Positions 1-42,529 of a stretch of 42,529 nt of DNA are shown here, in pieces. The stretch is from Joostella atrarenae (GTDB taxonomy: Bacteria; Bacteroidota; Bacteroidia; Flavobacteriales; Flavobacteriaceae). A program made the position numbers and the translations under genes. The first letter of the stretch is position 1. Every line of letters starts with the position of its first letter. The stretch covers positions 1-42,529 of the forward strand of contig NZ_JAETXX010000016.1 in the NCBI RefSeq assembly GCF_021764745.1, read 5' to 3'. The notes under the pieces are model-generated. The model was given only the letters and a program-made list of their open reading frames with translations. It did no database searches and was not told the origin of the DNA.

Positions 1-1
1 T

Positions 2-250
2 AAGTTAGAAAATAAGAAGTTATTGACGTTTAATAATGTACTTAATGATACATATAAGAGACATTATATAGAATTTCCAGAAAGTGAGCTACCGTTTTTA
101 AAAGGACTAGAGAAACTTTTAGAGGATTATTTAAATTCTATTGATTTAAAAAATCCTAAAAAGATTCTTTTACAAGAACTAGTAGATCGAATTAAAGAAA
201 TAATAACCCGTTTTAAAGGGCAAATTGCACAAAGAACTCACCCCATATAG
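2..250 (+). CDS. C-terminal part of an unknown protein, cut by the window edge
   Basis: The frame is open from the first bases of the window and stops at 248-250, so only the C-terminus is seen; a TTG at 23 could be read as a start, but the frame continues upstream through Lys/Leu/Glu/Asn codons without a stop. The visible part is about 82 residues, charged and predicted helical (Leu/Glu/Lys repeats around FLKGLEKLLEDYL and ELVDRIKEIITRF), with no signal peptide or motif I recognise. It ends 270 bases before the convergent lipoprotein gene at 520. Family unknown. Confidence 0.5.
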   Translation, partial: KLENKKLLTFNNVLNDTYKRHYIEFPESELPFLKGLEKLLEDYLNSIDLKNPKKILLQELVDRIKEIITRFKGQIAQRTHPI

Positions 251-302
251 TTAAACTATTCCTCCATATTGAATTTAATGACACATAAAAAGGGGGTAGA
301 AA

Positions 303-482
303 GTGTATAGTATAATAGTGTCGTTTTTAGCTAAAAATAATTTTTACAACCCTGAATTAATGACCAAATATATGGATTTTTTTACCAGGAAATCTCTTCC
401 AGACGGGATTTATGATTCTATTTATTATGTTGAAAAAGACGTAATCATTACTATAGTTAGAATTAATAATCTTAAATATTAA
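303..482 (+). CDS. possible 59-aa small ORF
   Basis: A short frame starts at GTG 303, seven bases after a purine-rich AGGGGG that could act as a ribosome binding site, and ends with TAA at 480-482. An internal ATG at 360 would give 40 residues. The translation has ordinary amino-acid composition (for example FTRKSLPDGIYDSIYYVEKD) but no recognisable motif. It fills the otherwise empty gap between the left partial gene and the convergent lipoprotein gene at 520. It could equally be the remnant of a longer gene or chance. Low confidence. Confidence 0.2.
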   Translation: MYSIIVSFLAKNNFYNPELMTKYMDFFTRKSLPDGIYDSIYYVEKDVIITIVRINNLKY

Positions 483-519
483 ATTACACTTCCAAAGGTT
501 GGTAGTTGAACTATTTATA

Positions 520-2496
520 TCACCACCAAACTTGCTCATCATTCTCAATTGTAAATATCCTTTCTTCTCTTCCTTCTGTATAATTTTTTAACCAAAATAA
601 CGCTCCTTCAGGAACCTCATTGTAATCTATTGTGTAGTTATTAACATCCTTTACGCCTAAGGAAACCCATTGTTTGTCCCAATAAAACAATTCATATATA
701 CATCCTGGCCAAACATCATTTTTATCAGTTCTAGGACAAAACACAATAGAATTAATGACCTTCTTCGTACCGAAATTAAGACCAACCCATTGTCCATCTA
801 TATTATAACCAGAATATACAAAGCTTAAAACATCCTTATCGAAAGCATTTTTCATAGATGGCGTTTTTAAATTCTTTTGATCAGTCATTATTATCCCATT
901 TAATTCCTTATCATCAGCATCCAAAAATTCGATTTCAGAAACATTCCCTGGACTCCCGTCAGGAAATAAATAACGTACATACTGATATTTAGAAGGATTA
1001 TTAATGATCACTTTATGATTAATTAATCTTAAAGTATCATCTATTTCCCATAAATCGACTGCATTTTCAAAACCTTTATCATTCGATGCTTGAAAGATTC
1101 CACCTATAGTCTTTCCCAAAAAATCTTCCTTTGGATGATATTTTCTGAAAAGTTGTACGGAATGCTTCTTATTTTGAAATTTAATATATTCCTGAGTGCC
1201 ATCGTCATGTAAAATAAAAGGGTTCGATATTGGTATAAATTCATCAAGATGATTCTTAATCATTCCAATATAAACAACTCCTGTTCCACTAATATCCTTA
1301 AAGGTTAATGAATTATCTTCCATAACCGTCCAGTCGATAGGCTCCCAACCATTTTTATAATCAGGGTTAAAAATGCATAAATACGCAACTTCATTCAAAT
1401 TTGGTTCGATAGTTATCAAACGAAGAGGAATATCATATGCTTTTGTCACTTCACTTGTTATATCCTCCCAACCATATAGTTTTAATGTCTGAATAGCAGG
1501 GTCATTAAGTTCTTCCTTTTCAATTGCACGTTTTCTATAAATTTTAGTTGCACTACTACCTGGGGCACTCTCACCAACAGGAGTTTCTGTTAGAGCATCT
1601 AACAATTTCCAACTTCCATCGGGTGCTAAAATTGCATTTGTTTGATGACTCTTTCCAACATGGCCATACTTATTATATAGAACCTCTGTAACAGGAATTC
1701 CAATTGACCTCATAGCCTCTACAATGAGATTAGACATACTTTCACAATTACCATGTAAGCTACATTCGTACATAAACGGACCAGTTAACAATAAAGGGGA
1801 ATGATCAAATACCTCAGACCACATAAAACTTCTACTTTTTAAGAAAAAATTGAGTTTATTACATACTTCAACCGGATCCGTTTCTTCTTTTAACTTTTTA
1901 CGAAAATCTGTTAATTCATTAAAAAAGAATTCCCTCCATGGCACAAGCATTTGTTTCCCGCTTTTATAAGGAAGTATATATTCACAAAAAGTTGAAAAAT
2001 CATATGTTCTTGACCATGGCAAATTCCACGCTTTAAATGCCAAGTCAATGTTTTTAATTAAAAATAAAGCAGAGATGCTCTCTATATCTCTTTGAAAAAT
2101 AATATGCATATTATTTATCTTCCCATATTTATTCTCATAATCGCTAATAGCTGATGTAACCAACTGATTTCTCCTAGCAAGACTATCTTTATTATTCGTT
2201 TCATAGTCTTTAATTACTCCTTTTATTTTTGTGGATAATTCTATAAGATTATTATCTTGACTAACAACGCTGTTCTCATATGGTAACACTTTAGTAATAA
2301 GAAAACAAGCTGCCCTATATTTCAAAGAATCTTTCTCTGATCTTGAATAATGTTCAAGAACCATTTCCAATTCACTTCTATTTTCTCCAGCTAAATCCAA
2401 TGCCCATTCCAAATCCTGTTTTTCTCGACTTTTACAAGAAATTAAGGATACAACGGAAAAACAGATAAATTTTATTAATACTATTTTTAGCTTCAT
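520..2496 (-). CDS. lipoprotein with transglutaminase-like and C-terminal discoidin-like domains
   Basis: The 658-aa product begins with an SPII signal (hydrophobic segment ending in VSLISC, Cys about residue 21), so it is a predicted lipoprotein. A papain-like transglutaminase core is visible: Cys251 in HGNCESM, His284 in SHQTNA and Asp300 in KLLDA, the expected Cys-His-Asp order. The last ~150 residues look like an F5/8-type C (discoidin) beta-sandwich (YVRYLFPDG, NVSEIEF, GQWVGLNFG, YELFYWDKQWVSLG) and end in Trp-Trp. Such Bacteroidota proteins act on peptides or proteins at the cell surface; the substrate is unknown. It is the last gene of the operon that starts at 12549, 22 bases after the RND permease. 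Close paralogue at 23264-25153 and a dead copy at 12560-14345. Domain calls are by eye. Confidence 0.8.
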   Translation of the reverse strand: MKLKIVLIKFICFSVVSLISCKSREKQDLEWALDLAGENRSELEMVLEHYSRSEKDSLKYRAACFLITKVLPYENSVVSQDNNLIELSTKIKGVIKDYETNNKDSLARRNQLVTSAISDYENKYGKINNMHIIFQRDIESISALFLIKNIDLAFKAWNLPWSRTYDFSTFCEYILPYKSGKQMLVPWREFFFNELTDFRKKLKEETDPVEVCNKLNFFLKSRSFMWSEVFDHSPLLLTGPFMYECSLHGNCESMSNLIVEAMRSIGIPVTEVLYNKYGHVGKSHQTNAILAPDGSWKLLDALTETPVGESAPGSSATKIYRKRAIEKEELNDPAIQTLKLYGWEDITSEVTKAYDIPLRLITIEPNLNEVAYLCIFNPDYKNGWEPIDWTVMEDNSLTFKDISGTGVVYIGMIKNHLDEFIPISNPFILHDDGTQEYIKFQNKKHSVQLFRKYHPKEDFLGKTIGGIFQASNDKGFENAVDLWEIDDTLRLINHKVIINNPSKYQYVRYLFPDGSPGNVSEIEFLDADDKELNGIIMTDQKNLKTPSMKNAFDKDVLSFVYSGYNIDGQWVGLNFGTKKVINSIVFCPRTDKNDVWPGCIYELFYWDKQWVSLGVKDVNNYTIDYNEVPEGALFWLKNYTEGREERIFTIENDEQVWW

Positions 2497-2518
2497 ACTT
2501 TATCTTCGATTATTATTT

Positions 2519-5500
2519 TCACACAGAATTAGATCTCTTTAATTTTCTCTCACAGCTATATTTTAAAAAAATAGGTAAAAAAATAAGTATCCCAATTAAT
2601 GAAAATAAAACTCCTCCTATGCTTCCTATAGCAAACGAAAACCAAAAAACTTCATTTTGACCATCCCATATAAAAGGAAGCAAACCTGAAATTGTAGTGA
2701 TTATAGTTATTAAAATTGGAATGATCTTTCTATTAAATGCCTTTAAATATAACCGACTATTCCATACCCTATTTCCATTATTCCTTAAAACATTAAATTC
2801 ATTGGTGATAAAAATAGCGGAATTCACAGTCAATCCACTTAATAAAATAAAACTAGCATAACCACCTTGATCAAAATTAAAATTAAATATATAGAAAATT
2901 AAAAATACACCTATAAAAGAAATAGGGATAACACTTACAATGGCTATTGATTGTTTAAGTGATTCGAAGAGACAACAACATATTAGAAAAATGACTAAGA
3001 TTATTACAAGTATCAGATAATATTGTTTTGGTTCATTTTTATTCCACCCGTCCACTTCTTTAAACACTTTATATCCTATTGGTAGAGCTTGTGAAAACTG
3101 TTTTATAATTTCCTCACTAAAGGTGTCCGCTAGTTCATTTGGACCTCTAAAATTATATATTATAGCTATTTCATATTCTTGATTGTTTTTTTGAATAACC
3201 TCCTCCGATTTTTTTTTTATTATATGTGTTAAATCTCCTAATCTTAATTTTAATCCGTCTATTTCTATTGGATAATTTTTCAATTTCCAAATATCTACTT
3301 GATTATATCTAGTTGAAATCAATCTTACTTTTTGTAGCTCATTGTTAAGAAATTTAGGTGAGAGAATAATGTTTCCCAATTCTTCTTCTAATGCATTATA
3401 AATTTTTAACTGAGATAATCCATATAAACTAATTTTCTCCCTATTAAAAGTTAAAAAATATTCTATCTCAGTACTGCCATACCTTTGACCACTGTTAATC
3501 TCAATATCTTTAACTCTATCATTTGAATTTGCTAATAGTACTTTTTTTAATCTTTCAGAATATTTATACAGTTCATCATAATTATACCCGCGCATATAAA
3601 TAATATTTGACCTATAATTTCCTTTTCCTGAATTCGAAAATCCCATCCCTACACCAGTTATTGCCCATTCTACCCCCCCTAATTTTAGTACCAAGGACTC
3701 AAGCTTATCCTTCAAAAAATATGGGAAATTACTTTCTTCATACTCCTTTTCAAAAAAAATGTTTAATTCTCCATCATTATAACTTCTTATGTGAGTCTCG
3801 AATAAGTCAATCTGCTTAAATTGCGATAAATATTTTTCTACTTCCTCAATTAGCATATTCAATTGAAAAATATTCCCTCCATCTGGAATAGCTGCATGAA
3901 TTTTAATTCTGGTTCTCTCTGGTTTATGATAATTAGAGTTCTCAAAAACATTTTCGGAAAATAATTTAAAGCTGCCTCCTATAACCTCCTCAAAATAGGG
4001 TCGCGCATTTATAAACCACGAACTACCTATACTTTGATTATAAAAAACCGACAACCATCCTTTTTCATCCACTTTTTCTGGCGCTAAATGAAGTGGAATT
4101 CCAAAAACAAGTATTGCAAGAAAAATAAGTGCTTTATTTATCCATTTTCGATTTAAGAGCAGTAGTATAGAATGGTAAAAATTGTAACAAGACACAATAT
4201 TCTTTCTGAATTTTCGTGTATAAGTTTTCTTTTCTTCATCAAGGTTTACCCTTTTCGCAAGCGCTGGAATTAAATAAAGAGAAATAAAGATAGAAACTCC
4301 TAAATTTATTATTATTACCAGAGCAAAATCCCATAATATTTCCTTTTGGTTTTTATCTAATAAAACAATAAGTATTACTGAACTAATTGTGGTAAGTGTA
4401 GCTGCCAAAATTGCTAGAAAAATCTTCTTATTGCCCTTCCTCTTAATATGATCTAACATTATAATAGAATTATCTATTATAATTCCAAATGAAATAGTAA
4501 CACCAGCTAATGAATATAGCTGTACATCCACATCTAAAGCAAAATATAAAATAATTGCTACTAGTAAATTCATTACTATACTCAACATTAATATGATAAG
4601 ATATTTAAAATTTCTATATATTAATATTGATAAAGCAATTAGAATTAATAATGAAAAAATTGTTCTATTTTTAATAGTGTCCAATTCATCCTTTAAAAAT
4701 TTTGTTCTATCTTGATCTAAAGTAATTTCAAACCTCTCTGTGGGATAACTTTCTAACCTTCCCATTATTGATTTAATTTCAGAGGCTAATTTTATAATAT
4801 TTGCTTCATCATCGGGGTAAATCAACACATTTACTGTATTCTCTCCATTAATTCGATATATTGTTTGTGGTGGTAACTCTTTTAAATTAATAGAGGCTAT
4901 TTCTCCTAATAAAATGATCCGATTTTCTAATTTAAGAACAGGAATTTCCTCCCAAACAAAAGGATATGAAAACTTATCTTTCAATCTAATATTAACACTA
5001 TATGGCTCTAGATTATCTTTTATAAAAAAGACTCCTCTTCCTAACTCAATCTCCTCCATATAAGACTTTATAGCAGTAGTAATTTTATGAACTGAAAGGT
5101 TCAATTTATTTATTTTACTTTCATCATATTTAATTACCCATTCATATTGTGTAGTACCATGAGTCTCTATTCGACTTAGTCCATTTAATTTATTAAGCTT
5201 TGGAATGATATTACTTTTTACATATTTTTTTATAGCAATAGAATTTTCTTTTGAATTTATACTGTATACTAGAATAGGCTCTTGATTATTCCCCTCATTG
5301 CTTTTGACTGATATCTCTGGATAACTCACTCCAAGGGGTAATTTGTCATAACTCTGCCTTATAATAGTAGAAGCTTCAAATCTTGAGGCATCAATATTGA
5401 TATCATCTTTGAATTCTATACTTATAACACCATTCCCCTTTTCAGACCTTGAACGAATATTTTTGATCCCTTTTATGTTATTTAATAACCCTTCTAATTT

Positions 5501-5680
5501 GGCAGTAACTTCTTTCTCTATAATTTCAGGGGAAACATTTGACCAGTGATAAGTTATTTGAATAGCATTATAGTTGACTTTAGGCTCTAAACTATAATTA
5601 AGCTTAGGTAACAAGAATAAACCTATTAATGATAGACTTACAAAAGTGATTATAATCCTAAAGGGTGAAAATCCATTCAT
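2519..5680 (-). CDS. RND efflux permease (second of two in the operon)
   Basis: The 1053-aa protein has the length and layout of an RND (HAE/CzcA type) inner-membrane permease: an N-terminal membrane segment, a large periplasmic porter domain, a TM2-6 block with the TM4 motif GIIIDNSIIMLDHI (proton-relay Asp retained, second Asp replaced by Asn as in many HAE proteins), a second porter domain, and a TM8-12 block with GLTVNSAIFITNEF. It lies 9 bases after the signal peptidase gene and 22 bases before the transglutaminase lipoprotein. Its sequence differs clearly from the other RND permease of the operon at 8369, so it is not a recent duplicate. With only one adaptor gene and one TolC gene present, the two permeases may share partners or form a mixed pump like MdtBC. 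Substrate unknown. Confidence 0.88.
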   Translation of the reverse strand: MNGFSPFRIIITFVSLSLIGLFLLPKLNYSLEPKVNYNAIQITYHWSNVSPEIIEKEVTAKLEGLLNNIKGIKNIRSRSEKGNGVISIEFKDDINIDASRFEASTIIRQSYDKLPLGVSYPEISVKSNEGNNQEPILVYSINSKENSIAIKKYVKSNIIPKLNKLNGLSRIETHGTTQYEWVIKYDESKINKLNLSVHKITTAIKSYMEEIELGRGVFFIKDNLEPYSVNIRLKDKFSYPFVWEEIPVLKLENRIILLGEIASINLKELPPQTIYRINGENTVNVLIYPDDEANIIKLASEIKSIMGRLESYPTERFEITLDQDRTKFLKDELDTIKNRTIFSLLILIALSILIYRNFKYLIILMLSIVMNLLVAIILYFALDVDVQLYSLAGVTISFGIIIDNSIIMLDHIKRKGNKKIFLAILAATLTTISSVILIVLLDKNQKEILWDFALVIIINLGVSIFISLYLIPALAKRVNLDEEKKTYTRKFRKNIVSCYNFYHSILLLLNRKWINKALIFLAILVFGIPLHLAPEKVDEKGWLSVFYNQSIGSSWFINARPYFEEVIGGSFKLFSENVFENSNYHKPERTRIKIHAAIPDGGNIFQLNMLIEEVEKYLSQFKQIDLFETHIRSYNDGELNIFFEKEYEESNFPYFLKDKLESLVLKLGGVEWAITGVGMGFSNSGKGNYRSNIIYMRGYNYDELYKYSERLKKVLLANSNDRVKDIEINSGQRYGSTEIEYFLTFNREKISLYGLSQLKIYNALEEELGNIILSPKFLNNELQKVRLISTRYNQVDIWKLKNYPIEIDGLKLRLGDLTHIIKKKSEEVIQKNNQEYEIAIIYNFRGPNELADTFSEEIIKQFSQALPIGYKVFKEVDGWNKNEPKQYYLILVIILVIFLICCCLFESLKQSIAIVSVIPISFIGVFLIFYIFNFNFDQGGYASFILLSGLTVNSAIFITNEFNVLRNNGNRVWNSRLYLKAFNRKIIPILITIITTISGLLPFIWDGQNEVFWFSFAIGSIGGVLFSLIGILIFLPIFLKYSCERKLKRSNSV

Positions 5681-5689
5681 ACTCTTAAT

Positions 5690-6889
5690 TTAGAGAACCT
5701 TTTTAAAGGTTCTTTTCCAATCAAAACCATCGCCGTTTTTTGAATATAAAACATATTCAACTTTACCTATTACATCCCTTTCAGGAATAAAGCCAATAAA
5801 TCTTGAATCAAATGATTCTTTTCTATTATCTCCCATAACGAAATAATAATTTGACTTAAATGTATAATGGGTCTCCTTTTTATTATTAATAAAAAAAGCA
5901 TTCTCTTCTTTTCTGCATTTATTAAACTCATCATTATTAATAATTCCTTTATATAACTCGAAAGTATAATCGTTTAATTCTATTGTCAACCCCTCATTAG
6001 GGATCACAAATGGCCCCATATTATCCATAGTCCAATTTCTTAATGGGGGTGTAGCAAATAGCTCCCTTTTAGAATTATCCCCATCAAAGTTTATTTCAAT
6101 GCACTTTACTTCCTTAAAAGCAGAAATTAATTTAACTTCATCACCAGAGAGGTTTCCATACAAGGAATTTTTATGTAATTCATCCTTAATTAATAAGTCT
6201 ATATCTAGACCTATCTTATCAAGATGTTTATGAAATTGATATCGATCAGTAACTTCAATACTATACTTTTCTTTAATTGTCGATGTAAAAAAAGATTCCT
6301 GCCCATTTATATAAACTCTTGAGTCGTTTATCAAAAGTGTATCACCTGGATTTGAAACACATCTTTTTACAACAAAGAAGTCTTGTGATAGCTCATAAAT
6401 GAATAAATCACCTTTTTTTATTCGTGAACTTCCGGATAGCCTATATACACTATCCGAACTTGGTAAATCAGAAACTTTATCTCTATTTACTATGTTAAAA
6501 AAATGAAACCAAGAAATTTGATTTAAACCTTTTGGTACTTTTGGCCCATATATCAATTTATTTACGAGAATTACATCTCCTGGAATTAAAGTATCTTCCA
6601 TTGAACTACTTGGGATTTTATAAAGGTTTATAACAAATAATTTCAAACAGACTGAAACACTAAAGATTAAAATCAAAATAAAAAAAGACTTTACTACTTT
6701 TCTTATAAAGCCGACTTTTATATAATTTAAAAGATAAACCCCTAAAATCACCAATCCAATAATAATGAGTATTAAATAAAAAAACCACTCTATATTTTTT
6801 ATAGAACAATACAACCCAAAAACACCGATAAGGCCAACTATAAAATATTTAAGAATTTTTCTTTTTTTAAATTTTAAATTATCCCCCAT
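5690..6889 (-). CDS. lepB: signal peptidase I (S26 family)
   Basis: The 399-aa protein starts with about three hydrophobic segments (residues ~14-85), then the box IPSSSMEDTLIPGD with the catalytic Ser96 directly before Met, the Lys box FVVKRCVSNPGDTL with Lys175, and the C-terminal box GDNRKESFDSRFIGFIP. These are the signal peptidase I signatures, with the large insert usual in Bacteroidota enzymes. The catalytic Ser-Lys pair is intact, so it should cleave secretory signal peptides on the periplasmic side. It sits in the middle of an RND operon, 2 bases from the TolC gene and 9 from the second RND permease. That position is unusual for a housekeeping enzyme and suggests a dedicated role for local secreted proteins (inference). 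Confidence 0.88.
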   Translation of the reverse strand: MGDNLKFKKRKILKYFIVGLIGVFGLYCSIKNIEWFFYLILIIIGLVILGVYLLNYIKVGFIRKVVKSFFILILIFSVSVCLKLFVINLYKIPSSSMEDTLIPGDVILVNKLIYGPKVPKGLNQISWFHFFNIVNRDKVSDLPSSDSVYRLSGSSRIKKGDLFIYELSQDFFVVKRCVSNPGDTLLINDSRVYINGQESFFTSTIKEKYSIEVTDRYQFHKHLDKIGLDIDLLIKDELHKNSLYGNLSGDEVKLISAFKEVKCIEINFDGDNSKRELFATPPLRNWTMDNMGPFVIPNEGLTIELNDYTFELYKGIINNDEFNKCRKEENAFFINNKKETHYTFKSNYYFVMGDNRKESFDSRFIGFIPERDVIGKVEYVLYSKNGDGFDWKRTFKKVL

Positions 6890-6891
6890 AT

Positions 6892-8376
6892 CTATTTTTC
6901 CATTAAATCAGGTTGGTTTACTAAGTTACTCTCATTAATAAAATCATATAAGGTCATTTTTTGAACATTATAGTAGGAAGTCCAATAACTTGCTATCTGT
7001 TGAATGTATTGTTCTGTAGCTCCTTGCCAAGCTTCACGAGCACTATTCAGTCTTAAATAATCAACTTTTCCAGAAAGAAACCTTTTTTCTGTAATTTCAT
7101 AAGATTCGTGGGAGATTTCCTTTGCCCTTAAAGCTACTAGAACTTGTTCCTCCTGCATATTAAAATTATTTAAAGCTAATTTTAATTCTCTCTTTATATC
7201 TATTTCATCTTGCTGAATTTGAATCTCTTCAACCTCCAATTGATTTTTAGCCATTTTTATTCTACCTTTTCTTTCTCCCCAATCGAGAAGTGGCATTTTC
7301 AGTTGGATAGCTACAATTTGTTCATCTAAAAAATTACTATAGGCATCTTCTATGTTATCCGCTTGTTGATTTAAACCATAACTTAAATTTAATGCAAGAT
7401 CAAATCGATTTTCTTTTATTACCTGATCTAAATCTCTAGCAGCATTTATTTCTCTTATGGCTATATTTAATAATTCAGGATTATTTTCTTTCGCATAATG
7501 CTCTGCCTTCGATTTTTCAATTCTTAATTTTTTAATCATAACTGGTAGCTCAGGCTTAAACTTAGAAATATCAACTTCCCCTAAAAATAAATTGAAGTCT
7601 GAAACTATTTCATTTAACTCTTGTAAAGCTTTATTTAAACCAGTTTTAGAGGTTATTGCCTGTAATTCTAAATTTAAAAGTTCATCTTTTTCTATTGATC
7701 CTAAATCATATCTTTTTTTTCCAATTTCATAAAGTCGTTCAGAATTCATTTTGTTTTCTTTAATCATCTCTACCTTAGTGTATGCCATGACCCATTCAAA
7801 GAAATATGATAATGTTTTAAGTTTAATTTCTTGTTGCTGGTATATATACTCTTTTTTAGCTTTTTGATATTCTAAATCTGATGTTTTATGTTGCCATTTT
7901 AAATCGTTGAATGCCATCAAAGGTTGATAAATTCCTATCCTAATAGGAGTAACATTATAGTCAATTACTTTTACATCACTATAATTAACAAGCCTATTCA
8001 TAGTCGAGCTCAAATAAACTTTAGCCCCTGTAGCCATTATATTTTGGGTAATGGAAACTTCTGAAAAAGTATTAAGATTTTCTTGTAATCTAAATACATC
8101 TATATTATTATCCTGATCATACCTTTTGATGAAAGATCTATTATATGTAAATGGTTGGAGCTCTAAACTTACATGTGGAAATAATTGGGCTTCAAAAGAT
8201 CTGTATTCCCAATAATTTGCATTATAAATTTGTTTTGCTTTCAATGCATCAAGTGTACTATGTGAAGCGATTTTTAATACCTCTTTTAATGTCAAAAACT
8301 CATCTCTTTCTTGTCCAAATCCATAACAAAAAAAGAAAAAAACAATCAGAAGAATTGGATAGTTAATTTTACACAT
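6892..8376 (-). CDS. TolC-family outer-membrane efflux protein
   Basis: The 494-aa protein has a cleavable signal peptide (hydrophobic run ending in FFFCYGFGQ) followed by the two repeated helical halves of the outer-membrane efflux protein family. Examples are the alpha-hairpin stretches EIKLKTLSYFFEWVMAYTKV and EIDIKRELKLALNNFNMQEE, and the beta-barrel segments LALNLSYGLNQQ and VAIQLKMPLLDWGERKGRIK, the latter being a typical TolC motif. The length fits. It should form the trimeric channel for the RND pump encoded next to it, and may also serve the C39 ABC/HlyD exporter at 25385-28914, which has no channel gene of its own in the window (inference). Its start overlaps the RND gene end by 8 bases, so translation is probably coupled. 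Confidence 0.9.
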   Translation of the reverse strand: MCKINYPILLIVFFFFCYGFGQERDEFLTLKEVLKIASHSTLDALKAKQIYNANYWEYRSFEAQLFPHVSLELQPFTYNRSFIKRYDQDNNIDVFRLQENLNTFSEVSITQNIMATGAKVYLSSTMNRLVNYSDVKVIDYNVTPIRIGIYQPLMAFNDLKWQHKTSDLEYQKAKKEYIYQQQEIKLKTLSYFFEWVMAYTKVEMIKENKMNSERLYEIGKKRYDLGSIEKDELLNLELQAITSKTGLNKALQELNEIVSDFNLFLGEVDISKFKPELPVMIKKLRIEKSKAEHYAKENNPELLNIAIREINAARDLDQVIKENRFDLALNLSYGLNQQADNIEDAYSNFLDEQIVAIQLKMPLLDWGERKGRIKMAKNQLEVEEIQIQQDEIDIKRELKLALNNFNMQEEQVLVALRAKEISHESYEITEKRFLSGKVDYLRLNSAREAWQGATEQYIQQIASYWTSYYNVQKMTLYDFINESNLVNQPDLMEK

Positions 8377-11300
8377 AATCTTTTTCTTTTGTCTTAGCTA
8401 GGTAATAATAACTTAGAGGGACAAAATACAAACTCACTAAAGTTCCTATTATCATACCACCAATGAGTGATATAGCTAATGGAGCTTGTAATTCATTTCC
8501 CATTCCACCTAAAAACAATACAGGAGATATTGTTAAAATCGTTGTTAAACTAGTCATTAAAATGGGTTTCAACCTTCTTTTCCCAGCTATTAATACTGCT
8601 CTAATCAATTTACATCCTCCTTTTCTAAGATGGATAATAGTATCTATTTTAAGAATTGAATCATTAATAATGATACCACTAGTAACTATAATACCAATCA
8701 TTGACATCAGATTCAAACTAATATTGAATATGAATAAAAACAGAAATATTCCAGCTATAGTAACCGGTATTTCCATCAATATAATTAGGGGTAATGTAAG
8801 TGATTCAAACTGACTCGCTAGAATAAAATATAGAAGTAGTATCGTTATAAAGAATATAAATGCTAATTGATATTGAAGTGCTCTATTTTTAAAAAAGTCC
8901 CCAGTAAAGGTTACTTGATATTCAGGAAACATACTAACCACTTCTTTTATTTGTGCCATTACTTTCTGTTCGTCCTTCCCTTCATTTATATTAACTGGAT
9001 AATACAGCCCCTCCTTTCCCGCAGTTAATACACTCAAATTTTTGGTTACAACAGGTGAAACAAACAATTCTAAATTATAATAATTCTCCTGCTCATCTGA
9101 TATTTTTGTGTTTTTGATTACAGAAGATATTCTATTTTTATTACTTCCCATTATAATAGGTATTACATTTTGTCCCGTTACGAGAGAAGCTACATTTTTT
9201 TCATTAAAAGAAACTTTTAATGAATTTATAATACTTTCATATGAAATACCATACATCATCATTTTTTTACGATCCAATAATAATACGATTTGACTCTCCC
9301 AAGAAACTGGTTGAACAGAAACAGTTTTTAGTTTATTTTCCAACTCTTCCTTGAGCTTTTGTAACATTTTAAAATCTGTTCCCATTACATCTCCGAAACT
9401 TGAAATATGAGCACTTAATGGATAAGTTTCATTTTCAAAAAGAAGATTAAAAATGTTTTCTACATTTTTAATCTTGAAAATAGCTCTAGGAAACTGTTGT
9501 TTAATCTTTTCTTGAATTTTTAATTTGAGTTCATCTAAATGTTGATTAGAATTTGCTTCTAAATACACATTTGCCTCAGAAACTACCGAATTAGAACCTC
9601 TTTGTAATAAAAATTGCTCTCTTCCTATTTGTGCATTATAATTTTTTAAATTTGATTTTACATCTTTCATTAACCCCACTATCCTTCTTCTATTTTCGTC
9701 CACTGTTATAGGTTCATTCCAGTCTATGCTTAAAGCTATTTCTGAAGATGTCAGTTTAGGAATTCGCTCTTTAGATATTACAAAAAAAGACAAAGTCCCA
9801 ATTAACAATAAACCTATAAAAATTAAAAAGACATGATGTGGTTTTCTCAGTGAGATAAGAAAGAATCTCTCATAAATTAAAGAATAATTAAATTTCCTTT
9901 TCTTGACTTTTGGTTTGAAGGTCTGACTGTAATTTATATAGAATTGTCTATATAAAACTGGTATTACAATGATGGATACAAAAAAGGATACAAATAAGCA
10001 GACTGATATAGCTATAGCTTGTTCATAAAAAATTTCTCCAGCTAACCCATGTATAAAAATTAAAGGAATGAATATCGTACATGTTGTAAGAACAGAACTT
10101 AACAATGGTCTAATTACTTCTTCCGTACCTTCAATACAAGCAGTTGTAATATCACTTCCCCTTTCCCTATATTGGTGTATGTTGTCTATAACAATAATAG
10201 AATTATCTACCATTAAACCACTACCAATAATTAGACCCGACAAGGATATGATATTTATCGAAATCCCTATCCCATTAAATAAAAGTACACTAATCGCAAT
10301 TGATACTGGAATACTCAAACCAATTAAAAACGGAGATTTAAAGTTATTCATAAACAAAAACATGATACAAAAAGACAGAAAAACACCTAGTAAAAGACTT
10401 TGAAATAGACTATTAATAGCATAATCCAGTAATTTAGCTTGATCACGAATAATTGATATATCAATTGTGGGATAATCTTTCTTCAGGTATTCAATTAGAT
10501 ATGACAATTCTTGTTTGAATTCATTCATTTGTGAATCTCCTTGTTTAATGACTGCCATAGTAATGGCTTCTTTGTCATTAAATAAACTTAACCCATTTCT
10601 ATTTTCTGGTTTATATGATATTTCTGCTAACTCACTTAATTGAAATAAGCGATTATCTTTTTTTATGTAAATAGTCTGAATATCTTTAATGTTTTGTAAG
10701 CCTGTTTCTAAATGCAAATTATATTGATATTGCTGATCCTTCACTTGAATAGTACCTAAATTATTCATTTGACTTCGAATTGCAGTTTCAATTTCCTCAA
10801 TCCCAATACCTAAGGATAATAACCTATTACGATAAGGCTTGATTGCAATTACAGGAGAAACCAATCCATTTAGATCCACCATTGCCACTTCTGGAATTTG
10901 CTCAATTCTTCTCTTTATTACTTGATCTACAAATAGATTAAAATCTAAAAACTCTTGAGTGATATTTCCATTATCATCAATCGCTATATCATTCTTCAAT
11001 GTAAAAGTTAGATAATAAACAGGAACCTCAGACGTACTAGATTTTAGGACTTTAGGCCTTTCGGTATTTCTTGGCAAATCTTTCATTGCAATGTCTACTT
11101 TCTCATTTACCAAAATGAAAGAATAGTCCAAATTAGTTCCATAATCAAAAAATAGTTTTATTACTGATTTCCCAGAGAACGTTTGACTTTTAATATCCTT
11201 TAAGTGATTAACTTGCATGAGTGCCCTTCGCAAGGGTTTGCTCACAACTTCCTCCATTTCTTTATTGGACAGATTCTCAACCTCTACTTGTACAGTTATT

Positions 11301-11425
11301 TCAGGTACTTCAATTGAAGGCATCAGAGAAATTGGAATATAATGGATAGTAACTATTCCTAGAATTGTCAAGGCTAGGGTAGTTATTAGAACAGCAATAG
11401 GTCGATAAATAAGAAATTTTAACAC
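8369..11425 (-). CDS. RND efflux permease (first of two)
   Basis: The 1018-aa protein is an RND permease of normal length: MLKFLIYRPIAVLITTLAL at TM1, first porter domain with VEEVVSKPLRRALMQV-like entry helices, TM4 motif GLMVDNSIIVIDNI, a second porter domain, and TM10 motif GIIINDSILKIDTI. This pattern is the hydrophobe/amphiphile efflux (AcrB-like) family, driven by proton flow across the inner membrane. It follows the adaptor lipoprotein gene by 14 bases and overlaps the TolC-like gene by 8 bases, giving a complete adaptor-permease-channel set. The substrate cannot be read from sequence; in this setting export of, or immunity to, a modified peptide is possible but unproven. Confidence 0.9.
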   Translation of the reverse strand: MLKFLIYRPIAVLITTLALTILGIVTIHYIPISLMPSIEVPEITVQVEVENLSNKEMEEVVSKPLRRALMQVNHLKDIKSQTFSGKSVIKLFFDYGTNLDYSFILVNEKVDIAMKDLPRNTERPKVLKSSTSEVPVYYLTFTLKNDIAIDDNGNITQEFLDFNLFVDQVIKRRIEQIPEVAMVDLNGLVSPVIAIKPYRNRLLSLGIGIEEIETAIRSQMNNLGTIQVKDQQYQYNLHLETGLQNIKDIQTIYIKKDNRLFQLSELAEISYKPENRNGLSLFNDKEAITMAVIKQGDSQMNEFKQELSYLIEYLKKDYPTIDISIIRDQAKLLDYAINSLFQSLLLGVFLSFCIMFLFMNNFKSPFLIGLSIPVSIAISVLLFNGIGISINIISLSGLIIGSGLMVDNSIIVIDNIHQYRERGSDITTACIEGTEEVIRPLLSSVLTTCTIFIPLIFIHGLAGEIFYEQAIAISVCLFVSFFVSIIVIPVLYRQFYINYSQTFKPKVKKRKFNYSLIYERFFLISLRKPHHVFLIFIGLLLIGTLSFFVISKERIPKLTSSEIALSIDWNEPITVDENRRRIVGLMKDVKSNLKNYNAQIGREQFLLQRGSNSVVSEANVYLEANSNQHLDELKLKIQEKIKQQFPRAIFKIKNVENIFNLLFENETYPLSAHISSFGDVMGTDFKMLQKLKEELENKLKTVSVQPVSWESQIVLLLDRKKMMMYGISYESIINSLKVSFNEKNVASLVTGQNVIPIIMGSNKNRISSVIKNTKISDEQENYYNLELFVSPVVTKNLSVLTAGKEGLYYPVNINEGKDEQKVMAQIKEVVSMFPEYQVTFTGDFFKNRALQYQLAFIFFITILLLYFILASQFESLTLPLIILMEIPVTIAGIFLFLFIFNISLNLMSMIGIIVTSGIIINDSILKIDTIIHLRKGGCKLIRAVLIAGKRRLKPILMTSLTTILTISPVLFLGGMGNELQAPLAISLIGGMIIGTLVSLYFVPLSYYYLAKTKEKDYV

Positions 11426-11439
11426 TTACTATTAATTAT

Positions 11440-12549
11440 TTATAACTTCAATTCATCTATTATAATATCACTATTGTGAGCCAGATTAATATTCCCTGAA
11501 ACAATAATAGTATCTCCCTTCTTAATAGATGCATTACTTTTTTCTGGATCAGCAATTATCGCATAAGAATCACTATTTTCATGGAGTATTTTCACATAGG
11601 TCCAATATGCTTTTTTGTTTATATATTTAAAAATCATTTTTTCATTCTGTCTTAGAATAACCGCCTCTTTAGGAACTATAAACTGATTTTTAATCTCTCT
11701 TTTTATATTCACTTCCACATTCATTCCTTCCATCAATTCTTTTTCATTTTTTATAATAGCTTTTACTTGAATTAAACCATTTTCTTGAACTATAGGATTA
11801 ATTTCACTGAGCTTTCCCTTATTCTTTTCATTCGATTCAAAAGCTGTAATTTCAACAATATTTCCGATTTTTACCTGATTGACCTCTTCTTCAGTTAAAT
11901 AAAAAACTACCTCAAAAACGCTGTCATCAATTATAGTCAAAAAAGGAACCTCCTCATTAACCTGATCATATTTTTTGAATTCGATATTTGCAATCTTTCC
12001 TTTGAAAGGAGCCTTTAATTTTGTAGAATTAAGTTCAAAGCTAGCGCTTTCCAAGTGGTTTTTTGCTTCCGAAAATCCAGAACGAATAGAAGCCATTTCA
12101 TAAATATTTTTAGGCACTTGGTCTAATTGATTTAAGTCGTATCCCCTACTAACCATCATGTCTTGGAATTCAAGTTCAGCCTTTTTATATGCTATTTCAG
12201 CATCGGAAAATTGTCTTTCATAAGTAAAAGGAGAGATTTGGGCTAGTATCTGCCCTTTGGAAACTAAATCTCCATTCTTAACAAAGATATCTTTAATAGT
12301 ACCGGACACCCTAAACATTAAAAAGCTTTTTTGAATGGCAACTAAATTGCCATTAGAAAGTAACTCCTCATTAAAACTTGATTTTTTAATTATTATAGCA
12401 TCAACATGTGTAATACCAGTAGAAACCACACTATCTGACTGAATTACTTTTTCCGTAGGTTCACTAGCTAGCTTTTTCTGCTTACATCCATAAATAACTA
12501 CTAAAAAAAGTAAAACTGTAAAAGCAATATTAAATATATTCTTTATCAT
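11440..12549 (-). CDS. RND periplasmic adaptor lipoprotein (MFP/HlyD family)
   Basis: From the Met codon at 12549 the protein is 369 aa and begins with a lipoprotein signal (FLVVIYGCKQ, Cys near residue 22). An upstream in-frame ATG at 12573 would add eight residues but overlaps the end of the decayed gene described at 12560, so I prefer 12549. The body shows split lipoyl halves (GTIKDIFVKNGDLVSKGQILAQ and LKAPFKGKIANIEFKKYDQV), a short coiled-coil hairpin between them, and beta-barrel/membrane-proximal domains (IIVSGNINLAHNSDI). It links RND permease and TolC across the periplasm. It is the first gene of the six-gene operon running down to 520; the operon promoter must lie within or upstream of the dead gene. 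Confidence 0.88.
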   Translation of the reverse strand: MIKNIFNIAFTVLLFLVVIYGCKQKKLASEPTEKVIQSDSVVSTGITHVDAIIIKKSSFNEELLSNGNLVAIQKSFLMFRVSGTIKDIFVKNGDLVSKGQILAQISPFTYERQFSDAEIAYKKAELEFQDMMVSRGYDLNQLDQVPKNIYEMASIRSGFSEAKNHLESASFELNSTKLKAPFKGKIANIEFKKYDQVNEEVPFLTIIDDSVFEVVFYLTEEEVNQVKIGNIVEITAFESNEKNKGKLSEINPIVQENGLIQVKAIIKNEKELMEGMNVEVNIKREIKNQFIVPKEAVILRQNEKMIFKYINKKAYWTYVKILHENSDSYAIIADPEKSNASIKKGDTIIVSGNINLAHNSDIIIDELKL

Positions 12550-12968
12550 AATATTCAATTTAAGGAGCTCCAAAAAATCTGTTCACATTTTTATAAGTGA
12601 ATAATTCTTCTCCAGTTTCCGGCGTCAGGTTCCTCAACCACAATAGAGCATTATAAGGCATCTTGTTATAACTTTGATTCTATTACCTAGAAGTGCATTT
12701 CTCCAATGATATTCATCTGTCATTCCAGTAAAATAATTCATCTAGACCTCCTAGTTTTATAAAATTGGCATCACTTCTTGGTAAATATTTAATTTGAGTT
12801 ACTTTTCAGTTTAATTTAAAATCCATACTTATCCATTTATGAGGTCATATTTGAAATATAATCTTAAAAGTATGTAAGAATTTACCATAGGAGGCTAAAT
12901 GAGAATTAATTTCAATGTTTATAATTTTACCTTTAATTTTTGTCCATTTGAAAACCAACTAAATATAT

Positions 12969-12977
12969 ACTACATAT
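12969..12977. repeat. 9-bp target site duplication, left copy
   Basis: ACTACATAT abuts the left IS end and is repeated exactly at 14289-14297 next to the right end. A 9-bp duplication is within the range for the IS4 family and shows a clean insertion. Confidence 0.85.
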
Positions 12978-14288
12978 CATTAGTGGGCACTTAAAGCCCA
13001 TTGATTTTCAGTTGTTTATTTTTTAGTTCATTGACATCTTTGTAATCGTGTTTTGTAAGTATCTCTCTTACAGGTGTTTTATCGAGTAGCGATATGCTCA
13101 GAATCTGTAAAATTTCGTAGATTCTCCGCTCCACTTTCAAGGTGTTCGCTATGATGGCAACCAAACAGTAAGCGATGATCGCACAGTAAATCTGGATTTT
13201 AACGGCATTTAGGGTCGTTCCCCAAAAGGACTTGATTTTTAAATGTTTCTTCATCCACTTGAAAAACAGTTCAACCTCCCACCGTTTTTTGTACAACAGG
13301 GCGATTTCGGAGGCGTCCAGCTCGGTATTGTTGGTCAAGAAAACAAGCTCTTTCTGTGTTTCTTCATCGTAATACTTTACCCGGCGCAGTTTGTCCGGAA
13401 AAGCCTTGCGGGAATAATACCCTTCTAATCTGCCTATCTGGTCATATTTCACGCCCGCGGTTTTATCGGTTGGGTTGGAGTACATCCGTTTGAACCGCAT
13501 GTTATCCTTGGCCCGGGTAACAAAAAAGGCTTCTTTATCGTGGAGCTTGTACAAGCGCTCAAAGTCTATGTAGGCCTTGTCGAACACATAAAAATCCCCC
13601 ATTTGAAAAGGGATGATGTCCATAACGTTCACGTCATGTAAACTGGCATTGGATATGTGAAGGAAACTCGGGATGGAAGTTTTTACATCATACAGCGTGT
13701 GGATTTTTATCCCGCCCTTGGCCTTCCTGAACTCTGCCCACCAAAACACGTTAAGGCAGAGGTCTATGGTGGTGGAGTCCAAGGCATATACATTGCCTTC
13801 GACATCAATCTCAAAATCGTTTCGGTAATAGCTCTTTCTGGCCTGTTCAATCAGGACGGCAGCAAATTCCTCAAAGATTTTGCTGCTGCGCTTTTCGTTG
13901 GCCTTGCCCAGGTTGCGCCTTGAAATTGATTTTCCGAAGCCCAGGTGGTAATATTTCGAGCGGTGGGCTTCCAAGCTCAGCATCAGGTCCCGCATACTCT
14001 CCCTGGAGGTCAGCTGGCCAAATACCATACAGAGCATTTGGTTCCAGCAGGTAAAGCTTCGCACATATTTGTTCCCATCGTGCTTTTTGAAAATGCGGTC
14101 AAACACGCGACGGGGCAAGAATTCGGTCAACTGAGCGAAAATGTATTTGCCTTGATTCATTGGGAGTGGATTTTGTAAAAGCAAAAATCCTAAACCCAAT
14201 TCAAATCGTCACCGTGTTAAAAAACGCCGTAACATTGATATACAAAGAATTTCAAAGAACTTAATTTATATTTTAGTGCCCACTAATG
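12978..14288. mobile_element. complete IS4-family insertion sequence, 1311 bp
   Basis: The element carries one full transposase gene (minus strand) between perfect 14-bp terminal inverted repeats CATTAGTGGGCACT (12978-12991) and its complement (14275-14288), flanked by the 9-bp direct repeat ACTACATAT (12969-12977 and 14289-14297). The base composition is visibly richer in G+C than everything around it, so it arrived from a different genomic background. It lies inside the decayed discoidin-domain gene. The intact ends, matching duplications and open transposase suggest a fairly recent insertion that may still be mobile. Confidence 0.92.
12991..14199 (-). CDS. IS4-family transposase
   Basis: The 402-aa protein has an N-terminal DNA-binding region of the DUF4372 type (LPRRVFDRIFKKHDGNKYVRSF) and a DDE transposase core: Asp141 in YALDSTTIDL, Asp207 in FYVFDKAYID and Glu310 in YKKRWEVELFFKWMK. 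The last stretch fits the IS4 signature Y-(2)-R-(3)-E-(6)-K exactly. All three catalytic acids are present, so the enzyme looks active. A more usual start may be the Met at residue 14 (MNQGKYIF, codon at 14158-14160). The stop codon overlaps the left inverted repeat. Its codon use is more GC-rich than that of neighbouring genes. Confidence 0.95.
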   Translation of the reverse strand: MGLGFLLLQNPLPMNQGKYIFAQLTEFLPRRVFDRIFKKHDGNKYVRSFTCWNQMLCMVFGQLTSRESMRDLMLSLEAHRSKYYHLGFGKSISRRNLGKANEKRSSKIFEEFAAVLIEQARKSYYRNDFEIDVEGNVYALDSTTIDLCLNVFWWAEFRKAKGGIKIHTLYDVKTSIPSFLHISNASLHDVNVMDIIPFQMGDFYVFDKAYIDFERLYKLHDKEAFFVTRAKDNMRFKRMYSNPTDKTAGVKYDQIGRLEGYYSRKAFPDKLRRVKYYDEETQKELVFLTNNTELDASEIALLYKKRWEVELFFKWMKKHLKIKSFWGTTLNAVKIQIYCAIIAYCLVAIIANTLKVERRIYEILQILSISLLDKTPVREILTKHDYKDVNELKNKQLKINGL

Positions 14289-14297
14289 ACTACATAT
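14289..14297. repeat. 9-bp target site duplication, right copy
   Basis: ACTACATAT directly follows the right IS end and matches 12969-12977 base for base. Confidence 0.85.
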
Positions 14298-14345
14298 AAC
14301 TTTTCATCATTTTCAATCAAAACATGAAAATCAGCATATAACATT

Positions 14346-16691
14346 TTATCTTTCCTTTTTACTCACGAAAAATTTAAATTCCTGACTTCCTAACAATCCT
14401 TCAGAAGACACTCCCTCTATATTTCCTATAAAATAGGTATTAATATCAGAGGTATAGAATTCCAACGTTGCTTTTCCATTACTATCTGTAATCACTTCAG
14501 GTGCCCATAGCAAGGTATTGCGATAATCAGCTATTGAGTCATTCTCCTCCTTATCATATTTAGGTTGATAGAACTCTTTATGTGTTTGATATCCATTCAC
14601 AATTACTAAATTAAATTTTTCTAATAGTTCTTTTTCTGTATAACTTGGATAGTGATACTCCACATATTGTGTCCCTTGTATAGTATAAGCAGTTTTTGAG
14701 TCGTTCCATTTAAAACCAATATATTTCATATATGTTTCTCCTTCCACAGGCTTTCGATTTTCTTCATGATTTACATGAACCTCACAATTTAATGTATTAC
14801 TATTACACACATAATCATTATTGATATTGAGTTTCACCAAACTATCGAGTTGACCAACATATTTATTACGAAACACATTTGCTTTTTTCCCACTTACACT
14901 CACTGCCTCAAGTGCTATTCCACCACTTAACTCAAATTCAGAAATCGGTTGCCTTTCTTCTTCCTTTTCTATAGCTAATGGGTAATTAATAATATGAAAG
15001 CCTTCTAGCTTTTTAAGCTCATCAAATCCATCTATGGTTTGAATAATAATTTTTTCTCCTTTTGATTCAAAATGTCTGATAAAAAATTGAGAGCCTAAAG
15101 ATAGATGGCTAGCTCCTGCATAAAAATCTTGATAGCGATCCAAGGCAATAAAAAACTTTTCTTCGCCTTTGTTTGGGTTAAAAGCCATAACCATTTGCTG
15201 ATCTGGTGATTCTTTTTTCTTTTTAACTGTATGTATTTTTCCTTTTATTCCATCTGTAAGAAAAACACGCTCTTTTTCTGCTTTCAGATTCTCTTCGTTC
15301 CAAACATAATTTCTCCATCCCTGAGTCAGCATTAAAAGATCCAAATCTCTTTTTCGATGTTTATTCTTAGAGTCAAAATAATATTGTGGATTGTATACTA
15401 CTCCCTTTAATTGCGTTGAAAGATTATAATGTGTCTTTATGTTTTTAACAGCTGCTTGGTTATTATAAATTTGATCATAAACACTTACTCCCAAATGTGC
15501 TTTTACTGGATTTCCTTCCATATCTAGAGACTTTATGGTTAGTATTGCCTTTTCTCTTGTTTGGTAGATTTTTTTAGTAAGTTCTGCTTGTATGTTTAGT
15601 TTTTTCCGTTGATTTACATATACCAAGCGTTCTGTTACAGGTTTCAATTCTTGATTAAACAAGGTTATTTCACATATTCCCTGTGGATATTCTGATATTG
15701 GTAATGCAATCTTTAAGGAATCTTCAAGATTCCCCATAGCCATAGCTTGAACAGTTCCCCTAACCTGCGCTCTTATATAAATTTTCTGAACATTCCTTTG
15801 ATTCGAAGAAACTTTTAAGAATAGAGAGTCCTCCGTCTGATTCCACACACTTAATCCAATCCCTTCATTTTTGATTGTTGGTAATTTAAAACGATTGGGC
15901 TGAGTAGTCAAATTCTCCAATTCAATATGATATGATTTGGATATATCGGGAGTAAACTGAAAGCTCCCCATACCTGCATGTGTACTTTTTAGTTTGAGTA
16001 AAACAGAATCATTTTCATAAAGCTTTCCTGAAATAGCCTGAGGCAAGCCATCGGACTTAACAGCTTTAAAAGCAACATTTGCTTTCATACCATCAATCAA
16101 ACTTCCACCTTCTGGAAAGGTTTGAAAATCTAGCTTCTTATCAGATTCTACAAGTGTACCAGTTGTATCTTTTTTTATAGTACTATTGACACTATTAATT
16201 ATTTTTATTTTTCTGACCGCATTAAATTCTTTGGTTGATTTAAAGAAAGAACTTTTGGAATACGCTTTTAAAAAATAATTCCCATTGGTAAGGGAGTCTG
16301 GAATAAATATATGACCCTTTGAAAAACCATTTGAAATTTGAAACTTTCCTTGCCATACATGTGCTGTATCATTTTCTTTAGATAATTGTACATATAAAGT
16401 ACTATCTATAACTGATGGCATTAATAAATGGGCATCTAAATTGTAAGCTTTAAACCACAGGTCTTCCTGAGGTTCATAAATATCCTTATTAGTCTGTAAA
16501 TATATTTCAGTTCGTTGGTGCTCATTGGACAATTCTTGATAATTATCCGCTAAATTATCTAACACAGTTGGAGATTGGGCTACAATCGTATGGTATAGCA
16601 TACATAAAATGAAAACTAGAACCTTTTTATTACTAAAATAAAAATTAACCCTATTAAAATTCCTGAAGTAAAATGAGGTTTTAGTTTTCAT
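14346..16691 (-). CDS. secreted MG2 (macroglobulin-like) domain protein, 781 aa
   Basis: An N-terminal hydrophobic segment (VLVFILCMLYHTIVAQ, about residues 24-39) fits an SPI signal peptide. Residues ~58-160 resemble the MG2 domain of alpha-2-macroglobulin-like proteins (RTEIYLQTNKDIYEPQEDLWFKAY-type opening, then NGNYFLKAY), followed by further beta-sandwich repeats (FPEGGSLIDGMKANVAFKAV; QIYIRAQ-like segments). The end (LLWAPEVITDSNGKATLEFY) is typical of Bacteroidota MG2/TonB-plug-like outer-membrane-associated proteins. No thioester motif was seen. It is the last intact gene of the NVEALA-like peptide operon, 14 bases after the CxxC lipoprotein gene. A paralogue of the same length lies at 35508-37853 in the lanthipeptide locus. 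Molecular role unknown. Confidence 0.72.
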   Translation of the reverse strand: MKTKTSFYFRNFNRVNFYFSNKKVLVFILCMLYHTIVAQSPTVLDNLADNYQELSNEHQRTEIYLQTNKDIYEPQEDLWFKAYNLDAHLLMPSVIDSTLYVQLSKENDTAHVWQGKFQISNGFSKGHIFIPDSLTNGNYFLKAYSKSSFFKSTKEFNAVRKIKIINSVNSTIKKDTTGTLVESDKKLDFQTFPEGGSLIDGMKANVAFKAVKSDGLPQAISGKLYENDSVLLKLKSTHAGMGSFQFTPDISKSYHIELENLTTQPNRFKLPTIKNEGIGLSVWNQTEDSLFLKVSSNQRNVQKIYIRAQVRGTVQAMAMGNLEDSLKIALPISEYPQGICEITLFNQELKPVTERLVYVNQRKKLNIQAELTKKIYQTREKAILTIKSLDMEGNPVKAHLGVSVYDQIYNNQAAVKNIKTHYNLSTQLKGVVYNPQYYFDSKNKHRKRDLDLLMLTQGWRNYVWNEENLKAEKERVFLTDGIKGKIHTVKKKKESPDQQMVMAFNPNKGEEKFFIALDRYQDFYAGASHLSLGSQFFIRHFESKGEKIIIQTIDGFDELKKLEGFHIINYPLAIEKEEERQPISEFELSGGIALEAVSVSGKKANVFRNKYVGQLDSLVKLNINNDYVCNSNTLNCEVHVNHEENRKPVEGETYMKYIGFKWNDSKTAYTIQGTQYVEYHYPSYTEKELLEKFNLVIVNGYQTHKEFYQPKYDKEENDSIADYRNTLLWAPEVITDSNGKATLEFYTSDINTYFIGNIEGVSSEGLLGSQEFKFFVSKKER

Positions 16692-16705
16692 AGAATAATT
16701 CTTTA

Positions 16706-17167
16706 TTATTGAATTTGAGCTTTTAATTTATCAAAGGCTAAAGAATTTTCTGGAGATTGGAATTCATGATCTATATACTGATTATCTTCCATTTTTATTA
16801 TGCATGGGTATATAGTATTATTTGTGGTTACCTCAAAAGAATTATCCTTGTCCAGATAAATATTATGATAATCGTCGAGATTAACTCCTATTTTCTTTTG
16901 TAAAATCTTTAATGATTCTATTTTAGTAAGTATAAATTTTATATGATCATTATTTATATTCTCTTTCATAAAGATTTCCCCTTCTTGGATACAACCTTTA
17001 CAACCTAGCCCTGGTAAGACAACTACCCAATCCGTAGAAGGTTTAAGTTCGATTTCAGTTAAGGCAGTTGAAAACTGATTTTTTTCTATTTCCTTTTCAC
17101 CCTCCTCACAAGAGCAAACTAGTATTATAAATATTATTATCGCAATAGGTATTCGAAGATGTTTCAT
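16706..17167 (-). CDS. thioredoxin-like lipoprotein with CxxC motif
   Basis: The 153-aa product has an SPII signal ending in LVCSC (Cys20) and a thioredoxin-like pattern: a beta strand WVVVLPGLGC leading into C56-K-G-C59, then a helix, and a later IYPCIIKM strand that could supply the cis-Pro loop. This suggests a periplasmic thiol-disulfide or thiol-sensing lipoprotein, though it is short for a full TlpA-type reductase. It sits 9 bases after the DUF4221-like gene and 14 before the MG2 gene, in an operon headed by a small secreted peptide with several cysteines, so that peptide is a reasonable candidate partner (inference). Confidence 0.65.
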   Translation of the reverse strand: MKHLRIPIAIIIFIILVCSCEEGEKEIEKNQFSTALTEIELKPSTDWVVVLPGLGCKGCIQEGEIFMKENINNDHIKFILTKIESLKILQKKIGVNLDDYHNIYLDKDNSFEVTTNNTIYPCIIKMEDNQYIDHEFQSPENSLAFDKLKAQIQ

Positions 17168-17176
17168 AGATATATT

Positions 17177-18358
17177 TTAAAGTTTTTCGGGAATAAAAAT
17201 TTTGAGGTTTAAGTATAATTCTTCAATGTCAGACTTTTCAAGGAATTCTATATTCAAACCTTCCTCTGTAACAAAAGAATTGTACCAGTTCCATTCTTTC
17301 CATTCCCCAATGATTGTTTCCCCTAAGTAGTTAAACTCCTTATCCATAACAATAACAGCTAATTCCTTTTCTTTAAACTGTGTGCTTTTTTTGGCATTTG
17401 GAATTGATTTTAATAAAAATCTATAATACACCTCTCTATATTTATCATAAAGTATAGCTGTATATTCATCGGTTTTTATAATATGTGATAATAGCTCTGT
17501 TCTATTAACGTTCTCTGGCTCTTTATCAATCGATTCTATAGTACCCACTTCATTACTTCCAGCATATACTTTAGTATAGTCTGAAGAATTTATCCCAGAA
17601 ATATAAAGTCGGTGAGAAATAGGGAAACTATATATAAAACGTTTATTAGCTACGTCTAGCAAAGGATATACATCTGTAAATATTTCACCTTCCCAGTTGT
17701 AATTATTACCATACAACTCTCGTGGATAATGATGCGTAAAATGGACTTTATTAGTTTTAAAATTAACATGGGATGTAAATCTAAATATGTCTACCATATC
17801 CTCAGGAACTGTTCTCATTATTTGACCAGTTAACATTAACTCATCATTTGTTGCCATTAATGGTATCACTGTTCTGGGTATGTATTGCGGATATTGAGAA
17901 AACCATGTTTTAGAATCTTCAACACCTCTTAATGAGATAGAATTGGAAACCCTTCCTTCCATATTGGAAATTTTCACATCTGCCGTACCCATATCATATA
18001 TGTATATCGAATCTTTATTTTTTATATAATACCCCATCGGATTTTTAATTGCATCCGGACCATTTTTATCAAATGTTATTTTGTTTGTAAATTGCGAAGA
18101 ATCATAATTATAATAATATATACTATTATTATAATTATTTAAAAAAGTAATTTCCCTAGTACCGGTAGAATCTTTTACTATTTGTATGTATTGTGGTTGC
18201 GGAGCTGTATCGCTGTCTAAAGAAAAGGATTTAGATCCCACTTCTACCAATTTGATTGAAGCATTGAGCTCCCCTTCTTTTTCATTTTTAATTTTGGCAA
18301 TACTCTCTGAACACGAATAAAAGGTGAAAACTATAATAATTCCTAATAGTACTCTCAT
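17177..18358 (-). CDS. DUF4221-like beta-propeller lipoprotein
   Basis: The 393-aa protein starts with MRVLLGIIIVFTFYSCSE, a lipoprotein signal with Cys16. The rest is beta-rich with recurring blade-like strands (REITFLNNYNNSIYYYNYD, DSIYIYDMGTADVKI, NKRFIYSFPISHRLYI, EYTAILYDKYREVYYRFL) and fits the DUF4221 family of Bacteroidota surface or periplasmic propellers. In many Bacteroidota genomes, proteins of this kind lie next to NVEALA-type small peptides, as here (91 bases upstream). No catalytic motif is seen. The family name is from pattern memory and not from a search. Confidence 0.62.
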   Translation of the reverse strand: MRVLLGIIIVFTFYSCSESIAKIKNEKEGELNASIKLVEVGSKSFSLDSDTAPQPQYIQIVKDSTGTREITFLNNYNNSIYYYNYDSSQFTNKITFDKNGPDAIKNPMGYYIKNKDSIYIYDMGTADVKISNMEGRVSNSISLRGVEDSKTWFSQYPQYIPRTVIPLMATNDELMLTGQIMRTVPEDMVDIFRFTSHVNFKTNKVHFTHHYPRELYGNNYNWEGEIFTDVYPLLDVANKRFIYSFPISHRLYISGINSSDYTKVYAGSNEVGTIESIDKEPENVNRTELLSHIIKTDEYTAILYDKYREVYYRFLLKSIPNAKKSTQFKEKELAVIVMDKEFNYLGETIIGEWKEWNWYNSFVTEEGLNIEFLEKSDIEELYLNLKIFIPEKL

Positions 18359-18390
18359 ATTTGATATTTTGATTATTACTAATATAAATA

Positions 18391-18429
18391 GGTCAGAGTA
18401 AAATAAGATTATAATACCTTACTCTGACC
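18391..18429. terminator. 11-bp inverted repeat between the small peptide and the DUF4221-like gene
   Basis: GGTCAGAGTAA (18391-18401) and its exact complement TTACTCTGACC (18419-18429) can form an 11-bp stem with a 17-base loop just after the NVEALA-like peptide stop. There is no long T run on the minus strand, so it may be a partial terminator or mRNA stabiliser that raises peptide expression over the downstream genes. That role is an inference. Confidence 0.45.
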
Positions 18430-18449
18430 AATTAAAAAATTATCTGGTA

Positions 18450-18683
18450 TTAGCCGAAACGACATTCGTTATTTCCTGGATCTCCAACACATATCTGACT
18501 TAATGTCAGGCACTTACCTCCGCCGTATGGAGTTGGAGAAGGACATTCTGCATTGGCAGTATTTAAACGAACAAGACTAGTTAAGTCAAGATCATTTGAC
18601 GAAGCAGATACTTGAGTATTTGTAGCTAAATAAATCCCCATAGAAAGTGTTAATACCCCTACGGTTCCTAATAACTTTTTCAT
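18450..18683 (-). CDS. NVEALA-like secreted small peptide, 77 aa
   Basis: The product has a signal-like N-terminus (MKKLLGTVGVLTLSMGIYLA), a Ser/Asn/Asp-rich stretch, the motif LNTANAE at the place where the family has NVEALA, and a C-terminal tail with cysteines (AECPSP, GGKCLT, SQICVGD, NNECRFG). This layout matches the NVEALA family of Bacteroidota exported peptides, whose function is not established. A palindrome lies about 75 bases upstream and a hairpin just downstream. It heads the operon with the DUF4221-like, CxxC and MG2 genes. The four Cys in the tail suggest disulfides, which fits the CxxC lipoprotein nearby. Confidence 0.7.
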   Translation of the reverse strand: MKKLLGTVGVLTLSMGIYLATNTQVSASSNDLDLTSLVRLNTANAECPSPTPYGGGKCLTLSQICVGDPGNNECRFG

Positions 18684-18757
18684 AATTTAATGGTTTTAAA
18701 ATTAATAATGATATTTTTTGCAAAGTCCTAGAGGAGACACTACTTTTGCCGAATGTC

Positions 18758-18785
18758 ATATGTTTTATATACTCATAAAACATAT
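18758..18785. promoter_or_regulatory. 11-bp palindrome upstream of the small peptide gene
   Basis: ATATGTTTTAT (18758-18768) and ATAAAACATAT (18775-18785) form a perfect inverted repeat with a 6-base spacer, between the O-antigen-ligase-like gene and the NVEALA-like peptide gene. There is no T tract after it on the minus strand, so an operator for a dimeric regulator is as likely as a hairpin terminator. Confidence 0.4.
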
Positions 18786-18868
18786 AAGTTTTAACTTCCT
18801 CTTCGTTATTGTACCGTGCTATGTCATAGTTCAAAAAATTTTAATGGTTCATAAATTTCGAATTTTAT

Positions 18869-20815
18869 CTAATCGTTAAAGCTAGAAGAGGAAGTCTTAT
18901 TTTTATTTATAAACTTCTTAATTTCAAATTTCATTTCTTCTATTGCTTTTGATTTAACCTTTATTTTTTTATTAAAAAATTTATCTGCGACACTGTAAGC
19001 CTTTTCAAAATCACCACTATCTCTATACAATGTAAATAATAGATAATCAGGATAAAACCTATTCGGAACCATTGCAGCTGCATTCAAATAAGACCTTTCT
19101 GCATTTTCATATTCCCCAATTGCTTTATAACTATCTCCAAGCCCTATTTCTATAACCGTATTGTTAAGATGCTTTTTCGAATGATTAAAAATTTTTAAAG
19201 ACTCTTTATACTCTTTATTCAATAATAAAGATTTCCCAAATAGCATTAAAAAATCTCCATCTCGATTGAAAATTGGCATGGATTTCCCTAATTCTTTTGT
19301 GCTCTGTTCATACATTTCATTGTTATATAACCTTATCCCTGAAGCCCAGTTTTTTAATCCATTTTTAATTCCACTTACTGGCAATACAACTCTCCAAATA
19401 GAGAAACAGAGCAAAATAAGTATGCTTAACCTTACAGGGAAGTTTAAACTTTGAGTTCTTAATGATTTATATTTATTTCGATTTAGAATGCTTTTTTTAT
19501 TCCTATCTAAATTTGCCAAATTAGCTACGAAAACAATACCTATCATTTTTATTGAAAGAATATGTGATGGGTATGAAAAAAAACTGAAGACTAATAAAGA
19601 TATAATTACTGAAATTGAAATTACCTGTAATTCTTTATATTTTGGATCTACTTTTATTACAAAACAAATTAAGATTACAAAAGCTCCTATGAGTAAACCT
19701 ATGATACCATTTTCCGAAAGAAGTTGTAAACCTTCATTAAATGCATAGTATGTATTATCAGCAATGCTTACTTCATTAGTATCACCCTCATTATTTTTAA
19801 AGTATTCTGCCTGTTCATCCATATAGAATGTTTTGAATCGGTCATATCCAATTCCAAACACCGGATTTTTTTTAATCAATTGGGATGTTACTTTCCATAT
19901 AAGAATTCTACCGTCCGAAGAGTCTTTCTTTAAATAATAAACTCCAGTAGCACCTATTATAAGGAAGAAAAATGCTAACGAAAGACCGAATATTTTTTTT
20001 CTTATATGTAATCCTTTAAACTTTTCTTTCCATTGAAATTTATATGCTAATAAGAAAATGATACCACAAAAAGCTGATATTAATCCTGCTCTAGAATGTA
20101 CAGAGGGTAATACAAGTACGATCATTATGATACTTGATATAGTCAGAATATTAATTAATATCCCCCTTTTAAAATGCGCTATCAGCATTAATTTATCTCT
20201 ATATAAATAAATCGCTATTAATAACACTAATATTGGAGCTAAATAACCAGCGTAAGGACCGGGGTTAAAAAAACTTCCCGTTATTTTAAAGGCTGGATTT
20301 AAAGTTGGTTTTAAAGAGAATAACTGCAAGAGTCCATAAAAAGCTTGAATGAATCCTGATATTACAAATCCCATAACTATTATTATCAAGCTTTGAACCT
20401 TTAATCCTCTATTTAAAAGATAAAAAAACATAAGACATAAAAATTCTAAAAATTTCAAAGAAAAATTATAACTGTTTTGAATCCAATATCTATTTAAAAT
20501 AATATATAAGGCGAAAGTAATCAAGGCTACATCGATCTTAGAAACTTTTATCGTCCATCGAATTTTACCTTTCATTACAAATTCCAATACGCATAAACCG
20601 TAAACAAAAAGAAGTATATATATTAAGATAGGTACTTTAGAAGAAACAATGGGATTAATCCATTTTGTACTGTTAATAAGAGGAGTAATAATAACAATAA
20701 TAGTTAGGGCAACAACCAAATAAAAAGTCCAGAACCCTTTCCAAATAGGATCCCCTCCTTTTTTTATAAGCAATAAATTACTTATATGAAAATCTTGCTT
20801 AATCACAACATTCAT
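18869..20815 (-). CDS. O-antigen ligase/polymerase (Wzy_C) family membrane protein with TPR tail
   Basis: The 648-aa protein has about eleven hydrophobic segments over residues ~25-470 and the Wzy_C signature region GRILIWKVTSQLIKKNPVFG followed by IGYDRFK in a periplasmic loop (residues ~305-325), the usual mark of O-antigen ligases, polymerases and PglL-type O-oligosaccharyltransferases. Residues ~490-625 form TPR-like helical pairs (EMYEQSTKELGKSM, EYKESLKIFNHSKKH, EYENAERSYLNAAAM, DFEKAYSVADKFF), a common C-terminal addition in Bacteroidota. No lipopolysaccharide genes are nearby; instead it precedes the NVEALA-like peptide operon by 185 bases. It might transfer glycan to protein or to a local exported product, which is inference. 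Confidence 0.75.
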   Translation of the reverse strand: MNVVIKQDFHISNLLLIKKGGDPIWKGFWTFYLVVALTIIVIITPLINSTKWINPIVSSKVPILIYILLFVYGLCVLEFVMKGKIRWTIKVSKIDVALITFALYIILNRYWIQNSYNFSLKFLEFLCLMFFYLLNRGLKVQSLIIIVMGFVISGFIQAFYGLLQLFSLKPTLNPAFKITGSFFNPGPYAGYLAPILVLLIAIYLYRDKLMLIAHFKRGILINILTISSIIMIVLVLPSVHSRAGLISAFCGIIFLLAYKFQWKEKFKGLHIRKKIFGLSLAFFFLIIGATGVYYLKKDSSDGRILIWKVTSQLIKKNPVFGIGYDRFKTFYMDEQAEYFKNNEGDTNEVSIADNTYYAFNEGLQLLSENGIIGLLIGAFVILICFVIKVDPKYKELQVISISVIISLLVFSFFSYPSHILSIKMIGIVFVANLANLDRNKKSILNRNKYKSLRTQSLNFPVRLSILILLCFSIWRVVLPVSGIKNGLKNWASGIRLYNNEMYEQSTKELGKSMPIFNRDGDFLMLFGKSLLLNKEYKESLKIFNHSKKHLNNTVIEIGLGDSYKAIGEYENAERSYLNAAAMVPNRFYPDYLLFTLYRDSGDFEKAYSVADKFFNKKIKVKSKAIEEMKFEIKKFINKNKTSSSSFND

Positions 20816-21571
20816 TAGGTTAGGTTTTAAAAAGTCTTTTCAATTCTCTTTAGATTTGAGGGGATGAATTGTTCCTTTTAACTTAGGCATATTAAAATCT
20901 GGGGGAAGACTTATGTCACTGAAAGTTAAAAGAATATTAAACCTAAACAAAGCTTGAATTAAAATTTAATAAAAAATTAACAGTAATATTTACATTTAAA
21001 ACATCTTATGATTGAATATTTATTATTGTAACATATATGGCATATCTGTCCCTATTTCCATGATTTTTTTCATCACTTTTTTAAATAAAAATCATCCCAT
21101 TGATATTCCTTCTAAAATCTAAATATTAATAACCAGCTATCTTACTAAATTATGCAGGTTTCATTTTGAAGTTAGTCTAAAAGGGTATCTTGACCAATTA
21201 AACATATCACAAAGAGCTTACCTCATTCTTAGGCAGTCTTAATTTTCCATTTTATTGTTATTAACAAATTCCTGTAAACATACAACCAAGCCAAAAAATT
21301 CATCCAATAGATTTTTTGTCTTTTCATAAGAAATAAATTACTTTTATAGAGATGTTTTCAATTATTTCATCCATAACATTAAGGATTAAAACCTTTTTAG
21401 TTTAATTAGATGGAGATAAATAAATTTACATTTTACAAGGGAAGAATATAAAAATTTACGAAGTTATTTAACTGTAATTCAAATAAATATAAATCATAAA
21501 GCACTAACAAAAGTTCAATAAAAAATCAACTACCATATGTTTTTATAAAGCGTGATTTAATTTCAGTTATT
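20816..21571. other. 756-bp divergent intergenic region, no intact gene
   Basis: This AT-rich stretch separates the minus-strand O-antigen-ligase-like gene from the plus-strand S9 peptidase gene and should hold both promoters. No clear promoter consensus, tRNA or strong hairpin was seen. On the minus strand 21374-21239 there is a short decayed-looking frame: it begins MDEIIENISIK and, after one frameshift, continues KTKNLLDEFFGLVVCLQEF and ends KMEN at a stop at 21239-21241. It may be the tail of a lost gene. Evidence is weak. Confidence 0.4.
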
Positions 21572-23236
21572 ATGACTACTCATAAATTTAGCTTACTCTC
21601 TATACTATTATTTATTTTATCCTATTTATCAATTTCGTGTAGGAATCATACCCCAATTCAAAATATCCCAAACGATATAAATAGCCAATTTGTTTATTCA
21701 AAAAAAAGTAATCAATTATTTTACTCCAGTAATGATTCAAATTTATATCACATATATCAGCTTGATTTAAGTAAAACACATTTCAAAAAAAAATTGATCA
21801 AGATTCCTCTTAAAGAGGATGTCTTTGTCAGAGACATATCCTATAATGGACGATTTCTTTCTTTCGTTTCGGATTATAATGGTAATCAGAAATATGATAT
21901 TTATTTGTATGATTTAAAAAATCATAAGTATATTTCAATCACTTCAACAATTGAAATAGATGATGGAAATCCTCAATTCAGCCCTACGGAAGATAAATTG
22001 GCCTATCTATCAGATGGTAAATTAATTATTTATGATATTCAAAAGCATCAAGCACTTTATAAATCCGATGAAACATTTAAATCACTTTTATGGACAAAAA
22101 ATAAAATTTATCTTGAAAAAGTAAATTCAGACATTGTAGCACTTGACCCAAAATTTTATTCATTTTCTAAAATATGGGAGTCACCAAAAGAATCTTTTGT
22201 TCCTAAAATGTTCTTTTTTAAGGATGATTCATTATGTTTTATTTCGGATCATGATGGTTTTAGCCAGATATTTATTCTTAATACCATTAAGAGTAAAACC
22301 AACAATCCAATACAATTGAACTATGATTTATATGAGCCCCAATTAGATCATAATGGGAGCTTACATTTTATTGCAAACATGGATGGTTCTTTGAAGAAGT
22401 TTAAATTAAATAAAAATAATCAAATTATTCCGGATATAAATTTTGAAGATGGTGTTCTATATCAATATTATATTGATAAAAACAGAGAAATTTATTTATC
22501 CGCTTCAATTGATTCTCCAAAATCAATTTATCTTAAATTCAATTCAAAACTAAAAAAACTACCTATAAATGATCACAAAATAAAAGCTTCTAATTACCAA
22601 CGTTTTATTACAAAAGATGGTATGAGCCACTTTATATTTACGCCAAAAGACACTATGAAAATAAAAGACTATGTTGTATGGCTACATGGAGGACCAAATG
22701 AGCAAGTTTCACCAAGGTATAACCCAATAATTAATAGTTTAAATGAAAAGGGATACGGTGTTATATGCATAAATTATAAGGGATCAACTGGAATTGGAAA
22801 TTCATATGAGATGAGAGATAATAATGGCACAAAGACATATATTAATCAAATTAAAAATATTAAAAAAAACCTAAACTATATAAGCAAAATGTTAAATCAT
22901 AAGGCTAAATTAAAATTTATTTCCGTCAGCTATGGTTCTATTCTAGCCCATGGGTATACAGCTATTTATCCGAATGAAGTAAGTAAAATAGTGGATATTT
23001 CAGGATTGACAGATACTAAAATAAATTCTTTGATAAATGATGTCCCATCAACTTTAAAGATATTATTTATTTCAGGAGATAATGATTTTGCGCTAAATCA
23101 ATATAAATTAGATTTAATTGAGAAATATGATGACGCTAAAACAGAACAATTAATTATAGAAAAAGAAGGCCATTACATAAGAAGAAAAAACTCATTAATT
23201 AAACTTATTAATCGCACCATTAATTTCCTAGATTAA
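21572..23236 (+). CDS. S9 prolyl-oligopeptidase-like lipoprotein peptidase
   Basis: The 554-aa protein starts with an SPII signal (LLFILSYLSISC). Residues ~35-330 show TolB/DPP-like propeller repeats (NGRFLSFVSDYNGNQKYDIYL, PQFSPTEDKLAYLSDG, SLCFISDHDGFSQIFIL). Residues ~345-554 are an alpha/beta-hydrolase with the oxyanion segment VVWLHGGPNEQ and the triad Ser453 (SVSYGS), Asp505 (SGDNDF) and His534 (KEGHYI). The usual Gly-x-Ser-x-Gly is Ser-x-Ser-Tyr-Gly here. It is predicted to cleave short peptides in the periplasm or at the surface. S9 enzymes can act as leader proteases for some lanthipeptides; here it lies upstream of the exporter genes but is separated from them by a convergent gene, so such a role is only a possibility. 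Confidence 0.82.
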   Translation: MTTHKFSLLSILLFILSYLSISCRNHTPIQNIPNDINSQFVYSKKSNQLFYSSNDSNLYHIYQLDLSKTHFKKKLIKIPLKEDVFVRDISYNGRFLSFVSDYNGNQKYDIYLYDLKNHKYISITSTIEIDDGNPQFSPTEDKLAYLSDGKLIIYDIQKHQALYKSDETFKSLLWTKNKIYLEKVNSDIVALDPKFYSFSKIWESPKESFVPKMFFFKDDSLCFISDHDGFSQIFILNTIKSKTNNPIQLNYDLYEPQLDHNGSLHFIANMDGSLKKFKLNKNNQIIPDINFEDGVLYQYYIDKNREIYLSASIDSPKSIYLKFNSKLKKLPINDHKIKASNYQRFITKDGMSHFIFTPKDTMKIKDYVVWLHGGPNEQVSPRYNPIINSLNEKGYGVICINYKGSTGIGNSYEMRDNNGTKTYINQIKNIKKNLNYISKMLNHKAKLKFISVSYGSILAHGYTAIYPNEVSKIVDISGLTDTKINSLINDVPSTLKILFISGDNDFALNQYKLDLIEKYDDAKTEQLIIEKEGHYIRRKNSLIKLINRTINFLD

Positions 23237-23263
23237 TTAAACAAAGACCGAAGATCTAATTTA

Positions 23264-25153
23264 CTACCACCATACTTGAATATCATCTTCATAAGTAAAG
23301 ATTCTTTCGTCCTTCCCTCCTGAAAGGTTTTTAATTAAATATATAGCATTTGAAGGAACATCTTCATAGTTAAGAACATTACTTATTGCTATTTGAGCTC
23401 CTAACGACACCCATTTATTGTCCCAATAGAAAACTTCATACCTATTCCCCGGCACTATTATATTATAAGCTACTCTAGGAAGAAAACGAATTTTATCAAT
23501 TCTTCTGGGAGACATAAAATCCAGCCCTACCCAAGAGTTATCCTCCTCTGGAGCATGGTAAAAAGTTAACACATTTCCATCAAATACTTTATCTTTTGTT
23601 CTATTAGGGAATTTATAGAATACTCCTTCTGTTCCTATAATCTTACCATTTAGTTGTTTCCCATCTTCAAAAAATTCCAGTTCTGAAACATTACAATATG
23701 ACCCTTTTGGAGAAAGAAATCTAATATAACGATATTTCTTATCTAGTGTAAAATCAACTTCATTATAATATTCTTCATTTAAATCCTCAATTTTATACAT
23801 ATTAAAGGCTCCTTCAAAGTCTAGATTGTTTGATGCCTGAAAATATCCCCCATTCATTCTGTTAATAAATCCTTTAATGCGCTCGACTAACGGATACTTT
23901 CTTAAAACTTTTAGCGTGATCAAACTATCTTTATTCGGCTGTTTTATTTCAACTTCACCATGATAATCAAGAATAAAAGGATAGTTTAAAAAATTTATTC
24001 CATCTTCACTAATAGATGTGGGAATATAAACACTATTTCGTCCCACTTTTTTAAAAGTAGCTTTACTTCCCTGTTCAATATTAAATCCCCAAGCAATAGG
24101 AGTCCATTCTTTATTATTAAAGACAGATAAATATACATTCTTTTCAATATTAACGCGCTCCAAAATAGGAATTGATATATCAGCAGTTTTGATGTATTCA
24201 TCTGTTACATCTGTAATGAATTCATTGTTTAGGAATTCAGGTAAATAATGTTTTCTACCAAAGATAGCAGCGTGACTATTCAAATTTTTATTAAAAGTCC
24301 TTCTATAAACCTTACCTAATTTATAATATTCTGATTTAAAACGTCCTAAAGTATCAACTTCAAGTGGTACTACAAAAGGAATTGTTTTTCCGTTCTGATC
24401 ATGTATCGCATTCCAAAAATGACCGGCATGTATATTTGTATAATTCGGTGTAAAATCTTGAAAACATGGAATTGAGTATGCCCTCAACACAAAAGTTATA
24501 TAATCACTTAACTCCTTACAACTTCCATAAGGGAGCTTCTTTAAATAAGAATATGGTAAATCAGGAAAACTGCTTGTTGGCTTTATCTCAAAACCACTAA
24601 ATCTCCGTGTAGTTTCCTTTATTAAGTATTCGGCTGCTTGAGTAACATTATAATATTTATATACACTTCTACCATAGTCTTTTTGCACACTATCTCGCCA
24701 ATTCTCTAATGCTCCATTATTGACTTTGAAAGGGAGAACATTATTAATAAAATCGTTTTCTGTAACATCCTCTTTCCAACCAATCCTATTATATGTTGCA
24801 AAAGCTCTATTAATATCATTAATGAAAAATTCTTCCTTTAATTCACTTAAATCTTCCTGTAAATGTAACTCCGCAGACGAGTTTAAAAAATTCAATTTTT
24901 TATTCAATTTTTCAGGATTATCATGATATAATGAAATTAAATCTAAATAATTTTGATAAGAAGCTCCTTGGTAGTGTAATCTGTTTATAGAGTTTTGTAA
25001 AATTAATAATCCTCCCTCACTCTTTAATTTATCTCCCTGAAATTCCTCTAAAACACGTTCTCTTATAATTATTTTTCTATTTTCCTGACATGATGAAAAA
25101 AAGTAAAATAAAATTATTAAATATATAATTTTTGACATATTATGAGTAATCAT
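23264..25153 (-). CDS. lipoprotein with transglutaminase-like and discoidin-like domains (second paralogue)
   Basis: This 629-aa protein is a full-length paralogue of the one at 520-2496. The lipoprotein signal ends in YFFSSC; the Met at residue 6 (25138) is an equally good start. The transglutaminase-like core has Cys212 (YGSCKEL) and His245 (AGHFWNAI). However, 16 residues after the His, where the first paralogue has its Asp (KLLDA), this one reads FVVPLEV with no Asp, so the third catalytic position seems lost or moved. The C-terminal domain (YIRFLSPKGSYCNVSELEF, NSWVGLDF, YEVFYWDNKWVSLG) ends in IQVWW, as in the first paralogue. It converges with the S9 peptidase gene, 27 bases apart, and faces away from the ABC exporter gene. 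Confidence 0.78.
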   Translation of the reverse strand: MITHNMSKIIYLIILFYFFSSCQENRKIIIRERVLEEFQGDKLKSEGGLLILQNSINRLHYQGASYQNYLDLISLYHDNPEKLNKKLNFLNSSAELHLQEDLSELKEEFFINDINRAFATYNRIGWKEDVTENDFINNVLPFKVNNGALENWRDSVQKDYGRSVYKYYNVTQAAEYLIKETTRRFSGFEIKPTSSFPDLPYSYLKKLPYGSCKELSDYITFVLRAYSIPCFQDFTPNYTNIHAGHFWNAIHDQNGKTIPFVVPLEVDTLGRFKSEYYKLGKVYRRTFNKNLNSHAAIFGRKHYLPEFLNNEFITDVTDEYIKTADISIPILERVNIEKNVYLSVFNNKEWTPIAWGFNIEQGSKATFKKVGRNSVYIPTSISEDGINFLNYPFILDYHGEVEIKQPNKDSLITLKVLRKYPLVERIKGFINRMNGGYFQASNNLDFEGAFNMYKIEDLNEEYYNEVDFTLDKKYRYIRFLSPKGSYCNVSELEFFEDGKQLNGKIIGTEGVFYKFPNRTKDKVFDGNVLTFYHAPEEDNSWVGLDFMSPRRIDKIRFLPRVAYNIIVPGNRYEVFYWDNKWVSLGAQIAISNVLNYEDVPSNAIYLIKNLSGGKDERIFTYEDDIQVWW

Positions 25154-25384
25154 TATTAAGTGTATAAGCGACAGTTATTCTCAAATATATTAAAATGATT
25201 GTAAAGTCATACAACCTTCTTTACTAATCCCATTACTTTAACGACTGATTTCTATATATTATCCCAAAGGGTCCAAAATTAAAAACTACATAGTACAGAA
25301 CAAACTCTAAAGCATGATTATTAATTAAGACCTGTACTTTTTAGTATAGATTTCTTTTTAAAGCGAATTGTCCTATATTTAGGC

Positions 25385-27586
25385 ATGACTTTGAAACCTT
25401 TTCCTTTTTACAGACAAATGGATCAAATGGATTGTGGTCCTACATGTTTACGTATGATTGCAAAATATCATGGGAAAGAATATTCTATAGATCTTTTAAG
25501 AAGATATACAGAAGTCACAAGAGAAGGTGCATCGCTTGGTGATCTTGCAGAAGCAGCTGAAAAAATAGGATATCGCACTCTCGCCGTTCAATTAAATTAT
25601 AAATCCTTAAAGGAAGAAGTTCCTTTTCCATGTATTGTATATTGGCATCGAAGACATTTTGTTATTGTATATAAAATAAAAAAAAATAAAATTTATGTCG
25701 CAGACCCAGCACATGGGCTTATAAAATATTCCATTTCAGATTTTTGTAAAGGTTGGTTAGCGTCTTTTCAAGACATACAAGAAGAGGGCTATGCCTTATT
25801 ATTAGAAACTACACCAAAATTCTATGAAATGGAATTTGAAGAAAAGAAGAAATATAATTTCAACTTTTTATTTTGGTATTTTAAACCATATAAGAAATAT
25901 ATTATTCAATTATTGCTTGGTCTCATTATTGGTAGTCTATTACAATTAATTTTCCCTTTTTTAACCCAAGCAGTTGTTGATTACGGAATTAATTATCAAA
26001 ATATTAATTTTATATATCTCATACTAATAGCACAATTAGTACTGTTCTTATCACAAACTAGTGTTGATATAATAAGAGGTTGGATTTTACTACATATGAC
26101 AAGTCGCATAAATATTAGCTTAATTTCTGATTTCTTAATAAAGTTAATGCGCTTACCTATTTCATTTTTTGACTCTAAAAATGTTGGGGACATAATTCAA
26201 AGAATTTATGATCATGATCGAATTCAAGATTTTTTGTCTAGTACGACTCTCAATACATTATTCTCGGCATTTAGTTTGATTATTTTTGGTTTTGTACTTG
26301 CTTACTATAGTATGCTGATCTTTAGCATTTTTTTTATTGGATCCTTAATTTATATTATATGGACTTTATTATTTCTTAAAAAGCGAGAAAAACTTGACTA
26401 TATGAGATTCAGTCAATCTTCTGATAATCAAAGTAGTATATATCAATTGATTTCTGGAATGCAGGAGATTAAACTAAATGGGTCAGAAAGGCGTAGACGC
26501 TGGGAATGGGAAGTAATTCAAATTAAACTATTCAAAGTCTCTATGAAAGGATTAGCTTTATCCCAAATCCAAAATATTGGAGGACAATTTTTTAATGAAT
26601 TGAAAAATATTCTTATAACATTTATAGCTGCCAAATCAGTCATTAATGGAGATTTAACATTAGGGATGATGTTATCGATACAATATATAATTGGTCAGTT
26701 AAAACTTCCTATTAATAATTTTATAACATTTATTCAGGCAGGTCAAGATGCAAAGATAAGTGTTGAGCGACTGGCAGAAATCCATAACATAGAGGATGAA
26801 TCTAACAGTGAGAATGAAAAACTTAAAGCATTACCTAAAAGTGATAGCATATTAATTAAAAAATTAAGTTTTAGATATGGAGGAAAAAGATCGCCATATG
26901 TATTAAAAGATTTAAACTTTCAAATACCAAAGGGTAAAATAACTGCAATTGTAGGTTCTAGTGGAAGTGGGAAAACAACACTAATTAAATTACTATTGAA
27001 ATTTTATAATCCCACTAAAGGAGAGATTTTTATAGGGAATGTTAATTTTAAAAATATAGATATAAATTTTTGGCGAAGAAACTGTGGAAGTGTAATGCAG
27101 GATGGGTTTTTATTTGACGACACTATTATTAGAAATATTACTGAATCGGATTCTGAAAGAACAGTTGATAGAGATCGATTATTCCGTTCAGTAGATATAG
27201 CTAATATAGGAGGTTTTATAGAAAAGTTGCCATTAGGGTTTAATTCTAAAATTGGAATTAGCGGAACTAATATAAGTGGAGGTCAAAAACAGCGAATTCT
27301 AATTTCTAGAGCAGTATATAAAAATCCAAAATTTATTTTTTTCGATGAAGCAACCTCTGCTTTAGATGCAAATAATGAAAAGATAATTATGAATAAGTTA
27401 GAAGAATTTTATCATGGAAAAACAGTCGTTATAGCTGCACATAGATTAAGTACAGTGAAGAATGCACATCAAATAATTGTTTTGGATAACGGTAAGATCG
27501 CAGAAATTGGAAATCACAGAGAGTTAATCGTGAAAAAGGGATTATATTTTACTTTAGTTAAAAATCAACTTGATTTAGGAGGATGA
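25385..27586 (+). CDS. C39-peptidase ABC exporter for a Gly-Gly leader peptide
   Basis: The 733-aa protein is a full peptidase-containing ABC transporter. Residues ~1-130 are a C39 cysteine peptidase with Cys17 (MDCGPTC), His91 (RRHFVIVY) and Asp107 (VADPAHG), which removes leaders after Gly-Gly. Residues ~160-440 hold about six membrane segments. The ABC domain has Walker A GSSGSGKTT (524-532), signature ISGGQKQR, Walker B FFDEATSALD with Asp654-Glu655, and an H-loop AAHRLST. All key residues are present. The 65-aa precursor at 30625 has the matching Gly-Gly site. The HlyD partner follows 5 bases downstream, so the two form an operon. It should process and export the lanthipeptide across the inner membrane. 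Confidence 0.94.
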   Translation: MTLKPFPFYRQMDQMDCGPTCLRMIAKYHGKEYSIDLLRRYTEVTREGASLGDLAEAAEKIGYRTLAVQLNYKSLKEEVPFPCIVYWHRRHFVIVYKIKKNKIYVADPAHGLIKYSISDFCKGWLASFQDIQEEGYALLLETTPKFYEMEFEEKKKYNFNFLFWYFKPYKKYIIQLLLGLIIGSLLQLIFPFLTQAVVDYGINYQNINFIYLILIAQLVLFLSQTSVDIIRGWILLHMTSRINISLISDFLIKLMRLPISFFDSKNVGDIIQRIYDHDRIQDFLSSTTLNTLFSAFSLIIFGFVLAYYSMLIFSIFFIGSLIYIIWTLLFLKKREKLDYMRFSQSSDNQSSIYQLISGMQEIKLNGSERRRRWEWEVIQIKLFKVSMKGLALSQIQNIGGQFFNELKNILITFIAAKSVINGDLTLGMMLSIQYIIGQLKLPINNFITFIQAGQDAKISVERLAEIHNIEDESNSENEKLKALPKSDSILIKKLSFRYGGKRSPYVLKDLNFQIPKGKITAIVGSSGSGKTTLIKLLLKFYNPTKGEIFIGNVNFKNIDINFWRRNCGSVMQDGFLFDDTIIRNITESDSERTVDRDRLFRSVDIANIGGFIEKLPLGFNSKIGISGTNISGGQKQRILISRAVYKNPKFIFFDEATSALDANNEKIIMNKLEEFYHGKTVVIAAHRLSTVKNAHQIIVLDNGKIAEIGNHRELIVKKGLYFTLVKNQLDLGG

Positions 27587-27591
27587 ACTAA

Positions 27592-28914
27592 ATGAAAACT
27601 AGTAGGAAGAAAATAGAAGGACAAGACTATCTTTATAGTGAATCATCAGAAGGTTTTAAAGACATCTTGGGAAAATCTCCAAGTTGGATGATAATCTATG
27701 GAACCACCATAGTTTTTGTTATAGTACTATTATTAATAATTGGAGCAGCATTAATTAGCTATAACGATATTATTTCAGCGAAGATAGTAATAACAAGTAA
27801 AAACCCGCCTATATACTTGAAAGCAAGAAGTGCTGGTCGACTGCAAAATATTTTTGTCGAAGCTAATCAATATGTAAAAAAAGGAGAAATTCTTGCTGTT
27901 ATTGAAAACACTGCTGATATAGAAGATATAAAATACCTTAAAAGTAAGATAAAAATATTTTATCCACGTCTAACAGATTTAGATTCATTGAGATCTAATT
28001 TTTCTTCAAATTTAAATTTAGGGAACATTCAGTCATCTTACAATGATTTTATTTCTAAATATCAAAAATATATTTTATATAATTCACTTCTACCTAATCA
28101 AAATGAATCAGAAATAATAAGAACACAATTAAATGAACAAATAAAACTCTTACAAAAACAACAAGCTCAGCTTAAAATAATGAAGCAAGATATTGAACTT
28201 GCAAATGATAACTATCACAGGCATCTTCAATTATTTGAAAAAGGAGTCATTTCGGAAGCAGAATATCAAAATATATATAGAGAGTTCCTTACTGATCAAC
28301 AAACTTATGAAGGATTCATGACAAATATATCCAATACGAGAATTACTATTTCAAATTATCATAATCTATTAAATCAATCTAACATAGAAGACAAGAGTAT
28401 TAAGAATAACTATAAGCAGGAACTCGAACAATCATATCAGACATTAAAAAATAAAATTTTGGACTGGGAATATGACTTTCTTGTCAAATCTCCAATTCCA
28501 GGTAAAGTAACAGTTTTTGATATTTGGAATAGATATCAAAGTGTGGATTTAAACACTACACTATTTACAATTGTGCCACAAAATTATGAAGAAATAATAG
28601 GAAGAGTTAAACTGCCAATCCATAATTCAGGAAAAGTTAAACTTGGTCAAAAAGTTATTATAAAGCTTGATAATTATCCTTTTGCAGAATGGGGAAGTAT
28701 TGAAGGTGAAATTGCAAGTATTTCAGAAGTTCCACTACAAGGAGAAAAGGCTTTCTATACATTGTATATTGAACTGAAAGGACTTCAGACCTCCCATGGG
28801 AAAAGTATTGATTTTAGACAGGAAATGCAAGGAAAAGCTGAAATAGTTATAGAAGAACTAAGTATTTTACAACGTATATTCTATCATTTCAGAAATGTTT
28901 TATCGAGAACCTAA
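27592..28914 (+). CDS. HlyD-family membrane fusion protein, partner of the C39 exporter
   Basis: The 440-aa protein has a short cytoplasmic N-terminus, one membrane helix (residues ~32-58, IIYGTTIVFVIVLLLIIGAA), a lipoyl half (GRLQNIFVEANQYVKKGEIL), a long coiled coil (residues ~110-285, with EQIKLLQKQQAQLKIMKQ), a second lipoyl half (SPIPGKVTVFDIWNRYQSVD) and a beta-barrel domain. It matches the adaptors that work with peptidase ABC exporters in type I secretion of bacteriocins. A GGAGG motif lies just before its start, overlapping the end of the exporter gene. It would bridge to a TolC-type channel; the only such gene here is at 6892. Confidence 0.9.
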   Translation: MKTSRKKIEGQDYLYSESSEGFKDILGKSPSWMIIYGTTIVFVIVLLLIIGAALISYNDIISAKIVITSKNPPIYLKARSAGRLQNIFVEANQYVKKGEILAVIENTADIEDIKYLKSKIKIFYPRLTDLDSLRSNFSSNLNLGNIQSSYNDFISKYQKYILYNSLLPNQNESEIIRTQLNEQIKLLQKQQAQLKIMKQDIELANDNYHRHLQLFEKGVISEAEYQNIYREFLTDQQTYEGFMTNISNTRITISNYHNLLNQSNIEDKSIKNNYKQELEQSYQTLKNKILDWEYDFLVKSPIPGKVTVFDIWNRYQSVDLNTTLFTIVPQNYEEIIGRVKLPIHNSGKVKLGQKVIIKLDNYPFAEWGSIEGEIASISEVPLQGEKAFYTLYIELKGLQTSHGKSIDFRQEMQGKAEIVIEELSILQRIFYHFRNVLSRT

Positions 28915-28953
28915 CTTAATTTTTAAATGAATTTCAAATTCCCAACTAATTAT

Positions 28954-29637
28954 TTAATATTTAACTTGTACTATAATTTGTTTGAATATCAATTCCTTTA
29001 TTAGTACTTCAACAATGTTATTAAATTTTATTTTTTCGGTTGCAAATTTACAATTGAATTCTTTTGAGAATATTTCTATAGCGGAAGAAATTTTAAATGG
29101 TCGATTAAATATACAGATGAGAAAAAATTGATATTCGTTTAAAGATAATTCTAAAATATTACTTTGCTTTAGTAACTCTTTAGATCCAGTCTGTTGAAAT
29201 AAAAAATAGTATTTACCTCTATTTTCATTTAATATTTTATTATAAAAGATGGATGAATCTTCATAGTTATCTATATTCCAATCCCATTGACTTTTAAAAA
29301 TATTAACAAATGGGTTTTTTTGGAATGTTATATGTTGTAGATCCACTGATTGTTTTTTAAGGATTATATCCCTGTTAATACAATTTTTATGTTCTTGTTT
29401 AAATATTTTTTTAATCTCATCATTAGTATTATTTAATTTATTTTTTTTTCTTTCTATTTTATATATCTCAATTAACATTTCTAAAATTTCATTATCTAAT
29501 TGAAACTTGCTTTTAATATAATTATAAGTGCCTTTAGATGATCCAATATTAATCATTAAGTCATCATTTATAGGTATATTAAGATGATTTAACAACCCTA
29601 TTGTTCTATAATATGTTTGTATAGTTTCATTCCCCAT
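28954..29637 (-). CDS. unknown 227-aa protein of the lanthipeptide locus
   Basis: I do not recognise this protein. It has no signal peptide or membrane segment, is rich in Lys, Asn and Ile, and is predicted mostly helical (YNYIKSKFQLDNEILEMLIE at ~38-57, KISSAIEIFSKEF near residue 185, FNNIVEVLIKELIFKQIIV at the end). Its start overlaps the end of the putative glycosyltransferase gene by 11 bases, so the two are translationally coupled and probably act together. The C-terminal third, with FFLICIFNRPFKISSAIEIF, could be a small winged-helix or peptide-binding module, but this is only an impression. It converges with the HlyD gene. Confidence 0.6.
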   Translation of the reverse strand: MGNETIQTYYRTIGLLNHLNIPINDDLMINIGSSKGTYNYIKSKFQLDNEILEMLIEIYKIERKKNKLNNTNDEIKKIFKQEHKNCINRDIILKKQSVDLQHITFQKNPFVNIFKSQWDWNIDNYEDSSIFYNKILNENRGKYYFLFQQTGSKELLKQSNILELSLNEYQFFLICIFNRPFKISSAIEIFSKEFNCKFATEKIKFNNIVEVLIKELIFKQIIVQVKY

Positions 29638-30511
29638 TATTTAAGTATTTTATTATTCTTTCATGATATGTAGGAAAGTCTACTAATAAATTCAGTTCTA
29701 ATTCTCGACATGCTTCAAAAGTTGATTTTGTTGTCCCATATAAATGAACATACTTTTTCTCATCATATTTACGCATAAAATTATTGAGAGCTATATTATT
29801 ATCTTTCTCATATGAAATATAGTGTTTTATTGGTGTTTTATATAATCGAGCTAATACACTAAAAAAGTACTGCTCATAAATAAGAGCATAAGATGATCCA
29901 ATAAGCGTTTTATTCATCTTATCTAAGTTTTTTTTAATGAACCAAAATGATCTGTCTCCAAACTCTCTAAAAAAATCTAGATTATTTCCTCCAATAATCC
30001 CAGCATTAGTCGCTTTAAATTTTTTTTGAATTTTAAAGTCTTCTACTAATTCATGAGGAAATGAAAAGTCTAATTCCTTTAAATGATTCATTGCGAAGTG
30101 GTAATGTCCTTCATATAAGTCTAAATTTTGTCCAACAAGTTCAGCATTTTCATATTCAGAGCCAAGTTTACCCCATATGTATATATCATTATCTACATGA
30201 ATAAAAGGTTCTTCTTGTAGCATATATGAGTAAATCTTACCTATTGCCCATAGTTCTTTAGGGTAGTTTTTTAAATCCTCTAAATCTAACCGCACATTCG
30301 AATATGGAAGATTCAACTTATCAATTAATATTTTTTTACCTGCTATGTCAGTAATTAATTCAATTTCACCATATTGCTTTTGAAAAGTAAGACAGCTTAA
30401 TGCCCAGCTCATACAAAAATATTTATGATGTTTCCAACCTCCATTAAATTTTTCAGTTAAGAAATTTACTTCTGATGAAGGTTTTGACCAAAAGCTATGT
30501 ATTATTTTCAT
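29627..30511 (-). CDS. putative GT-A glycosyltransferase (DUF6734-like)
   Basis: The 294-aa cytoplasmic protein has the layout of a GT-A sugar transferase: an N-terminal HSFWSKP strand, a central KIYSYMLQEEPFIHVDNDIY segment that resembles the acceptor/donor site with a D-x-D-like Asp-Asn-Asp, and ATNAGIIGGNNLDFF, which resembles the N/F-AG-V/I motif of GT8-type enzymes. A conserved Trp/His/Tyr-rich C-terminus (YVHLYGTTKS, FPTYHERI) follows. It matches my memory of the DUF6734 family in Bacteroidota RiPP loci, not confirmed by a search. It is read away from the lanthipeptide precursor gene, sharing the 113-bp gap, and overlaps the unknown gene at 28954. A plausible job is adding sugar to the core peptide before export. 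Confidence 0.6.
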   Translation of the reverse strand: MKIIHSFWSKPSSEVNFLTEKFNGGWKHHKYFCMSWALSCLTFQKQYGEIELITDIAGKKILIDKLNLPYSNVRLDLEDLKNYPKELWAIGKIYSYMLQEEPFIHVDNDIYIWGKLGSEYENAELVGQNLDLYEGHYHFAMNHLKELDFSFPHELVEDFKIQKKFKATNAGIIGGNNLDFFREFGDRSFWFIKKNLDKMNKTLIGSSYALIYEQYFFSVLARLYKTPIKHYISYEKDNNIALNNFMRKYDEKKYVHLYGTTKSTFEACRELELNLLVDFPTYHERIIKYLNNGE

Positions 30512-30624
30512 ATTATTATGTATAGAGTCATCGAAAATTAGTTAAATTTTTTCTGTTTTGTTAAAATATTAACTATATTACTCAGTAATTACAATCAATA
30601 TTAATCTTTTAAAGCTAATTTATT
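30512..30624. promoter_or_regulatory. divergent promoter region for precursor and glycosyltransferase genes
   Basis: The 113-bp gap lies between the divergent precursor (plus) and glycosyltransferase-like (minus) genes. On the plus strand TTTG at 30557-30560 is followed 18 bases later by TA (30579-30580), a partial match to the Bacteroidota -33/-7 pattern (TTTG, about 19 bases, TAnnTTTG). The -7 part is poor, so this is a weak prediction. Confidence 0.35.
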
Positions 30625-30822
30625 ATGAAAAAACGAAAATTATCAGGCTTGTCCTTAAATAAAAAAAAGGTAAGCGAATTAAATGAAACTATTACAAACA
30701 TGCTAAAAGGTGGAGGAACCGGGTATGTATCATGTGCCATACAATGCGGTGGCGGTGGTAACCACACCTTTTGTATATATAGCTGTTCATGTACATTAGG
30801 AACTGGGAGTAGCTGTCCTTAA
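30625..30822 (+). CDS. class I lanthipeptide precursor with Gly-Gly leader
   Basis: The 65-aa product has a leader MKKRKLSGLSLNKKKVSELN typical of Bacteroidota Gly-Gly natural-product precursors (K-L-x-L-x-K-x-x-V-x-x-L-N pattern), ending in MLKGG (Gly29-Gly30). The core, residues 31-65, contains six Cys (37, 41, 50, 54, 56, 64) and nine Ser/Thr (32, 36, 48, 53, 55, 57, 60, 62, 63), with a GGGG linker at 42-45 and a C-terminal GSSCP. Up to six (methyl)lanthionine rings are possible with extra Dha/Dhb left over. LanB and LanC genes lie just beyond it and the C39 exporter is 3 kb upstream. It is the only precursor of this type I found in the window. Confidence 0.92.
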   Translation: MKKRKLSGLSLNKKKVSELNETITNMLKGGGTGYVSCAIQCGGGGNHTFCIYSCSCTLGTGSSCP

Positions 30823-30846
30823 AATTCAGTTTCAGGAAGATCTTCT

Positions 30847-30894
30847 AAGCATGAACTTATTTATTTCGTAAAATCATGATGATAGTTCATGCTT
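30847..30894. terminator. bidirectional hairpin between precursor and LanB elimination gene
   Basis: AAGCATGAACT (30847-30857) pairs perfectly with AGTTCATGCTT (30884-30894), an 11-bp stem with a 26-base loop, in the 106-bp gap between two convergent genes. T-rich sequence follows on the plus strand. It probably ends transcription from one or both sides. Confidence 0.5.
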
Positions 30895-30928
30895 TAGATA
30901 TTTAGTTTAATAATTCTATAGCTTTGTT

Positions 30929-31825
30929 TTACTTATTAGAATTCTCTCTATTTCTGATTTTAACTCTAGCATTCAAACTATTATAATATCGGTATAAGAA
31001 ATCATAGCATACCATTTCATTCAGTCTATTTTTAGATTTAAATAATCTATTCATATGCATATGAATATAACTGGATAATAATCCATTCAATTCTTCATAT
31101 GTATATTTTTTTGTACTTAATAATTCTCTAATTGTAGGTTGCATATTATGTTCTTTTTGTTGTATTATTGATAAGATTGGGCTATATTCCGATTTATTCT
31201 TATTTAAAATCAAAAAGTTATCTACTTTTTGTCTAGCTTCTCTATATTTTAAATCTAATTGTTTTTTAAGGGGTCTAGACATGCCAAATTCTAATCCAAA
31301 GCCAGTTTTAAGATATTTTAATAAAACTAATTTATCTTGAAGACTGTAATTAAAACAATTTAATAGGCTATCAATAGAACGTAAACCAAATAACCATCTC
31401 AAATTTTCATCTTCATATTCTTCTATTACATCTATAAGTTGAATGATAGATATGCTATCATAATAAAAAATAGATTCAGATAGTTCCATTGAATCATTAC
31501 CATATCTTTCTAATTCTCTTTGATAGGTATCTAATTGAATTTTCCATATTAAATCTTTTTCTATCATTTTTTCTAATGGTTTCTTTAAAGTCGATACTAT
31601 CTTATGAAAATTGTTGGAATCAGGAGAATGTAGCCGGATTCTTAGATGAAATCTAGGGTCCGCATAACGTATAAAAAACCATTTATCGATAATTCCATCT
31701 ATTAACATTTTGTTAGTCAATGGTAATATAATCTGTGTTAAAATTGAGTCAGCAGTTCGACGTCCAGTATATACTTTATAAAAAACCCATTCACTACCAA
31801 TGCTATAGAATCTTTTAGTTGTCAT
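30929..31825 (-). CDS. LanB elimination half (thiopeptide-type bacteriocin biosynthesis domain)
   Basis: The 298-aa protein matches the C-terminal elimination domain of class I lantibiotic dehydratases encoded alone. Examples are WVFYKVYTGRRTADSILTQI and IIDKWFFIRYADPRFHLRIR, where the Arg/His of the RYxDPxxHLRIR motif bind glutamylated substrate, plus ELERYG near residue 115 and HMHMNRLF at the end. It should remove glutamate from glutamylated Ser/Thr to give Dha/Dhb. Its start overlaps the end of the glutamylation-half gene by 11 bases, so the two halves are made together and probably form one enzyme. Split LanB is known from the pinensin locus of Chitinophaga. Confidence 0.9.
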   Translation of the reverse strand: MTTKRFYSIGSEWVFYKVYTGRRTADSILTQIILPLTNKMLIDGIIDKWFFIRYADPRFHLRIRLHSPDSNNFHKIVSTLKKPLEKMIEKDLIWKIQLDTYQRELERYGNDSMELSESIFYYDSISIIQLIDVIEEYEDENLRWLFGLRSIDSLLNCFNYSLQDKLVLLKYLKTGFGLEFGMSRPLKKQLDLKYREARQKVDNFLILNKNKSEYSPILSIIQQKEHNMQPTIRELLSTKKYTYEELNGLLSSYIHMHMNRLFKSKNRLNEMVCYDFLYRYYNSLNARVKIRNRENSNK

Positions 31826-34058
31826 ACTTTTTAATTGATTTTAATTTTGATTTATTATAAAAAGAAATATGAATTTGATGAGTATGAGAAATACTTGTAC
31901 TTCCAAGAATACTTTTACTAGAGAACAAGAATTCTGATAGCAAAAAATTTGATTGGTGCTTCACAGCATCTAAGAGCATTTTAACTGACGATAGGTTAGA
32001 AAAATTAATTAATAAATCGTTTTCTCCATTATTTAATAAGACAAGTTGTGGTAATTTTATTTTGTTTCTCCAATTATCCATTTTTTTTATGGTAATGTCA
32101 TCTTTTGTGGAGCTTGATATAATCTTTTGGATATCTATCTTATTAACTTTCCATTTTGCAAGGTGTAGAATTATATTATCATATTCTACTCTAGGAAGAA
32201 AAGATCGATTATGACTTAAAATTCCATAATCAAAATAAACTCCGGGTCTTCCGTTTTGATATTGAATGTCTCCTAAGAATCGATAAATAGGTAAGGGACT
32301 ATCTGAATAGTTATGAGCATTAGTAATATGAGGAATGACCTCTTTATTTAATTTTGAAGCCCTCAAGACAATTTTATCATTCTTTATTGATACGTACAAA
32401 TCATCAATTGTAATTTGCTTAATGGGCTCCAAGTTTGATTTAGCTAAGTAAGGAATTTCATAATCTCTAAAAGATGGTCGCATTAGAATATTCCCTACTC
32501 TAGCTTCGGGAAGATGAACTACTTCAGCTAGTACTTTATCTTCATTTATTCTTTTTTCAATATCAATAATTTTTTCAGCAAATTGATTTAATCCTTTATC
32601 ATTTTGACAAAATCGAGCTAGCATGTTAGCCGCACTAGAGCCACCCATTCCTGTAAGTTTAATTTTCTCTATTTCACCTTCTTTAATAATTTCCACCATT
32701 GTGGAAAAGGAATCTGGTAAATCTTTCCAATTTGAAGGGAAGTCCTTCAAATCAAAATCTCTTAATTGAATTATAGATTCGTTGTTTTGGTCACATGAGA
32801 TTAAGTATTTTTCAAGCAATTCATATATTGGACTTTGTCTTGAGGAGGATGTTTTTATAAGCTCTGATTGATCAGGTAAAATTATATCATCTATCAAAGG
32901 ATTAATAACTCCATTATCACTATCCTCTCCATAACCAATCCCTGTTTCTACATCTAGCACCTTAGATAATGACATTTCTCTTCCTTCATACCTTTCTAAA
33001 AACTGTATTTTAAAATCATTAAGTCTACTATTTTCATATTCCACAGTTAATTTATTTAATACTGCCATTCCTCTTTTGATACTTGTAACAACATTTCTAG
33101 ATAATAAGTTTTTTTTAGGTTGAATTCCCATATCTGTTTGAAAAAGATATTTCAGTTTAAATGTTGTGGGGTATTCTTTTAAGAAATTACTTAAATTAAT
33201 ATAAGTGCTTATTTTATTTCCAAAATTATTATCTAAAACATTTAACTTATTTTCTATTCTTTCTAGAAAAACTATCTCCTTCTCAGTACCCTCTAGTTTT
33301 TTTAAAACATTTTTTATCTGGTTCATAAATTCAGTCCCAGAGACAGAAGGTTCCAACTCACTAACAAGTAATTGAGCTTCTATTAATTCGTTAATAAAAA
33401 AAAGAGCCTCTTCTTTTGAAATATCATTATTGATCAAATTTTGCGAAATATCCTTAATGGTTGCTCCATTTTTAGATATATTTAGAATCATTTGAAGATA
33501 TTTTGAGTTATCTACTTCCACAATGCAATGTCGTCTAAACCCATCAATAATATAATATTCAACATACCTTATTTTGTTTCCTGACTGATATATACTACTA
33601 TTTGGAAAGAACAATACTTGCTTTTTAATATTTTCATTCCGAGCTAGATCCTTAGCTAGAGCAACTAGATAATTCATGTCAAGACGGGTGTTTCTCCACT
33701 TAAAAGTATCACTATTCATTTCTATGTCAGTCTTCTCATCAATTTTCCCTAAACTACAACCAGCAAAAAGTCCAAAAGGAACACACTTTGTTGACATTCT
33801 AGTAATATATTTAAGAAATGAGTTTTTTAAGCGAAGTTCTTTTTTTTTATCAAGTTTTCCTGCAGTCCATTTATTAATTTCTTTATATAAAGCTGGAGAT
33901 GCTAAAAAAATTGATTCTTGGATAATTGGGTCAGAAAAAACTATCTTTAACTCTTGATCAGAAACAGTTTTGCCTGAGGTTAGCTTCATGTAAAAGTCAA
34001 GATTTAATATAGGTGTTCTTAATACGAAATTGTCAAAATAGTGGTAAGGATTCTCCAT
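31815..34058 (-). CDS. LanB glutamylation half (lantibiotic dehydratase N-terminal domain)
   Basis: The 747-aa protein is the glutamylation domain of a class I lantibiotic dehydratase without the elimination domain. The key early motif FLKYITRMSTKCVPFGLFAG matches the family's R-x-S-x-R-x-TPFG-type region (TPFG reads VPFG here). Later motifs include RNTRLDMNYL, RFCQNDKGL, EARVGNILMRPSFRDYEIPY and YFDYGILSHNRSFLPRVEYDNIILHLAKW, all typical of the family. It uses glutamyl-tRNA to activate core Ser/Thr. It follows the LanC gene by 15 bases and overlaps the elimination-half gene by 11, so the order is LanC, LanB-N, LanB-C in one operon. Confidence 0.92.
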   Translation of the reverse strand: MENPYHYFDNFVLRTPILNLDFYMKLTSGKTVSDQELKIVFSDPIIQESIFLASPALYKEINKWTAGKLDKKKELRLKNSFLKYITRMSTKCVPFGLFAGCSLGKIDEKTDIEMNSDTFKWRNTRLDMNYLVALAKDLARNENIKKQVLFFPNSSIYQSGNKIRYVEYYIIDGFRRHCIVEVDNSKYLQMILNISKNGATIKDISQNLINNDISKEEALFFINELIEAQLLVSELEPSVSGTEFMNQIKNVLKKLEGTEKEIVFLERIENKLNVLDNNFGNKISTYINLSNFLKEYPTTFKLKYLFQTDMGIQPKKNLLSRNVVTSIKRGMAVLNKLTVEYENSRLNDFKIQFLERYEGREMSLSKVLDVETGIGYGEDSDNGVINPLIDDIILPDQSELIKTSSSRQSPIYELLEKYLISCDQNNESIIQLRDFDLKDFPSNWKDLPDSFSTMVEIIKEGEIEKIKLTGMGGSSAANMLARFCQNDKGLNQFAEKIIDIEKRINEDKVLAEVVHLPEARVGNILMRPSFRDYEIPYLAKSNLEPIKQITIDDLYVSIKNDKIVLRASKLNKEVIPHITNAHNYSDSPLPIYRFLGDIQYQNGRPGVYFDYGILSHNRSFLPRVEYDNIILHLAKWKVNKIDIQKIISSSTKDDITIKKMDNWRNKIKLPQLVLLNNGENDLLINFSNLSSVKMLLDAVKHQSNFLLSEFLFSSKSILGSTSISHTHQIHISFYNKSKLKSIKKYDN

Positions 34059-34073
34059 ATTTTATAATTTTAA

Positions 34074-35312
34074 TTAACTTATCATAAGACACTCATCCCA
34101 AAAAGTATTTGATTCAGATAAGTAATCTATCATTACGAGACCTATACCTGAAATACCTTCCAAAAGTGATAAGTCTGGAGTCCATGTCTGTTCAAGACTG
34201 TTCCACCGTTTATAACCAGCATAACCATCTTTATGATTAGCTTTTAATAAACCATCCTTAACCCAAAACTCAAACATTTTTTGAAAGGTAGGATCATTGC
34301 TTTCCTTAAAAATTGTTTTATAGATTTGTGCATTTCCATATGAACCATGGCATAAACCAGAATCAATAACCAAAGTATTCTCAGGACTTTTCCTTTTCGT
34401 GGTATGCATTAGGACCTTCAAAGCCCGCTTGTTGATATAATTATCATTCATTATTTTACCTGCTCTAAACAAAGATAATCCTATGCCTAAGTCCCCATAA
34501 CACCATGCAACTCTACTGTCATACTTTGGAGTACTGTTAAAATCGACCCAATTAGGATATAATGATACTCCGCCGGGTATTTTTTTTTCTTTGCCAAGTA
34601 AAAACATAACACTATTATTTAATAGTGATGATGTAGCTTTTTGAAATTCATCAAATTGATATAAGCGTGATAGAAAATTTATAATCCCGGAAATTCCATG
34701 AGCAACACCCAAATTATGACCATTATTAAGCTCTTCAGTATCTATGTATGATTTCCATTTGATAGTACTTTCTTCATTAAATGGAAAAATGTCTAAGCCC
34801 TTAATGAAGGTAATAATATATTGCTGATAGCAATTCTTAAGGTGTATATTTTTAGTGTTTTTAAAACGCTTAAAGAAATAATATGCATAACCCATAGCTC
34901 CATGAAGAAAGTCATAGTTTCCTTTTTCCAAATCAAATTTCATTTGATTAACTAAATAATCATCAAAAGGTGTTAATAGCTCATCACAGTCTAATTCAAT
35001 GAAATTATTAGCTTCTAAATGTTGAATTACCCATCCAAGACCAGCAATTCCATTACAATAAGTAGGATATGAATAACCCTGATTAATTTTATCAATACAA
35101 TACGAAATGATTTCAGCACCAATATCCGCATGTTTTTCATCCTTTAAAAGCCTAGCATAATAAAATTGAAATAATGCTATACCTGATATTCCAGCTATTA
35201 CTCCTACATTTTCAATGTCCTTGAATTTTTTAGGTATGATTGTACTGAACTCTTTTAATGCTTTTTCAAGTAAATTATTATTAATCAAAGATGAATTAAT
35301 ATATCTTGACAT
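34074..35312 (-). CDS. lanC: LanC lanthionine cyclase
   Basis: The 412-aa protein is a full LanC: the zinc ligands are Cys271 (AWCYGD), Cys321 and His322 (GLCHGSYGN), and the acid/base His is His205 (GVAHGISGI). The positions match NisC (His212, Cys284, Cys330, His331) closely. Repeated G-x-x-G helical barrel motifs (YGDLGIGLSLF, LEGISGIGLVMIDYL) are visible. It adds core Cys thiols to Dha/Dhb to form the lanthionine rings. It is the first gene of the minus-strand operon and is divergent from the MG2 gene at 35508. A 39-base piece of this gene (34678-34716) occurs again at 37987-38025. Confidence 0.95.
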   Translation of the reverse strand: MSRYINSSLINNNLLEKALKEFSTIIPKKFKDIENVGVIAGISGIALFQFYYARLLKDEKHADIGAEIISYCIDKINQGYSYPTYCNGIAGLGWVIQHLEANNFIELDCDELLTPFDDYLVNQMKFDLEKGNYDFLHGAMGYAYYFFKRFKNTKNIHLKNCYQQYIITFIKGLDIFPFNEESTIKWKSYIDTEELNNGHNLGVAHGISGIINFLSRLYQFDEFQKATSSLLNNSVMFLLGKEKKIPGGVSLYPNWVDFNSTPKYDSRVAWCYGDLGIGLSLFRAGKIMNDNYINKRALKVLMHTTKRKSPENTLVIDSGLCHGSYGNAQIYKTIFKESNDPTFQKMFEFWVKDGLLKANHKDGYAGYKRWNSLEQTWTPDLSLLEGISGIGLVMIDYLSESNTFWDECLMIS

Positions 35313-35507
35313 TTTTAATCTTTTATTAATTGTTGTTGAAAGTTAGTATTTTTATAATAAAAAAATAAAAATCAATATATTTAATTGAATATAATTGTTA
35401 ATTACATGTGATCTATATGTTAGGCATTGAAGATCTTATTTAATTCATTACTGAAATTCCCTTCTTCTTTAAGAACAGGCAGATTGTACTATTAATAATA
35501 TTTTATA
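35313..35507. promoter_or_regulatory. divergent promoter region for the LanC-LanB operon and the MG2 gene
   Basis: The 195-bp AT-rich gap must carry both divergent promoters. On the minus strand TAACTTTC lies about 40 bases before the LanC start and is close to the Bacteroidota -7 consensus TAnnTTTG, but I see no good -33 TTTG at the right distance. No palindrome stands out. Confidence 0.3.
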
Positions 35508-37853
35508 ATGAAGATACTAATAGCTTTACTTATATTTTTCCTTTTAAATACACAACAGAATGTAAGTGCTCAGAATGTAAGCGATAGTACAATTATTCAA
35601 AATTATTTTAATTTTGCAGAGTTAAATTCCCCTAAATTATTTATTCAAGTTGACAAAAATAAAATTTCTAAAAAAGAGAAGGTATGGTTTAAAATTTATG
35701 TTCGAGGTAAGGAAAACAGACCATATCTAAACCCAATTAATGTTTATCTTAAAGCTTTTACCGAAGACGGAAGATTTATAAAAGGGAAAGCTTATTTGTC
35801 ACAAGACGGAAAAATAAGTGGAGAAATAGATATTCCTAAAAAAATTACATCTAAGATTATTTTCCTTTATGCCACGTTAGATATTACATCTTCAACTATA
35901 AAACCTAATGATGATATTGAAATTATAACTGTACTGTACAATGATAAAATTCAATACAAAAAAGTTCCAAACCATAAAAGAGAAAAATCAATTAGCTTAA
36001 AACCTGAAGGGGGGAATGTTATTGTAGGAAAAAATAATTTCTTATTTAGAGTTACTGATAAATATGGAAAAGAAATAAGAATCGATAATGCCAGCATAAT
36101 AAACCAAAAAGGAGATACTATATTATCTAACATTTCTTGTGATGATTATGGGTCATGTAAATTTAACCTAGTGGTCAATTTACATGATAAATATCAACTA
36201 CTAGTACAGCCAACAGAGGGGAAAAATTTACAATTATATCTTCCTAAGGTAGACACAAATAAAGAGGTTGGTATTATTGTCAATAATATTTTAAAAGATC
36301 GGGTGCTTATTTCATTAAGTACTTCTAAGATTAATAAATCTAATTTTTATGTTATTATCCATACTGAGGGAAAAATATTAAAAAAGAAACTTAACTTCTC
36401 AGATTCCACAACAAAAGAATTAAATTTTGACAGAAGTGATTTGTTTCCAGGAGTAAATACCATTTCTATTCTCAATGAAGCACACCAACTTATCGGACAG
36501 AGACTTTTTTTTAACTATTGGTTTTCTGAAAAGTATAAGAATAATATAATAATTGAGACTAGTAAAATAATTAATGACTCAATAACAATAAAGCTAGTCG
36601 ACACCTCTTCTGTTAAAAGAAAAGGAACTTTTAATTTTATGGTGACGCCAAAAGAATCTAAAATAAATTTCACTTCACTTGTGAAAAAAGTAATATTCAA
36701 AGATTACATGGAGGGAGGCTTTGATGTTTTGAAATGGAATAATATCATACCAAATAGGAAAGAATTGTTTCAAATTGATAACTTACTTATTCTATATGGA
36801 CATTCACACATAGATTGGAAAAAAATACTAAATACTAATGTCAAAGAAGAAAAGGATAAAATCAATATTGGTTTCAATATATCGGGGAATGCATTGAACA
36901 TCAACAATGAAAATAAAGATAATTTATTTTTATTTCAACAAAGTTCAAAAACTATAAAATATGCTGATGAAATTAGAAAAAAAGACTTCATGTTTGAAAA
37001 TGTTTATTTGAATGCTAATGATTCTATCCATATTTCGTTAGTAGATAAAAAAGGGAGATTAAGAAAACCTATTATTAAGAATTTTAAAGTCAGTCCACAT
37101 TTTTCCATGGATGACTCCTTATCTATTAATAAAAATTTATTTTATGATGTCCAATCATCCGATTATGAACAATTAGATGATGAGGTAAATTTAATTATTG
37201 AAGAAAATACAATCCTATTGGATGAGGTTGTCCTTAACTCAAAAAAGAAAAATCAGCTGGTTGTTAATCCATCTTTATTGAATGGGATGTTCGAAGGAGT
37301 CAAGGTTAGTGATTCTATTACTAAGAAATATATTAAATTGTCAAATTTATTGAGAAAACTTGGTTTTAAGATCAAAATAAATCCCCTTGACGGTAGAATG
37401 AATATTGGTCCTAAAATTCTTATGAATTCACCACCAATAATTATTTTAGATGGGTTTGAAATTACTGAAAATTTAAAAGACTTCTATTTACACAATGTTG
37501 ATGAAGTATATTACGAGCATCAGGGAGTTAATAAAAGTAATGGAGGAACAATTTATATATATCGATTTAATGGCAAAAGAGATAATCCAGAAAAAAAGAT
37601 AACATCTACTGTAATGCCAATAATTGGTTTTTCTAATTTTAAAAGATTCGTAACACCCATTTATGATAAAAAAAGTAAAGCATTTACTTCTTATGGTATA
37701 ATATTTTGGTCTCCAGAACTGAAGTTTAATGAAGATGGTATTGCTTTTATAAAAATACCCAATTATGAAGTTTCTAATCTTAAAATAATTATCGAAGGAT
37801 TTTATCAAGATGGTAATATAATATCCAAAGAATATTATGAAAAATTTAAATAA
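35508..37853 (+). CDS. secreted MG2/TonB-plug-like protein of the lanthipeptide locus, 781 aa
   Basis: A signal peptide (MKILIALLIFFLLNTQQNVSAQ) precedes an MG2-like domain (LFIQVDKNKISKKEKVWFKIY, about residues 45-65), further beta-sandwich segments (LKPEGGNVIVGKNNFLFRV) and, near residues 580-690, a plug-like region (EVVLNSKKK; PPIIILDGFEITENL; NVDEVYYEHQG; GGTIYIYRF) like the plug of TonB-dependent receptors but without a barrel. It ends IIFWSPELKFNEDG. It is a distant paralogue of the protein at 14346-16691 and happens to have the same length. It is divergent from the LanC operon. It could be an outer-membrane-associated factor for release of or immunity to the peptide, which is inference. 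Confidence 0.68.
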   Translation: MKILIALLIFFLLNTQQNVSAQNVSDSTIIQNYFNFAELNSPKLFIQVDKNKISKKEKVWFKIYVRGKENRPYLNPINVYLKAFTEDGRFIKGKAYLSQDGKISGEIDIPKKITSKIIFLYATLDITSSTIKPNDDIEIITVLYNDKIQYKKVPNHKREKSISLKPEGGNVIVGKNNFLFRVTDKYGKEIRIDNASIINQKGDTILSNISCDDYGSCKFNLVVNLHDKYQLLVQPTEGKNLQLYLPKVDTNKEVGIIVNNILKDRVLISLSTSKINKSNFYVIIHTEGKILKKKLNFSDSTTKELNFDRSDLFPGVNTISILNEAHQLIGQRLFFNYWFSEKYKNNIIIETSKIINDSITIKLVDTSSVKRKGTFNFMVTPKESKINFTSLVKKVIFKDYMEGGFDVLKWNNIIPNRKELFQIDNLLILYGHSHIDWKKILNTNVKEEKDKINIGFNISGNALNINNENKDNLFLFQQSSKTIKYADEIRKKDFMFENVYLNANDSIHISLVDKKGRLRKPIIKNFKVSPHFSMDDSLSINKNLFYDVQSSDYEQLDDEVNLIIEENTILLDEVVLNSKKKNQLVVNPSLLNGMFEGVKVSDSITKKYIKLSNLLRKLGFKIKINPLDGRMNIGPKILMNSPPIIILDGFEITENLKDFYLHNVDEVYYEHQGVNKSNGGTIYIYRFNGKRDNPEKKITSTVMPIIGFSNFKRFVTPIYDKKSKAFTSYGIIFWSPELKFNEDGIAFIKIPNYEVSNLKIIIEGFYQDGNIISKEYYEKFK

Positions 37854-37910
37854 ATAAATTGTACTTATCTCTTAAGCTTAGGATTGATATTTTCTTAAGA
37901 AGGACTCTAT

Positions 37911-38111
37911 TTAAAAATGGATATGACTAATTGTGAAAACCGAAACTATTGATATCTGTTCGCTTAATAATTCTACATAATATATTTTTATAATCCCGGA
38001 AATTCCATGAGCAACACCCAAATTACCAGTTGTAAGTACTGGCGTATCATTGATTACATCTAAAATAAATGAAACTATGGTATTTAGTTTATATTCTGGT
38101 AACAACTCCAC
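37911..38111 (-). pseudogene. remnant containing a 39-bp exact copy of LanC
   Basis: Bases 37987-38025 repeat 39 bases of the LanC gene (34678-34716) exactly, in the same orientation; they encode NLGVAHGISGII including the catalytic His. The short frame around them (66 codons, stop at 37911) is otherwise unlike LanC: upstream it reads IVSFILDVINDTPVLTTG and downstream KIYYVELLSEQ, with no zinc-ligand motifs. It has no other gene features and lies just past the MG2 gene stop. It may be a worn LanC copy refreshed locally by gene conversion, or a short templated insertion. Confidence 0.5.
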
Positions 38112-38375
38112 AAAAAAATCAATTATACTGGAAAAATTAAAACATAAAACTTATGATACTATTTTTCAATAATTTTAGTGAATTTTTTAATTGATATGTG
38201 ATAAGAAAATAATAAAAATCGTACCATTTAAAATCATAACTAATTAACGAATTTACCAGAAATAAAGCTTCTTAAATGTTAAAGTTTGTTAAAAGTGTTA
38301 AAATGAGACTTTTATGGATACCCACTAAAATACAGAGTCTCCAGTTCCCTATAAACACTAGGAAAATATAATTTT
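38112..38375. other. AT-rich spacer without a recognisable gene
   Basis: The stretch from the LanC remnant to the att-like sequence has no open frame of note and no clear promoter. A weak inverted repeat GAGACT (38305-38310) and AGTCTC (38336-38341) is the only structure I see. Confidence 0.35.
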
Positions 38376-38399
38376 AGTCGTTCTCCCCGACTCCACAAA
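38376..38399 (+). other. tRNA/tmRNA 3'-end-like sequence, candidate attachment site
   Basis: AGTCG TTCTCCC CGACT forms a 5-bp stem with a 7-base loop, followed by CCACAAA. It resembles the T-arm and acceptor end of a tRNA or tmRNA, but the loop does not fit the TTCGANN consensus and no body of an RNA gene is visible upstream. A strong terminator starts two bases later. Such decayed RNA-gene ends are typical att copies left by integrases. It lies at the border between the lanthipeptide locus and the mobile-element genes. Confidence 0.35.
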
Positions 38400-38400
38400 C

Positions 38401-38440
38401 AACCCTCATACACTCAGTGTTTATGAGGGTTTTCTTTTTT
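38401..38440 (+). terminator. strong rho-independent terminator
   Basis: AACCCTCATA (38401-38410) pairs perfectly with TATGAGGGTT (38422-38431), with an extra inner CACT/AGTG pairing, and is followed by TTCTTTTTT. This is a classical terminator for plus-strand transcription, and it lies directly behind the RNA-end-like sequence. Confidence 0.8.
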
Positions 38441-38463
38441 AGTTGACAATTCAGTTGACAATT
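38441..38463. repeat. tandem AGTTGACAATT pair
   Basis: AGTTGACAATT occurs at 38441-38451 and again at 38453-38463 with one base between. It sits just past the terminator and 68 bases before the first mobile-element gene. Short direct repeats next to an att site are often arm-type integrase or excisionase binding sites (inference). Confidence 0.5.
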
Positions 38464-38530
38464 TATCATAGTTTTTCTACTTGCAAATAAAAAAAGGTGT
38501 TCATAATTTTATTGTTAAATATATTTAATT

Positions 38531-39313
38531 ATGAATATCATAAAAAAAATCTACAATATTATTTCATGGCCAGGCAGAACATTTGAAAAACTCAATAGTT
38601 ACTCACAAACCAAATATCAAAAAGGGCTTTCGAAAAGAATAGCTCGTTCGTATGATTTAGCTAAAGAAAAAGTATCTGAACAGCACAAAGATTCAGAGCT
38701 TAATGATGAAATTTGTATTGAAAACAAAATACTCATAAGAGATCACAGAAAATTCAACTATTTCGATAAGTTTTTTCAAATTGAAAGTTCTGACCTTGAT
38801 CCTCAAAGTAAAAGACGTCAGAGTATTCATTTTTTGATGCAAGACCTCATGCAGTTTCCCAATCAGAAACGAGAACAACACATTGCAGATGATTTGATGG
38901 GTAATTTAACCCAATTTCTTTTTGACATTAAAATTCATTCACTAATAGAAAAAAAGGAAATCGAAGAATCAGAATTTCACGAAAAAGCGCTTTCTAATCC
39001 AAAAAGTAAAGGAGGTGGGAGACCTCCTAAAAACGGGGTAGCCCCTGCTAATCTCTTAATTATAAAATATGCTGTGATCCATAAAGAGTATCCTGGAACT
39101 AAGCCCGGTGAAAATGATTGGGAAGAATTCTATCAAAAACTAGCTAATGAAGGCGGATTAACCATTGGATCAATCAGAAATAAATTCTCCCAACTGTATA
39201 ACCAATATGAGATATACTTGAAAGATAACCCAAAATATCGCTCTACTCTTATTGAAAGACAAATGCTTAAAGAATACCCTAAAGCAGAAAATTTTATTAA
39301 ACAATATGTATGA
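38531..39313 (+). CDS. unknown protein of the mobile element, 260 aa
   Basis: I do not recognise the family. The protein is cytoplasmic, charged and mostly helical, with a middle hinge KGGGRPPKNGVAPANLLIIK (about residues 161-180) and a C-terminal part (GTKPGENDWEEFYQKLANEG, then GSIRNKFSQLYNQYEIYL) that could bind DNA. It begins 90 bases after the terminator at 38401-38440 and precedes the excisionase-like gene. Proteins of this size are often found at this position in Bacteroidota integrative elements. Confidence 0.65.
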   Translation: MNIIKKIYNIISWPGRTFEKLNSYSQTKYQKGLSKRIARSYDLAKEKVSEQHKDSELNDEICIENKILIRDHRKFNYFDKFFQIESSDLDPQSKRRQSIHFLMQDLMQFPNQKREQHIADDLMGNLTQFLFDIKIHSLIEKKEIEESEFHEKALSNPKSKGGGRPPKNGVAPANLLIIKYAVIHKEYPGTKPGENDWEEFYQKLANEGGLTIGSIRNKFSQLYNQYEIYLKDNPKYRSTLIERQMLKEYPKAENFIKQYV

Positions 39314-39406
39314 TATACATAATTAGCTATAACTTTAATTATTATTAATTATTACCTTAAAGAAAGGATTGTTCATTTGTCCTGTTAAACATTAAAAACT
39401 GCAATT

Positions 39407-39682
39407 ATGAACAATCCATTTGAAATTATTCAAACAGAGCTTTTTGAGATAAAAAGTGAATTACAAAAATTACATAAAAAGTCTAAAACAGACTATTCAA
39501 ATAAATTCTACACTTATAAAGAAGCTGCCGATCTCGTAGGATGCTCAGATCAAACTATTCGTAATCACGTAAAAAAGGGTGAATTAAAAGCCACTAAGTT
39601 TGGCCCTAAACTAATAAGAATTAATCACAATCAACTTTTTGATTCCAACAACGAAGTAAAATCTTTTAAATATAAAAGGTAA
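39407..39682 (+). CDS. excisionase-like HTH DNA-binding protein
   Basis: The 91-aa protein has a short helical N-terminus and a MerR/excisionase-type helix-turn-helix: FYTYKEAADLVGCSDQTIRN followed by HVKKGELKATKFGPKLIRIN, matching the HTH_17 pattern (Y-T-x-x-E-A-A-x-x-L-x-x-S-x-x-T-I). Such proteins direct excision or regulate Bacteroidota integrative elements. Its TAA overlaps the ATG of the DUF3987 gene by one base (TAATG), so translation of the two is coupled. Confidence 0.82.
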   Translation: MNNPFEIIQTELFEIKSELQKLHKKSKTDYSNKFYTYKEAADLVGCSDQTIRNHVKKGELKATKFGPKLIRINHNQLFDSNNEVKSFKYKR

Positions 39683-41112
39683 TGGAGGTAAATAAAAAAC
39701 AAGCCTCTTATACCCTAGGAAGCATAAAAGGCTCAAATAACGATTATCAAAGCAAAAATAGAAAAAATGATTATACAATTGATATCATTGATTTAGAAAA
39801 TGATTATTTAAAGTTTGCGAAACGCAATAAAAACCCATTTCCTATAGATATCTTTCCAAAAGAGATTCAAGAAATCATATTTGAGGCGTTTAATAAATAT
39901 CAGTTCACTATAGATTACTTAGGGGCTGGTGTTTTGTCAGCAGCCTCAGCTGCAATTGGAGTTACTCATAAAGTATTAGTAAAGAAAGGTTGGGAAGAAA
40001 AGGCTAATTTATATACCGTGATTGTTGGTAGACCTGGTGATTCTAAAAGTCACGCATTAAATTTTTGCTTTAAACCAATTCACATTAAGGAAGATCATTT
40101 TTTCATGGAATATGAAAATAACCTAAATGAATACGAAAAAAACTGCTTAGAATCCCCTGATAATAAAATTAAACTAAAAAAACCAATCCTTAAAAAGATA
40201 TTGATTAGTGATTTTACTCCTGAAGCATTAATGTTGACACATGCTAACAATAAGAGAGGATTATATATTTATGTCGATGAATTACATGGATGGATCAAAA
40301 ATTTTAACCGTTACAATAGTTCTGGTGAAGCAGAAACATATTTAAGTCTATGGAGCGGAGCTAAAATTTCTACAGATAGAGCTTCAGGCAAAAGTTTAAG
40401 AATCAGCGATCCTTATATAGGGGTCATAGGAGGTACTCAAATAGATGTACTCAAAGAATTTGCCAAAGAAGGAAGAGGCTCAAATGGATTTATGGATCGT
40501 TTACTATTTGTTTATCCTGAGGAACAAAAAACTTTAAAATGGAATATTAATAAAGTAGATGAAGTTTATATTCAAAACTACTTTTCGATTATTTCAAATT
40601 TGATAGATCTGGATATTAACGAAGACAACAACCCTGTATTAATACCAATAAAGGAAAATGCTAAAAAGTACCTATTCAATTGGCAAAATGATAGGCCTGA
40701 CAATTATTTATTTGATTTTGAAAGAAGTGCTGATATCAAGCTTCAACAATATGTAATTCGTTTTGCTCTAATATTACAATTACTAAAATTTTCAGTTGGC
40801 ACAAAATCAAAAGAAATGATTGACATAGATTCCATCAAAGGAGCAATCAAGTTATTTGATTATTTCTATCACAATGCAATGAAAGTTAGAAATGAAACTA
40901 TTAGAGTAAACTATATAGAAACATTGACCGAACTTCAGAAAACGATTTTTAATGATTTACCGTACCAATTTAAAACAAATGAAGGTTTAAAAATAGCCTG
41001 TAAGATAATTAATGGAAGACCTAGGATTAGTGATAGACAATTTAAAACATTTTTAAATGACAAAAAATTATTCAAAAGGATATCTCATGGTAACTATAAG
41101 AAGTTACTATAG
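39682..41112 (+). CDS. DUF3987 helicase/primase-like replication protein
   Basis: The 476-aa protein matches the DUF3987 family of mobile-element replication proteins: a Walker A loop VGRPGDSKSHALN, a Walker B-like LYIYVDELHGW, and a later GVIGGTQIDVLKEF with RGSNGFMDRLLFVYP, as in RepA-type helicases. The C-terminus (LKIACKIINGRPRISDRQFKTFL) looks like a winged helix. It probably acts in replication of the excised element. It starts within the stop codon of the HTH gene. The outer arm of a 25-bp inverted repeat begins two bases after its stop. Confidence 0.85.
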   Translation: MEVNKKQASYTLGSIKGSNNDYQSKNRKNDYTIDIIDLENDYLKFAKRNKNPFPIDIFPKEIQEIIFEAFNKYQFTIDYLGAGVLSAASAAIGVTHKVLVKKGWEEKANLYTVIVGRPGDSKSHALNFCFKPIHIKEDHFFMEYENNLNEYEKNCLESPDNKIKLKKPILKKILISDFTPEALMLTHANNKRGLYIYVDELHGWIKNFNRYNSSGEAETYLSLWSGAKISTDRASGKSLRISDPYIGVIGGTQIDVLKEFAKEGRGSNGFMDRLLFVYPEEQKTLKWNINKVDEVYIQNYFSIISNLIDLDINEDNNPVLIPIKENAKKYLFNWQNDRPDNYLFDFERSADIKLQQYVIRFALILQLLKFSVGTKSKEMIDIDSIKGAIKLFDYFYHNAMKVRNETIRVNYIETLTELQKTIFNDLPYQFKTNEGLKIACKIINGRPRISDRQFKTFLNDKKLFKRISHGNYKKLL

Positions 41113-41113
41113 G

Positions 41114-41343
41114 CTTCATTTTCCTCATTTTCTTCACTTTAAACATTAACCAATTGATTTTAAGACTCATAGTGAGTCTAATTTGTGCAAAATTTGTGAA
41201 CAAAGTGAAATTATTTTAAATGATAGTAATGAAGTTTAACATAAATATTACTTATAGTGCAATATAATGAAATCCATTTTGCACAAAAATACCTCGTCAG
41301 ACTTTATTACTACTGAATAGTGAAGAAAATGAGGAAAATGAAG
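41114..41343. repeat. perfect 25-bp inverted repeat flanking a palindrome-rich 180-bp segment
   Basis: The arm at 41114-41138 (starting CTTCATTTTCC) is the exact reverse complement of 41319-41343 (starting AGTGAAGAAAATG). Inside lie a second 12-bp inverted pair, TTTGTGCAAAAT (41182-41193) with ATTTTGCACAAA (41276-41287), and small palindromes GACTCA-TAG-TGAGTC (41164-41178) and TTTGT-GA-ACAAA (41193-41204). The right arm contains the start codons of the next gene. Possible roles are an invertible promoter segment, an origin of replication, or an mRNA structure hiding the start. Confidence 0.85.
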
Positions 41344-42396
41344 TGTACCATGTATAAATATACTCTCCATAAATTTTCAACAAAACATATTTGTCCGATA
41401 TGTAACAGAAAAACTTTTGTGCTTTACATCAACAATGAATCTATGGAATATTTGTCTAATGAAGTAGGAAGATGTGATAGAGAAATAAAGTGCGGAAATC
41501 ATTACACCCCTAAAATGTATTTTAAAGATAATAATCTTCAAAATACATATACTCCCATAATAAACAAACATAGAGCCGAAAAAAAAATGACTCAAATAAG
41601 CTATCATCCAACTAGTGAAGTTAAATTAACGCTAAAGAATTATAGCAATAATAACTTAACGGGATTTCTCTATTCTAAGTTTCATGAGAATAGTGTTTCA
41701 AAAATGATTAATGACTACAGAATAGGGACTTCAAATGATAAGTTTTTCGGTACTGTTTTTTGGCAAATTGACACAAAAGGAAAAGTAAGAGGAGGAAAAA
41801 TAATTTCTTATGATAAAAAAGGGCATAGAACGAAATATATAAATTGGATTCATGCAATTCAATTAAAAAATAATATCATTTCTAAATTTCATTTAAAGCA
41901 ATGTTTGTTTGGTTTACACTTACTAAAAGATTGCAATAAGACTATTGCCATAGTGGAATCTGAAAAAACGGCCTGTATTATGAGTATGCTATTTCAGAAA
42001 TATATTTGGATGGCTTCTGGAAGTATTAACGGTCTTAATAAAGATAAGTTAGAGGATTTAAAAGGATGCAAAATTATCTTATATCCAGATTTGGGAATAC
42101 AAGGTAAAAATGGCTCACCGTATACCCAATGGAAAGAAAGATCTGAGAAATTAAAAAATCAAGGTTTTAATATTGAAGTTTCAGACTTATTAGAAAAAAA
42201 AGCTACCATTAAAGATCGAGAAAGGGGACTAGACATTGCAGATTATTTTATTGATTTTTCTCAAAACAAGCCTAAAAGGATTATATCAAAACAGAATGAT
42301 CAAATTTTAAAAATGTATATGAAGAATAAAAAATTAAAAACACTAATAGATGTATTTGACTTACGTGATGTTAATGGAAACACAATAACATTTTGA
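41320..42396 (+). CDS. DUF6371/Toprim primase-like protein of the mobile element
   Basis: The 358-aa frame has an N-terminal zinc finger (CPICNRKTF, then GRCDREIKCGNHYTP) and a C-terminal Toprim-like part with Glu in IAIVESEKTA, Asp in ILYPDLG and a DIADYFID tail. This fits the DUF6371 family, which pairs with DUF3987 proteins as a primase partner. Possible starts are GTG 41320, ATG 41329 and ATG 41338, all within the right arm of the 25-bp repeat, or ATG 41350 just past it. Pairing of the two arms in mRNA would cover the first three. It follows the DUF3987 gene by about 210 bases. Confidence 0.8.
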   Translation: MKKMRKMKCTMYKYTLHKFSTKHICPICNRKTFVLYINNESMEYLSNEVGRCDREIKCGNHYTPKMYFKDNNLQNTYTPIINKHRAEKKMTQISYHPTSEVKLTLKNYSNNNLTGFLYSKFHENSVSKMINDYRIGTSNDKFFGTVFWQIDTKGKVRGGKIISYDKKGHRTKYINWIHAIQLKNNIISKFHLKQCLFGLHLLKDCNKTIAIVESEKTACIMSMLFQKYIWMASGSINGLNKDKLEDLKGCKIILYPDLGIQGKNGSPYTQWKERSEKLKNQGFNIEVSDLLEKKATIKDRERGLDIADYFIDFSQNKPKRIISKQNDQILKMYMKNKKLKTLIDVFDLRDVNGNTITF

Positions 42397-42529
42397 TATA
42401 TACTTGCTCAGGAGCAAGGTGTGTTTCTGTAATACAAAAACCCTTAAAATAACATTTTAAAGACCTTGCTTTTACTTATCAGTAAAAGAGTTTAGAACCT
42501 CCAAAGTCGCTTCATAAAAACAGATTAGT
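42397..42529. other. nested hairpins, possible oriT or mobilization region
   Basis: CTTGCTC-AG-GAGCAAG (42403-42418) is a 7-bp palindrome; CTTTTACT (42469-42476) and AGTAAAAG (42481-42488) form an 8-bp stem with a 4-base loop; and AGCAAGGT (42413-42420) is the inverse of ACCTTGCT (42463-42470). Such nested repeats just after the replication genes of a Bacteroidota mobile element often mark oriT or a relaxase gene promoter. The next gene lies beyond the window. Confidence 0.35.

Follow-up and report, generated by a model that had tools for sequence, protein, structure and literature searches.

We describe a locus in a Bacteroidota genome for a class I lanthipeptide with a split LanB, a Gly-Gly leader and C39 export, whose product is probably also glycosylated under the control of the leader. 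The lanthipeptide part is supported: the first-pass annotation of this DNA had proposed a class I lanthipeptide locus with a split LanB, and families, residues and sister loci agree with it. Glycosylation is suggested by two genes between the HlyD adaptor and lanA, one encoding a DUF6734 protein, a predicted GT-A glycosyltransferase, and the other its putative leader-binding partner. The annotation had rightly suspected novelty among the neighbours of the precursor but had neither named nor explained these two genes.

The locus and its lanthipeptide enzymes

The window, i.e. the whole stretch of DNA that was analysed, is the complete contig C8 (42529 bases) of a draft genome of 3.99 Mb in 71 contigs. 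The genes between 25385 and 35312 are arranged as follows:

25385..27586, + strand: PCAT, C39 peptidase / ABC exporter (PF03412, 124.3 bits; PF00664; PF00005)
27592..28914, + strand: HlyD-type periplasmic adaptor (PF13437; HlyD_3, 47.2 bits)
28954..29637, − strand: orf227, predicted RRE-like partner of DUF6734 (predicted structure; homologues in six of six sister loci)
29627..30511, − strand: DUF6734, predicted GT-A glycosyltransferase (PF20508, 305 bits)
30625..30822, + strand: lanA, precursor of 65 amino acids, leader 1–30 ending in Gly-Gly, core 31–65 (NF038153)
30929..31825, − strand: LanBc, glutamate-elimination domain as a separate gene (PF14028, Lant_dehydr_C, 240 bits)
31815..34058, − strand: LanBn, glutamylation domain (PF04738, Lant_dehydr_N, 433.6 bits)
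34074..35312, − strand: LanC, lanthionine cyclase (PF05147, LANC_like, 172.8 bits)

None of the eight cluster genes is interrupted or truncated. The exporter, the HlyD adaptor, the precursor, both LanB halves and LanC pass curated models (Pfam/NCBIfam). Each part that had been named was found in its place with a score over the curated cut-off, including the C39 ABC exporter (Peptidase_C39, 124.3 bits; ABC_tran, 103.1 bits) and its HlyD adaptor. The two LanB halves had been given correctly as overlapping genes, the overlap being 11 bases.

Class I membership is indicated by the split LanB dehydratase, with PF04738 and PF14028 on two proteins. LanBn is the sole PF04738 match in the genome, and a scan of genome contigs with LanBn as sole query found no relative. 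It aligned to 9g04 (MadB) with an E-value of 3.3e-48 and to NisB with 2.3e-20; LanBc aligns with 9g04 and MibB. Alignments of LanC with LanC-like proteins and NisC were weaker (E 2.4e-9 to 2.4e-4), and its best NCBIfam model is a LanM model, scored at 107 bits under a cut-off of 304. The catalytic residues had been called intact, which holds for those checked in LanC, LanBc and PCAT. The zinc ligands of LanC (C271, C321 and H322) are all there, as claimed, and are invariant in eight of eight sequences together with H205, D134 and R267. LanBc residues R53, H60, R62, R64 and H255 are invariant in six of six sequences, and PCAT residues C17, H91 and D107 are conserved in the sister loci L118 and L119. 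The claim does not extend to LanBn, where residue 91 is Lys and all five compared relatives have Arg; the NisB residue facing it in the alignment is presumably Arg87. This exchange could weaken dehydration.

LanA scored 25.4 bits with the NCBIfam model NF038153 'class I lanthipeptide' (cut-off 22) and is its sole match in the genome, which together with the leader end confirms the proposed precursor with a Gly-Gly leader. A recount of the core returned the same six Cys and nine Ser/Thr, as in a class I precursor. Its monoisotopic mass is 3390.354 and would fall to 3228.259 with nine dehydrations, each hexose adding 162.053. The two Cys-x-Cys-like clusters reported there need correction, since CSC is the only literal one and CAIQC and CIYSC are Cys-x3-Cys. 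The case for novelty in the core peptide is weak. Among the seven LanA of the window and its sister loci, mean identity is 59% for leaders (47–80%) and 19% for cores (6–35%), and an unfamiliar core is therefore to be expected. These cores contain 2–6 Cys and 6–9 Ser/Thr, the number of Cys being odd in two of the seven (L116 and L130, five each). Such a combination, in which several enzymes would read the common leader while the core changes fast, is compatible with a secreted peptide for antagonism or signalling.

The lanthipeptide part is ordinary for its phylum. PF14028 is present in 10 of 60 genomes, own genome included; the 12 full-length matches listed fall into eight frames of 282–319 residues, that of the window included, and four of >1000. 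Matches to the window LanC at E ≤ 0.001 extend to 37 of the 395 genomes of the class, again counting its own, for which reason the lanthipeptide part alone matters less; the weakest of these matches surely do not all come from lanthipeptide clusters. Two further split-LanB clusters with LanC and a Gly-Gly precursor (L016 and L062) show 44–53% identity to the window enzymes. Such clusters have already been described. According to excerpts of Walker et al. 2020 (PMC7268733), close to a quarter of class I LanCs come from Bacteroidetes, many leaders with an LxLxKx5L motif end in Gly-Gly and often have a C39 protease nearby, and several class I clusters have a split LanB, among them pinensin, as the annotation had noted. 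With split LanB, Gly-Gly leaders and C39 proteases already on record for Bacteroidetes, the lanthipeptide alone is thus of a known type. An excerpt of PMC9576775 gives 4–6 dehydrations for LanI-101, the class I product of another member of the Bacteroidota, Runella limosa. The same paper saw no efficient modification of class I peptides in E. coli, for which it suspects the lack of the native tRNA-Glu.

DUF6734 and its partner orf227

The AlphaFold model of DUF6734 (mean pLDDT 91.3) gave 180 Foldseek matches in the PDB at E ≤ 0.001, the best being bovine alpha-1,3-galactosyltransferase (8.7e-6). Further matches were LgtC, glycogenin, GlyE, xyloside xylosyltransferase and UGGT, and we take the fold of these proteins to be GT-A. 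Superposition is poor among the 50 matches listed, with a TM of 0.38–0.52 by query length and an rmsd of about 5–9. In the HxDxD motif, H105, D107 and D109 are invariant in all 30 aligned sequences, so that the predicted fold combines a GT-A fold with an Asp-x-Asp metal site. DUF6734 is thus predicted to be a GT-A glycosyltransferase. No other glycosyltransferase family in Pfam matched it, and at the sequence level its profile found no credible match in the PDB. The family is present in three of 60 relatives and, across the class, in 10 of 395 genomes; both counts include the own genome.

The orf227 protein of the window has no Pfam or NCBIfam match, and Pfam PqqD was detected in one of nine members of its family, at E 0.14. 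Its AlphaFold model (pLDDT 85.4) consists in the C-terminal part of strands (143–166) followed by helices (168–218). Two Foldseek hits fell under 0.001, both to TglHI (chain A), at E-values of 3.6e-4 and 6.2e-4 and with an rmsd of about 10. Two carbamoyltransferases (E 0.025–0.064) rank between TglHI and LanB, and the next matches (E 0.07–2) are MadB, MibB, PqqD, lasso B1 with leader, TbtB and ThcOx, several of which presumably contain an RRE. PqqD and lasso B1 superimpose on orf227 with a TM of 0.60–0.67 by target length (E 0.12–1.5). The predicted fold thus shows, and the sequence weakly suggests, the beta hairpin followed by a PqqD-like winged helix that is expected of an RRE.

For the sequence comparison, a profile built from 26 PqqD domains was aligned with hhalign. 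Residues 164–215 of orf227 gave a P of 0.0022 (probability 13%); P was 0.0017 and 0.00043 for the C-terminal extensions of DUF6734 fusions and 0.00062 for LanBn, the positive control. The P values were 0.041 for the DUF6734 catalytic domain, 0.14 for LanC, 0.17 for LanBc, 0.42 for HlyD and 0.5 for PCAT. Aligned directly with the LanBn profile, orf227 gave nothing (P 0.36). It matches the extension of the 540-residue DUF6734 fusions over almost its full length (97.5%, E 5e-12) and that of the 441-residue fusion type with its C-terminal half (77%, E 1.9e-5). Because of these matches, we conclude that orf227 corresponds to the C-terminal domain of DUF6734 proteins encoded as a separate gene. On the modelled fold and the PqqD comparison it is most likely an RRE, which would bind the leader. 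An unrelated immunity protein had also been considered for orf227; it was set aside, as the HMM finds the C-terminal part of the DUF6734 fusions collinearly.

Sister loci, neighbourhoods and a possible acceptor residue

An alignment (A1) of ten DUF6734 domains was scanned against named genomes, where 225 stretches matched, 131 of them encoding a relative. The best 80 of these 131 loci were retained together with flanks of up to 10 kb; in 58 of them both flanks reached 8 kb or more. DUF6734 and orf227 together with a similar LanA were found in six of the 80, all from Flavobacteriaceae:

L116, uncultured Croceitalea: DUF6734 and orf227, LanA, LanC; no LanB in the stretch examined
L117, uncultured Flavobacteriaceae: DUF6734 and orf227, LanC; no LanB in the stretch; lanA about 7 kb off
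L118, Croceivirga MAG: LanA, LanC, both LanB halves, DUF6734 and orf227, HlyD, PCAT
L119, Maribacter flavus KCTC 42508: LanA, LanC, both LanB halves, DUF6734 and orf227, HlyD, PCAT
L120, uncultured Kordia: LanA, DUF6734 and orf227; neither LanB nor LanC in the stretch examined
L130, Allomuricauda MAG: LanA, LanC, both LanB halves, DUF6734 and orf227

Identities to the window, taken from the best BLAST segment, were 50–60% for DUF6734 and 29–40% for orf227 in all six loci, 48–54% for LanC in five (not L120), 50–54% for LanBn and 54–56% for LanBc in L118, L119 and L130, and 72–73% for PCAT and 56–58% for HlyD in L118 and L119. LanA is 53–73% identical over the leader part in five loci; the sixth LanA, from L117, was picked up by a pattern. 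LanA, LanC, both LanB halves, DUF6734 and orf227 thus occur together in four of the seven loci, the window included. The DUF6734 and orf227 genes overlap in six of the seven, a gap of five bases separating them in L118, and in all loci but L117 no more than about 200 bp lie between lanA and the pair, although order and orientation differ. DUF6734 also occurs apart from LanB or LanC, on another contig than LanB in two genomes (G024, G032) and about 100 kb from LanC in a third (G159).

Across the 80 loci, the partner domain is fused to DUF6734 in 43 and encoded by the next gene in 14; in 23 it is neither fused nor adjacent, with matches elsewhere in the locus in L122 and L138. Thirty of the 80 are seeds of the three domain profiles used, and 27 of the 50 non-seeds match; with the orf227 profile by itself, 15 of the 57 partner loci are recovered, six being its own seeds. 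PCAT is present in 26 of 80 loci, and a protein of 520–560 residues like that at 7640–9283 of L080, VKOR-like by eye, in 17. Short frames with a Gly-Gly leader and at least two core Cys, a filter that misses genuine cases such as the LanA of L118 and L130, number 26 in 155.1 kb within 1 kb of DUF6734 (0.168 per kb; three belong to this LanA family) and 12 in 776.3 kb beyond 4 kb (0.0155 per kb). They are thus about eleven times denser beside DUF6734, and 21 of the 80 loci have one or more of them within 1 kb, 30 within 2.5 kb.

A candidate acceptor emerged from the start of the core. Tyr or Trp stands within the first six residues after Gly-Gly, leading Gly/Ala trimmed, in all seven LanA cores compared with 14 of 61 other LanC-linked Gly-Gly peptides (P 1.2e-4), and in 20 of 23 Gly-Gly peptides from outside this family that lie no more than 1 kb from DUF6734 (P 1.1e-7 when compared with those 61). 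These P values are overstated, as the rule was framed after the peptide lists were known and thus not blind, the peptides are related and the group filters differ slightly. The three exceptions are in L144, L187 and one of the peptides of L195. At 1–2.5 kb from DUF6734, three of 15 peptides have an early Tyr/Trp; in L182, L185, L189 and L193, where there is no nearer candidate, nine of ten peptides have none. L070, which has lan genes as well as a DUF6734 gene and was left out of both groups, encodes five precursors, none of them with an early Tyr/Trp. In the window LanA the residue in question is Tyr34, the fourth past the Gly-Gly site, which we put forward as a hypothetical sugar acceptor. 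It is possible, if doubtful, that DUF6734 and its RRE-like domain form Bacteroidota-wide leader-directed glycosyltransferases that place a sugar on an aromatic residue shortly after the Gly-Gly site of Cys-rich secreted peptides, in the family of the window in addition to class I lanthionine rings.

The same observations can be read in other ways. The product may be a plain class I lanthipeptide with lanthionine rings only, DUF6734 and orf227 acting on another peptide or on a surface glycan. Such a division of labour would suit L016 and L062, which have split LanB, LanC and LanA with no DUF6734 in the stretch read, as well as the DUF6734 loci at large, since only 10 of 80 contain LanB or LanC and 70 have neither in the stretch examined. 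We nevertheless consider it unlikely: the two genes are placed between the exporter and lanA and stay close to lanA in six of seven loci, Gly-Gly leader peptides cluster at DUF6734 genes, and the leader model has no second match in the genome. Decay of the cluster to an inactive state is very improbable. K91 of LanBn points that way, as do a LanC fragment at 37989–38048 of the window and LanC and LanBc pieces on contig C24, but these fragments are extra copies, the reading frames of the cluster itself are all complete, and the other checked residues are conserved.

A different question is where a sugar would be attached. A glycocin-like acceptor (Cys, Ser or Thr), with the early Tyr/Trp serving recognition or export, is a real possibility that falls short of probable. 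Glycocins bear sugars on Ser, Thr or Cys (excerpt of PMC12457901), and the five Cys of the L116 and L130 cores leave one outside rings because their number is odd. Against it stand the early aromatic residue in 7/7 and 20/23 versus 14/61 peptides, in a test that was not blind, and two lanthipeptides with sugars on aromatic residues, Trp in NAI-112 and Tyr in cacaoidin (excerpt of PMC8068269).

Proposed pathway, known systems and the borders of the cluster

If glycosylation under leader control is accepted as the preferred reading, the steps may run as follows, with gene content, conservation, predicted folds and the conserved leader as the observed basis. By family, LanBn would glutamylate Ser/Thr of the LanA core, LanBc would eliminate glutamate to give dehydro residues, and LanC would close (methyl)lanthionine rings using the six Cys. 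The RRE-like orf227 protein would bind the conserved leader and offer the core to DUF6734, which as a GT-A enzyme would use a nucleotide donor to transfer a sugar, possibly onto Tyr34. PCAT would then cut the leader after Gly-Gly and export the product, perhaps bioactive, together with HlyD. If this is true, a Pfam family of unknown function gains a function, class I lanthipeptides gain a glycosylated branch, and a leader-guided glycosyltransferase becomes usable for placing sugars on chosen peptides.

Glycosyltransferases of glycocins are of the SunS/GccA type (GT2, PF00535), whereas the window enzyme matches PF20508 alone and is modelled with a fold like those of LgtC, glycogenin and alpha-1,3-galactosyltransferase. 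The window also has LanB and LanC, which to our knowledge glycocins, with their disulfide-bonded cores, lack, and we know of no lanthionine-bearing glycocin. Leader peptide, glycosyltransferase and PCAT are common to both (excerpt of PMC12457901).

Pinensin shares with the window the split into glutamylation and elimination proteins. A LanM-like LanC is reported there, in line with the sub-cut-off LanM score of the window LanC: excerpts of PMC7268733 state for precursor family I 17, pinensin included, that Bacteroidetes LanCs resemble LanM cyclase domains. The predicted glycosyltransferase and the RRE-like protein beside lanA would set the window apart from pinensin as described. Bacteroidetes class I LanA in the same source have the same kind of leader, Gly-Gly site and C39 protease, whereas in its accessible text 'glycosyl' is confined to class IV clusters and the title of a reference. 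NAI-112 and cacaoidin likewise combine a lanthipeptide with a sugar on an aromatic residue but belong to other classes (III and V) and, according to the accessible part of PMC8068269, use other glycosyltransferases (AplG for NAI-112, GT-2 and GT-4 for cacaoidin). Fusions of an RRE with a glycosyltransferase were predicted in 2020 (RRE-Finder; PMC7470986) and 2025 (PMC12710340), both available in part. They also join a leader-binding domain to a glycosyltransferase, but PMC12710340 names PF00535, with 0 occurrences of DUF6734 in the main text as accessed. A search of largely open-access literature found no paper naming DUF6734, and titles and abstract openings on glycosylated lanthipeptides, Bacteroidetes glycocins and RRE-glycosyltransferases contained no such cluster.

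The cluster had been drawn to end at 37853, so as to take in a protein of 781 amino acids (35508–37853, + strand). This protein matches no Pfam or NCBIfam family over cut-off and has no homologue among the 20 compared loci; its membership is thus unsupported and it was set aside as a cluster member. ARAGORN and Rfam (gathering threshold) returned nothing across the window. Between 28800 and 31100, promoter-like sites were at chance level (16 against an expected 18.6); the single terminator-like site compares with an expectation of 0.4. Elsewhere in the window, a distant relative of the 781-aa protein is encoded at 14346–16691, and it matches proteins in L118 and L119.

A glycocin-like layout and partner-domain matches beside DUF6734

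The gene set of locus L080 is a glycocin-like layout in Bacteroidota. It comprises DUF6734, a predicted GT-A glycosyltransferase, together with a Cys-rich Gly-Gly leader peptide, the C39 peptidase/ABC exporter PCAT, HlyD and a 547-aa protein that by eye looks like a VKOR-like protein; no LanB was found at L080. Proteins resembling this VKOR-like one are also encoded at L081 and L111, and at 17 of the 80 DUF6734 loci (the best 80 of 131 relatives). Parts of the set (DUF6734, Gly-Gly peptide, PCAT, HlyD, VKOR-like protein) occur in other loci.

At L121, L123, L124, L126, L134 and L146, a 534-673-aa protein following DUF6734 matches profiles of the partner domain, a predicted RRE-like domain (orf227 in the window). 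The match lies in the C-terminal part of this protein in L121, L123, L134 and L146.

Loci matching LanB or LanC alone in the stretch read

No LanC match was detected in the stretch read of L019, L020, L022 and L023, clusters with LanB split into glutamylation and elimination genes. Their products are perhaps peptides that are dehydrated yet uncyclised. The Gly-Gly precursors of these clusters contain 0 or 1 Cys. Proteins of 557-572 aa, TPR/AraC-like by eye, were seen in the clusters of L019 and L020. Locus L063 (G110:C72) carries an array of 13 Gly-Gly leader frames and two LanC genes, with no LanB match in the 12.3 kb read.

Further genes in the window and genome

520-2496 and 23264-25153, (-), a pair of lipoprotein paralogues sharing 32% identity
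18869-20815, O-antigen-ligase-like protein
12991-14199 and 38531-42396, excisionase-, primase-helicase- and IS transposase-like genes (by eye)
37989-38048, (-), further LanC fragment (76% over 21 residues, E 0.004)
L017:66-314 and 2745-2882 (contig C24 of the same genome, 3069 bases), LanC and LanBc fragments

The excisionase-, primase-helicase- and transposase-like genes suggest that mobile DNA adjoins the lanthipeptide cluster. Between the fragments on contig C24 lies a 696-aa lipoprotein, which by eye looks like an S41 peptidase. The paralogous lipoproteins appear transglutaminase-like by eye, and at the DUF6734 locus L124 their homologue adjoins a homologue of the O-antigen-ligase-like protein.
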